From assembly GCA_037951105.1 (NCBI GenBank), contig JBAMJV010003332.1, positions 148,640 through 212,639 on the forward strand: a stretch of 64,000 bases of DNA, read 5' to 3'. The position numbers and the translations under genes are program-made. Shown in pieces: positions 1-64,000 of the stretch. Under the pieces are notes generated by a model. The model had not been told where the DNA came from. It did not search any database and saw only the letters and a list, made by a program, of their open reading frames with translations. Numbering within the stretch: position 1 is the first letter of the stretch; every line of letters starts with the position of its first letter. Source of the DNA: Echinarachnius parma. Its lineage: Eukaryota > Echinodermata > Echinoidea > Clypeasteroida > Echinarachniidae.

Positions 1-3000
1 GGTGTCCTCAGGGGAGAAGCACTAGACTTGGACCTTCACAAAAAGCATCTTCTAACATTACGATGCACACCCTTTTAAATCAATTACTTTTAATTCCATC
101 ATGCAATATTCACCTATTTGTAGCTTGCCTGAAGGGGGCAGGTGTCTTAGCTGCGGGTGTTGCATGTCTCTGTCTTGCTGTTAGATGGGGTGTCCTCAGT
201 GGAGAAGCACTGGGCCTGGACCTTCAAGAAAGAAATGACAGGCAATTTTTGTACAGTTTAATAAATTGAGAATTGGTAAAACATTCATCAAGTTTATTTG
301 TCAACACATAACACTTTAACCCTATCAGGACCATAAGTCGCCCGCACAATTACCGATACTACTAATCGACTAAATTACATGCTTTTCTATAGGAGCAATA
401 TCTCCTGTTCTACTCAAAATATCGTTTGGTAGCTATCGAAAGTTCGCTGCTCCCTCTTTATAATGGTGTATAATACAGTAGGGGGTACCATAGTGAAATC
501 ACACATAAAACCAATGCAAAGTACATGTACCTCTGCATGTACCGTACCGCGCAACTATGCGACATATCACACCGCAGGCGCCATATTGTTCTACATGTTT
601 CTTCTGCGTGGTGAATAAAGTTGACACTTCAATAATCATGAGTTCTTCGCCGTCCAGCATGGACACTGACTCAGATGACACTTTTTTATGACACTTTGGA
701 ATCTAGTGTTTCGAGCCAAGAAGTTTCAAATGAAAATAATGAAGAAGAATCGTCGAGCTCAGACAGAGAAATTTTTGTTGGATAGGACCTCACGTGAGGG
801 TATGTGGTAGCGGGATACGAGGGCAGGGGGTGAGGACGTGCGCGCGACGAGGTGGTGGGAGAGCACGGGCTCGCCGCGCATCAGACTTTCAATAGTAAGT
901 GGCAAACATTCATGTTAATTTCAATCTTCTGCACATTTTCCCAGGAAAATGGTGTTGTTGAACAAATAATTTAATTATTACTGAATACAATTGTTGTGAA
1001 CCTCAAATAATTTTAAACATCCTTCAATGCTCAAATTTGACTTGAAGTTGAGCATGCACAAATTGTCGTTTGTGCAGAAATCTGTGTGGGCCTGGGGAGG
1101 CAGATATGCAAATTCTTGATGGTCCTGATAGGGTTAAAGCCCACTGCACACAGAGCCAACTCGATCTGATCCGACTGGTTTTTAGTCAGGCTAGAGTTGG
1201 TTTCGCTCAGTCTGAGAAGATTCAACATGTTGAATCGGCCTCAACTAACTTCCGACTGGCTCCTGACTGGCAAAATCGGAATGTACTTACGGCAAGCAAT
1301 TATTTAGCTTGTAAGGGCAATATTACACAGATATGAACAAAATAAAATCAATCAACATATTTCATTTCCATCAACATTTCAATTTAAGATCAATACTTTA
1401 CCTCTTTTTCACACTTGCTACAGCAGGCTGAGTTGGGGCTATAGGGTGCTCTGCATCAAAATCAGCAAACGAGTCATCACCAATATCCATGTTCTCCTCA
1501 ATGTCTCCTCCCTCTTCATCCCCCTCCTCTTCCACATCCTCCTCCCTCTCTTCTCTGTCATCATCCCCTTCTTCTATCCTCTCCTCCTGCCTATCCTCCA
1601 TCTCATCCGCTCTTGGTTCTTCTTCTCTCCTTGCATCATCCTTCTCGTTGAAGGATCGTTGGATCTGGACCGTCTCCTGGGATGCTTGGGCAATGAGTGA
1701 CTCATCTTCCACAGATGAGGCACTTGGATGTGACCCTTCAAAAAAAAAGATGTATATTCATAATTTTATTTGTTTCACTCTTTTCTCCACAAAGCATAAC
1801 GAAAGATCATTAAAATGGACCAATGTGAAATTAGGTTCCTACTGAACCGACTGTGAGTAAAACAAAATAAATCATGTTTTGTTTTTTTTTTTACCAAAGG
1901 CCAAAAACGAGTGCCCCTAAACTCAGAAAAACGCTCACAATTATCTTGCATTTAGTTGCACTGTCAGGCAAATTAATTTTTTAATTAGATGAAAAATTGC
2001 ACAAATAAAACAAAAATAAGTATCCTTACTTCTTCTCTCTGCACTCCCAGTTTCACTGATGGAGACATTGGAGGTGGAAGGAATCTGAAGGGATTCATCC
2101 TGGAGAAGTGATCGTCTCACTCGTGGTTCTCTTGCTGATGAGGACCTCCCACGACCGGAATCTTGAAAGCTAGTATTCTTGGTTGTCGAGTCAGGCCGTT
2201 GCTGGAGGAACAATAAAAGACAAAAATATATTGGTTGTTATGTCCCATTCGCCATGCTTTGTGAGAGGCAAAGAATGACTGAAACCATGAAAAAGAGTTT
2301 ACTATAGAAACACCAAGAGGCTTCTCAATGATGATTTTATCATCATCCTGTATGTGGTGACCTTAAATTGAATTGAACTGAATTGAATAAAAAGTATTCA
2401 TTTACCAATGCATCAAAATCATATATGTACAATATTTAAACATTTCTTCTCAATTGGTAAAAAGGACTAGAAAATAGCTAATAATGCTAGTCAGACTAGC
2501 TTCTAAGCAACGGATCATTTGAAGAACTAACATCAATCAAAACACATGCATGTACATAATATTACAACAAATTAATCAAGCAAGACTATGTACAATACTA
2601 CAATTACAGTAATGCTGACTCTTTCATATATTTTTGGTAGAACATGAATTAAATATGTATTAGATAGGCTAGCACCTGCACCTGCTGTATCCTGTGCCCA
2701 CTCCCTCCTTCTCGAACTTCACATTTCTGGCTCTAATGTAAAACTCACTTTACTATTTGATGTTGAAATGTTGAAACATCAAGCAGGTCCTCAATAATTG
2801 TCTAGTTCATGCTGATATCACCAACACCAGCTCCCCACCCCTTTTCTCTAACTTCACATTTCAGAATCTCATGTCAGACTCGGAAATAATTCATTTTTAA
2901 TTTTAGGGGGCTACTTTTTCAATCTGATGGATGTCACACAATATTTCACCATAATACCCTATGGTCATTTAAGGGCTAACTACTGATTTAAGGGGGCTAT

Positions 3001-5821
3001 TTTGAAAATTAGGGGGCAAAATCGCCCTCAGCCCTCATTTATTTCCTACCCTGAGTCACTCTGAAGAATGACAGATACAATGATAAAAACTCTTACCATT
3101 GAAACATTGAGCGGCTCCTCCACAATGCTTTCCAGCATGGTCCTATTGGTTGAGGCATCACCAGCACCTGTTGTTTCTTCCGCTCCAACATCTTCTTCCT
3201 CTTGGACTTCCTGACTCAACCGCTCTTCAACTCCGGCCGCAAACGCGTCCGCATCAATTGCCCCTCGCCGTCTGGTACGACCGCCTCTTTGTGCTTGAGG
3301 TCGGGTGAAACGTGAGAAAGCCTCCTCCGCTGGCGATTCGATGGTTGATGACTGTGCACTGATAAAAGAAGTGTAAGAAATTTCTCATTAGGTATTAAAT
3401 ATACAGTAATACTTCTGTGATATCAACTAATGGGTTAAGCTCTCCAACATTAGCAGAAAAGTCCTCCACCTGTAATCGCAAGTGACCTCTTATTGGGATT
3501 GTGGTCTGGGAAATTGGGAAAATGCTTCTTCATTTGATGATGCAATTGTTGATAGCTGAGGGCTAAATATTGTACGGGATAGCCACACCAGGCGTTTGTA
3601 CAGAAACAAGCAGAAGCAGAAATAGAACCATGATGAACACAAAGTTGTCATGATCAGTGTCACTTTTGGTCTAATTTGAATGTAAACCTGGGTTAAATCA
3701 TGTCATAAAAGATCATTAAGGTAATCCCTTTAAAAAATTGGGCATTATACTTAAATTATTTGAGAAAAGCATAATTTGAACCCATGTACTTTATGACCTA
3801 TAGGGCTAGTCGTCCCTTTGATGAGATTATTGGCCCTTATGACAGGAAACATATATTATGACTGCATACCTACCTGTCTGTTCTTGTCTGGACATCACTG
3901 ACAGCTGGTGTTTGTTGCTTACGAGGCGAGGATCTCCTTGGAGCTGCATACACAGCAGGTGTCTGAATGTCGGCTGCAGAGAAAAATTGAAATATTACAA
4001 TCAAGATAATTTTATTTTGGTTTCTGATAGTGACCTTGTAAGGCCAAAAGAATAAATTCTTTTCAATTTCTGGTGGCTCAAAAACAATCTTTTCATGTCC
4101 TCAAACTTCCATTAAATAAGTAAGCAGACAGTTTACTACTAATATCTAATTTCTTTTGTTGATCAAAAGTGTCACCCTAGGCTTGTCATAGGAAACAAAA
4201 AAACTTTAACATTCTTTTATTGTCATTTTGGAAATCTAATTGTCAGAGCAGGCCACCAAAATATGACTTTCATAAATTTTAGCTGGCCAGAAGTTAGACT
4301 TTACTTAGCTTTGACCAGAGCAAGCCCAGCAGACCAGTTTTTATTGTCAAGCTCTGCACATATGATCTCAATATGATTACATTACCTGCTTGTAAGAAGC
4401 CTGTGATGAGCCCCCTAGGAGTAGGGTTGCTCCCTCCCGGAGTCGCAAGAATCTCAAGGCGTGTCGATCGACGCCGTCTCGTCGACGCCGATCTCGGCAG
4501 AGTACTGGGGGTCCTTGATCTCGATGATGATGATGCTGACGATGTCGCTGATGCCGATGATGATGGTTGTGGGGTGCTGGATGTTTTGGAGCTTGGGGTG
4601 ATTCTTGCTCGCTTCCTGGGCGACTGACGAACTGTCTTTGCCGTCTGCAAATATCCCTGGATCTGAGGTAAGGTTTCCACATGTTCTCTTTTAATGATTT
4701 TTAATGATGAGCGTATTGAGAATTGTAAGTGTATTCATTAATTGTAACACATTCAAGGCATTTCTGAGGCGAAATCAACCCAAGTCCCTTTTATTTTTTT
4801 TCACTGGGATATTTGTGATTAGAACTTTTTATCACATGATTTTTATTGTTTTATGGTGGCAGAAAAACAAAATTATAATTCAATTTAAGACATCATTTGA
4901 AAAGAACATTTATAGGTCTAATACTGTTTTGAGAGTATTAGAAATAGGGGGAAACTTGATTCATAAATTCTTCTGACAGAAAAAAAAAACACACTTAGAG
5001 AAGTTAAAGGCATATATGCGTGGGTTATAAAGGGTAGTCAGCAAATTCCAACTCGACTCCACCGTAATCTCTCGAGGTAAACTCACGATATGTGTTGGAT
5101 CGATCGAAGAGCGGTGCTTCGAAATATCTGAACACGGGCCTTCTTATGAAATTGCATGCAGCAAGAATTTCTCACGCTGCCACCTAAGACATCAAACAGC
5201 GGCGCTTTGAAGTATTTGCGGTTAAGCGTGTTACGTGATATTTTCGCTCGTAAACATCTCTGATGGATCTCCATTCGACTAGTACAAACATTCCGAACGC
5301 GACTATTTTGTATGCATTTTTTACTCGGGTATTCGGAAGTGGGGACAGTTTGCGATCGCTACTTATAACTGAGCCAATAGGGATTACGTACCGTGCGTAA
5401 AAGTGCGCAAGATGGATCCACGCGTCTAATAACCCACGCATATATGCCTTTAATCAATTCTTCTTCTTTACTTCTTGTTAAATTTGCCTCAATTAGTTTT
5501 GAAAAGATTCTTGCAAACTATATTTGTTATTATATTCAATGTTTGAAATTAGCTCTGGGCCGCTTGCTTGCAGCCACTTAAATCAGCTTCAGGCCACCAA
5601 CATTTCAACAATGCTTAATGGGCAACCAAATACTATTATTTAGTATAATATTCTGACACTGAAATTTGAAGAAAGAAATCATGTCTTTACTTGTCTGTAG
5701 AATTGGCCACATATTGGTTTCTAGCATTGTTTGATTGAATATTTACCAATGTTCTTGGTGTGAAATTCTCTCCGGTTGACAAAGATCTCCTTGGAGTCTT
5801 CCTCCTCGTAGACGAGTCCAT
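1..5821 (-). CDS. CENPT: CENP-T-like inner kinetochore protein, N-terminal and central part (8 exons, C-terminus off left edge)
   Basis: Spliced exons read on the minus strand with matching phases: 5823-5747 (ATG at 5821), 4662-4386, 3973-3874, 3358-3097, 2201-2030, 1735-1402, 221-114 and 33 to beyond the edge. CENP-T bridges centromeric CENP-A chromatin to the NDC80 complex. The N-terminus is basic (RRKTPRRSL) and holds two TPR-x-L motifs, FTPRTLIQGYLQTA across the first splice junction and PTPRGLITGFLQAA across the second. These resemble the two CDK-regulated NDC80-binding motifs of vertebrate CENP-T. A later RRRGAIDADAF segment resembles the vertebrate RRAVDVGAF region. A very acidic stretch of exon 6 follows. 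The diagnostic C-terminal histone fold would lie left of the window, so identity rests on these motifs and their order. Exons 7 and 8 begin with the same SASPLRTP sequence and phase, an apparent tandem exon duplication. A 5' UTR intron is implied because the acceptor TTTCAG lies 2 bases before the ATG. Confidence 0.72.
316..1137. mobile_element. piggyBac-type non-autonomous element with TTAA target sites
   Basis: TTAA at 316-319 and 1134-1137 flanks the inverted termini CCCTATCAGGACCA and TGGTCCTGATAGGG. TTAA duplication with CCC-starting termini is the hallmark of the piggyBac superfamily. Plus-strand sequence near 640-790 can be read as short serine/acid-rich fragments beginning MSSSPSSMDTDSDD, broken by stops. 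This looks like the remnant of a transposase N-terminus in an internally deleted copy. No intact transposase is present. Confidence 0.75.
1138..1285. mobile_element. Truncated palindromic MITE, same family as 52856-53073
   Basis: It begins AGCCCACTGCACACAGAGCC directly after TAA and carries GACTGG/CAGTC-rich inverted segments. It matches the left part of the complete copy at 52856-53073. The right terminus is missing. It abuts the piggyBac-type element on its left. Confidence 0.6.
2305..2880 (-). pseudogene. Decayed copies of CENP-T-like exon 4
   Basis: Forward sequence around 2320-2360 (ACTATAGAAACACCAAGAGG onward) is a degenerate copy of the 3' end of exon 4 at 3095-3125. Two further related stretches near 2676-2740 and 2820-2875 resemble the part of exon 4 around CACCAGCACCTG and each other. 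None keeps an open frame or both splice sites. They look like old tandem duplicates of the exon and its flank. Confidence 0.45.
2885..3055. repeat. Repeat rich in AGGGGGCTA, shared with 12900-13140
   Basis: AGGGGGCTA and AGGGGGC motifs recur here. The reverse-complement equivalent TAGCCCCC/GCCCCCGAAA recurs at 12900-13140. The two stretches appear to be fragments of one dispersed repeat. No coding capacity was seen. Confidence 0.4.
5004..5453. mobile_element. 450-bp MITE with long terminal inverted repeats and TTAA ends
   Basis: The left end TTAAAGGCATATATGCGTGG and the right end CCACGCATATATGCCTTTAA are near-perfect inverted repeats. TTAA at both ends is compatible with a TTAA target site, but it is also part of the palindrome, so class assignment is open. 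It sits in the first intron of the CENP-T-like gene. Weak secondary palindromes are present and no coding region was found. Confidence 0.65.
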
Positions 5822-6185
5822 GGCTGAAATGTGAAAATTTAATTTTAAAAGTTTAAAATATAAATTTAGCTAAAAGTACAACTTTGAAACAGTAAGATCT
5901 CAATTATTCAAGAACTTCATGATCAGATATTTCTTTGTTTTCAGTTGGTTTGTCCACTTCGAGAGATTCTAGTTGAGGAAGGAAGCTTGAAGGAGCTTAT
6001 TAAAACTAGATATTTGACACATTATAGAAATTAGAATTAGAAAATTGAAAATAAATTAAGTATATTTGAATGCCACTCTGCAGTTTGCACGTCGGCTCTT
6101 GGATCTTCATGATCTTGTCTACTCTTGGATTGTTGTCCTCCAAAAAATTCAGCGAGAGAATAAAATTATTAAATGGAGGCAGAAA

Positions 6186-6428
6186 CCGACCCTTATTAAT
6201 AAAATAATAAACTTGTACTGATTCTATGGTCTCCAATTCATGTCTGAACTCTAAAAGTTGATATTTCCAGCAATTTGTCTGAGTTTTCTTCCATTTTTTT
6301 TTTTATATTCTTAATTTAAAAAAGCTCGGACAAATAGCTGGAAAGATCAACTTTTAGAGTTCTGAGTTCAGCTCATGAATTGGAGACCATGAAATCGGTA
6401 TTAAAGTTTATTTATTGATGAGGGTCGG
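6186..6428. mobile_element. Hairpin MITE (inverted repeat with ~95-bp arms)
   Basis: Left arm 6188-6283 and right arm 6325-6427 are imperfect inverted complements; for example ATGGTCTCCAATTCATG pairs with CATGAATTGGAGACCAT. The arms are separated by an A/T-rich loop. No coding capacity. Confidence 0.6.
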
Positions 6429-6630
6429 TATGTGTCAACATTTTTGTTATAAGACGTTAAGACTGGGATATGTGTTAAAACTAGTGCTGTAACTGACCTT
6501 GATGATCGGATCGATTGATCGGATCGGCAAAATTTTATTGATCATCGAAATCGGATCGCAGATCGGATCGGATATGATCGGCTAAAAAAAATTTTTTTTT
6601 AATTAAAAAAAATAAATAAAGAAACATATA

Positions 6631-6891
6631 TATCCATATTAATAAGCCCAAAGTAATCTTGTATGGGTATTAACGTTAGTATGCTTTCATTTCAAACTGA
6701 TTACCTCTTCTTTTACAAAATTACTCACGCCGATTCTGAGCTTAGTCCCATGTGATTAATTTGGCGTAACCTTTCAGAATCACATGGGACTAAGCTCAGA
6801 ATCGGCGCGAGTAATTTTGTAAAAGGAGAGGTAATCAGTTTTAAATGAAAGCATACCCATACAAGATTACCTTGGGCTTATTCATATGGAT
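6631..6891. repeat. Large near-perfect palindrome nested in the hAT-like element
   Basis: The arms TAAGCCCAAAGTAATCTTG and CAAGATTACCTTGGGCTTA continue inwards, including GCTTAGTCCCATGTGATT paired with AATCACATGGGACTAAGC. The arms are about 110 bp each with a short centre. It is a probable nested MITE. Confidence 0.7.
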
Positions 6892-6903
6892 ATACCGTTT
6901 ATA

Positions 6904-7882
6904 CACCAGTAACGGATCACCTACCCACATTGATGCATGAAGACGTTTGTGACTATCTAATTGTTTTAATTTTTATAACTGGAAGAGGAATGTGCATCTA
7001 ATATCAACTTTATCATCTCCTTTTTAAAACGGATAAACCTCAGTTCCATGATCATCGCGCAAAAGTGAGAAATTAGCCTTAAAAATAGTGTCATCTAGTG
7101 ACAAAATGTACAGATTTCAGATTTTCAAGAAAAAAACGGGGGAAAAAATAAAATATTTTTAAAAATAAGATGTTTAAAAAACAAAAATATGCCGACGGAT
7201 CTAGAATTTCTATATTATTAACACAGGAAGATGTTCTGGTATACACCCCACAGCATTTTCCCGGTGTTTGGGTGCAGGCGTATAGTAAAAAAAGGCAAAT
7301 TTTAATGTATAATTATGGCAGAAATTATCTACACCAGTAACGGATCACCCCTTTTCAAATCCTTCTAAAAACAAAACAAAGGATCAGAATTAATTTTGTT
7401 TTGCTGTAACAATGTATTTCACTAGAATCTGTGATATTTCTAACTTGAAAATCGAAAATTACTTGGATATTTTGGTAAAATCAGGTTTTTGTGAGATTTT
7501 TGCTAACATTTAATAAGGATCAGGTGTGGCAGAATTCAACTCCTCATAACTAAATAAGGAAGCACGTTTAAGAAGTAACATTTTTCCTGGATATTAATTG
7601 CTAATTTGCTAACACTTTGATGAAAAAATTAAGATAATTGGTCAATTATTTTTAAAATAAAGCCAGGTGATCCGTTACTGGTGTAGTGGTGATCCGTTAC
7701 TGGTGCAGCGTAAGGGGTTCGTAAAATGCGCAGTGATTTGCTTATTAGTGACGGAATGAGTTTGAATTGACAATATTCGTAATCTGCACTATTTTAGCTT
7801 TCCAACGATGTATGATAGTCCATAAAAAATATTTTGTCTTAGCAAGAAATTGTATCCACCAAAAAGTGATCCGTTACTGGTG
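6904..7882. repeat. Five copies of a 17-bp motif, CACCAGTAACGGATCAC, in both orientations
   Basis: Forward copies lie at 6904-6920 and 7332-7348. Inverted copies (GTGATCCGTTACTGGTG) lie at 7667-7683, 7689-7705 and 7866-7882. All five are identical over 17 bases although the intervening DNA is unrelated. They flank the region as if marking subterminal sites of an inner element. Confidence 0.8.
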
Positions 7883-7962
7883 TAGCTACGGTATGTTGCT
7901 TTGGTATTCATTTATATTCCCAAAATATGTTTTTTGGGATCATTTTCCAAAGAAAAAAAAAA

Positions 7963-8003
<41 letters not shown>

Positions 8004-8264
8004 CGATCCGATCTTCCGATTTTTTCTGCATGATCGGAAATCGGCAAAAACGGTCCGATCATGTATGATCGGATCGTGTTCGGCATGCCGATCCGATGAT
8101 CGGTTACAGCATTAATTTGTTTTTTCACCCGTCACCGACACGTTCGCCGGCCCGTCTGTAACTCACCGGCGTCAATTGAGAGGTCTATCGTTAGAATGGC
8201 CGAGAGTAAAAAGACTGCAATTAAATATTAAATAAAGGCCATGAAAACAATACGAGTTGGCCAG

Positions 8265-8406
8265 TATGCTCATCTCCAGCACATTAGCGTATATATATTC
8301 AGATATTGCGTGTAAATGCACATCTACTAAAGTAAATGGTCCAAAGACCAATCAGTTGGACCATTTACATGCAATAATATACGCTAATACGCTGGAGATA
8401 AGCATA
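8265..8406. mobile_element. Hairpin MITE
   Basis: TATGCTCATCTCCAGC near the left end and GCTGGAGATAAGCATA at the right end are inverted. The arms continue through TTAGCGTATAT/ATATACGCTAA and GTAAATGGTCCAA/TTGGACCATTTAC. Non-coding. Confidence 0.65.
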
Positions 8407-9020
8407 CCGCCCATTCGTACACTGTACCGTTCAACAGTTGAACGCTATATTTAACTTTAAGGACGCATCGGTAAGGAAAACGGACGGGAATATAATAAAT
8501 TTTTTTCTACATTTTGCAGTCTTCAAAACAACAGAGTCGGTTATTATTATCAAAGTATATGAATTTTGGATCACATAAAAGAAAGTTTTTTTGCATTTGC
8601 TGGTAAATGGAGGGAGAAATCGGCCGACAAAAAATGTTTTTGTGTTGGATAGTGCAGCAGGCGGAACAGGTTGATCTCCGCACAACGGCAACGCTATTGT
8701 AATGTACCTATGTGTGTGTAAATGGTCCAGCTGACTGGGAGATCATAAACAGTTCACATAGAAAGTTCACACATGACACACACTCAGTCATCATCATTTG
8801 AAGAATGATGCAGAGCGCTAGAGCCGCAGTAGCTAGCGTAGGGCAGTTTGTGGTGGCAGCGCCAGCCGAGCCGCTCCCGTCGGATTCACAGAGGGGACCG
8901 ATGACTGATGGCGTGATGCAGCTGCATTTTCATTTTGTCAAATAACAGACTCTGGTTCTAATCACGCTTACATTATTCATTTAAACTGTTAATATAATCA
9001 AAGTGATAATTATCTCTTAC

Positions 9021-9225
9021 CGTCTGGTACGCTAATTGGTGATAGATGTTGAAAAACAGGGAGATTCTATCCCGGTTTTCCGTCTTGTTTTGAAGATCCG
9101 CGGGCAGCTTGACAAATCAATGACTGAAGAGGGCGTTTTTGCGTACTTGTCGAGAAATTTGTATATCCACCATAGTCTGGTTGACGGCGCGGCGACGATG
9201 AACAACTCATTATTCAAATAATTAA
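9021..9225 (-). other. Candidate 5' UTR exon of the CENP-T-like gene
   Basis: On the minus strand the sequence ends CCAGACG followed by GTAAGAG, a strong donor. The spliced product would join the acceptor just before the CENP-T-like ATG at 5821. The region also carries an open frame on both strands, so a different gene cannot be excluded. The upstream boundary is not defined. Confidence 0.3.
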
Positions 9226-9825
9226 TAAAACAGCATTAATTTCTCACCCCTCCTGCTCCACAGACATGGCACAGTGCCCTTGTTGCTGTCTGATGATGAA
9301 ACTGAGTTGACTGAATGTTTGCACGGCAATTAAATGTACACTTGAGTATTGGTACTTCCCGAAATGCCCCATGACACTAAATTGGTTGGTTTTAATTCCA
9401 TTGAAAGTTCATTGAATAAAACATGTGAAATGAAAATCATTCCCTTTCAAATGCTCTCATAGTTGTACAATTTAATTCCAAAATATTTTATTTATATAAC
9501 GTCTAGCCAGACGATATCTTGACTTTAAAAAAAAGGGACATATAGGGTCTACACTTCTTTCAAACAAAATCAAAAGAAGTTTTTAAATAGTTGTTGATGA
9601 TATCTCTATTTAATCATTATTTTAGCAAAACATCACATGCACAATTTTGTATGAAAAATGGTTGAAACCAATGATTTTTTAGAAAGCGCCCTCTGGTTGT
9701 CATGGGATATCTTTTGTTCCCTTTCATGAGAACAATTTATCAACCTTCGCATCAAGGAATTTCCAATCAATGTACACAAAAATAACAAGTAACTGGTGTA
9801 TTAGTCAGTAATATAAACTCAAGTA

Positions 9826-10347
9826 AGGGGTTGTACAGTTTTGGTAAGGCTGAGCTTTAGTAACCAAAACCTGCACAATAACACTACAAACTAATAGTTA
9901 TAACTCCACCATGCTCGAAAGGTATTACCATCGATTAATTAAAAAGCTTGTTATCATTCAAAAAGAGCCATTAAAACACAAGATTGCGCTCTCTAAAAAA
10001 AATTGGTTTCAACCATCTTTCATACAAAAGTATGCATGTGATGTTTGTTGAAATAATGATTAGATAGAGAGATCATCAACAACTATTTAAAACCCTCTTT
10101 TGAAAACTTTTGAATGAGTGTAGGCATATTTTTTTTAATCATCGAATAAATCTTGGCCCCAGATTTATTCCGATCGGATATATTTATTGATATTTCAGCC
10201 GTTTCTGAACCGATTTTGATCAAATAAAATTTATTCTGCCATTGAAATTGCAATGCTCTTTCAAATTTTACTCTCAGATTTTCATTACCTCACAAAAAAA
10301 CGTATTTCGTGCAGCGCCCTCTATACCAAAACTGAACTACCCCTTTA
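9826..10347. mobile_element. MITE family 1, copy a (AAAGGGGTAGTTCAGTTTTGG ends)
   Basis: The ends read AAGGGGTTGTACAGTTTTGG on the left and CCAAAACTGAACTACCCCTT on the right. The internal sequence, with the GGGCGCT/AGCGCCCTC motifs, matches copies at 32991-33523 and 55388-55939, a short copy at 38037-38290 and a fragment at 18930-19024. Confidence 0.7.
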
Positions 10348-10448
10348 AATGGTGCAGTCAGTGAAACAACCATCACCAAAGACTGATTTGTTGCTTCTGA
10401 TGGATACTGCATGTGTTGTTCAAAAGACTGATTGGGGGCACACTTTAT

Positions 10449-10560
10449 CAGGGGTGTCGAGCTGTTCGGAAAACACAATACATTGGAGGGGCGAGCTATT
10501 GTTCACAAACAATGCTCGCCCCCCAATGCATTGTGTTTTCCAAACAGATCGACACCCCTG
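10449..10560. mobile_element. 112-bp hAT MITE with perfect 8-bp target duplication
   Basis: The element is almost entirely a hairpin: CAGGGGTGTCGAGCTGTTCG on the left pairs with the inverted right end CGATCGACACCCCTG-type sequence. It is flanked by identical CACTTTAT at 10441-10448 and 10561-10568. An 8-bp duplication with CAGGGGTG termini is typical of hAT elements. Confidence 0.85.
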
Positions 10561-10568
10561 CACTTTAT

Positions 10569-11559
10569 GTATTTCTCTATTAATTTGTCCACGTACAGAT
10601 TTTCCGCTGTTGCTTTTCTATTGTTTTTGTAAAAATTATTACACGGGGAGGGCGTAGGCCTATACATGTGCCCCGCACTATCCACCTCCGTAGCTACGCT
10701 ACTGCTGTTATTTGCTCGAATATGATGCTTCTTCCCTTCGACAAAAGTGATTTTTTTCCCTGGTCAACTGTTTTTTTACTCTAGTGAACAATGAAACAAA
10801 TTTGGAATCAATTTGGAACAATATGAAATTGTTGACAAATACCATAGTACAAATCAACATATAAAAAATGAATATAAAATTGAATACATTGGCAAACCAG
10901 GGCTCTACAATAAAAAAAAAAATTGTTTTACTTAGGCCTATAGGTCCCATAGTCTGCTCGGGCAAGTTCCTAATGAGAACCACCCCTGCAAGTCAAGGGG
11001 CTTACTGAATACTGTGCATAAGCGATTAAAAGAACCCCAAACTCAGTCGTCACTATCAGCTAATTGTTTGCATTTCAATGTGCATATAATCCTCGATCTC
11101 TCTGACATAATACTTTATTTTGTGAAATGTTTCACCTATAAATTATGTTTTTAGTTTGTCAAAATATTCGGGGGAGCAGTGCCCCCGCCCCCTAAAAATG
11201 CCAGTGAGACGTGAGACGTATGCATGGCTGCATGCAGTTGCATAGATCCGTGAGAAGTAGGGGATGATCCTAGTCCGAAAAATCAGTCGTCATATTCCTC
11301 TAGCTGGACGGTCAGATCGCTACATAACGAGTAAAGCCCATGTAGAGACGATATTTCTGTATAGTGATGGTCCATGAATCAGAGAAGAGAGTGTGGCAAT
11401 CAGTGGCATAGCCACTTCGAATTGCCATCATTCAAAAGACTTCAGGGGCTCCGGGGCTTCAGGGGCTTCAGGGGCTTCAGGGGATAGCGCGCTCTCTGAG
11501 CTAGCTAGCTAGCTGCGCTGCGTGAAATGACGTAGGAAAAATAATCTCTCAAATTATCG
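10569..11559. other. Intergenic stretch without recognised gene
   Basis: Only low-complexity and repeat-like pieces were seen, including GGGGCTTCA tandem copies at about 11443-11482 and a G/C-rich AGTGCCCCCGCCCCC fragment near 11178. No conserved coding segment was recognised. It may include the SF3B3 promoter at its right end. Confidence 0.4.
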
Positions 11560-11653
11560 CTACGAAGTCCCTGGAAAATGGCAGCCTCCTGTGCATCGCC
11601 GTGTTGGGCGAGTAATGGAAAGTAAATCCATCCAAATCTTCTTAAATCTGTAG
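11560..11653 (+). promoter_or_regulatory. SF3B3: Candidate SF3B3 5' UTR exon and transcription start region
   Basis: SF3B3 coding exon 1 begins with a splice acceptor at 13825, so an upstream non-coding exon must exist. The sequence ending AAATCTGTAG at 11653 is followed by GTATGAT, a usable donor. The snoRNA at 13298-13375 lies between this site and the coding exon, where an intronic snoRNA is expected. The choice of this exon is inference; no core promoter element is clear. Confidence 0.3.
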
Positions 11654-12895
11654 GTATGATATCATTTTTTTAAATATAAATAATTTAAACATTTTGAACT
11701 GTCATCTAAACTCATTTATAACAATAAATGTTCGTTATTTAATCAAATTATAACGGGCGTAATGGGTATAAAATCTCAACTCTCGTAAACGTTTCGCAAT
11801 TGTGTTGAGGCGAATTTTTTCTGACGGGATTTCAAAACGGAAAACTGTAGATTCTATCCTAGAAAATCATGGTTTTGAATGCACTGAACGACTGTATCTG
11901 GAAGTGATTGAAAGCGGGAGAGTTGATTGTTTCACAGATAAGAAAATTATGGTGAATGAAATTCGGCTATAGTAATATTTATGGAAATTTGGGGGAAATT
12001 TTGCCTTTGTCATTTTGGTTGTTGAGTTTGAGTTTTGTAGAATGACTTGAAAAATTGATGGCACAAGCTTAACTGTAAATGCTGCAGAAACGCAACTGCA
12101 CATCATGCAGCCTGTCTGTCCAAATCACTCCAATGTTGTAATGTTGGCGATGCATATCCAATATTAATCGCTGCTTGTTTTTGGCATTTTAATGTGATTT
12201 TTGTTTAATGATGGCACAGGCCCAAAACTAGGCATCGGCATTCGGCGTTACATGGCGCGCGCGCGTAGACCATATTTTTGTACACGTAGTTTGCGCGATA
12301 TTTGACTGTGGGCAATGCAACTTCGCTATTGCAAGGGTGGAGGGATATACTATTTTTCCTAATGTAATGCGGTCTAACAGCTGACTGAACCACGTAGTAT
12401 GCATGTGAAGTATACACAAGAGGTACTAGTAAAAATCATAGATCCGGTTCGTGTTTTGAATCAAGAAACTCGATCAATTTCGACATCGGAAAGTCCTTTT
12501 TTGCCGCATTTTCGCAGTGAACTTTGCTGAAATATCGAATTTTAGAGCAATCAGAAGTATTCCGCAGTTTGGAAAATTGTATTTTTGGAAGATTCAGGTG
12601 TTTTTACGATATAATCTTGGAAGTTTTTTCTGCCTCAAGCAGTCTCACACATTCGTTTCATCGCACAAACCGAGTGTGGTGGGGTCACGATTTGGTGAAT
12701 TTAGCCCTTGTTCGCCGCTGCGATACGCCGCCGCGTGTGCTGCATGCGCTATGCCACGCGATCGGGTAGCGACAGCGCGGTGGGCTCTGGCGGTGGGGCG
12801 CGCACGCGAAATGTAAGCTCACAGCACAGCGCGCCATAACACGAATGGCGAAAATGGTGACACAACAAATGGATTAAATACGCAGCGAAAAAAAT

Positions 12896-13140
12896 ACACG
12901 GGGGCGGCGGGCGAATTCGCCCCCGAAATGCCCAAATTCGCCCCCCCAATTTTTGTTGGATTTTCGGGATTTTTCTGTTTGGATTGTGATCAAATGCTTA
13001 TAAAATTATCACTTACAGCATTATAGCTTAATATTAGTAGCCCCTGAAATTCGAAAAAGAGCCCGGAAATTTGTAGCCCCCGAAAGTTGGAAAAGTAGCC
13101 CCCGAAAATGGAGCCCCCGAAATAAAAATATTAATTTTTT
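12896..13140. repeat. GCCCCCGAAA-type repeat in the SF3B3 5' UTR intron
   Basis: Multiple TAGCCCCCGAAA and TTCGCCCCC motifs occur, related in inverse orientation to 2885-3055. It is G/C-rich compared with surroundings and non-coding. Confidence 0.4.
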
Positions 13141-13297
13141 TCGCTGGGAATATGTTGATCAGGTGATTCAAAAGCTGTTTTTTTGTGGTAATTAATGCAA
13201 TTTATGATATTTGTTATTTCAGGAAAAGTTATCTTTGAGCAATTTTCAAAAAAGTATTGACTACATCAGAGCTCGATTTGATCTTTACAAAAAAATA

Positions 13298-13375
13298 GTA
13301 CAGAAATGATGTTCACATGCTTCCGTGTTTCAGCTGACATCCAGTGATTATAAATCTTAGCATACTGATCTGTAC
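13298..13375 (+). ncRNA. Box C/D snoRNA, family B copy 1
   Basis: Terminal stem GTACAGA/TCTGTAC. Box C AUGAUGU at 13306-13312, D' CUGA at 13334-13337, C' GUGAUUA at 13344-13350 and D CUGA at 13365-13368. The D' guide TCCGTGTTTCA is complementary to 28S rRNA UGAAACACGGA. The fifth base from D' faces an A that by my count corresponds to human Am1310. It lies in the 5' UTR intron, sense to SF3B3. Its 5' flank is repeated before copy 2. Confidence 0.88.
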
Positions 13376-13648
13376 CATGGCCATAACTCAATTATAAACC
13401 ATTATGAGAACCATCATGATGGCTGATATACACACTGTATGTAGAAACGGTGCAAGTGCGCTACCGCACACTCACATGGGAATTAGATCAACAAATCTAG
13501 CGCTTTCATGGCCTCTTTGACATTATTACTGACATATTTTACTGGCGGCTTTCTAGCGCCAGACACTATGATTGTCGCCCATTGTGCGAGCCAAGAACAC
13601 CGCTATCGACAACCATTTATCGATTACGGAAAGTCAGTTACTGGCAGT

Positions 13649-13765
13649 CATTCTAAATTGGGGATAGGTCTTTGGTTGCAAGATGTTTCACTACTCGCTG
13701 ACACTGCAATGGGCCACAGGCTTCGTTCAATGCATTCTTGGCAACTTTGGTGGACACAATTAGCA
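13649..13765 (+). pseudogene. Decayed copy of SF3B3 first coding exon, upstream
   Basis: It matches the real exon from the 5' UTR segment (CATTCTAAATTGGGGATAGG) through the start region, with ATGTTTCACTACTCGCTG at 13683 in place of the true start context. Frame-breaking changes follow (GACACTGCAATGGGCCACAG). It ends where similarity stops near 13765. It is a tandem relic between snoRNA copy B1 and the functional exon. Confidence 0.8.
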
Positions 13766-13867
13766 CATTTCAGTGAATGTTTAAAGTTCCCCTCTAATAC
13801 TTTTCTCTTTACTGTGTCTTTATAGACTTACATCATTCTAAATTGGGGATAGGTCTTAGCCTGCAAG

Positions 13868-16800
13868 ATGTTTCTCTACTCGCTGACCCTGCAACGGGCC
13901 ACCGGCATCGTTCAATGCATTCACGGCAACTTTGCTGGAAGTAAGCAACAGGAGCTTGTGGTTGGCAGAGGCAAGATTCTTGAGCTGCTCAAACTTGATC
14001 CTAACACTGGAAAGCTGTACACAGTGCTCAGTCATGAGATCTTCGGCATCATCAGGGCTCTTATGCCCTTCCGGCTCACTGGAGGAAGCAAAGGTATGTC
14101 AATTATATTTTGTTAATGTTGTAAAGTCTTTGATTTATTTTGTACTCTTTCTTCCTTATTAAACTGCTGCAAAATATACTTTACCCCAACACTGGGAAGT
14201 GGTACACAGTGCTCAGTCATATGATCTTTGGCATCATCATGGCTCTTATGTCATTTAGACTCACTGGAGGAAGCAAATGTATGTCAATTGGATTGGAAAA
14301 GAGGCTGTAAAGTAGTTTAATTTATTATTCCTAAAGTATTACACTGCCTTGTAATATGCTTGACCCCTACACTGGCAAACTACACCATACTCAGTCATGA
14401 CATCTGTGAGTAATCAGGGTACTTATGCCATTCATACTTAGCAAAGGAAGCGAAGGTGAAAGAATTGAGTACAAAATTATCACCTGTTCTTCTTGTTAGC
14501 ATATGATTCTAGTCTTTCAATTGATTATTTCTGGAAAAGAATTGACTTGTATAAATACTAATAGAAACATTTTCAGAGAAAGTTATAGTATTTCCTCGGT
14601 AAAATTCCACACAAGCAGCTTGGACGTGTCTTTCAACAAAGTATTGACTACATCAGAACTTGATTTGATCTTCGGTCGTTGGGTACAGAAATGATGTTCA
14701 CATGCTTCCGTGTTTCAGCTGACATCCAGTGATTATAAATCTTAGCATACTGATCTGTACCATGGCCATATCTCAATTATAAGGCAAAAAAAACAAAAAA
14801 ACATGTTTAGCGTCCTGCTCTTTTGAAAAAAGGAAGGAGGAGGCCCTTTTTTTTTTTCTTCAAAATGGCCGACTTTTTTCAAAATGGCCGACTTTTTTCA
14901 AAATGGCCGACTGACTCATTTATCCAAAATAACTGGCCGGGCTAATGAGTCTATATTAAAAGTAAGATCTTTTTCAAAATCATTTTTTCCCCCAAAAAAA
15001 TCACGAAATTTACATTTTTTTCGGATTTTTCACAAAAAAAAAAAAAGAAAGAAAAAGCAGGCGGCCTCCAAAAAGGAAGCGGGCGGGGACGCTAAACATG
15101 TATTTTTTTTTTGGGGGCCTAAACCATCACAATGAGAACTCTGTGAAAGCAGTACTAATAAAGGGACTTGCCCATTTGATGAATGTCGGTTCAATTACGC
15201 AAAGTTATTCCTAAATTCTTGGATTATATTATTTGATTTTCTCATGATGTTCATCGTTCACATGTCTCATTTCTTCTCCTTTTCACAGACTACATTGTTG
15301 TGGGCTCAGACTCTGGAAGAATCATCATCATGGAATACAACGCATCCAAGAACTGTCTTGAAAGGGTCAGTAACTTTGTTCAAACTTTCTACCTAAACTC
15401 AATAAGTAAACACCAGTCTTGTGAGCTTGTGAGCAAACACTAATATCCTGTTACTCCTGATCTGTCTGGACCATTGCTGGGATGTGTGATGATGCCTTCC
15501 TGTCTTTTGTGAGCCTTGATGCTTGGTAAAGAGAGTCAAACATGACATGGCATGTAAACGTAGTTGTGTATCTAATATTGTTAAAGGTAATTGGTAAATA
15601 TGTCATTGATTGTATACAAAAAATATTGATGTGTGGGCAACAAAATACAATTCAAACAAATTCCTATCAAACTTTCACCCTAGGTTCATCAAGAGACGTT
15701 TGGCAAGAGTGGATGTCGACGGATCGTCCCCGGCCAGTTCCTTGCAGTCGACCCCAAGGGCCGTGCTGTCATGGTTGGAGCCGTAGAGAAACAGAAGCTT
15801 GTCTACATCCTCAACAGAGATGCCCAAGCCAGGCTTACAATCTCATCCCCGCTGGAAGCTCACAAGTCAAACACATTCTCCTTTCACATTGTTGGTGTGG
15901 ATGTGGGCTTTGAGAATCCAATGTTTGCTTGTCTTGAGATAGACTATGAGGTAAGATTTAAATCAGTGATGATTTTTAAAATTAATAATTAAACTATGAG
16001 GTATTAAGAAGAACATGATGCCCAGGCAGGCTAACTAAAAAAAGAGCTTCAGACTCCAAAATGTCATTTATTGCAAATGTTAATCTGCCATTGTCCATGA
16101 AAAGTTCTTATTTGTATTTGGTCAGCAAATTCTGCAAATGGGGCATCAAAATATGACTTGGTTGCACAATTGGATCACAATAGAAAGAAAGTTTATTTTG
16201 AGCCTTGCAAATTTAAAGATGTTTCTGAACGAACAGAAAAATCAACAGAGTTGTTGCTCAGTAGCACCGTTCTAGGAATGCAGAGATTTTGTGTTTTCTT
16301 TTTCATTAATGAAACCACTTTTTAAAATTCATTATTTTGTACAAGCTTATAAATGAATGATAATTTATCAATTTTCAGGATGCAGACAGCGATCCTACTG
16401 GTGAAGGAGCCCAGAGCACACAGCAGCTTCTCACATACTATGAGCTGGACCTGGGGCTCAACCATGTGGTCAGAAAGTACAGCGAACCCTTGGAGGAGTT
16501 TGGCAACCTACTCATAGCTGGTAAGCATTGCACAACATTTTGTTTACAAAGTGTGTACCACATGGTACAAACATTGATTTGTTTGCAACAGTTATAGTAA
16601 AAAGCCTGCAACATCTCACATTCTTTGAGTTAAACACGATTCAGGCTCGATGGAGGGGGTAGAATGGTTAGTGTTGCAAAGCCAGGTGACCTTTTTTAAG
16701 TTGATGTCATTCCCACTTGGCACAATTTTGTGGTTTGTGTACAAATCCTATGGAATATGTATTTTCAATTCTTTCTTTTTTCGCATAAGAAACCGGCCTG

Positions 16801-19800
16801 ATTAGGGTCGAGATGATTGTTAATGAAGTTATCAGAGAGTGTGGTGAATCCTTTACGATGTAGCATATCACTCAGAAATGTTGCTTTACGAATAAAAACA
16901 ATGCCCATGTTACTTACAGTACAGAGATGATGTTTTCATGCTTCCGTGTTTCAGCTGACATTTAGTGATTATAAATCTTAGCATACTGATCTGTACCCTA
17001 ATCTTTTCTTATCTTGGCAAACATTTTCTTATAAAAGTTCAAATTGAAGAAGTGACATTGCCATATTGCATGGTGTAGAAAAAAATGTATGTCACTGTTT
17101 AATTGCTTGAGATAAACAATACATATTGGCAGTTTCTCTAATAGAGACTGTTCGAAACAGAACATTGTACACATTGGGATTCACATGCCTGGCTAGTCAC
17201 TAACACTAGTAACAATTGACTTTGGGCAAGGAATAATTATTGAAAGGTTATTTTGGGTAGCCGATTTGGCCAGCTTGATTTTCAAACTGACTATAATAGA
17301 ATGAAAAAGTCTTGTGTTCTTTCAAGTAATTATGAGGCCGATTAATCTGTTTCAGGTTACCAGAAATTGATAGCAAATGATTTTACCGGCCTCAAGTACA
17401 AAGTAATAATGTGGAGACTTTAATTATGGTGCTGAAATTGTTAATGATAGAAGGGAAGGGTGAAAATAATGTAAATATTGAACTTCCTATTTCTTTCTTC
17501 TTTCATTGTAGTTCCTGGAGGCAGTGATGGACCGAGTGGAGTTCTGATCTGTTCTGAGAACTACATCACATACAAGAACCTTGGAGACCAGCCAGACATC
17601 AGGATGCCTATCCCTAGGAGAAGGGTATGTACAAGTCAAACTTTGTATGATTTTCACACTCATTACAAAAACTGAAAAAAATACAATGACAAACAATAAC
17701 TTGACAAGTTTCCCTTTACTAAGATCTTTGTAAAATTCTTCTAAATGCAGCTGTCAAGCTGCTATGTACTTTGAATAAAATTACTAACTATCAGGCAGCA
17801 GGCTGGTATGAATATAAAAATAACCCTTTAGTACAGAGATGATGTTCACATGCTTCCGTGTTTCAGCTGAAATTCTGTGATTATAAATCTTAGCATACTG
17901 ATCTGTACCCTAGTCATATTGATTCTTGTTTCAAAGAGGAATATTCATTTAAATATAGTTTTGTAAGTCAATGTTGCCGAGCTATCAAATCTAACAGATC
18001 CTTCATCTAGGCAATGAACTGACCACTAAATATAGTTTTGTTACAATTTATTTGACATATGATGTTATCTTTTCTTTTTCTTTTTCTTTTTTTTTTCTTT
18101 GTAGAATGACCTGGATGATCCAGAGAGGGGCATGATCTTTGTTTGCAGTGCCACACATAAAACAAAGGTATGTCAGCGGTCTGATTGTGAGATGTTCAAT
18201 AGTTATACTTGGTCTGTAAAACCTGATAAAAATGCAAACAAAAAGCATGAAATGTAAATACTTTGACACAGTCCCCGTCGCTTCGTCCATGAATGTTCTC
18301 AAGACGGGTTTCCTCTTGGCAATTATTCATTCAGTAAGCATTCATTAAGCATAGCAATGATGACCATTTATCTGTCAATCCACTGATAAATATGATGACA
18401 CCATTACTCACAATTTCTGAGCTATGCTGGCAAGTTTCTATATTTTATTTATCCTAAAGAATATTACAATTTAAAGAAAAAAAATTAGTCTGATGTTCAT
18501 CCTGGTGCTTTGGTGCATATTCCCAAAATGTACACCTCTTTTTATGAATCTCTATCTTTTGCTGCAGTCCATGTTTTTCTTCTTGGCGCAAACAGAGCAA
18601 GGCGACATCTTCAAGATCACCTTGGAGACAGATGATGACATGGTGACAGAGATACGCATGAAATACTTTGACACAGTCCCTGTCGCTTCGTCCATGAACG
18701 TCCTCAAGACGGGTTTCCTCTTCATCGCATCAGAATATGGCAATCAGTAAGTTGATGTTTTAACAAGAGTTTTTACAGCTATAGGGCAGTGATGATGATG
18801 AAAAAAATATCACCAATGCTACACATTTGAGAAAGTGTCGGCTTTATAAATGTTTTAGATGCTTGAAATGTCAGTCTTTTCACGATTGTAGCTGAATTAT
18901 AATGTTGTTTACTTTTTGAGCATGGTGGAGTTGTGACTATTAGTTTGTAATGTTATTGTGCAGGTTTTGGTTACTAAAATTCAGTTTGAACCAAAACTAC
19001 TCTACCAAAACTCGACTATCCCTTGACAAACCTAGTCAAAGCATTGATTAAGCATAGCAATGATGTCCATTTATCTGTCAATCCACTGATACATGTGATG
19101 ACACCATACTCACACAAGTTCTGAGCTATGCTGGCAAGTTTCTATATTTTATTTAATGGTGATGATTTTGACAGTTGTGACGGTAATGCTGGATGAGGAC
19201 ATTGATTTTCTAAACGTAATCCAGTGTTCCTGGGGGTTTTTTTCTTCATATAAGATGGAATATTGAAACCAAATGTTGTTTTCTACCCATAAGACAAGCC
19301 TCAACACTAACTTATTTTAACCGTTAGTGCAAGTGAAATCATACATTTTAAAATTTTACTCGCCCTCTTCCAGATTTTTATGCCTCCGCCAACGAAGTGG
19401 CCGGAGGCATTATGTTTTCGGGTTCGTCCGTCCGTCCGTCCGTCCGTCCGTCCGTCCGTCCGTCCGTCCGTCCGTACGTCCGTCCGTCCGTACGTCCCGT
19501 TTTCGTTCTCGCGATATCTCAAGAACCAGTTGACGGATTAATTTCAAACTTGGTATGAGTGAACATATTGGGGTGACAATGATCTGATTAGATTTTGGGG
19601 GTCATGAGGTCAAAGGTCAAGGTCACAGGACTCAATATATATGCAAAAATGCCTCGTTCTCGCGATATCTCAAGAAATGGTTGACAGATCAAATTCAAAC
19701 TTGGTATTAGTGTAGATATTGGGGTGGCAATGATCTGATTAGATTTTGGGGATCATGAGGTCAAAGGTCAAGGTGACAGGACTCAATGTATGCGCAAAAA

Positions 19801-22800
19801 TGCCTCGTTCTTGCGATATATCAAGAATCGGTTGACGGATCAATTTCAAACTTGGTATGAGTGTACATATCGGGGTGCCACTGATCTGCTTAGATTTTGG
19901 GGGTCATGAGGTCAAAGGTCAAGGTCACAGGACTCAATATGTATGAGAAAATGGCTTGTAATGGCAAAATTTCAAGAACTGAATGTCCGATTTCAATCAA
20001 ACTCGGTACCTGAATGTATCATAAAGAGTCAACGTAGCCATAAAATGTTGGGGTCATGAGGTTGAGGTCAAGGTCACGGGACTCATTATTAAGGCTGTTG
20101 ATGAGTCCCGGGTACCCGGGTCCCGCCGAAAAATGTCGAGTCCCGGGCGCAAAAATCGATACTCGATATCCCGAAAAAAAAGCAAAAAGTCCCCTTTTTG
20201 AACGCCCGAGTTATCTGCCCACTCTCATTTTCTTTTCATTCCTTTTTCCCTCTTTGCTGTATTTTAGAAGATGATTTATTGTTATAAATGCGCTGCATTT
20301 TTGTCACTTGAATGAACATGTTTTCCCAGCGGTGTGACATGCCTATATTGAAATCAACAAATGGATAAATTTCGGGTACCCGGGACTCGCCCGAAAAATT
20401 ATCGCGAGTCCCGGGTAGTAAATATACCCGAAATCGACAGCCTTACTCATTATACATGCAAAAAAGCTTGTAATGCCAAAATCTCAAGAACTAAATGTCA
20501 GATTTCAATCAAACTTCGTACCTGAATGTTTTTTAGGGAGCCATCAAAGATTGGGGTCATATGGTCAAGGTCACAGGACTCAAAATATATGAAAAATATT
20601 TTTAAAAATTAAATCGGTGCATGTTAATTTGGGCTTGATATTAAAATCGCGTGATAGCGGAGGCATAATTTTCGATTGCGCGCAATCGAAGATCCATCTA
20701 GTTAATTATCCACTGGAAAGTTATAACTGTACAAAGTCACTGCAATGAGTTAGCGAAAATCACTTTGCATTTCACTCATTACTTTGCCATATGGTATCCA
20801 TTTAACGTGAAATGTTCACACCTTACTCAGTGGACATATCAGATCACAACAATACACATTTTATCAACCATCCATCACTCTCCGCACAAGTATGTCAGTA
20901 AAGTTACTAGATCCCTTTAATTGAGCAGTTGCACCCCATCATTGTTGCAGCTACCTGTACCAGATTGCCCACCTGGGTGACGACGATGACGAGCCAGAGT
21001 TCAGCAGCGCCACACCCCTGGAGGAGGGGGACACATTCTTCTTTGCACCCCGCCCCCTCAGGAACCTTGTCACATTTAACATACAATTTTCACACATAAC
21101 TCGGTGGACATATCAGATCACAACAATACACATTTTATCAACCATCCATCACTCTTCGCACAAGTATGTCGATAATGTCACTAGATCCCTTTTAATTGAG
21201 CAATCCCACCCCATTGCTGTTGCAGCTACCTGTACCAGATTGCCCACCTGGGTGATGACGATGACGAGCCAGAGTTCAGCAGCGCCACACCCCTGGAGGA
21301 GGGGGACACATTCTTCTTTGCGCCCCGCCCCCTCAGGAACCTGGAGGAGGTCGACCAGCTGGAGAGTCTGTCACCAATCCTCAACTGCCAGGTATGGTAT
21401 TGTTTTTACGCCCCTGTCAGGGGTAGTCTTTGATAGGGATGTTGAGTCTTGATTGTCAATGACAATTATTGATATGATGATGGTGGTGGTGGTGGAGGCC
21501 GTGGCAGCGGCGGCGGCGATGACGATGGCAATGATTTTTCATGAAAGGTAAACATGCGTTTAATTTTGTATATGCATGGCAATGATGTCTATTATCTGTC
21601 AATCCACTGAATACATCGTGATGACAGCTTTATCACTGAGTTCTGAGCTATGCATATATGAATCACACTTGATGGGCCTGCAATTCTGGAGAATTAGCAA
21701 CATAAAGAAGCATGATGATGAATATGATGGCAACAACAATGCCTTAACGACATTGAATATCTTTAACTTACTCCAGTGTTCCTAGGTTTTTGTTCACATT
21801 AGATGGTAAATTTAAAGCAGCTGTCCATAAGATTGTAATGATTATGATCGACATCAATTATAGAACACCCATAAGACCATCTTCTTTTATTTCCATCTTT
21901 CTATAACAGATTGCCGATCTGGCAGGTGAGGACACACCCCAGCTGTATGTAGCCTGCGGGAGAGGACCAAGGTCATCCATGAGAGTTCTCAGGCATGGTC
22001 TCGAGGTGAGGGGTCATGTTGAAAGCTTAATAACAAAATGAGTGGAAGGTGTATAATCTTGTGTAGATTTACCTTTCACATTTAGAAAAGTAACCAATTG
22101 AAGAACTGTAACAATGTTTCAGTTTTCTTAATCTAAATTGATATTAGCAAGTCAGTAAGTAGCAATTTGTTCAGCATAGCAATGATGCCATTTATCTGTC
22201 AATCCCCTGATAACATGTGATGACACCCATACTCACGAGTTCTGAGCTATGCTTGCAAGTTTTTATGTAATCCTCAAATGTCTTTTTCAACATTAGTATA
22301 ATCCAAGAAAATTACTTGGCAGTTGTGGATATAGTTACACTGTTTATTTGATGAATCTGTTTAAATATGATGATAATATCGCAAACTTTAATTCAGATGT
22401 TTTATGGTGTGTTAATTCTGTTTAACTAACCCAGGTATCAGAAATGGCTGTGTCAGAGCTGCCCGGTAACCCCAATGCTGTATGGACTGTCAAGAAGAAG
22501 GCTGATGGTAAGATAAAATGGGAACACTACAGAAAAGAAGTGTGTGTTATACTTTGTAAAGAATAAAGCAAAAGTATGAGCCATATTGGTATAGGAAAAA
22601 ACAAGCAAATTTTAATGCTGAGAAGAAGGGGGGGGGGGGGGGCAGATAGTCGTGATTTAATCACAGTGTACAAATTATTTCATAGGACTTGTCAAACTAC
22701 CTAGAATATTTGATAATCTGCATTCACTTTTACTTACTGTCAGCCAGCAGGCTGGTGTGAATATTTAAAAAATACACCCTTTTGAGAGTACAGAAATGAT

Positions 22801-25800
22801 GTTTTCATGCTTCCGTGTTTCAGCTGAAATTCTGTGATTATAAATCTTAGCATACTGATCTGTACCATATTCATATAATCGATACTTGTATCAGAGAGGA
22901 ATATTCAATTAAATATAGTTTTGTAAGTCGATGTAGCTGAGCTATCAAATCTAACAGATCTTCATCTAGGCAATGAACTGACCACTAGATATAGTTTCAA
23001 TGAGTAATATTCAATGAAATATAATTTTGTTACGCTTGATTTGACATACGAAAGGTCACGTGACTTTGTAACTGTAAACCCGTCACAATAGACCAGTTCG
23101 TAGATAGCATATGGGACCCGGATATGGGTCGTTTGACCCCTTGACCATTGAATTCTACAATCATGGGTAGGATATAAAGCTTTTACTCTGTGCAGTCATG
23201 TTCAGAGTGGCAGATGGTTGTCATGGGATATCCTTTGTTACTTTCATGAGAACAATTGATCAACCTACGCAACAAGGAATTTCCAATCGATGTACTCAAG
23301 AATAACAAGTAAAGAACCTTATCCAGTCCTTTCAATTCGTTGAATGCCGCATTGGTACGATTGACCTTTGTATTGCGCATGCGCAGATTGTAACTACGAA
23401 CTGGCATATTTTGATCTCAAAAGATGCGTAAGACTTCAATGAAAATCTCATGAAGCGACACTGCGAGACATGAACCCGTTGCAGAATTATCACACAAAAA
23501 CTCAAGGGAGGGTGGATTCTATTTGTGTATATTTGGATATATTTTTGTGTGAAATGAGTTGTATATTTAAATAAAAATGTTGTAATAACTTGCGTTGCCT
23601 GAAAGCTTCTTGACAAAGCAGATGGTAATTGAATCTATATTGTTCACATCCCTTTCTGTTCACCAGATGAGTTTGGTGCTTACATCATTGTGTTCTTCGT
23701 CAATGCTACCTTGGTTCTGTTGAGGAAGCGACAAACTCTTGTTTTCCCTTAATAGAATAATGCCCACATTTATTAGCATTCAACATGAAAAATGAGATCT
23801 AACCCTTCAACTTTACTATTTTGCTTATCTTTTCAGATGAGTTTGATGCTTACATCATTGTGTCCTTCGTCAACGCCACCCTGGTTCTGTCCATCGGTGA
23901 GACTGTTGAGGAAGTGACAGATTCTGGTTTCCTGGGAACCACACCTACCCTCTCCTCATCCCTCATCGGTGATGATGCTCTCCTACAGGTAACACACTCA
24001 AATTCATTTTCAGGATACATATAGTAGCTGACTAGATCTCTTTATTAAGTTTTCATGGAATTGTTATCTCAAAAGAGATTGTAATGATATGTCGCTTTGC
24101 TATAACAACTTATTCACTCTACTCAATTGTTTTACCCTTGGAATTTACTTGTATTCTTTCCATCTGTTATTTTAATAGAAATTATGCTTTTGTCATGTGC
24201 ATAGCAATGATGTTTATATTATCTGTCAATCCACTGAATGCATTGTGATGACAGCTTTATCACTGAGTTCTGAGCTATGCACATGAATTACATTTATCAA
24301 TTACAAATAAAATAGTTCCATAAAGAGGCTCTATTAAACTCGTCAGTTCTGTTGCTTTCTCATTTTTCCAGATTTATCCCGATGGTATTCGTCACATCCG
24401 CTCAGACAAGCGTGTGAACGAGTGGAAGACTCCGGGAAAGAAGAACATCGTCAAGTGTGCAGTCAACCAGAGACAGGTCGTCATCGCTCTGACGGGAGGA
24501 GAGCTTGTGTACTTTGAAATGGACCCAGTAAGTTATTGTTTTGCACTTGTCCTTGCATATTAGCGGAATGGTAGGGATTCAACTGAATAAATTACGCCCT
24601 CCAGTGCTAAAACTTGGACTAACAAACTGATCTCGAGCCGTCATCTGTGATTCTTGTTTTGTAGGTCAAATTTGAGTGATATTGATTTTTATCCCTTGCA
24701 TAGAAATGATGACTATTTTATCTGTCAATCCACTGAATACATCTTGATGACAGCTTTATCACTGAGTTCTGAGCTATGCATGGATAGGAATCACTCACTG
24801 CACTTCTCATGACACAATAAATGGGATGTTTTGTTCTTTGAATTTCAATATTTTCTGTCCAAGACAAAAAATCTCTCTCAAGATGACTATGTTGTGGTCT
24901 TTGTACATCTAATTCTCATCCAGATATGGCTGGTAAAGTTTAACTTAAAGTAAATTCTTTCTGTCCTTTTTCTAATCCCAGACTGGCCAGCTGAATGAGT
25001 ACACAGAGCGGAAGGAGATGAATGCCGATGTCAAGTGCATGAGTCTTGCGTCGGTGCCATCTGGTGAACAACGTGCCAGATTCTTAGCCGTTGGACTGGA
25101 TGACAACACTGTCCGAATCATCTCCCTTGACCAATCAGTAAGTTATTGTTCTGTTGTCTTTAATTTAATGGTTATGGCTAACAATCTGCATGTATTGCTT
25201 ATTATGTGTAAATGATATACTTTTATGTAGTAGCCATGTTTATAGGATTTGTACTTGCATAGCAATGATGCTGTACTATCTGTCAATCCCCTGATGCATG
25301 TGATGACAACTTCACTTGAGTACTGAGCTATGCTGACTGATAATGTGTTTGCTTTTATTCTGTAGTTTGATATGTATACTCATTAATTAATAATAAGGAA
25401 AATCAACATTATTAAGAAGACTTATATAAAACTTGAAATAAAGCAATTAGAAATGATTTTTTACTTTGTTTTTCTCTATGTCAGGACTGTCTGCAACACA
25501 TGATTATATTAGTATTGCTGATTTCCATATCAGATGAAAAACATTGCCAAACAAATTAGAAACAATCTTTATATCTCTGTCTGTTCCACAGGACTGCCTG
25601 CAACCCTTGAGTATGCAGGCCTTGCCAGCCCCAGCCGAGGCCCTCTGTATCATAGAGATGGGAGGTACTGAGGCGAGAGAAGAAACGGGGGAAAGGGGGA
25701 GCTCTGGGGGTCTCTTCCTCAACATCGGCCTTCAGGTAAAGAACATTGATAACTCAATATTGAATTTCAGTTCTTCTTTATTGTTTATTCATAACAACAG

Positions 25801-27962
25801 CATGACCGTTCCGCCTGCTTTTGGCTAACAAATCTTACTGCGGGCAAACAAACCATGTATACAAATCAATTTTGGTGGCCCAGTTGGCCAACTAGCAAGT
25901 GAAAATTAAAGGTGGATCATTGCAATATGCTTTCATTTATTACAGCTTGTTGTAAATTATTCTCAAGATACAATATTAACATTTTGTGCTCTATGAATGT
26001 TTAACAAAGTTGATATTTCATTTGTGCTCAATTTTACAACTGGAACAATAGCCAGAAATTAACAGTATTATTGCTAAGCATAATTTTGCGGTGTTTGTAA
26101 CATTTCATTTTGTAGATTTGAAGCATCATGATCCAAACCTCACAAGCACTATACACTTGTGCCCCCTGTCTCTACCCCTACGCACCTTTGTATAATAAAC
26201 TAACACCTGCTTTTTAACTGCAAACCAGATGTGATGAATGCATGTACTCGCGCTTCGACTGATGGTTGACAGCCAGTGTTGATAACACGCATGCCATATT
26301 CTGATCTGACAAATCCTTTGTGATTTCCCAAGCACCATTTTGCAGAAAATGGTTGTACCCAATTTTGTATTCTTATTTTACAGTTGCCTACTGTCTATAA
26401 TTTGTAAATTAAATGTAAGGACCTGCAAATAATGTGTTAACAAACTTGTCCATTGCCATTTACACAAAAACGAAAGTAAATCACTCGACACATAGTAATT
26501 ATTACCTTCTGTGTGTGATACGTCTCTTGTTGTAGAATGGTGTGTTGCTGAGGATGGTGCTGGATTCAGTGACTGGAGACCTCTCTGATACCAGGACCCG
26601 GTACCTGGGTTCTAGACCAGTCAAGCTGTTTAGAATCAACATGCAGGGTTCAGAAGCAGTAAGTTTATTGATTTTAGTATATAAATAACTAAGCCTCCAC
26701 AGTAAATTTGTCCTCTACTGGCCTATTCCAGCAAGTAAAATCATAATTGTTTAAATTTTACTTGCCGAACAGATAATTTACTTGGCCACTTACTTCTTGA
26801 TGAGATTTAGATTGAAGGAATTACATTTTCCTCTTGTAGTTCACCAAAAATACATTTTCCTCTTTTAGTTCACCAAAAATTAAGTTGCCCCATCTGGCAA
26901 CCAAACTAGACCATTTCTGAAATTGTACTTGCCTGACATCAATTTTTACTAGCCCCGGGCGATCGGGCAGTTGCTAGTGTTGGGCCTGAAATAGCACGTG
27001 ATCATGCCTACAAGGAAATGTTTTGAAATGATTATAGAAATTATAATTATAATGAAGTATATTATTGATATTATTGCCTTCACTTGCCATTTGGCCAATG
27101 GACGACACATTTCTTTACCTGTAATGATCTGTTTCATTTGTTTTTCTTCAAGGTACTTGCCATGTTAAGTAGATCTTGGCTGAGGTTCTAGTTTTAATCA
27201 GGCCTCTTACTCTTGTCTTATGTGACATAGGAATATCCCCTCTGGTGCTAAAAATTAGACTGACAAACTGATCTCGAGCCTTGGAGCCATTGGTCCGTAT
27301 TCACAAAGGAGGTTTGTACAAACCCCTGTTCAAACCGCGGTTTACATCTATGGAATGCCAATTGTAAACTGATGGAGAGAGAATGTAAATTCCTTTACTT
27401 GTTAACAATGTTGATGGTACACATTCTCTCTCCATCAGTTTACAATTGGCATTCCATAGATGTAAACCGGGGTTTGAACCGGGGTTTGTACAAACCTCCT
27501 TTGTGAATACGGGCCATTATCTGTGATTATTGATTTAACCCCCCTAATTTTGATACCTTGCATAGCAATGATGACTATTTTATCTGTCAATCCACTGAAT
27601 GCATTTTGATGACAGCTTTATCACTGAGTTCTGAGCTATGCATTGAAAGGAATCACTCATTCTGTGAGTGAATTTCTATATTTTCTGTCCAAGATGCAAA
27701 CAAATCTCATTTGTAGGAATTTTCATCAGGATTTGTCGGAATCAATTCATATATTCAAATAAGATTTAACTTCCCAATAAATTTCTTATATTACAGGTGC
27801 TTGCCATGTCCAGTAGATCATGGCTGAGTTACTGGTATCAGTCTCGGTTCCATCTGACGCCTTTGTCTTATGAGACTCTGGAGTTTGCATCAGGGTTTGC
27901 ATCGGAACAGTGCCCAGAGGGTATCGTAGCCATCTCTACAAACACTCTCAGGTGAGTAAGAC

Positions 27963-27993
<31 letters not shown>

Positions 27994-30900
27994 TATGGAT
28001 GGATGGATGGATTGATTGATCAATTGATTGTACAAATCTGCAAACTTGAATAGAAAAGTTTGAATCGCAAGATGCATAGCCAATAGCAACCACACACTTT
28101 GATGCAAATATGAAACATAACTTGAAATATGATATTACTTTGTTTCTCAAGTATTGGTCAGTGATGTGTTTTTAACAAGCATATGTCTGAATATAATTGA
28201 ATGACATATATTTAGATCCTGAGACCATGTTTACACTAGGGAGGTATGTTAAGATGACTATTATCAACTCTGGAACCCTTTATCAAACTTCAATAAAACT
28301 ACACTAGTCACTAGCTTCAATAAGTTCAACATTGTCCTTCGTTTTACCTTCAGGATTTTGGCTCTTGAGAAATTGGGTGCCGTCTTCAACCAGGTATCCA
28401 CACAGCTGAAATACACGCCAAGGAAGTTTGCAATACACCAAGAGACCAACAGCATAGTGGTCATTGAATCAGACCATAACGCCTACACAGACTCTACCAA
28501 GGCACAGCGCAAGCAACAAATGGCAGAGGTAAACACAGTAATGTTGCTCAATGGATCACTGTTTGTTTAATCTTACATATAGAATAATTTACTTATTTGT
28601 AATAATATAAAAAGCTGTAATGCAATAAACATCTAACGGTACCAAAACATGGATGCTTTGCATTTACGATTTGTGTGTTTCATTTACTTTTGTTCTTGTA
28701 TTTTTATTAAAAATGAAAGAGAAATTAAACAAAATGGTCAATGATGTTACAAACAAGCATATGTCTGAATTTCATTTGAATGACATATTGGATGCTGAGA
28801 CCATGTTGATAATGTATTTTCATTTTAAGACAAGAACTTAAAATAAAATAAAACAAAATATTGCTGAAGAACACGTCTTGCAATACAGAGGTATTGGTTT
28901 AGATTTATTTTAATTTACTTCATTAACTCCTTGTCCGTTTCACGGTAGATAAATAATTTAGAATTCTGTTTTATAGTTGCAGGCAATAGATCACCAACAA
29001 ATATATTAAAGGGAAAATTATGAATGAAATACCCTTAGCAAAAATAGAAAAATAAAGTCTCTCGCATAATTTCAGGAAATGGTGGAAGCAGCTGATGAGG
29101 AGGAGAAGGAGCTGGCGGCTGAGATGGCAGAAGCCTTCCTTCAAGAGGAGCTTCCAGAGTCAACCTTTAGCTCTCCCAAGGCCGGAGCTGGCATGTGGGC
29201 CTCGGCCATCAGGCTACTCAATCCAGTCCAGGGCCAGACCCTAGACATGGTGGAGCTGGAACAGAACGAAGCTGCCTTCAGGTAGGGTGGAACTATTTCT
29301 CTCTTTATTATCCACCATCTTTCAAAACGTGGTGTCTAGCTTTAGTTTTACGTAAGTCAGAGCTGGCATGTGGGCCTAGGGTCATCAGGCTACTCAATCC
29401 AGTCCAGGGCCAGACACTAGACAAGGTGGAGCTAGAACAGAACGAAGCCGCCTTTGGGTAGCCGTAGGTGGAATTATCCTGTCTTTCCTTTCATCAATTT
29501 AACATTACATCTACCTTGAGTACACGCGAAGCTGGAGCTGCAATGTGGGCTTTTGCTACTAGGCCAGAGGGGTGTTGCATAAAGAGTTGTGATTAATCGC
29601 AAGTCAGAAAATGTGCACATTTGAGCCAATCAGATTTTGTGCATTTAGGAACATTTTGCCATTTTCTGACATGCGATTGATTACAAATCTTTATGCAACA
29701 CCACGTAGATGCTAGACACGGTTGTTGAGTTTATTCCCATTGATCAGCATTGCCAAAAGAAAGTTCCATCATCACCTCCAAGATGTTGCTACTGGTATAA
29801 TTTGTAGAGTGTTTTATTGTAAAGGTAATGACATTGGTCTATGATGTTAACATAACAAGCATATGTCTGAATCTAATTTGAATGACATCACTGGATCCTG
29901 AGGCCATATTGTCATTACCTTTGTAAGTGAAAGTTTGGTATATCTGCCCCAAATTGTAATTTTAGTACAATCTGTAAATGAACCTCCCAGGCCAGGAATT
30001 TGCTGTTCAGGACTGGTCCAGTATTGGAGCAGAGCATATTAAATATTGACAATAACAATGTTCTACGAAAGATCACATCTTTAACAGATTATGTCCATCA
30101 TCTATCCTTCTCTTTTACTCCTCAGCCTGGCGATGGTGAAGTTCGGCAACAGGGAGGGCGAGACCCATGTCCTGGTCGGAACAGCCAAAGATGTAACCCT
30201 TAGTCCTAGGACGTGCTCTGGTGGTCTGATCCACACATACCTGCTGCAAGAAGGGGAGGAAGGAACTAAGCTGGAACTGCTACACAAGGTAAGAAAGTCT
30301 TGTGATATTCACATTAAGATTCAACATGATCCATAGGACACAGGTGAAATGTGTGGGCTAGTAGAAATAGGCAGGGGTCTAAGGAACTAAGTTGGAACAT
30401 ATGTAGTTCATATTTACTTGATACAAGACCTCAGATCAAGTTCTATCACTTATACATCTACCAGTAATATTTTAGCAGTGATAAATTGTGGCGATTGGTT
30501 AGTAATTCCAGATTGTATTCTGATGTGGTCTATGATGGTCTTTTGACTAGCATATGTCTGATTTTATGTGAATGACATTTCAGGATACTGAGACCAGGAG
30601 TACAATATTCACTCCTAATCCTACATCAATGTAGTCTATGCTTGTGTTTAGAAGAAACCTTTTCCCTGATAGGCTTGTCAGACAAGGAAAAACAAAAATT
30701 TCCAACTGTGGCTGGCACCAAAGCAAGGAAATACAATGACAATAATCAGTTTTGGGGTTGCTCCAATGGGGATCTGACACAAAACTGTTGGAAGCAGTAG
30801 GCTATTTTTGATGTCTGCAATATTATAGTATCACTATCAAGGCTCCACTTATAGCCATCTTAACAGCCATTGATCACTTTATTCTAATTTTTCTTTTCAA

Positions 30901-33900
30901 TTCTTTAGACCCCAGTTGATGATGTGCCTTCAGCAATCTGTTCATTCCAAGGCAGAGTTCTTATCGGAGTTGGGAGACTTCTAAGAGTGTATGACCTCGG
31001 CAAGAAGAAACTACTCAGAAAGTGTGAAAACAAAGTAAGTTTGTGTGTATGAATAACAGTATTCACTTTGTGTGTGTGTAATTATCCTGTTCTTTATTTT
31101 CTGCAAGTCATTCATTACCCAGCAAAATAAAAATTAAGACTTATGAAGTTTTGCTGCCAAGGCTTCTTTATTTAAGTAGCATAAAACGAAGACAACCAAC
31201 ACCATATCTGTTACTTTGGGTTGCCCAGTAAGAAAGTAAAAACAAAGAAAATCAACAAATCTGTAAAAATGTGGATGTCCTCTCAGAAAAGTAAAATGTA
31301 GTATGATCGAAACTCACACATCTCACATTTGTTGGCCCTAGGCCAGGGGGCCAATGCTATTTTCAAACCCTGACTTGCAGATGTGATGAATGCATTTAAA
31401 TGCACTTTTGAAATTTCACAGCTAAAGGAAAATTTTGTGTTGATATTTCCAATTAACCAGTTAACCAATTAACGCCATTTTACTTTGGTCTAACATTGAC
31501 CCCACCTCTAGTATAATATTGGGGACCAGCCATGAATTTGCTAAATTTACTAAATTTAATTTTGTCACTCTTTTTGTACTCAGCACATTCCCAACTTCAT
31601 CACCAACATCATGACGTCGGGCAACCGCATCCTGGTGAGCGACGTTCAGGAGAGCCTTCACTTCCTCAAGTACAAACGCCTGGAGAATCAGATGGTCATC
31701 TTCGCAGACGACAGCAACCCTCGGTGGATTACGGCCACCTGCGCACTGGACTTTGACACCGTCATGGTCGCGGACAAATTTGGCAACATCACAGTGGTGA
31801 GTGTTATTCTTATAATAATACAGTGCTTTACGCTAAACACTGGCCCAGGGCCAGTAACATTTTTCTTTGGTGACTTGATCAAGCATAATAGATTTTTGAA
31901 TTGTCAGTGATAGAATTGTATTTGTATTAAATATGAAAAAGAAATTAAACAAAAATGGTCAATGATGTTACAAACAAGCATATGTCTGAATTTCATTTGA
32001 ATGACATATTGGATGCTGAGACCATCTTGATAATGTACGAGTATAATAACGAGTTTTCTAATTAATGGCACATTTCTGGGTGAATAAATGTGTGTTTTGG
32101 ACCACTAGGGATGGACCACTCGCAAAAAAAATTAGTAGGGAGCCTCGTTATTTAATCAAAACAGCTAATGTTTATAGGTAGCAACAAAAGTTGAATTTTC
32201 CAGTCTTTATGAGTAAAAAAAGTACAATTCTATGAGGAAAAAACAGAGTGACACTTATTTTATGTTTGATTTGTTCCACAGCTAAGATTGCCAGCAAATG
32301 TGAACGACAATGTGGACGAGGATCCAACGGGTGTGAAAGCGCTCTGGGATCGCGGTCTGCTCAACGGAGCGTCACAGAAGACGGACATCGTCTCAAGTTT
32401 CTTTGTCGGAGAGACGGTTCTCTCGCTTCAGAAGGCAACGCTCATTCCCGGTGGCTCCGAATCAGTTGTGTACACAACACTGTCGGGAGCCATTGGTGTA
32501 CTAGTGCCATTCACATCACACGAGGTTAGCACCTGTCATTTCTCATATTTTTTGTCTCTGATCAAACTGTGCTTTCAGATTAGTAGTTGTCGTTACTTTT
32601 GTAAGCTTAAAGGGATCTAGTAACTTTGTTGACATGTGCAAAAAGTGATGAATGGTTGATGCAATGTATATTGTTGTTATCTTATATGTCCACAGGGTAT
32701 TGTGTGAAAATTTCAAGTCAAATGGACATTGTATGGCCAAGTAATGAGTGAAAATGCAAAGTGATATTCAGTAACTTCAGTAACTCACTTTGTACACGGA
32801 AGAAAAACTCGCCCAGAGTTTTTCTTATCTAAATACTTCAATCATACATATCTTTGTAACGAAAGGGAAATTTGAAAAACCGAAACCGGTCTCATGATTT
32901 TATTGTTAATACGAATACAACAAGGTATAAGGGAACCGCTAGAATTAAAATTTTATTTTTAGGACTTGGACAATGTTACTAAGTCCCTTTAAAGGGGTAG
33001 TTCAGTTTTGGTATAGAGGGCGCTGCACAATATAATTTTTTGTAAGATAATGTAAAACTGAGTGTAAAATTCGAAAGAGCATACAATTGTAATGGCTGAA
33101 TAAACTTTATTTGATCAAAATCGGTTCAGAAACGGCTGAAATATCAATAAATATATCTGATCATAATAAATCTGGGCCCCAGATTTATTCGATGATTTAA
33201 ACAAATTATTTTAAAATGTTTACACTTTTTCGAAAATTTTCAACAGGTTTTTAAATAGTTGTTGATGATCTCTCTATTTATTCATTATTTCAACAAAACA
33301 TTACATGCATAATTTTGTATGAAAAATGAAACCAATGCTTTTTTAGAAAGCGCCCTCTTGCATTTTAATGGCTCTTTTCAATAATAACAGGGTCTTTACT
33401 TAGTCGTTTGTAATTTTCTATACCTGTTGAGCATGGTGGAGTTATAAAGTATTAGTTTGTAATGTTATTGTGCAGGTTTTGGTTACTAAAGCTCGGCCTC
33501 ACCAAAACTGTCCTACCCCTTTAAGGAAACATTTTAAACATAAACAAATCAATGTGACAAGATTAAAACTCAATGTTCTTGAGAAACGTTTTATCAGTAG
33601 GAAACGTTTTATCAGTAGCATGGCAGTGATGGTTCTATTTGATCGTATATTCATCTGATACACCATGATGAACCTTCAGTTCTGAGCTATGCAGAAGAGG
33701 AAATATCTTGGGCTGTACTAATGCAGCACATCTTGATCATTACAGGGCTGTATGCTAAAAAACTGTCCTAGGACCAGTGACATTTTACTTCAGGCCAGCA
33801 AAAATGTATAAAAGTCATAATTTGATGGTCTGATCAGTTCTAGATTTTAGATTTTAATTGAGAAACTGATATCAACACTGTGATGTTTGAGACTTCAATC

Positions 33901-36140
33901 ATATACCATTTTATCCCTGATTTTTCGCACAAAGTATCCAAATTCAGATACTATGGATGATTGGAGTTTCAGAATTCTAATACTTTTGACTACAATTGAA
34001 AAGCATTCCGGAATCCTTTTCAATTCAATCTTGAATATCTCCATCATTGGGGAGACATTTGACAAATCAACCCCCATTTCATTCTTCCGTTACCATTTTG
34101 TATAAGCCAAACAACAAGGGTACAACAAAACTCAGCTCCAAGTGAATTTGGTTGAATTTGACAAAGCTTATGGATCACTTTAAATCTGAACTTGCAATAT
34201 TCAAATAATTTGCTTGGCATTCCAACAAAAACATCAAAAGCCTTCCCATATGTGACCGGCTATAGCAAAACCCTGCACTTGTCGGTAAATCATGTTTTGA
34301 AGAAATGGGCATTTTAAGTTCACATAATCTGTGTAAAAGACTAATGATTGTATGATTGAAACAATCTTCACCATTTATTGATCAGTTTGTTAGAACAAAG
34401 CATCAAGTGAAAGCTTATGAGGAGGCCTTTCGTATGGTATGACAATCTACATTTTGATTTTTTACCGACGAGTGCAGGGTTTTGCTATAGCTGGTCACAT
34501 ATATAAGTATAAAGATGTTTTAGCAGGATTTAACATGGATGTTGTTTATTCTCATTTTCAGGACCATGACTTCTTCCAGCACCTTGAGATGCACATGAGG
34601 TCAGAGTTCCCCCCAATCTGTGGCAGGGATCATCTATCGTACAGGTCATACTACTACCCAGTCAAGGTGAGCATTTAGTTATTGATGCTTCTTTGTATTT
34701 CAAAATAGTTTATACAAAGCCTGGTATCTTCTCATAACCAATGCTAGAAATTAACCGTTTTGCCATGTGGCCCAGTCGGGCAAGTAAAAACACGATTGTT
34801 CAACTTTGAGTGGCCCGGAACCTAAATCTGGTGGCCCCATACAAAGAAAAACATAACAATTTCTGTTTTGCCCGAACGGGCCAGTAGAATTTAGGATCAA
34901 TGAAATTTGGTGGCCCGGAGCTAATTTTTAGTGGCCCTGGGCCAGCTAATTTCAGGCACTGTCATAACAGTACCAGATGAAGCCCACTGTTTATGTGATT
35001 TGTGCTCAAATTGAGCCCATTCAGGACTGGTCCCGAAAATACTCAGGCTAGGGCCTATGGAGAATACATGTTGTAGCAAAATCAATCAGTCCTGAACGGG
35101 TTAAGATCAGAAAGAATAATGGGCAACAGTGAAATTACATTTTGTTACAGTCTATCAAATCTACTTAAACTTTTATCTTTTCTTTACCTCACTTGATGAT
35201 GGTAACATAGTTTGTTGTTTTGTTTTGCCTCGCTGATAAAATCCTAACAAGTGTGAAAGTATTCATATGCCTCTGTTGACAAATTGTCATGCTAGACACT
35301 GTGATGTTAATTTCACCTCTTTTTTGCAGAATGTGATTGATGGTGACTTGTGTGAGCAGTACAACTCCATGGACCTGTCCAAACAGAGGACCGTGGCTGA
35401 AGAACTGGACAGGAATCCTAGTGAGGTATGAACAATGTTTAGTTTGATCCATTATCTTTGTCAAATTCAATCAAAAGTCACTGGGACTTTTCACATTTCT
35501 GTTGTACCTTGTTGTTTGGTATATGGTAACAGAAGAATGAAATGGGTTTCGATTTTTCAATTGTCTCTCTAATTGTGGAGATATTTATGATTGAATAAAA
35601 AGAGGAGCGCTTTTTCTATTGTAAAAATCGATGGGCAGTGTGATAAAATCTGATATCAATGTTCACTTTTACGGTGGGTAAACAGTGTTCCATTTCTATG
35701 AAACTATCACAAATCTTTTTTTAAAGAATCTTACAATGATATTGGTTTATGATAAAGTCTCCAACATCACCTTTGGAAAAAATCTTATGAAGTTAATGGA
35801 TCACCTTAAACCCACGTATTGCAGTATCACAAACATTTTGAGTTAATGTATCCATGAGTACCCATTTTGAGGAAAGAGGTTTATTTCTTTATCTGTAATT
35901 GTTTATTGTAAAGTGACCCATCCTTTCACTGAATCTGATTTTCACTGTAGTGATCTGTTTCATGCTAGCTTGAGTATGGGCAAGATTGTGATCACTTGCA
36001 AGGATCAGCATTAACATCTTCTTTAAAAAAAAGACACAAATTGGTTGTGATACACTCATTGTAATTTTGCCTTTCTGTTTTGTTTTATCTTACAGGTTTC
36101 CAAGAAACTGGAAGACATCAGAACAAGATTTGCCTTCTAG
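13868..36140 (+). CDS. SF3B3: Splicing factor 3b subunit 3 (SF3B3/SAP130), complete, 25 coding exons
   Basis: This is the large WD40/beta-propeller (DDB1-like) scaffold of the SF3b complex in U2 snRNP, which helps recognise the branch site. Exons: 13826-14093 (ATG 13868), 15289-15365, 15684-15950, 16379-16520, 17512-17624, 18105-18167, 18568-18746, 21226-21391, 21910-22005, 22435-22507, 23837-23988, 24372-24527, 24982-25137, 25592-25735, 26536-26658, 27797-27951, 28354-28528, 29076-29281, 30126-30288, 30909-31034, 31584-31796, 32282-32524, 34562-34666, 35330-35425, 36096-36140 (TAG). Every junction has GT/AG and phases join. The protein starts [14 protein letters not shown], contains [39 protein letters not shown] and [11 protein letters not shown], and ends [12 protein letters not shown]. 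It is collinear with the human protein from end to end, about 1200 residues. Nineteen of the 25 introns (5' UTR intron included) hold one box C/D snoRNA each, and many carry decayed exon copies. Confidence 0.97.
14163..14290 (+). pseudogene. Decayed copy of the 3' part of SF3B3 first coding exon
   Basis: CCCCAACACTGGGAAGTGG onward follows the real exon (CCTAACACTGGAAAGCTG) through CTCACTGGAGGAAGCAAA. At the junction the donor context AAAGGTATGTC has become AAATGTATGTC, so the splice donor is lost. It lies 70 bp downstream of the functional exon. Confidence 0.85.
14345..14458 (+). pseudogene. Second, older copy of the same exon segment
   Basis: GACCCCTACACTGGCAAAC through GAAGCGAAGGTGAAAG aligns with the real exon and its donor, with several internal deletions. 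A GT follows at the donor position, but the frame is broken by TGA and TAG codons. Confidence 0.7.
14682..14761 (+). ncRNA. Box C/D snoRNA, family B copy 2
   Basis: Terminal stem GGTACAG/CTGTACC with the same boxes and D' guide as copy 1. The body from the stem to box D is essentially identical to 13298-13375. The 5' flank (GTATTGACTACATCAGA and GATTTGATCTT) is also shared with copy 1, so both arose from one duplicated segment that included the first coding exon. Located in the intron after the first coding exon. Confidence 0.9.
14801..15101. mobile_element. MITE with ACATGTTTAGCGTCC inverted ends
   Basis: Left end ACATGTTTAGCGTCC and right end GGACGCTAAACATGT are perfect inverted repeats. 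Inside are GGAGGAGGCCC/GGCGGCCTCC-like arms and three AAAATGGCCGACTTTTT copies. It lies in an SF3B3 intron. Non-coding. Confidence 0.75.
16919..16996 (+). ncRNA. Box C/D snoRNA, family B copy 3
   Basis: Stem GTACAG/CTGTAC, box C GAUGAUGU, D' CUGA, C' GUGAUUA and D CUGA. The D' guide TCCGTGTTTCAG is unchanged. The segment between D' and C' reads CATTTA and so differs from copies 1 and 2. Confidence 0.9.
17831..17908 (+). ncRNA. Box C/D snoRNA, family B copy 4
   Basis: Same fold, boxes and D' guide as the other family B members. The D'-C' spacer is AATTCT. About 250 bp of flanking intron on both sides is shared with copy 5 at 22788, showing transfer of a whole intron segment. Confidence 0.9.
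18247..18330 (+). pseudogene. Decayed copy of SF3B3 exon 18568-18746 (3' part)
   Basis: AAATACTTTGACACAGTCCC through CAAGACGGGTTTCCTCTTGG matches the functional exon 400 bp downstream with few changes, but the last codons and donor are lost. A family A snoRNA follows at once. The functional exon is likewise followed by a family A snoRNA, so the exon and snoRNA were duplicated as a unit. Confidence 0.85.
18348..18428 (+). ncRNA. Box C/D snoRNA, family A copy 1
   Basis: Stem AGCATAGC/GCTATGCT. Box C AUGAUGA 18357-18363, D' CUGA 18383-18386, C' AUGAUGA 18392-18398 and D CUGA 18417-18420. The D' guide ATCTGTCAATCC is complementary to 18S rRNA GGAUUGACAGAU. The fifth base from D' faces the first U of GGAUUG, probably the site called Um1288 in human. 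Confidence 0.92.
18930..19024. mobile_element. Fragment of MITE family 1
   Basis: GTTTGTAATGTTATTGTGCA and GGTTTTGGTTACTAAA match the right end of the copy at 32991-33523, ending in ACTATCCCTT. The left part is absent. Confidence 0.6.
19051..19132 (+). ncRNA. Box C/D snoRNA, family A copy 2
   Basis: Same stem, boxes and D' guide as copy 1. The 3' flank (GGCAAGTTTCTATATTTTAT) is identical to that of copy 1, which supports recent duplication. The segment before box D differs (ACTCACACAAGTT). Confidence 0.92.
19607..20077 (+). promoter_or_regulatory. Nuclear-receptor-like half-site arrays inside the repeat
   Basis: AGGTCAAAGGTCAAGGTCA occurs at 19607-19625 and 19909-19927. A one-base variant lies at 19758-19776 and a shorter form at 20059-20077. 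The motif combines a DR1 (AGGTCA-A-AGGTCA) with a TCAAGGTCA extended half-site. Match to receptor binding sites is by consensus only; activity is unproven. Confidence 0.4.
20090..20445. mobile_element. 356-bp hAT-type insertion with perfect 8-bp target duplication
   Basis: The termini TAAGGCTGT and ACAGCCTTA are inverted. CTCATTAT occurs at 20082-20089 and 20446-20453. The interior has palindromic GGGTACCCGGG and GAGTCCCGGG motifs near both ends. It interrupts the larger CCGT-bearing repeat, so it is the younger element. Confidence 0.8.
20727..20925. mobile_element. MITE family 2 fragment
   Basis: The sequence with AATCACTTTGCATTTCACTC and CATATCAGATCACAACAATA matches parts of the complete copies at 32607-32995 and 51692-52079. 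It ends in TTACTAGATCCCTTTAA. A second fragment of the same sequence lies at about 21075-21200, upstream of the functional exon, and was copied together with the exon. Confidence 0.6.
20951..21066 (+). pseudogene. Partial copy of SF3B3 exon 21226-21391, acceptor kept, 3' half lost
   Basis: A TTGTTGCAG acceptor is followed by CTACCTGTACCAGATTGCCC and about 110 bp nearly identical to the functional exon, up to CTCAGGAACCT. It then runs into MITE family 2 sequence with no donor. It is very young by identity. If the acceptor were used it would truncate the protein. Confidence 0.9.
21571..21656 (+). ncRNA. Box C/D snoRNA, family A copy 3
   Basis: Stem TATGCATGGC/GCTATGCATA, box C AUGAUGU, D' CUGA, C' GUGAUGA and D CUGA. 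The D' guide is unchanged. The D-proximal segment is of the TTTATCACTGAGTT type, shared with copies 5, 6 and 8. Confidence 0.92.
22173..22253 (+). ncRNA. Box C/D snoRNA, family A copy 4
   Basis: Stem AGCATAGC/GCTATGCT with box C AUGAUGC. D' is preceded by CAATCCC instead of CAATCCA, which keeps pairing at the target and the five-base spacing. The D-proximal segment is CATACTCACGAGTT. Confidence 0.9.
22788..22865 (+). ncRNA. Box C/D snoRNA, family B copy 5
   Basis: Stem GTACAG/CTGTAC with the family B boxes and D' guide. The flanks on both sides (GCAGGCTGGT upstream; CTATCAAATCTAACAGATC and AATGAACTGACCACTA downstream) repeat those of copy 4 five introns earlier. Confidence 0.9.
23655..23750 (+). 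pseudogene. Decayed copy of SF3B3 exon 23837-23988
   Basis: A CACCAG acceptor-like site is followed by ATGAGTTTGGTGCTTACATC and close similarity. A deletion then removes the TCCATCGGTGAGACTG part, and similarity ends near GTTTTCCC. It is broken and has no donor. Confidence 0.85.
24194..24285 (+). ncRNA. Box C/D snoRNA, family A copy 5
   Basis: Long stem CATGTGCATAGC/GCTATGCACATG. Box C AUGAUGU 24207-24213, D' CUGA 24234-24237, C' GUGAUGA 24245-24251 and D CUGA 24270-24273. The D' guide is unchanged. It ends 86 bp before the next exon, the closest of the set. Confidence 0.93.
24697..24780 (+). ncRNA. Box C/D snoRNA, family A copy 6
   Basis: Stem TGCATAG/CTATGCA, box C AUGAUGA, C' UUGAUGA, D' and D CUGA. 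The D' guide is unchanged. The flank (CTCGAGCC upstream, GGAATCACTCA downstream) is repeated around copy 8 three introns later. Confidence 0.92.
25257..25333 (+). ncRNA. Box C/D snoRNA, family A copy 7
   Basis: Stem GCATAGC/GCTATGC. Box C AUGAUGC, with the D' guide CTGTCAATCCC before CUGA. The D-proximal segment is shortened to TTCACTTGAGTA, so a second guide there is unlikely to be conserved. Confidence 0.88.
25483..25507 (+). pseudogene. Short relic of SF3B3 exon 25592-25735
   Basis: A TCAG acceptor-like site and GACTGTCTGCAACAC match the first bases of the functional exon (GACTGCCTGCAACCC) about 110 bp downstream. Only the beginning is left. Confidence 0.5.
26700..26990. repeat. Dispersed repeat (GGCC...TTTACTTGCC type)
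   Basis: Includes a ~30-bp tandem pair (ATTTTCCTCTTGTAGTTCAC / ATTTTCCTCTTTTAGTTCAC) and CCCGGGCGATCGGGCAG. Related wording (GGCCCGG, AATTTTTAGTGGCCC) recurs at about 34740-34960. Non-coding. Confidence 0.35.
27150..27228 (+). pseudogene. Decayed copy of SF3B3 exon 27797-27951
   Basis: CAAGGTACTTGCCATGTTAAG through TCTTGTCTTATGTGAC aligns with the start of the functional exon (GTGCTTGCCATGTCCAGTAG to CTTTGTCTTATGAGAC) with deletions. TAA and TAG break the frame. It lies upstream of snoRNA copy A8. Confidence 0.75.
27292..27515. mobile_element. Palindromic MITE (GTATTCACAAAGGAGG ends)
   Basis: Left GGTCCGTATTCACAAAGG and right CCTTTGTGAATACGGGCC are inverted. Inner arms with AAACCG/CGGTTT and CTGATGGAGAGAGAATGT/ACATTCTCTCTCCATCAG extend the hairpin to about 100 bp per arm. 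It sits inside the intron segment that is shared with intron copy A6, splitting it. A divergent relative is at 45775-46085. Confidence 0.8.
27559..27642 (+). ncRNA. Box C/D snoRNA, family A copy 8
   Basis: Stem TGCATAGC/GCTATGCA, box C AUGAUGA, D' CUGA, C' UUGAUGA and D CUGA. The D' guide is intact. It is nearly identical to copy 6, including flanks. Confidence 0.92.
27963..28032. repeat. (ATTG)n/(ATGG)n microsatellite
   Basis: Perfect GATT repeats pass into GGAT repeats and back, directly after an SF3B3 donor site. Low complexity. Confidence 0.9.
28155..28227 (+). ncRNA. Box C/D snoRNA, family C copy 1
   Basis: Stem TGGTC/GACCA. Box C GUGAUGU, D' CUGA after the guide ACAAGCATATGT, a weak C' and D CUGA. 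ACAAGCATATG is complementary to 18S rRNA CAUAUGCUUGU. Counting five from D' gives A27 (human numbering), the target of U27/SNORD27. Confidence 0.88.
28734..28804 (+). ncRNA. Box C/D snoRNA, family C copy 2
   Basis: Stem ATGGTC/GACCAT, box C AUGAUGU 28741-28747, D' CUGA 28765-28768 and D CUGA 28795-28798. The guide is identical to copy 1. About 50 bp of upstream flank and some downstream flank are shared almost exactly with copy 5. Confidence 0.9.
29355..29462 (+). pseudogene. Copy of the 3' half of SF3B3 exon 29076-29281
   Basis: AGAGCTGGCATGTGGGCC through AACGAAGCCGCCTTTGG closely matches the functional exon. The donor CAGGTAGGG has become GGGTAGCCG. It lies about 75 bp downstream of the functional exon. 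Confidence 0.88.
29525..29735 (+). pseudogene. Older copy of the same exon, split by a MITE
   Basis: GCGAAGCTGGAGCTGCAATG matches the exon before the insertion at 29571-29702. ATGCTAGACACGGTTGTTGAG matches the exon's CTAGACATGGTGGAG part after it. The exon copy therefore predates the MITE. Confidence 0.6.
29571..29702. mobile_element. Hairpin MITE (GGTGTTGCATAAAGA ends)
   Basis: GGTGTTGCATAAAGA/TCTTTATGCAACACC ends are inverted, with inner AAGTCAGAAAATG/CATTTTCTGAC arms. A relative with the ends GGCCCCGTTGCAGAAAGAGA lies at 42064-42210. Confidence 0.75.
29833..29906 (+). ncRNA. Box C/D snoRNA, family C copy 3
   Basis: Stem TTGGTC/GGCCA, extended by outer pairing of AAAGGTAATGACA with TGTCATTACCTTT (29819-29924). 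Box C AUGAUGU, D' guide ACAAGCATATGT, D CUGA. The long outer stem is special to this copy and could help box pairing in a long intron. Confidence 0.88.
30367..30400 (+). pseudogene. Short relic of SF3B3 exon 30126-30288
   Basis: AAGGAACTAAGTTGGAAC matches AAGGAACTAAGCTGGAAC of the functional exon, about 110 bp downstream of it. Little else is left. Confidence 0.5.
30526..30596 (+). ncRNA. Box C/D snoRNA, family C copy 4 (weakened guide)
   Basis: Stem TGGTC/GACCA, box C AUGAUGG, D' and D CUGA. The D' guide reads GACTAGCATATGT instead of AACAAGCATATGT, so pairing to 18S is interrupted after about seven bases. It may be losing function. Confidence 0.82.
31955..32025 (+). ncRNA. Box C/D snoRNA, family C copy 5
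   Basis: Identical in body to copy 2, with shared flank (GAAATTAAACAAAA upstream, TTGATAATGTA downstream), although four exons lie between them. It has an intact Am27-type guide. Confidence 0.9.
32607..32995. mobile_element. MITE family 2, complete copy
   Basis: Ends TTAAAGGGATCTAGTAACTT and ATGTTACTAAGTCCCTTTAA are inverted. The interior with ATATGTCCACAGGGTATTGTG matches the copy at 51692-52079. A family 1 element starts at its right end. Confidence 0.7.
32991..33523. mobile_element. MITE family 1, copy b
   Basis: Ends AAAGGGGTAGTTCAGTTTTGG and CCAAAACTGTCCTACCCCTT are inverted. It abuts MITE family 2 (two elements back to back in one SF3B3 intron). Confidence 0.75.
33618..33692 (+). ncRNA. 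Divergent family A box C/D snoRNA (copy 9) with a different guide
   Basis: Stem GCATGGC/GCTATGC, box C GUGAUGG, D' CUGA, C' AUGAUGA and D CUGA (TTCTGAGCTATGC as in family A). The D' guide is GATCGTATATTCAT, unrelated to CTGTCAATCC. I could not place it on rRNA from memory. It is either a retargeted or a degenerate member. Confidence 0.7.
34247..34503. mobile_element. MITE family 3, copy a (TATAGCAAAACCCTGCACTTG ends)
   Basis: Left ATATGTGACCGGCTATAGC and right GCTATAGCTGGTCACATAT are inverted, followed inwards by AAAACCCTGCAC/GTGCAGGGTTTT. A second copy is at 45069-45290. Confidence 0.8.
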
Positions 36141-38035
36141 GTCTGCACTGTGATCATCACTTGGAGAGGACTTAATAGAAAAACATGAACAACGGTTGAA
36201 AGCTGCAATTATGAACCCGTGGATATAAATCCAAATGTGAAGAAATGGACTTCATTTATTCTTCATTCATGGAGGACGTGATGTTACACAATCGGAGAGG
36301 AGCTTGACTTCAAATCTGGACTTTCTTCGTTTGAAACTGATCGATGCCCCGACATTTGTGTCCTTCAGCAAGACATTTTATCCATATTGTTGCTCTCTAC
36401 CCAGGAGTATAAATGGGTTCCTGGACGGACATACATTAGCCTGTGTGCTGTAATATGACTGCTCGTGGCTAGTATGCTTCCTGGGGAGTTTCAATAGTGC
36501 GCATTTGAATTGTACCATTAGCAACTAAAAGTCAAATGGGACTGGGCTATCGAACCTAGTGGTAAGCACTATCTAAAAAAAATAGTAGTATTATTTGTAG
36601 GTGTTCTAGTTTAGACTAGTCTTGAGGTTGAAGTATCTTGATCTAAAGTTAAACTCCAAATCCTGATCTGCATTGAAAAAAAGATTGTCATTGGCTCAAC
36701 ATCACTGTTTTACCCTGAAAGATCTAGGAAGTTTCTCATGCACTAGTTTGTAACTTTGTTACTTTATGCGAATATCTCATTTGAGCAAGACAAATAATGT
36801 ATCTTCTGTCAAACAAATTGTACATTTTATAGCGGGCTAAGTGCATGTTTTCATGTGTTCACATATCCTGGTCATTTAAAACCATTATTTATTGTTATAG
36901 GTATAAAATTGAATTTTGAACTATACACTCCATTCAACAAAGCTAAGATTATTTTAACTGGTTTACAGTATATGCCTTATTTGAAAATTTTATGTTTTCC
37001 TTTTGTTTCAATCAGTTGATTTTGTAGTATTCATTCAATGAAATCATATATTGTTCTTAAAATGAAAGGATTCTCTAGTACATTCAATTCAGTTTCCAGT
37101 AACTACATTATCTTATCTACAAGGATTCTGTAAATTGAAATTTGATCCACATACATATCATGTGCATTTCACCATATCTTCAATTTTTGATTTAGTACTT
37201 AAGTGCAAAGATTGTGTTTGGGTTTCCGCTGCTGAACATGAATTTTCTGTGTATGATTTTCTTTCCCTAAAAAAATATCAAATTTGAGATTGAAACCTTG
37301 GATTTATCAAAGAAGTAATAAAATTTTGTAGATACCTTGAATTATATTTTTCAACGAATTGGAGAATTGATTGATACAGCTGTTACCATTTGAAAGTGGA
37401 AAGAAAGAAACAGGGCCCATATTCAAAGAACTGCACTAACTAAGTTATATTCTAAGTCTTTTTATGATAAGTATGAAACAAGAATTCCCTTTAGTTGACA
37501 ACTAGGGTTAACTTAAGCAGTAGGTAATACATGCTTACCCAGATAACCAGTGACTAAATGGGTATTTGGCAGGAACAAGGAACTAATTCCTTGAAATGCT
37601 TGAGGGCTCCATCATTGCAGCTCGGCCAAGGCTAAATAAAAATGGACTCTTATTAGTAGTAGTAAAACAACTTTGTTATGCTTACTTGGCCTTATCAGCC
37701 AAAATAAGTCTTAGAATGGAGCTAAGCTAGTGGAGTTTTATGAATATAGGTCCCGTTGTATCCTTGTACAGCAGAATGTGATTCGTTTGTACATTTTGTA
37801 TTTATTGTAAAGAAAGCAATCACAAATGTTGTCATCATGTTTGTCCGACGTGTGTCAATTTGTACTGAACACGATGTCATTCCCCCAACATGATGTATTG
37901 CTGGGATCATGTCTCGATGTAAATAGCAATTTTATACAGAAATTAAACTTTTGTCACAACAGAAAATTGTATTCCTTGGTTTTGTCCCCAATTATTGTGG
38001 TATTCCATGTACTTAGTGTGTGAGTTATAAGATTA
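36141..38035 (+). other. SF3B3: SF3B3 3' UTR and end of transcript
   Basis: Non-coding sequence follows the TAG at 36140. AATAAA occurs at 37317-37322 and 37635-37640, and either may serve as polyadenylation signal. No other gene was recognised. Confidence 0.6.
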
Positions 38036-38036
38036 T

Positions 38037-38290
38037 TAAAGGGATAGTACAGTTTTGGTTGAGAGGGCGCTTCAAGAAATAATTTCTTTGTGGAGGTAGT
38101 GGAAATAATATGGGTAATAATAGTTATATAGTGGGTATAATATTTGGAAAAGCACATGTTGAAGACAAAATAAACTGCAATCAAAATCTGTTCAGAAACA
38201 TTTATGCGATAATTAAACAAAATAATGGACACTTTTTTCAAAATAAACCAAACTAAAACTCAGTTTGACAAGAACTGTACTATCCCTTTA
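38037..38290. mobile_element. MITE family 1, short copy c
   Basis: Ends AAAGGGATAGTACAGTTTTGG and AGAACTGTACTATCCCTTT are inverted. About half the length of the other copies. Confidence 0.7.
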
Positions 38291-41034
38291 AATGCCAGCA
38301 GGCTTTAAAAAGGCCCTCTAATTTATCAATATATGAATGATAAGTATTGAAAGGTAGTGTAATCCTCCTCGGATTTGTGTCTTATTTCATTATGGCCTAG
38401 TCCCACTGCACCGTTTCTTCCTTCCGTTTCCTAAACGGTCAATATCTAGGAAATTATGAAAGTTCCACGACATTTCGTCTCGTGCAAAACAGAACCACAT
38501 TAAAAGTATCCTACTAGTCCATTCCGAACTTGATCAGCATCGTTTTGATTCCTGCTAGTACCTTCTGGATGTCAAATGGATAGGAAAGAGAAACAGTGCA
38601 GTGGAAATGGACAATGGGCACATTTTAGTTGTCCTCTGAATACGTGTATGTGTGGGTGTGTGTGTGAGAGTGTTCTTAATTTGCACAAGTTTTTTTCCAT
38701 GTGGGGCAGACACCATCACCAGTCACACCGACCACATCCAAATGGAAGAAGTAGGAAATAAGTGCACAAAGCAACAAGTATTCTGATATTTTTCATGTTT
38801 TTTACTCCATTTCTCAATACATTAATGACTTGCTAGTGACATACATCGTACAAGTTCAGAACATTTTTTAGAATTATAATAACAAGAAGAACAATAGTTA
38901 TCATTAAAATCTGGTCGATTAAATGTTTTTTTTTTAACATCTCATCAACTTGGACCCAGCTTCGACACAGCACACAGACAATGATATAGTACATTATGAC
39001 TTGCTGCAAAAATAGTTTTCACATCTGTAAAAAATAACCGATTATATCTGATTATAATCATCTACTAACAATGCGGGTGTTCAAAAATAATTAAACACTT
39101 TGTAGAAATGACCAAACGTAAAACTTGGGATAATATTAACAATTTGGATTATAAAAATAACCTGTACCATTTATACAAACTACTAAAGGTAACTCTGGGA
39201 AATACATGTATGTACTATTATGTGACGCAGATCTGATGACAACTATGGGATACTACGCAGTATAACAAGCTCGGAAACGATGTGGTACTGGTTCTGACGC
39301 CCTCTATAACAAGGTTCCCAAGTACTACCAGTATAGCATTAGGGAAATAACTTTTCATATTTTTAACAGGGGAGGGGGCGATAAATGGCTCTTCCTCTGT
39401 AATAAAAGCTTTGCCAAAAGATCTGGTTTTAACCTCATATATCATTGTGATTTTAATCAATTGGTCTACAATTTGTATTATGGGCTATAACTGATTTTCT
39501 TGTTATATGTTTAGATACAATGAAGACCCGTACATGAACATATCACATGGCAAAATATAAAATGTTACAAATAGAACCTAACCTAATAATATGATGTTCA
39601 AATATTTCAAGTTAAATAACACTTTTAAATAGGTGAAGCAAAACACATTTTAAGCTTGTATAAAGGATAAATAATGTGTTGTGTAAAAAACAAAATATTT
39701 AGTAAAATGCACGTTCAAAACAAATTAAATTCCAGTATTTGACTAGCGCTCCTAACTTGAAATGAAAGAAAAACCTGCATACAATTCAAACTTTCTATCA
39801 ATATCCTATGACAACTTTCATTATTATGTTGTTACAGATTTCAGCTATTCAATAACTTTCTCTTTCTCCATGAAATGTGATCTAGAAATACTAGGATAAA
39901 GGAATCATTCACATAAATTCAAGTGTGATATAATATTTTTGAAGACGTGTACATTTATTCACATGTTTGTTACTATTATATGCAGGGCCCTCTTGGAGAA
40001 CAGTGTAAAAGCAAATAAGAGGCTACCTTAGAAAACAAACTGATTATCATAATATCATTATCATTCATTTGCCGTTGATATAAAATAAACATACTGTGAA
40101 TACATTATGGCACTAGTTCATAAGTAAAAAGAAAATGTCTAGAATTTGTTTTACAAATTGTGTTTACGTATAACCAAGTGATGAGGCCTTGATATATTCA
40201 GCCAAACATAAATAAATAAGAGGACAAACACATCACTGTAAAATACCATAAGGAAACAAGTGCTGTTTGAGAATGATGTTTCCTTATGATGTTTTATCAC
40301 ATGGTTTCTATTTTAAGTTGGTTGCAGAACTACTCAATGACAACAAATGAATAAAACAAAAATAATACATTTTCCATTTAAAAAGAAAATATGATTACAT
40401 ATGGCACAGAGCAACAAATAAAAATGGAAAATTCAACAAAATCATTTAAACTTTTGTTTGTAATACACACTCAATATCATAACATGTTCGGCTGTCGTCT
40501 ACAACTATCATAAGTGGTGTGACCAGACTTGACCTTTGTGATAAAACAGAGATGCAGTGGGCCATGCCAACCAATGTCTATTACACAATAATTAATTGAT
40601 TGAAAATGAGCATTCTTCGCTCATTTTCAATCATTTAAAATATTTCTAGTCAGTTTCCTCTATGTTTGAATTCACAATAATTAATTGTTACTTTTAAAAG
40701 GATAAGTTGGGTCACAGCGCTCTAGAAAGCAGCAGATGATAACCGGCTGTTATGTGTTACAAAAGTAAATGTAGCGTATTGAAACAAAGGCTTAACATCA
40801 TTCTTAAAATGAAATACTAAAAAAACAAATGCACTTTTACAATTAAATTAATATTAAAAGTCACTGGAAAACAAGCACTTTTGACCAAAAAAATATATGA
40901 GAAAGTGGAATGTACTGGTTTTTTGTGATTCATCTAAACAAAACAACAAAATCCTTGGTTTCTTGTGTGTGATGGAATAGCAGAAAAAAAAGAATGAGGC
41001 TTACATAAGGAAAGGAAAACATTGAAAAGGCTCG

Positions 41035-41235
41035 GATACTCAAGTCAGACCCAGGCCCCAGAACATAAATTCACAATTAATTTACGCTTGATTGATTGAT
41101 CGTCAATCGATATGCCATATTACTTGATCGTACGATCAATCAACCAATTACAATTAATTAATCAATTATACGATCAATCGAGATGCTAAATCAATCAATT
41201 GATTGTATTGATTAATCATAAATCTTTATGTTATG
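41035..41235. repeat. Palindromic repeat rich in TTGATTGAT
   Basis: CCCAGAACATAAATTCACAA on the left is loosely inverted to TCTTTATGTTATGGGACCC on the right. The centre holds multiple ATCAATCAAT/ATTGATTGAT runs. A likely hairpin MITE. Confidence 0.5.
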
Positions 41236-41937
41236 GGACCCAGATCTATCAAAACAAAGGAGATATTTGCATTCCTTCACAGAAAAAAAAGTTACACAAC
41301 TCTTTTTACCTTTGCATGTGTCACATGAACTGAACTTACATAAAAACACAACAAATATGGAATAACACGAGCTAGCTCTTTAAAGACAAACTGTGAGTAA
41401 ATATGCTTTCTGTTAAACCAATTTCACAGCAGTATTTGAATATACAGCTTTAAGTATCTCATATTTTAATTTGTTTCCCTACATCACATTTCATTTGCTT
41501 GTAGTATTATTAAGAGTTGCCAGTTCTGTCCGCTTAAAAAGCGTTTAATTTGCCAGAAATTGTCCATCCATACATATTCAATTATACAGCTCCAAGCACT
41601 AAATGATATTTCTACCAAAAATATTAACGGGAGTGACTGAATCGTGACATGAAAGCACATTATTTTGGCTGAACATTCCCCAAGAAATGTTTGATTTGAT
41701 GACAGATATGAGACGGACGATTTCTGGGACATACTGGCAACTTTTACCTAGTAGTATTAACATTAGTCGTGAACCACACACATAGAAACACACACTTGAT
41801 ACGCCCTAGTCTACACAGGAAGACAAAATATGACACCTTTTCCATAAAAAAAACATGTTTGAAGTAGAGTGGAACTTCATCATGCAGAGCTCCGGTAACA
41901 AAACCCTACAAGGTCATTTTGCTTGTACAGTGAAACC

Positions 41938-42370
41938 TCATTATAACGAGCACCTTTGGTTCATTGAATTTACCTCGTTATATCAGATATCTCATTGTAT
42001 CAGGGCTTAAAATCAATATCATACATACATGGAGAACCTGGACCTGTGAAATTACCTTGCTATGGCCCCGTTGCAGAAAGAGATACAATCGATTGCAAGT
42101 CAGAAAATGTGCGCGTCTCAACCAATCAGATTTGCGCATTTAGAACACATGATCTGACTTACAATTAATGGTAACTTACAATTTAGTGTATCTCTTTCTG
42201 CAACAGGGCCTATTTCAGTTACCTCGTTATATTAAACAGAGTTCATAATTAAAGGTACCACTGTACCAGCTCTTCAAATCCTTTTTTTGTTAACCTTCAT
42301 ATTAAAGATACCTGATACAACAAGATAATGTTCATGGTCCTAAGCTACTTGTTATAATGTGGTTCCACTG
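41938..42370. mobile_element. pogo/Tc1-mariner-like MITE with TA target duplication
   Basis: Left CAGTGAAACCTCATTATAAC and right GTTATAATGTGGTTCCACTG are inverted and flanked by TA on both sides (41936-41937, 42371-42372). TA duplication and CAGTG-AACC termini fit pogo-type elements. A hairpin MITE (42064-42210) is nested inside. Confidence 0.75.
42064..42210. mobile_element. Hairpin MITE nested in the pogo-like element
   Basis: GGCCCCGTTGCAGAAAGAGA and TCTCTTTCTGCAACAGGGCC are inverted. The inner part (AAGTCAGAAAATGTGCGC, ACCAATCAGATTTG) is shared with 29571-29702. Confidence 0.75.
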
Positions 42371-42413
42371 TACCATTACAAATTGATGTACAAGTTTATA
42401 TCATATTTGTTTA

Positions 42414-42502
42414 ACTCTTAACGTGCCAGGGATTTTAATGCTCTATGGCATTTGTGTGTATTGTAACTCGCAAAAATGCGAGCTTGGCACGTTAGGGGTT
42501 AA
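42414..42502. repeat. Short inverted repeat (TTAAC...ACGTGCC)
   Basis: TTAACTCTTAACGTGCCAGG and CTTGGCACGTTAGGGGTTAA are inverted, about 90 bp in all. A hairpin-forming unit. Confidence 0.55.
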
Positions 42503-45068
42503 TTGGAGTGATGGGTATGTGCATTGTGTTGGGTTTTGACAAAGTGCGCCACAATTTTCCTGTCTTCTTTGCACAAGTAATTTTGTTTTTGTTTTTTTCA
42601 ACTCAATGAGGAATCATAAATTAGGGAAAGGCAAGATAAAAATTGATCAACAAATCAATATCAATTAAATATCGAAATATATTAATTTAAGCTTTACTCC
42701 TGCAGTAATTATATACCATTTTCATATCAAGTATTTAAACAAAATCCATCATAATAATTTGTGCTAACTTACTCAAAGAATTGCCAATTAAAAGGTGTAA
42801 CCAGCTAACGTACAAAACATCAAGTAAATGTGCTTCAATAAAAACAAATTCCCTTTAAAATTGTTGCCAATAATGCCATGTGTATCTAAAAAGAATATTT
42901 AAAATGTAATCGTGTGTATTTTAAATTGAATTTAGACACAGCTTTCAGTGAATAAATAGAATAGAGGTCTGATTGTGCACAGCAATTGTTCACATAACCA
43001 ATGACAGCAAACACAATAATCATTATAATGCATGCTTCATTATAACATAGATACCACATGACTAAATAATTCACAAAATCATCTCCAATAAATACACATA
43101 TCTCGAAATAGTTCTGTGGAAATAAACGTTTAAAAAAAAATTAACTTAATGTACAATTCAAAAACATTGTCCATATACAATATATATTATCCTCTGATAT
43201 ACACACACATTACATTGTTTAAAAAGCCATTATTTTCAGTCACGAAAAAAATGAGGAACATATACATGCTGCTTTGTACAATTTCAAATAGTTGACGAAA
43301 TGAGAGAAAATCAGAAGTTGTCTTGTGATAAACATGTATGTGCAGACAAAAAAGAAGTCTTTATTTGATTCCTTTTCTCACATATTTGTAATTCTGATTG
43401 AAGAATATATGTTCTGAACCAGCAGAACTAAATGAACACATTTCTTTCCTGAAACGATATAACAAATATAGTCAGCATTTCTGTATTCTCTTCTTTTTCT
43501 CCCTTTTCTGCATCAGTTGCCAATTTGACAGTTGTGTAAATAAGAAAATGCGATTCTTACATCATTTGTGAAGCAAAAAACACCCACAGTTTTAGGTTGA
43601 CAATTTCATATTTGCATTCACTGCTAGTTTAAAATTTTTCGCAAAGGATTAAATGAAAAAACAATGCCTTTTCAGATGATTAATGAAAGCTTGGCATAGA
43701 TTTGTAATCAAACAAATATCTTATTGTATTTCATACTGTTGCCAATTCGGAATCACAAAAATTGATTGTTAAACATTTCTTGAAAAAATACATTGCAAAT
43801 ATAGTCAGAATTGTCTTTTTTCGGTTGGTTGTTGATCTTAAAATTGTCATATGTTATGAGGGTAAAAAAAATTTAAAAAACTTTCCCAGATTTTTTGTCT
43901 AATCACACAGTATTTAATAACGATTCCAAAAAGAGGCTATGCATTTGATAATACATTGATAATTAGCCTCACTTGTAAGGATTCATACATGCAGATATAT
44001 TAATCCCAATCTTTGATAGTGGAAAAAGAGTTTGAGACTCTGTAATTGCGTACCGGCTTTTTTCTACATACTCAAACTCTACTTGAACTTTACAAAGAGA
44101 TTTGGGAACATTTGCACATTTTGCACATTGGAAGAAAATTGGCATTTCTGATGATAAATTGGCTGTTACAAGGATATGATAAATTGGCTGTTACAAGGAT
44201 ATGATAAATGTTTGATTACATCACAAGCAATTTTATTACATCAAATTTGCTTTGAGGTTGGGATAAAGAGTAAACAAAAAAGAATTCCGTTCACTTAAAA
44301 GCAGATCCATTAGAATAGTTTTTGTAATCTACCTTATGTATGTTCATTACCCCACATATGACTGTGACAAATTATATAGTAATATCTAGATCATTTATAT
44401 TTCACATATTTTATATCCATGGGTAGTTTTAATGTCCTAGGCTATATATTTGCAATTTATTTTAAATGTGCTTAGCCATGGGTGCAAGAGGTGTTATTTA
44501 TTTTCCTTTTTTTCGATGCCAAAAGATATTAAAACATTTACAGTTGGGAGATGAAAGCCTATTTTAAATTATTTTCTCAACTCCCATAAAAAAACACATT
44601 TAGAAGGAATGCTCTCTTTATAAATTATGTTAGTATTCAGTACAATTGTTATCCCGTTTGTATGAAACAGAAACATTTTAGTAGGATCAAAACATGACTA
44701 AACAGGACGTTAACGGTTTGTTTTATAACATTAAAACAAGAAAGCCTGCTTTCCTGTGCTCATAAATCTGAATCAAATATAATTTTGTGTTTAATACAGC
44801 AAAGAACAACTTCATGCTGGATATTACTTCCAAGTACAATGAATGCGATCTACATCAATGTAATCACGAAGACTAGGGACTTCAAAACCTTGTTTTTACG
44901 TCATAAAAACTGAACAATTTGCAATTCATAAAAACTTTAACTTTCAAACATTTCATTTCCTCTGTAAAAAAACAACTTCAATTATTCTGTAACCAGCAGC
45001 AATTTAATTCTTGTTGAATAAAGTAAAGCGAGAAAAAAAGACTCGCTTTCATACAGAACAAATGTCAA

Positions 45069-45290
45069 TGGATATGGCAAAACCCTGCACTTGTCAGTAA
45101 AAAATCCAAAATTTAGATTTTCAAGCCATGAAAAGGGCCTTCTTTATGCCTTCTTCTAAAACATTCGACGATATTTGGCAAAGATATGATCGTTTCAATT
45201 TTACATACATTATGTGAACTTAAAATGCCCATTTATGTAAAACATGAATTACCGACAAGTGCAGGGTTTTGCTATATCCAGTCACATATA
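45069..45290. mobile_element. MITE family 3, copy b
   Basis: GATATGGCAAAACCCTGCAC and GTGCAGGGTTTTGCTATATC ends are inverted. It shares AAGTTCACATAATCTGTG-like inner sequence (in inverse order) with 34247-34503. Confidence 0.75.
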
Positions 45291-45774
45291 TCAGATATAT
45301 TAAATAATACTAAAATTCATTGCTTGATATAGTTTGCAGCATTTCAGCATTTCTCTTTGTATTTTAAAATCTGAAAACAAAGAAAACCAACTGCAGGATT
45401 ATGCATGCATTGAAACGCAACAAAATTATAAAACAAATTGTTAAAAATAAAATCAATTAACATTTAGAATGTATGAAAGGTTTACTTTTGTGGTCCAATA
45501 AAACATAATATCAAGACATTTTTAATAATTCAGTTCTATTTAAAATTTATTTTCTAATTAAAATCCTCTTCTAACTGGCAATTTCAGTTTAGTTAAAACA
45601 GCATAACAAATATTTAGATTCCCAGTATAAAAGGACAAATTATTTTCCTTTTCCTAATTTTCTAAATCACTCCTTTTACACTAAAAAAAAGCCTTTTAAA
45701 ATTGCCTTTATCAAACCTTTACCTGTATAAGATAACAGTCATTTTTTAACACTTGCATTGCCAAATTGGCTGGA

Positions 45775-46085
45775 ATTCACAAAGGAGGCTTCACCGTTTG
45801 TGTAAACCATGGTTTAAACCATGGTTAACATCTATGAAGTGCCATGTGTAAACTGATGAAGAAAGAATATACACTCATTACTTGTTTAACAATGTTGATG
45901 CTACACATTTGCTAAATGCACCAAATGAATGTCTGTCTTCTCAGATGGTGGAATTTACTGGTTAGCAAGCACTAACAGTCATATCACTATAAATTAGCAA
46001 TTTGTTTTACTTGTTTACAAGCAGCACTTCATAGATGTAGACCATGGTTTAAACCATGGCTTATGTAAACCTCCTTTATGAATTA
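45775..46085. mobile_element. Divergent palindromic MITE related to 27292-27515
   Basis: AATTCACAAAGGAGGCTTCA on the left and TGTAAACCTCCTTTATGAATT on the right are inverted. AAACCATGGTTTAAACCATGG arms occur near both ends. Confidence 0.65.
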
Positions 46086-46395
46086 CAGCTATTCTGTCCA
46101 AGCAGTTATGAATGGCTTAGGAAAGAAACATCTGAATCAGTTTAATAGTTTTAAAAAAACACCAAATATCTTGAGGTGGTAAAATTACCCTGTATGCCAC
46201 ATGCAGAAGAGTTAATGAGTCTGATGAACAGATATTAATGAGGGAAGTTCTAAACATACAAGCAGCAAGAAAACCCACAAAATTATTTTAACGAACAAGA
46301 GAAACAAGGAAATAAAGAGAAAATTCATAAGCTTCTTGAGTTTTTGAGCTCATTGGACTATACTTTGCACTGATTTGTTTCTTTTTCTTTTACAT

Positions 46396-47030
46396 ATCAT
46401 TCACAGCTTTATCAGGATTAATAGAAACCTTGCGACACTACTTGTCATACTTATATGTAGTATTTCTGATTAAATACAATGTTATATTCATGAACTTTCA
46501 AGTAAATGGATTATTTTTTTTATAAGCATTCACAGCTTTATCATGATTAATAGAAACCTCTGTGACACTGCTTGTCATGTTTTGAGATAATGAAGTATTT
46601 CTGTTAAACCCAATGTTATATTCATGAACTTTCTAATGAATGGATTATTTTTTTTATAAGCATTCACAGCTTTATCAGGATTAATAGAAACCTCTGTGAC
46701 ACTGCTTGTCATGTTTTGAGATAATGAAGTATTTCTGTTAAACCCAATGTTATATTTGTGAACTTTCTAGGGAATGGATTATTACTTTATAAGCATTCAC
46801 AGCTTTATCAGGATTAATAGAAACCTCTGTGACACTTCTTGTCATTTGTTTGTGTTTTGTAGTCTTTCTGTTCAAATACAATGTTATATTCATGAACTTT
46901 CAAGTGAATGGATTAATTTTTGTATAAGCATTCACAGCTTTATCAGGATTAATAGAAACCTCTGTGATACTTCTTTTCATTTGTTTGTGTGAAATGTAGT
47001 CTTTTTGTTCACACACAGTGATTATAAGCA
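46396..47030. repeat. Tandem repeat, five ~132-bp units
   Basis: CATTCACAGCTTTATCAGG recurs at about 46401, 46528, 46663, 46795 and 46930, so units are 127-135 bp. Each continues with ATTAATAGAAACCTCTGTGA and ATGTTATATTCATGAACTTT. It lies just past the SNRK stop codon on its 3' side. Confidence 0.9.
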
Positions 47031-47717
47031 TTCTATTGAATAGATTCTCCTTCTTTTTCATTCAAGCATGTCTTTGTCGCCCTGAGTTAGGAAGGGTGTC
47101 TTATGAATCTTCACCCCCATTTCCTACTAGATTTTGCATTCCAGGTGCCTGTAGGCCATGGCTTAATACAGCTTGAAATTCATTAGAACAATATCCTGAA
47201 AGAATTAATCAATACATTTAAACGAAAACTGCATGGCAAAAATGTGGACAGGACAATATTTTTGTTTACATGTTTTTGCAATGTTTTTTGCAATTATTTC
47301 CACTACAATTATGTTCTTGGGTTTATTTGTATGAGAAATGGATACCTCAGTTGAACCTTCTGGCACACAAGGCCCACACATTTAGTCCATCAAATAATTT
47401 GAATCAATAGAGTTAACTGGAACAAAATCATTTTAAAGTTAAATTAGATCCTCTGATGAACATTTTGGCTAAAGTGTGTAATATTTCTGTGACACACAAA
47501 GTGTGTAACATATTGCAAGTCTGTGGCCTTCAATAACTGATACTGAACGTTAGACTAGATAAGATGGGAGCAAGGGCTCTCCATCTTATTTTGGGGGTTC
47601 TTCACATCTGCATAAGGAAAACGGGACAACAACGCAAGGGATTAATCCTCTCATTTCTATGGGCAACATCAAATGTTAAAAGTCTGTGGTATTAAAACAG
47701 AGAGAGTATACTGGTAT

Positions 47718-50700
47718 TCAGATAAGACGGCAGCAATTACTCTCAACCTTCTTGTTAGGGTCCCTCTTGCCCCGGCCACCACCTTGCCCGTTGGCGCTGG
47801 CGATGCGGTTCCGCTTCTTGCGTATCTCCCGCCCCTCCTTGGACGTGCGGCGCGGCATGTTGCTGTTCAGATCAGAGTTGATTTCTGAATTGAGCTTCTC
47901 GCTCAGGTTGGAGCTGTCGCGCTTCAGGCTTGCCTTGGATGGCGACAGCGACGATGGATGAATATGTTTTGGTTTCTCCCCGTTCTTTGGAATGTAGAGG
48001 TTGCTGTCCGAGCGCGTAACGTGGTCCTTGCGCAGGTTGTTCTTGCGCGACCACGTCTTGGAGTCTGCGTTTGGGTCATCCGAGTCCGAGGGCGTGTTGT
48101 TGGCGGGATCGATGGCGTACTTGCTGATGCTGTATGAGCTAGAGGAATTGGATGAGTTCACGCTCAAGTTGCTCATCTTTAGACTCTCGCGTAGCTCGTT
48201 GCTCTTCTTGCGTTCCTTCCCCGCGCCCTTGGCGCCGCCCCCCGATGCACCCTTCCCGTCGTTGTTACCCCCCGTCTCGCTCGTTTTCCCTGCTTTTCCG
48301 TTCTGCTTGCTCCCGCTACTCGCTCCCCCGCTTCCATGCGTGTTATTCGATCCCCCGCCCCCTTCGCTTCCAGAACTAGGTGGTCCATCTTTGCTTCCTC
48401 TCCGATTCGTCGACGTCTTCGTCGTGTTTGGCATGTCGAACCGGTCCGACCGCCGCCGCGATTCTGAATCGTCGTCACTGGCGTCCGATGAGCTGTAACC
48501 TCCTCGCGATGGAGGCTTAACTTTTTTACTGCTCGGTTTGATTTGGCGGACATTGTCTTTGCTGCTAGAGATCGTCTTGGGTTGTCTGTTTTCCCGTAAC
48601 GGCAACTTCTTCCCTTGCCTGGCTCGGTCTTCCTCTGACTCGTACTCATCTGCAACGCAAGAAAATTGATGTTGTAAACATTATAATAACATTATAATAC
48701 AGTTTGAATACTAATCTGAATCATTACAACAATCCAACAGTAAATGTGAGGAAAATGTACCTTTTAAACTGGTTTCATAGAAACATAGAACTAAAAAGAG
48801 ACATGGTGTAACATATTTAAATAAATCAAGGATTTTAGCAAAACATAACCAATAATTATTTGATATATTTTTGAAAATTAAGGGTATGGGAGCATGGAAT
48901 TTTAAAACATTGCAATATAATGCTGTTTATATCATAACATCTTCACATGAGTTTCATTATTTTCAAGTTCAGTAGAACATTTCATAGGACCACAAGGATA
49001 CTATGTACATCTAGTTGGTGAACTCACCAAAAAGGTATTTTTAAGTCCTATTCTTCTTGAAAGACATTTTCTTTCTTTTGAGACAATTATCTCCCAAATT
49101 TAGAAGTCTTCTTTGCTTGGAAAAGGAGGACCGTATCTTTAAAAAATAGGGATGAATAAATGTGCAATTACCTTCTTCCTCCGTGATCTGGTTCAGTACT
49201 GATGAGCAGATGAGCGACTGTATATTGTTCTGCCTGTTGTTGCTGTTGACCCCCTGCCTGTTACCTCCGTTTGCCCCTCCCCCCGTCCCACAGTTTCCCA
49301 AATCATTGCACCCGCTTGTAGAGATTTCAGAGTCAGTTGAGCAGTTGCTCGGGTTCCCAGAGTCATTGATACAATTGCTACCAGAGTTCTCAGAGTCCTT
49401 GATACAATTGCTGCCGCAGTTTTCAGAGTCTATATGTGAACTTGTATTCGAGTTCCCCGCATCTTTGCAACCGCTGCTGCTGTGAGAGTTTCCACAGTCC
49501 TTAGTTGCCCCGTTGCCTTCTTGTGCTAGGGGTGAAAGGGAAGCCACAGTGGTGGTGTGAGTGTTGGTGGTGGTGTGATGATGTGGGGGAATACTGTCGC
49601 TTTCATCCTCAGCGACATGCTGGTATTCTTCCTCCTGTAAAACAAAAACGAAAATAAAATAAGATTCCTTGTCATTTCTATAATCTTAGCAGCCACTTTT
49701 TGATACTGTTTGCTGCCCTGTTCCTTGCCTTCGGCTAGGGATAAATGTGCAGCCATAGTGGTAGTGGTGGTGGTGTGAGTGGTGTGAGTGAGATGTGATG
49801 AACAGGTGGAATACTGTCGGCAACATGCTGGTATTCTTCCTCCTGCAAAAAGAGAAGAGACCAGAAAATATATGAATCCTTTATAGTTTCCATAAACTTT
49901 GCAACTACTTTTGATACTGTCTGTTCCTGCCTTGGGCTAGGGATAAAGGGGCAGTCACAGTGGCAGGTGGTGGTGGTGTGTAGAACAGGTGGAATACGTT
50001 CAATTTCATTCTCAGCGACATGCTGATATTCTTCCTCCTGCAAAAAGAAAAGATAAGACAATTCATGAATCCTTGGCAGAGACTACAGAGTCTTTACAAC
50101 CACTGCTGCTAGAATATCCTTTGATGTCAATGCCCATCCTGAGCAAATGGCGACAGGGCACAAGTAGAGATTGTTGGGTTTGGAGGAATGAAGTGATGTA
50201 TTATTTCTTCTACAAAAAGTTATGAGCAGAAAAAAAAAGAAAAAAAAATTCCCCTTTCCAAAAGGTGAAGCCAAGGAATGTTGGCGAGGTCATTTTATCT
50301 TTTATTCACATTACTATTTTTCTATTAATCTGTAATATTCAAAAATGTTAAATTATCTGAATGTGGAAATTTAAAAACTTTTGCACGTGACCCCGAGTCC
50401 CTCCTTGACTCTAGTGTGACCATCTCTTGGATAAATTGCAAGATGTTCCCTTACCATGCGATGACTCTAAGGGCTTGTGCTAGGGGCATTTTATATACTA
50501 TTCTGTATTAATGTTATTCTATCATTCTATTTCTCTACATTCTTAAATTAGTTCTAAATCAATTATCTTGCAATACTTACGTCTAATGACCCAAGCCCTT
50601 CCTTGACTATACTGCGACCATGTCTCGGATGAATGGTAAGATGTTCCCTCTCCATGACGTGACGTCTGGGGCTGTTGGATACGGGCGATTCGTCCAGAGC

Positions 50701-53700
50701 GCGCCCTTCCTGTCTCCCTGCCTCCGCCCCTGGGATGGCCACTGGCTTGGAGGGTGGGGGCGTGGTGGAGGGGAGGGGAGATGGGTGGGATGGTTGCTGT
50801 CCATTGTTGATTGCACCTGCCTTGGAGCTTTCGGACGTCGGGTCTTCTTGCGGAGACCTGTGATCATAGGAACAAAATATGGTGAACAATTTAGATATAT
50901 AAATCAAATATCTTTTTATGAAAATTCATCTTTTAAAAGTAGATAAAGTTCACGTTATGATGGCTCCTGGCTTGAAGGTCTTGAATGTACGGAAACAGGA
51001 AGAAATAAAAGAAAATGCAAATAATCTCACAGAAAAGTGCAAATAATCTCACAGAAAAGTGTATATTTCAAATCATTATAGCAAGAATCAGATATCATTT
51101 ACTGTACTGTGGGCTTTATATAGGCATGAATTTGCAATAATGTTCCTTGCATTAGAGTAGAGGGGGCGATGAATAAATACACCACCCATTCCCCTGTAGC
51201 AAAAGACTTGCAACCTGACCTGTACCCTTCGCATTGGGTTTTATATTATCATCATTAAAGCAAAAAAAAATCACAAAGTATGCAACTTGATGTAATAGAA
51301 TATGTCAAGTTTCTAAAGGGAGGAGGAAGATGAGGCTTCTATGTGCAATCGAGTCCATGAAAGTATGTCACTCAAGGTAGAAAATGGAATTTCAATGATG
51401 AAATCTAATCTTACAAACGGAAAACCTCACATTTGCTTCTTTCTCTTGAGTGCATCGTTATCTGTGTCACATTGAATATGCATATCATGATCACATACTT
51501 AGGCCTCGAAAGCATGTTTCTGACTATGATCAAATTTTATTATCCAACAAACTTTTAAAAAATCACTTTTACACGTTTTATTCTAAAGTATCCGTAATAT
51601 TATGTCAATACGAGTATGCACACTCATGAACCTCGGCCTTCAAAGATGCTTTTTTGTGAGAGATCTTCCTGAAAATGGTTCCATTTCACGGTTTAAAGGG
51701 ACTTGCATGTAGTAACATCGTCCAAATCCTCAAAATCCAATTGAAATTCTAGCGGTTCCCTCATACCTTGTTGTATTCTTATTAACAAAAAAAGCACGGG
51801 TTTTTCAAATTTCCCTTTTGTTAATAAAAAGATATTTACGATTGAAGTGTTCAGATGTCAAATTATCCAACGGATTGTCAGAACTGTGTACAAAGTGAGT
51901 GCAATGAGTTAGTGAATATCACTTTGCATTTTTGCTCATTACTCGGCCATATAAGGTCCATTTAACTTGAAATTTTCACAGAAAACACCCAGTGGACATA
52001 TCAGATAACAACAATATACATTGTATCAACCACTCATTACTTTTTGAACATGTCAACAAAGTTACTATATCCCTTTAAAGGTGATCGATTGATACTCCAG
52101 CTTGTCATAAAATCAATCTTATTTCCGCTCCCTCACACCAGAAATAGCATTATCGATCTCTGAATGTTAAGATAGGCTTTTTTGTCAGATGTGTGGTCTA
52201 TGTGGTCAATGTTACGAAGGCGTCATGAAGAATGCTGATGTAAAATTCTCTTACAGCAAATCAATCATGAGAGGGGCACCACCGACAGATTTTTAAAAAG
52301 TCAATACCGTATGATCTATTTAAATCTTTATTTATTCAATACATTACATCTATGGTCTGATTTACAGAGCACATAATAATAAAGATTTATAACAATTTAT
52401 TTGACATTATAATTTGATTTCTGAATTCTGATTTTATTTATTTATCTGTTCATTTCAGTATAATAAATTAATGGATGAACTAAATTCTCAACATTTCATT
52501 GCTTGCATTTCTTTTCAAAGCTAACAAAAAAAAAATCAACTTCTCGAATTTGTTCAAATTAGTGACAGGAATTGAAGACATCCTTATCAAATCTTGCCTC
52601 GTTTCCTAGAAGGAAAGAGTTCAAATGGACATAATTACCCTCACGATTGATCTACCTAGTACAAAATAACTAGTACAGATGTCATACTATCACTGACTAA
52701 TTTTAATTTCAAATTAATCGTTCGCTTTTTGCACTCTTAACAACTAATAGTTTGTAGAACTTCTAACAACAAAAATGGTAGTTTTTAGAACGAACAACAC
52801 AATTTGATTGAACTTGCAGAAGTGCAGTCGTATTTTAAACTAACCCTCCAAGTAAAGCCCTCTGCAGACAGAGCCGACTCGACCCGATTCGACTGATTTT
52901 CATTCGGATCAGCTCAGTTTTCAGTGCCTCGCGACACACATTTTGCCAGTCGAGAGACAGTCGGATGCCAGTTGGGGCCGATTCAACACGATGAATCGGA
53001 TCCGACCGGGCCCAACTCTAGCCTGATTGAAACCAGTCGGATCGGGTCGAGTCGGCTCTGTCTGCAGAGGGCTTAACTCACAATGACAAGGTCAATTAGT
53101 TTTAATGTATTGACACTTCTGCCTCAATGACAAGAGTTATCTTCACATTAAAATCACTGATTTTTTTGCTGAACTTCCCTCCACTCTTAAGTGGGGACAA
53201 GCTGATAATTAGAGGGATCTAGACTTTGACCTGCGGGGCTTGGGTGACATTGGGCACACTTCCAAGAGATGCACTTAAATCTGCCTGCTTTCATTCAGAA
53301 TACTACAGTTTGACCTCGTTTATCTGGCCGTTATCAAGAAACCAAGTGCTATTAACTGGCCCGCAATCTTGTGTTCTCTGTTCTGTTTCATTTGATTCCC
53401 ATTTCAGACACATTCATATGTTCATATATATGCCATATAAAGTACAACAGTTTGATATAAGGAACCAAAATCACATAATGTATAAACCTTGTGGATAATG
53501 TTATGTTGTCCAGAGTAGCTAGATTGCATATCCAGCTAAATTGCGGTATATCCGAATGGGTACTTTGTGTGCATTTTTAGTTTGTTATTGATCTATGCTT
53601 ATATTTGTCTAAAGCCACACTATAAAAAGTTAATTGAGATACTAAAAAAATTGATGACTCTACATTAATGATATAGTTGATATCTAGGCACCTTTGATTC

Positions 53701-56700
53701 ATTGAGTAATTAAAACTTAAACTTTTAATTTATATGTTTGATTGGTTTTCTCATACAAAACTGATATCTCTACAAATAAATCAATGAAAGACATGATATC
53801 TAGGCTTATTGATCTTTAACTGAACCTAAATCCTGCCCTTCAGCGAGGCCGCACTGCTAATTAGATGTAAAGTTGACCAGCAGTATGTGCTTGACCTTTG
53901 GGCAGCCTTCCAAGTCTTCTCTCCTAGCTCTCAAAATCCTAAGTTTTATTCAAACTATTACATACTGTGCATGTTTACCTGGCTCTACAAAATATATATC
54001 AATTTAATTATTTTAATATCAACTTGTAGAGCTCTTGCAGCTCAAAGTGCTCAAATGCAAATGTCTGATAATAAAACAGCGCTAACAGCTAGTTAATACG
54101 TGTGGTTTGCGGTTGCACTATGTATAAGGAGAGGATTGGTGAGTCCTGAGAAGGACTGTTGGTATTCTTTCTAGGATAGTCCTAAAAAGAACTGTGGTAG
54201 TTCTAGAAGGACTATTGGTAGTCCTGGAAAGGTTGGTATTCTTCCTTGAGCTTATAGTTCTAATAAGAGCTACAGCGCCGGTATAGTTATTAGTTATTGT
54301 AAAGAGAGGGTGGGTGGAAGGAGGGGCTCCTAGAAGAATTTTAACACAATTTTTAAAACTTTGTTTATACTTCAATTTCTACTGCCCTTTCACATAGGGA
54401 ATAGCCGGTAATTATGTATCTAGATAACCAGCAGGGAGTACTTGACCTATGGCAGATTTCTGATTTCTGTTTGACCATTGAGGTGCTTCATGATTAATTA
54501 CTGTGCTCTATTTATATTGATCAAAAAGCAATGTGATGTAAAGGATGTAAAATTGTATATTTAAAAAATGAATTGTAAAGGGTAAGGAAAGAGAAACAAG
54601 TTATCAAATACTGAATAGAAACATCTGTATCCATACTTTAAGTCTTGCTTTAAAGGAGAATTCCGGACGAGTTTTTAAAAAGTACAGTATATTGGAAATA
54701 AATCTATGGATGTGCTTGAATATTTTCAGGATTTGAGTCTCTTTGGTTGATTTCTAAGAGATTTTTCTAATGTCATTAACTCTGAGGAAATAATTAAATT
54801 TACTGCACACAATCATGAGACCCTTCGTAGCACCCTCACTTTGCTCAATTTCTTGAGTAGGCTTGAATCCGGTGCCACTGCATTGTGATCACTGCATGTG
54901 TCATTCATAATAGCCGGCCATGCAGAGCCAGGAAATTCAATAACCACGTTTACGGGACTTTGTGTCTATTCAAATTCCAATGAAAGCCAAACGTGTTACA
55001 ATTTCAGGACAGGCAAATATTTTCAAACGGTTCAGTCAATGCAGTAATGCTCAAAGGCACGGTTGAGTGGCGCATCGTGGACTAAACTATTCATGATCGA
55101 GCATTGTATTGGTCCGATCAAAAGAACACATTCGCTGCAGTGTAAAAACATAGATAGGCGCATAGTGAGGGGCGCACGTCACAAATTGGTGCATTGTGGG
55201 ATAGAACAAGCTCGCTCGCGAATTGTGTCATTAGAATTTCAAAGCCAATTATAAGAACCCACAATCATACTTTTTCACACAAAATTGTGTTTATTGACCT
55301 AGAATATCTGTCTTTCAATCATTAGAAGCTTGAAATCGTGTTGAAGTCCACTTTAACATACCTCTGTATCATTTTGTATACATCGTTAAAGGGATAGTTG
55401 AGTATTTGTCAAACTTAACTTTAGTAACCAAAACCTGCACCATTACGGTACAAAGTAATAGTTATAACTTCACCATGCTCGAAAAGTATACACAATTACA
55501 AACGACTAAGTAAAACCCCTGTTATCATTCAAAAAGAGCCGTTACAACTCAAGAGGGCGCTATTAAAAAAAAATCATTGGTTTTAGCCTTTTTTCATAAA
55601 AAATTGTGCATTTAATGTTTGTTAAAATAATGATTCAATAGAGATATCATCAACGACTTTTTAAAAACCTATTCTGATTTTTTTCAAAGTAGTCTTCGAG
55701 CATTTTTAAAAATTTTTCTAAAAAGTCTAAATATCGCCCGGTGATTGCCGGTGAAGAACATTTTGAATAAAAATATATTTATGGATATCTCAGCCGTTTC
55801 TGAACCGATTTTGATCAAATAAAGTTTATTCTGTCATTAAAATTGTATGTTCTTTCAAATTTGACAGTCAGTTTTTCATTATCTCACAAAAAAATATCAG
55901 GGGGCACTTCAGGAAATACCAATACTCAACACTACCTTTAAGTCATAAGCCATGACAATGTGTGTATGAAGTATAGAAGAAAGAAACAGAGCTGCAGATT
56001 AACACTTTCCCTACTAGATATGTCAATCCCCATAGAGTTAATACAGGGCCCACAGTTGCCTGTGTAAGCAATGGGTTAATGATCACCTCCCTATAACATT
56101 GTTTAAGACCCGACTTTAGAATGAGGGATTATTGAACCTATTAATACGATCAAGGATGAGAGCAAAGACCTCTGTGAACCTCTCCAAACAGCTGCAAATT
56201 TAGTTCAGACTTTTGTTCTTGGAAATCGGCCAATCAATGAAGCCCTCTTGGTCAGCTATCAGTATCGCTAATTATCAATTTTCCTCAAGGGAAGGCAGGT
56301 TTAAAGACAAAGTACAATGGACAAATTATTGTAGAAAGCATATAAGTTTTGGGAACTTGTGTACATTTTGTTTCATTATTCCAATTGGAACTTTAATACC
56401 TTTGTCCAAGTGTGCCCTGTTTAGGTTGGCTCTTCATAGCTTTCCTGAGATTGCTGGCTGAGAACCTTGTTCTCTCTTCATTAACTTAGCTTCTTCAAAA
56501 GTTGATAGAATGTATTGTGTTTTATTGATGAGAGAGTGAAACACTGAAATCTATTAATAGATCAAACAACAGTTCTATTAACTGCACTAACCTTTGTCCA
56601 AGTGTGCCCTGTTTAGGTTGGCTCTTCATAGCCTTCCTGAGATCGCTGGCTGAGAACCTCGTTCTCTCTTCATTCTGTTTCTTCAACTTCCGTTCCGCAA

Positions 56701-58397
56701 GAAGGAAGTATGTCGCTGATAGATGGTCATAGCAGTCCTTCTCAACCGACCTATAAAAAAACACAATTAAAAAGTATTAAATCTCTTAGAGCTTTGTTAC
56801 AAACAGGCTTTATTCAGTTTATGAGAATTGCTTTGCTACTTGTGTAGGTATATGGTTCTCAGGTCATGATGTTTGACAATATGTTCGTCTTTGTTCTGCT
56901 TTTCTTTTTTATTCTGTTCCGCAAAAAGTAAGTATGTTGCTGATAGAAGATCATAGCAATCCTTCTCCACGGACCTAAAACAAAACAACACAATACCATA
57001 CAAATTATTCCACCTAGGCATATGATACAAAAAGGGTGTAATTTTATGAAAATTCCTCAACGTGTAATAAAGTAGATGTATGAATTTGTTAACACATATA
57101 TGTTAAATATTGTACTTCAGATAATGTAAATAATACAAAGTACATCAGGTGTCAATAAACAATTGATTAATCAGACTTTTGGCAGTAAGCAACATTCATT
57201 TGTATGCGCAATGGTGAATCATTTATTTGCTTTGTCTTCATTAACCGTTGTACATGACTGTATTAAGCACCTGACACTTCTCCCGTTCTAAAAATAGGGC
57301 TCGCCACCGAAAACATTGCTACGTAACAAAGGAACAAATCCACAAAAACATGTATCCCACTTGGAAATATATGGACCCACTTTTACCATTACTTCATAAA
57401 AAAAAGGAGTATATAAATGCGTTACTTTGTGTTTCAGTTTTGTTTCATATTGTTCTTCAGTGCCAGTGTATAAGTAGCAAGTCACGAGCATCAATCGTGG
57501 GACATTTCTGGTTATTCAAAATGTTTTTTTACAAACAATGTTTTTTTTTTTAATGTAGGGAATCCCTTCATACATGATTATTGTAGGCACCTAACGCCCA
57601 CTCTAAAAATAGCCACTGACAAACAATGTTACATTTACAAAAATAACATATTTTTGCAGGGGAAAAAAAACAACTTGTTATTCCAACTTGCTAATACACT
57701 ATAGTGCTAATCACTTGTAGTATTAATGTTTCAAATGAGTTATAAATGTCATGTTACTTTGTATTCCATTTCCCTTCATTTTATTCAGTGGTGACATTTA
57801 CTGCTTACTCTAAATGTCACACATACATGTTATTCCCGCTGGTAAATATACAGGGAATCTGTAGCATTAATTACATGGTGACATTTCTGATTCCCCCCCC
57901 CCCTCCCCCCCCCCCCTCTTGTATATGACGGAACCCACTATTTGTGTTGTTTTGTCATGCACTGGCTAAAGTACCTTGTAGGTAATCACTAACATTAATT
58001 GTGTACTATAATTTTATTTTATTGTGTAAATAAAAGAAATCCTGAACATTCATAATGGTGAATTTGTATATTTAGTTCCCACTGGTGTATGTATTTCCTG
58101 GTAAACCAACTTATTGTGCATTTAGCTGCCATTGGCTAATGTACCACAGTAATCTCTAACATTAATTGTGTACTTTAATTATTATTTAAAACAATATTTT
58201 GTAAATAAAGGAAATCCTGGGCATTCATAATGGTGAATTTGTTTATTTATTTCCCACTGCTACATGAATTTCATGGTCTAACAACTTATTATGCATTTTA
58301 CTGCCATTGGTAGAGGCACGGATTTTCCGCGATCGCGGAAAATCGCGGAATTGACCATTTGAAACGGAAAACGGAAAAAAAAAAAAAAAAAAAAAAA

Positions 58398-58428
<31 letters not shown>

Positions 58429-60122
58429 CTTTTCTTTTCTTTTTCGGAGCCCGTTCCGAAAAAAATGAAACCGGGACCCGATGGTGACGGTCGGGAACCA
58501 GTGTGACGGACTGAACCAACTCAGCCTTAATCATTAATGAATAAATGTTAAAGATATTTACTCTCTGCCTCTGGCCTGTGGTAAGTCCTTCCTGATATCA
58601 GGCATGACACATTCCCCCCAAATTTTGATGATTTGTGGGTGAAAATCATGATTTTACCCTACTCATTGAATTTTGTATGGAGTTCTATGTAAACGGAATT
58701 TGCAGTTTTTCACATGTACAAAGTCTATGGCAAAACGGAATTTCCCTTTTTTAGGCAGGTAAAAACGGAATTCCAGATTTTCTGAAACGGAAAAGGCCTT
58801 TTTTTGAAACGGAAAATCAGTGCCCCTACATTGGCTAGTACAGGTAAGCCCTTATAGTATCTATTATGTACGATAATGGTTTTTTAATACTTCTTTTTTC
58901 AAGTCAAAGTGTTTTGAGATGCAAAGCAGGTGATAATCTGTCTGTTTACAAAGTGTTGATGCAAGCATACTGTGCGCTTGTTTATTGATTTATTGATTTA
59001 TGTATTAATTTTGTCATTTATCAATGTATTTATCTATTTATTTGATTCATTATCTATTTATTTATTTATTCATACATTGTATTCAATTTTTAACATCTAA
59101 TTCTAACACGGAAGCCCCATTAGTTAATTCTAGGAGACCCTGTGAGTGTGTGAAAATAATACAATTTAACATATTGAAATGATGCAAACAAACAAATTTT
59201 CAACAACTTACTAACAACAAAAACAGATTTAATATTGAAATACCACTTCAATAACAAGTTTCAGCTGCTTGACGATGCTCATGAGTTCTTTGACAGCTTA
59301 CAAAACATATTAACATCGTTTAAGTTGTTTTGGCAAGAATTGTGTTATTCCTTTCTTAGTCCCATTGCCATCTAACCTAACCAAACAATAACAATGATTA
59401 CACCTTATGTTTATTTGAAAGGTCTTAGAAGTTTCATAGTATAAAACCAGCCCACCATCTAAACTAACCAACACTGTCCTTGATCAAGTTAAGTCAATAA
59501 CCTTTCACCCTCGACATACATTGTATGACCTAGACCTTCTGTATGATAGCATTCCTGCCAGCTTGACATCAAGAAGACTGTTGTAGAGCTCTTCAAGACC
59601 ATAATTGATGCCCTTTTCTTCACCCAAAACACTCACCATGACTTATGACAATTTTATTTGACTTAAACTTAACTCTAACTGTTAATATTTGACCTTGAAG
59701 CTTGATCATTATTACCCTAAGAAGGATTACCAATCTACAAGTGGATACTTACTCTAGAATTGTGTTCCTGTCAGCTAGCTTGCCATTCAGCATGATGTCC
59801 AGAACGGTGTTGTGGAGCTGCTCTGAGATGTGTTCACCTGTGTGATGACCGGGTCAAACACTTAAACTTGAACTTTGACCTCAGAGAGGCTACCAATCTA
59901 AAAAAGGAAACTTACTCTAGAATTGTGTTCCTGTCAGCTAGTTTGCCATTCAGCATGATGTCCAGAATGATGTTGTGGAGCTGCTCTGAGATGTGATCCC
60001 TGGTGATGACCGGGTCCGATGGTCGTCTCGTCCGCCTGCCGACATCGATCCAGGGGTCGTTCTCAATCTCTCGTAACCTCATCCGGCTTTCTGGTTCCCG
60101 CACTAGCATCCGTGAGATCAGG
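47718..60122 (-). CDS. SNRK: SNF-related serine/threonine kinase SNRK, C-terminal five exons (5' end off window)
   Basis: Minus-strand exons with matching phases: 60122-59916, 56750-56592, 50857-50581, 49634-49172 and 48649-47718 (TGA 47718-47720). SNRK is an AMPK-related kinase. Exon 60122-59916 encodes the end of the kinase domain (LISRMLVREPESRMRLREIE, then NDPWI). The UBA-like region follows (SEQLHNIILDIMLNGKLADR; then DHLSATYFLLAERK in the next exon). The middle is low-complexity, Asn/Ser/Gly- and His/Thr-rich. The last exon matches human SNRK landmarks: SSSDASDDDSESRRR, ELRESLKMSNLSV, SKYAIDP and the C-terminal end CCRLI (CCHVI in human). The catalytic N-lobe was not found within the window; it would lie to the right. 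Several exons have decayed tandem copies in adjacent introns. Confidence 0.93.
49735..49845 (-). pseudogene. Copy of the 5' part of SNRK exon 49634-49172
   Basis: The minus-strand acceptor TTTTTGCAG is followed by GAGGAAGAATACCAGCATGT, as in the functional exon. A deletion and a diverged His/Pro/Leu-rich frame (EEEYQHVADSIPPVHH) follow. No counterpart of the functional exon's donor was seen. Confidence 0.75.
49915..50115 (-). pseudogene. Second copy of the SNRK exon 5' part, with a fragment of a third
   Basis: GAGGAAGAATATCAGCATGT after TTTTTGCAG encodes EEEYQHVAENEIERIPP and then diverges. Part of the exon's Cys/Ser-rich coding sequence (GACTACAGAGTCTTTACAAC on the plus strand) is seen at about 50080-50110. 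So two or more tandem relics precede the functional exon. Confidence 0.65.
50395..50472 (-). pseudogene. Decayed copy of SNRK exon 50857-50581 (3' part)
   Basis: Plus-strand CCCGAGTCCCTCCTTGACTC through AAGATGTTCCCTTACCATG follows the functional exon at 50590-50665 with many changes. The frame is broken. Confidence 0.7.
51692..52079. mobile_element. MITE family 2, second complete copy
   Basis: Begins TTTAAAGGGACTTGCATG and ends ACTATATCCCTTTAAAG. The interior GACATATCAGATAACAACAA is in inverse orientation to the copy at 32607-32995. Lies in a SNRK intron. Confidence 0.7.
52080..52855. other. SNRK intron, no feature recognised
   Basis: AT-rich intronic sequence with no open conserved segment, no snoRNA boxes and no clear inverted repeat. 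Confidence 0.4.
52856..53073. mobile_element. 218-bp palindromic MITE with TAA target duplication
   Basis: AGCCCTCTGCAGACAGAGCC and GGCTCTGTCTGCAGAGGGCT are perfect inverted ends, flanked by TAA on both sides. Inner GACTCGACCCGATTCGACTG-type arms continue the hairpin. A 3-bp TAA duplication suggests PIF/Harbinger-type mobilisation. A truncated relative is at 1138-1285. Confidence 0.8.
53074..55387. other. SNRK intron with minor repeats
   Basis: No gene recognised. A short degenerate tandem repeat of AGGACTGTTGGTATTCT-like units lies at about 54140-54250. Otherwise AT-rich sequence. Confidence 0.4.
55388..55939. mobile_element. MITE family 1, copy d
   Basis: Begins TTAAAGGGATAGTTGAGTAT and ends ATACTCAACACTACCTTTAA-type sequence. 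The interior (TAACCAAAACCTGCACCATT, AAAAAGAGCCGTTACAACTC, GAACCGATTTTGATCAAATA) matches copies a and b. Confidence 0.7.
56397..56505 (-). pseudogene. Copy of the 3' part of SNRK exon 56750-56592
   Basis: Plus-strand CCTTTGTCCAAGTGTGCCC through CTTGTTCTCTCTTCATTA is nearly identical to the functional exon's 3' half about 190 bp away. It keeps the CCTTTG donor-side sequence but lacks the 5' part. Confidence 0.85.
56900..56980 (-). pseudogene. Copy of the 5' part of SNRK exon 56750-56592
   Basis: The minus-strand acceptor TTTGTTTTAG is followed by GTCCGTGGAGAAGGATTGC and the frame SVEKDCYDLLSATYLLFAEQ. It then diverges into a lysine-rich run. It keeps an open frame and an acceptor, so an alternative exon is possible, but no matching donor is evident. 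Confidence 0.7.
57560..58310. repeat. Tandem ~172-bp repeat in a SNRK intron
   Basis: GAAATCCTGAACATTCATAA at about 58038 and GAAATCCTGGGCATTCATAA at about 58211 are in phase with TAACATTAATTGTGTACT at about 57989 and 58160. Two clear and further degenerate units occur. A C-run lies at 57894-57917. Confidence 0.7.
58311..58828. mobile_element. hAT-like element (TAGAGGCACGGATTTTCCG ends) in the tandem repeat
   Basis: TAGAGGCACGGATTTTCCG and CGGAAAATCAGTGCCCCTA are inverted; CATTGG lies directly outside both ends. AACGGAA motifs are abundant inside, next to long A and T runs. The undisturbed repeat unit reads GCCATTGGCTA at this place, so the insertion point is visible. Confidence 0.65.
59545..59628 (-). 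pseudogene. Oldest copy of SNRK exon 60122-59916 (3' part)
   Basis: Plus-strand ATTCCTGCCAGCTTGACATC and GAAGACTGTTGTAGAGCTC align with the functional exon's ATTGTGTTCCTGTCAGCTAG and GATGTTGTGGAGCTGCTC. Heavily diverged. Confidence 0.6.
59752..59862 (-). pseudogene. Younger copy of SNRK exon 60122-59916 (3' part)
   Basis: TTACTCTAGAATTGTGTTCC through CTGCTCTGAGATGTG is nearly identical to the functional exon, donor included. Upstream it loses the kinase-domain half (GTGATGACCGGGTCAAACAC). No acceptor is evident. Confidence 0.85.
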
Positions 60123-61959
60123 CTGTTCAGAGGGGGGAAAAAGAAAAAAGAAAAGATGAATTATTCAGATAATAATAATAATAATAATAAATTACATTTA
60201 ATGTATATCGCACTTAATACAATGTTTCTAAGCGCAGATGTATTGAAATGATATTCAACTATTTTCCATCAAAGTATTTTGTGATTCTCAGATAAAGGTT
60301 ATTTAATTTCTGAAGCCTGTTGCACCTGTTGATTGACCACTACCAAAGGTAATCTCTTTCGTATCTCTCTAAAATTCATCCAGCTGGGTGTGTCACATAT
60401 TCAAATCCTTGAGAGGTAATAGGAAACAACAAGTTAAATTATATTGTACAGAAACACCGCTTAATTTAAATTGTGTTATCCAAAATATAAAGTGAAATGG
60501 AGGTGTCCTTTACTGTATTCATCCATGACCTCTACTGTAGGGTCAATCAATAAATATCTATCCTAATGTCTACAGAAAAAGTATGCTCTGAATATACAAA
60601 GATGTTAAATGTTAAATGCATAGAAAGGAAAGAAATGAATTAGGCCACAGACAAAGTAAATACTAGAAAGAGTCTTAAGGATAGATACACAAGAAGTACC
60701 CCTATATATAGACAGATCCATGTAATCACGCCAAGGCAAACAAGCCCTATCTTCTTGGATAACCACTTTTCCAATGGAGAAGCAAAAGGGCTGTTAACTC
60801 CATAGACACTGTACACAGTTGGCAATCAATGGCCTTTTGCTACTGAACATGCATCTTCATCCCTGAAAGACCTGCATCCGCTGCCGAGTGGTACTTGATT
60901 GGGGCCCATCTCTGATATATTATAGAGCTCTGAAGGGCAGTGGCATGATGGCATCACCCACGCACTCACACGACTCTCCTTTGATCGAATCCTCTGATAC
61001 CTCGGCTCCAAACGCAATATCCCTTTCTCCTCCTATTATCATCTCTTCAGTGTCTTCTCCCCACTATATCCCTTTTATCTCAATCTCTCTCTCTATTTTC
61101 AAGTTCCTCTTTTTCCTTTAAATCACCCTCTCTTCTCTATTAAGCTTCTAACACAACTCACTGTCTTGTCTCCCCCTTCTCTCTTGTTATTTTACAATTT
61201 CCATTTTCTCTCTTCTTCCTGTTTAATGTCACCCGTCTCCTTCTCATTACTAGTATTAAGGGACTGAACATTCAGCCACGATACCTGGCTTGTGTGGAAA
61301 TAAATTACTGTAGAATAAGCCTGAATTTGGGGGTGACCAGGGCCAGAATTCAAGATTTTTCTTGAACAATGGCATTCATGTATAATGTATTATCATATCA
61401 AACACAGTCTATTTCCATCACAATCCCTTATTTTAAAAAAATTCTCTTGTTCTTTCCCTTATCTTCTCACAGACTTGAAATTTGCCCATGTTTTCTCTGA
61501 TGAAATGTCCTTCCTGTCTATATTTTCATCTGCAAACCACAAGAGTTTATATTCTCCTCAGATCTCTTTCCCACTCCCGTTTGTTTCCTAAGTTATTAGT
61601 GCTAAGATACAAATAAAAACATTATAGTGAACATTTACTTGCTTGTGATCACCGGGATGTAATTTTTTACTCAGAGTGATAGCTACAAATGTTTAATTTC
61701 TACATCGCATAGTGATAGTCTTTACAATTTCTTTTGAATGTGGTCACAAACTCAACATACTTGGAAACAAGGTTTTTCTGTGCACAAAGGGATTGCATGG
61801 TTTGTTTTCTTCCTTTGTAAACATGTGCATGTATGTACTTCTACAACAGTCTAATTTGTATGCGCACTGTACATTCAGTATGTTTCACCGATTTTCTACA
61901 GGTTTGGTGCGCTAACTGTCGATTTGCAGCTAGGCCACGCAGCGAACGGATACAATTAC
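60123..61959. other. Intron or flank upstream of the first visible SNRK exon
   Basis: No kinase-domain exon or other conserved segment was recognised. An (ATA)n run at about 60171-60190 and pyrimidine-rich stretches (61020-61220) are the only notable features. Confidence 0.45.
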
Positions 61960-64000
61960 ACTATAAAATGCTTACTACCTTCTTGGTGAGATAATTACTG
62001 AATGGGAGGTCACAAGAATGAGCGCTTGATGTTGGGGTTATAAAGACTGAATGAGTTTTGATTGTCAGTCTCAGAAGGTCATGGGACTTGAATAGACAAA
62101 GAAAAGATCTAAAGAGAGAATTTGTACATGGAGAGTTTTGCACGTTTTCAAGCTCCGACCTATGCTTGTTTCACAGCATTCACACAAATGTTGAGCGTTT
62201 TGCACGTTTTTAAGCTTTGACCTACGCTTGTTTCATCACATCATTCACACAAATTATCATTAAACCGGAGATGAAGGATGATAAAGGAAATAAAGAGTTG
62301 TGATTGATAGTTTTCAGAGGTTATTCAATTAAGCCAAAGCGATGATATAATGAGAGCTGCCTTGATATAGCGTGTTTTGCACGTTTTCAAGCTTTGACCG
62401 ACATGTTTTCCCAATTTTCACACGTATCAGTGCTAAAGAGTAGATAAAGATGAATAACAGTTGATTTATAGTTTTAACAAGTTATTGAATTAAGCTAATG
62501 CAATGATCTAATGAGAGCCTTTGTACATGTAGTGCATTTTGCACGTTTTCAAGCTTTGACCTACGCTTGTTTCACATATTTCACACGAATCATTATCAAA
62601 AGGGAGATTAAGAATAGTTGTGTTGTGATTTACAGTTTTTAGTCTAAGTTATCAAATTAAACCAATGCGGAGATCTAATGAGAGCCTTTGTACATGTAGT
62701 GCGTTTTGCACATTTTCAAGCTTTGATCTACGCTTGTTTCACATATTTCACACGAATCATTATTAAACAGGAGATGAAGAATAATTGTGTTGTGATTTAC
62801 AGTTTTCAGTCTAAGTTATCAAATTAAACCAATGCGGAGATCTAAAGAGAGGCTTTGTACATGTAGTGCGTTTTGCACGTTTTCAAGCTTTGACCTACGC
62901 TTGTTTCACATATTACACATGAATCACTAGGAGATAAAAAATAAATGACTTTTTATTTATTTTTTAAACGTTTTTTAAAATTTAAGCCAAAGCAACGATT
63001 TGAAGAGAGCCTTTTGCACGTCTTCAAGCTTTGATCTACATTTGTTCTACATAATTCATGAGAATTAGAATGATACAGTAGATGAAGAATAAGTGCATTG
63101 TGATTAGCCATATCAACTTTCTAATGTGAGCTTTTGTACACATAGCACATTTTGCACGTTTTCACGCAACAACTTATACTTGTTTCAAATATTTGACAAG
63201 AATCACTACAACACAGCAGATAAAGAAAAAATGACATGTGATTTATAGTTTTCTAAATTTATTAAATTAAGCCACCGTGATGATCTAACAAGAGCCTTCG
63301 TACATGTAGCACGTTTTGCACGTTTTCAAGCAGCGACTATAATTTTCTTCACATATTTGACAACAATCAGTTCTGTACAGTATATAAAGATGAACGAGTG
63401 AGTTGTGATTTATTGTTCTTAAACGGTCATGGGATAAAGCCAAAGAAATTATCAATTGTGAAATTAGGTAGAGCATTTTGCACGTTTTCAAGCTTTGACT
63501 CTACGTTTTTCTCACAAGAATCAGTTACCGGATATATACAAAATATGTGATTTTCAATTAATAGTTTCCTAATTAATTGTATTAAGCCTGATCAGTTATC
63601 AAATGTGCACCTAAAAGTTGTACATGTTCAAAGTTTTGCACATTTATAAGCATCTAGACCTAAATCTGATTTACATATTTCACAAGAACCAGTAAAACTA
63701 TATGAGTAGATAAAAAATAAAGCGATTTAAAGTTTTCAAAAGCTGTTGGATTTAGCCAAATCAATAAGCTTTTGTACATGTAGGGCGTTTCACACGTTTT
63801 CAGCCAACAGCCTACATTTGTTTCTCATATTTCATAAGACTAAGTACTGCAAAATAGATAAAGAATATTCAAGTGAGTTGTGATTTATAGCTTTCAAAGG
63901 TAACTGGATTTAGCCAAGCCACAATGCTGGGTTTTCCAGATTGTTTTACACGCGTACTAGCATATGTCCAGAAAAAACAACTCATTAGTTCATTTATAAA
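61960..64000. repeat. Satellite-like tandem array, ~160-bp monomer, at least 12 units
   Basis: TTTTGCACGTTTTCAAGC or a close variant recurs at about 62136, 62198, 62375, 62537, 62704, 62871, 63012, 63150, 63314, 63476, 63634, 63788 and 63944. Spacing is mostly 138-177 bp. Units also share CTACGCTTGTTTCACA, GTTGTGATTTATAGTTTTC and TTTGTACATGTAG. The array runs off the right edge and monomers diverge gradually towards it. Confidence 0.92.

Follow-up and report, generated by a model that had tools for sequence, protein, structure and literature searches.

Do the introns of a single splicing-factor gene in Echinarachnius parma encode a large set of box C/D snoRNAs and, if so, how did the copies arise and what keeps them alike? 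The window considered here is the whole 64-kb stretch of DNA that was analysed, and the features given below lie on its plus strand unless stated otherwise.

Host gene and intronic elements

The host gene is SF3B3 and its coding sequence is full length. The spliced model (13868..36140) contains 25 coding exons, the last of which carries the stop codon (36096-36140), and phmmer aligned its predicted product of 1219 aa with the SF3B3 of PDB 5o9z from end to end (2299 bits, residues 1-1219 on 1-1217). Twenty-five introns were taken for the gene, including a putative 5'UTR intron upstream of which no exon is shown. A strict box C/D scan of these introns, in which a D' box was required, identified 19 sense elements in 19 introns and no antisense element. 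This reproduces the preliminary description, which had placed 19 elements at these very positions, one per intron and on the sense strand. All 19 elements display a C box matching at least 6 of 7 positions, a terminal stem of at least 5 bp (the stem being a condition of the scan) and a CTGA as D' box. When the 25 introns were shuffled preserving dinucleotides (n=200), a mean of 0.13 and a maximum of 2 elements were obtained. Over the entire 64 kb, the strict scan gave 22 rows on the plus strand, corresponding to the 19 elements, one duplicate in intron 12 and two rows devoid of D' box (12986 and 18795), and two rows on the minus strand, one of which has an internal CTGA and falls inside exon 22 (32428). 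Folding energies were unremarkable for the six elements tested (z -0.1 to -1.6).

A looser scan brought in one more element, with a 4-bp stem, in intron 14 (26226..26308), so that the earlier figure of 19 occupied introns out of 25 stands for the strict scan and becomes 20 with this weaker candidate. The same scan yielded seven other sense rows within SF3B3, six plus-strand rows outside the gene and seven on the minus strand. Since loose hits also occur outside the gene and on the opposite strand, loose matches alone are weak evidence; conversely, the additional rows within the gene mean that the claim that no intron carries two elements is valid at the strict setting only. Taken on their sequence features, the identification of these elements as C/D snoRNAs and their counts are well-supported predictions.

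The elements fall into families of nine, five and five members, as had been proposed, to which the intron 14 candidate adds a weaker fourth family of one. Family A occupies the putative 5'UTR intron (13298..13375) and introns 1 (14683..14760), 4 (16919..16996), 5 (17831..17908) and 10 (22788..22865). Family B is found in introns 6 (18349..18427), 7 (19052..19131), 8 (21574..21653), 9 (22174..22252), 11 (24199..24280), 12 (24698..24779), 13 (25257..25333) and 15 (27560..27641), with a related ninth member in intron 22 (33618..33692). Family C resides in introns 16 (28155..28227), 17 (28734..28804), 18 (29835..29906), 19 (30526..30596) and 21 (31955..32025). The best C' box matches 6-7 of 7 positions in all 14 elements of families A and B; it is weak (4/7) in the five elements of family C. 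The three-family scheme needs one amendment, as the intron 22 element retains the stem and boxes of family B with a D' guide differing from the SNORD110-type guide present in the eight other copies. It nevertheless scores 37.2 bits (E 3e-06) with a model built on those eight.

Family identity and predicted rRNA targets

Comparison with Rfam gave a mixed picture. Only one of the 20 elements, in intron 7, exceeded its gathering score (snoR14 at 19055, 41.5 versus 40). Eight of the nine family B members matched SNORD110/snoR14 (RF00610, RF01280) at 32.8-44.2 bits, mostly below gathering (E 2e-06 to 3e-03), and all five family C members matched SNORD27 (RF00086) with 39.7-47.4 bits, each falling short of its gathering score (52; E 9e-06 to 7e-04). 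The SNORD27 guide is identical in four of these five copies, and it is also kept in a SNORD27-type copy on another contig, whose stem is different and still paired. No confident Rfam match was obtained for family A (best SNORD73, E 0.86) and none for the intron 14 element. The latter is supported by another site in the genome at which its C box, D' guide core and D' box recur. SNORD111 (RF00611) reached at best 29.4 bits against a gathering score of 46 (E 0.17), at a place where SNORD110 fits better. An assignment of family B to SNORD33 was dropped in view of the Rfam result.

According to established snoRNA biology, each intron would be trimmed to the snoRNA after splicing and debranching, the snoRNA would then be bound by fibrillarin, NOP56, NOP58 and 15.5K, and 2'-O-methylation would fall on the rRNA nucleotide paired with the fifth base before D'. 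We compared the guides with partial rDNA from the assembly supplemented with eukaryotic rRNA found in microbial and viral contigs; such a partial and borrowed set may fail to reveal targets that lie outside conserved sites. An rRNA match of 11-12 bp was found for 17 of the 19 D' guides (family A 5/5, family B 8/9, family C 4/5). At sites common to at least two rRNA contigs, shuffling gave p values of 0.0027 for family A (5/5), 0.017 for family B (8/9) and 0.011 for family C (4/5). The two D' guides without such a shared site are those of intron 22, whose rRNA match is within chance (p 0.088), and of intron 19, which is mismatched to 18S and belongs to a possibly decaying element. The D' guide of the intron 14 candidate pairs over 12 bp with one rRNA contig and has no shared site.

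Family A is predicted to target, with its five copies, the second A of 28S GAAACACGG, in the U18 region of 28S. Its register is shifted by 3 nt from what we take to be the U18 guide register, and an identification of family A as U18 was rejected because of this difference, U18 being retained solely as a guide to the same 28S stretch. The U18 family is also absent among the Rfam matches listed. For four of the five family C copies the predicted target is the adenosine in 18S CAUAUGCUUGU, which corresponds to human A27. The eight family B copies are predicted to target the uridine in 18S AGGAUUGACAGA; human SNORD110 is given with 18S U1288 (PMC5025248).

Stretches preceding box D were mostly at chance at shared rRNA sites (lowest p 0.047, intron 13). 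Those of introns 6 and 9 pair over 12 bp with one contig (L040) and with part of another (L017), respectively, neither match being repeated in a second contig, and the family A stretch, invariant in all five copies, gave no rRNA target in this set.

Probable duplication within SF3B3

Several introns share blocks extending beyond the snoRNA itself: introns 5 and 10 (89% over 269 nt), 6 and 7 (93% over 118 nt), 12 and 15 (94% over 113 nt), 17 and 21 (96% over 122 nt), and the 5'UTR intron and intron 1 (90% over 154 nt). In this last pair the similarity stops beyond the 154-nt block, which excludes an assembly artefact as the source of the near-identical copies. Partial copies of exons are also present. 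That of exon 7 lies in intron 6 beside the intron 6 snoRNA (18256..18317, 95% over 62 nt); others correspond to the first part of exon 8 together with the flank upstream of it in intron 7 (20799..21067, 92% over 270 nt), the start of exon 11 in intron 10 (23664..23720, 91% over 57 nt), the end of exon 18 in intron 18 (29334..29486, 82% over 154 nt), the start of exon 1 (13648..13754, 90% over 107 nt) and, in more than one copy, the end of exon 1 in intron 1 (14178..14457, 72% over 290 nt). Shared blocks and broken exon copies together indicate duplication inside the gene. We conclude that these are very probably box C/D snoRNA genes encoded in introns, with a single gene in each occupied intron, and that they multiplied by duplication within SF3B3.

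At the scale of the 1.2-Gb assembly, all five detected copies of one family sit in SF3B3, as do all eight exact SNORD110-type guide plus D' sites. It is a speculative and improbable extension that at least two rRNA methylation guides would come from no other gene in this genome and be supplied in bulk by the SF3B3 introns, so that the amount of SF3B3 transcript undergoing splicing would set the methylation of ribosomes, as in the egg for instance. The preliminary description tied guide output to splicing of the splicing factor's own transcript, a proposal for which co-location is the evidence at hand. Two guides appear to rely on SF3B3 alone, and a connection of rRNA modification with a splicing factor can thereby be put to the test.

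Retention of the copies and comparison with known hosts

The preliminary description would have been refuted by boxes and stems conserved no better than the surrounding intron. This is not the case: mean identity amounts to 82-95% inside the copies as compared to 57-62% in the flanks and 57% between random pairs. In the eight family B copies sharing the guide, none of the 12 guide columns varies, as against 27 of the remaining 41 inner columns (P 3.6e-05); in family C the figures are 2 of 12 versus 18 of 36 (P 0.042), and in family A the guide shows no significant excess of conservation over the rest of the inner columns (P 0.16). The family B stem hardly varies, which makes covariation uninformative. 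Most likely, the extra copies raise or buffer guide dosage, some of them drifting.

It is possible, albeit distinctly less probable, that the copies are neutral by-products, most of them unexpressed decaying pseudogenes with one or two working members per family. The partial exon copies reveal frequent segment duplication in SF3B3, and signs of decay do exist: the intron 22 element lacks the family guide, that of intron 19 carries the mismatch, and intron 20 harbors a probable decayed relic of the intron 14 type (31378..31445), sharing 18 identical bases across stem and C box with it (local score 23.5, compared with a maximum of 20.0 in 300 shuffles). Likewise, many of the snoRNA copies annotated in the species studied are described as unexpressed, in the accessible part of PMC11028025. 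Against such wholesale decay, the D' guide core and the D' and D boxes are identical in all eight family B copies (intron 22 excluded) and in all five family A copies, and the stem of at least 5 bp persists throughout, within the limits of a scan that imposed it, whereas the flanks are about random outside the shared blocks.

We regard it as improbable that gene conversion, rather than selection on the guide, keeps the copies alike, in which case similarity would be no proof of use. In the closest pairs the similarity extends into flanking blocks of 113-269 nt, a pattern expected of recent copying or conversion, and three of these pairs come from non-neighbouring introns (5/10, 12/15 and 17/21). 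Conversion alone should not, however, leave the guide intact in a molecule whose stretch before D is drifting, and in family B 10 of 12 columns before D are variable versus none of 12 before D'. Action in cis on the splicing of SF3B3, tuning its own transcript as SNORD86 does on NOP56, would suit a gene coding for an SF3b subunit and has a precedent in that intronic C/D pair (accessible part of PMC11028025), but is very unlikely, given that 17 of the 19 D' guides match rRNA and that the distances of the copies to splice sites vary.

A raised or buffered guide dosage remains our preferred reading, and the locus allows one to ask whether extra copies are retained for that purpose. As a very large snoRNA set in one protein-coding gene, where neighbouring exons have left recognizable partial duplicates, it is also a good place to follow the growth of snoRNA families within a host gene. 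The preliminary description considered such an expansion new. This applies to the number of copies, which is unusually large, and not to the kind of host: SF3B3 is listed as a recurrent snoRNA host in Drosophila, zebrafish, chicken and macaque, with several intronic C/D snoRNAs, in the accessible text of PMC12309372. The literature searched, mostly without subscription journals, yielded no account of this locus for any echinoderm. The same text (SnoBIRD) gives six C/D and three H/ACA snoRNAs for Drosophila SF3B3 and suggests duplications in the fly, as compared to 19-20 C/D snoRNAs here, where H/ACA snoRNAs were sought by Rfam only. Introns 3 and 6 of chicken SF3B3 carry HBII-82/SNORD111B, according to the portion available of PMC2653536, in contrast to the SNORD110/snoR14, SNORD27 and 28S guides found here.

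Multiplication of C/D families in one host, one copy per intron, is itself a described pattern (PMC8178906, PMC1821038, PMC11028025, each as partly accessible). As far as the available text goes, chicken U18 in RPL4 introns 2, 5 and 6 (PMC2653536) and human multi-copy families (PMC8178906) similarly place copies in introns of one gene and are attributed to cis recombination; unlike these, the present locus has 9+5+5 copies of three families and partial exon copies that are still visible. Drosophila mfl/Nop60B is likewise a coding RNA-processing gene with one C/D copy per intron, and in the accessible part of PMC1821038 its four copies of one snoRNA occupy introns of the 3'UTR, where they are separated from the 3' splice site by about 70 nt, the distance reported there as optimal. 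In SF3B3 the copies are more numerous, spread over the gene and at least 90 nt from the 3' splice site (90-2093 nt for the 19 copies). SNORD115/116 arrays also comprise many similar C/D copies (PMC11028025, accessible part), within a host presented as non-coding in the accessible part of PMC5748676, whereas SF3B3 is a conserved coding gene whose guides for the most part match rRNA.

Box C/D elements in the introns of SF3B3

The SF3B3 gene occupies positions 13868-36140 of the window, in contig C3331 of the 1.2-Gb assembly, and comprises 25 coding exons, 24 of them obtained with a splice model and the last identified by its motif. Over its full length, the 1219-residue product aligns with the SF3B3 chain of PDB 5o9z (2299 bits), and 24 coding introns plus one inferred 5'UTR intron give a total of 25. 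COX1 of the same assembly displays in-frame TGA codons and yields a full protein when the echinoderm code is applied. This protein is very similar to COX1 of sea urchins, and the source is probably such an animal.

A strict scan requiring C and D boxes together with at least 5 bp of terminal stem detected 19 sense-strand elements, one per intron (UTR, 1, 4-13, 15-19, 21 and 22), in agreement with the preliminary description, which had counted 19 introns with one sense C/D element each (19/19). Two plus-strand rows without D' and two minus-strand rows were left out of this count, one of the latter carrying an internal CTGA and lying inside exon 22. When an internal D' box was required, the 25 introns returned 19 sense and no antisense elements; 200 dinucleotide shuffles averaged 0.13 and never exceeded 2.

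The elements, all in sense orientation, form family A (introns UTR, 1, 4, 5 and 10; five copies), family B (introns 6, 7, 8, 9, 11, 12, 13 and 15 plus a divergent member in intron 22; nine copies) and family C (introns 16, 17, 18, 19 and 21; five copies). By Rfam search a single element exceeded its gathering score, for family snoR14; below that score, SNORD110/snoR14 matched 8 of the 9 family B copies and SNORD27 all five family C copies, and family A gave no confident match. A covariance model built from eight B copies, intron 22 excluded, ranked these eight first, followed by intron 22 (37.2 bits); below them came family A, with four of its five copies at 26-29 bits, and then two members of family C (E ~0.8). 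All 15 rows were sense elements of the SF3B3 set already catalogued. The family C model recovered its five copies; its two other rows, at E 0.055 and 0.88, were weak and lay elsewhere.

Guides and predicted rRNA targets

The family A D' guide is predicted to pair over 12 bp, with one G-U, with 28S TTGAAACACGGA, a site present in 8 of the 10 rRNA contigs used, including the animal's own partial rDNA. The family B guide matches one contig over 12 bp, at 18S GGATTGACAGAT, and at a site common to two contigs its pairing is 11 bp long and includes one G-U; four of the five family C copies pair over 11 bp with 18S CATATGCTTGT, also common to two contigs, the intron-19 copy having a mismatch. Against 1500 shuffled guides these pairings reached p 0.0027 (A), 0.017 (B) and 0.011 (C), and 0.088 for the intron-22 guide. 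Pairing of the stretches upstream of D with rRNA was mostly at chance level (minimum p 0.047, intron 13). For human SNORD110, PMC5025248 lists 18S U1288 as the site and NOP56 as the host gene.

Assuming independent columns, variable positions were rarer in the guide than elsewhere inside the element for family B (0/12 versus 27/41 in eight copies, P 3.6e-05) and family C (2/12 versus 18/36, P 0.042), with 0/12 versus 6/36 for family A (P 0.16). Because their D' guide columns vary less than other inner columns, families B and C look, from sequence comparison, like single-guide RNAs maintained by D' function.

Sequence similar to 18S, about 43 nt long and spanning the family B target site, was also observed at five places outside complete rDNA (L018-L021, at C99:58126, C472:184733, C5479:89902 and C8940:21824, and L022, at C11412:23417 on the minus strand); these pieces look like a transposon-borne 18S fragment. 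Another locus, L017 on contig C10537, is a shortened and apparently broken rDNA copy whose 18S of about 1.2 kb lacks inner parts and in which one 28S stretch is present twice.

Proposed duplication within the gene and genomic distribution

The elements are more conserved than the flanking intron, contrary to the outcome that the preliminary description had named as refuting its claim: mean pairwise identity is 94.9% (A), 84.0% (B) and 81.7% (C) inside them, versus 57-62% in their flanks and 56.9% between random pairs. Extended blocks of 113-269 nt with 89-96% identity are shared by introns UTR/1, 5/10, 6/7, 12/15 and 17/21, three of these pairs being non-neighbouring. Introns also contain partial copies of exons 1, 7, 8, 11 and 18, and a short one of exon 16 was noticed by eye near 27153. 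In intron 6, an exon-7 fragment directly precedes the block matching intron 7 and its snoRNA, a layout that would fit tandem duplication of exon 7 with intron 7 followed by deletion. Based on the shared blocks, the partial exon copies and the intron-6 arrangement, we favour an origin of the copies by duplication inside SF3B3, possibly with later conversion.

Among the matches listed in DNA searches of the assembly, all places for family A (5/5) and family B (8/8) were in SF3B3, which was also the sole place for the intron-22 element. The exact B guide with its D' box occurred at eight sites, all in SF3B3, versus none for the reversed control. For family C, four of the five places listed were in SF3B3, the intron-19 copy not being among them, and the fifth was on contig C10413. 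Since these searches score best candidates only, diverged copies may still exist elsewhere in the genome.

The C10413 place belongs to a separate minus-strand stretch with several snoRNAs (L028:798-868, 1610-1710 and 9383-9461; L029:2371-2748), comprising SNORD14, a long-stemmed copy of the SNORD27 type, a SNORD31-like match (37.7 bits, gathering score 40) and a reading frame that, from its translation, we take to be RPS12-like. A 571-residue open reading frame at L029:6683-8398 is, by reading alone, presumably a piggyBac-type transposase.

SF3B3 is already described as a recurrent snoRNA host in PMC12309372, and the chicken gene as a host of the SNORD111 type in PMC2653536. An arrangement with a single snoRNA in each intron, and the multiplication of C/D families in cis, are likewise known patterns (PMC11028025, PMC8178906, PMC1821038); what appears to be new here is the copy number, the families and the animal.

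Introns 14 and 20

A looser scan of the gene gave 28 sense rows, namely the 19 elements, one duplicate, a candidate in intron 14 and seven others, together with six plus-strand rows outside the gene and seven minus-strand rows; intron 14 therefore required further support. Such support came from a second genomic place, on contig C7671, where the C box, the core of the D' guide and the D' box are the same and the stem differs, as judged by eye. An Rfam search of both places gave no snoRNA match. Pairing of the intron-14 guide extends over 12 bp in one 28S contig and over 11 bp in a second, but the guide fails the stricter test requiring a site common to two rRNA contigs.

The looser scan detected no element in introns 2, 3, 20, 23 and 24. 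Intron 20 probably holds a relic of an intron-14-type element, by an alignment with a local score of 23.5, versus at most 20.0 in 300 shuffles. Intron 15 carries in addition a long inverted repeat (27350-27500) with sub-threshold matches to microRNA families on the minus strand.
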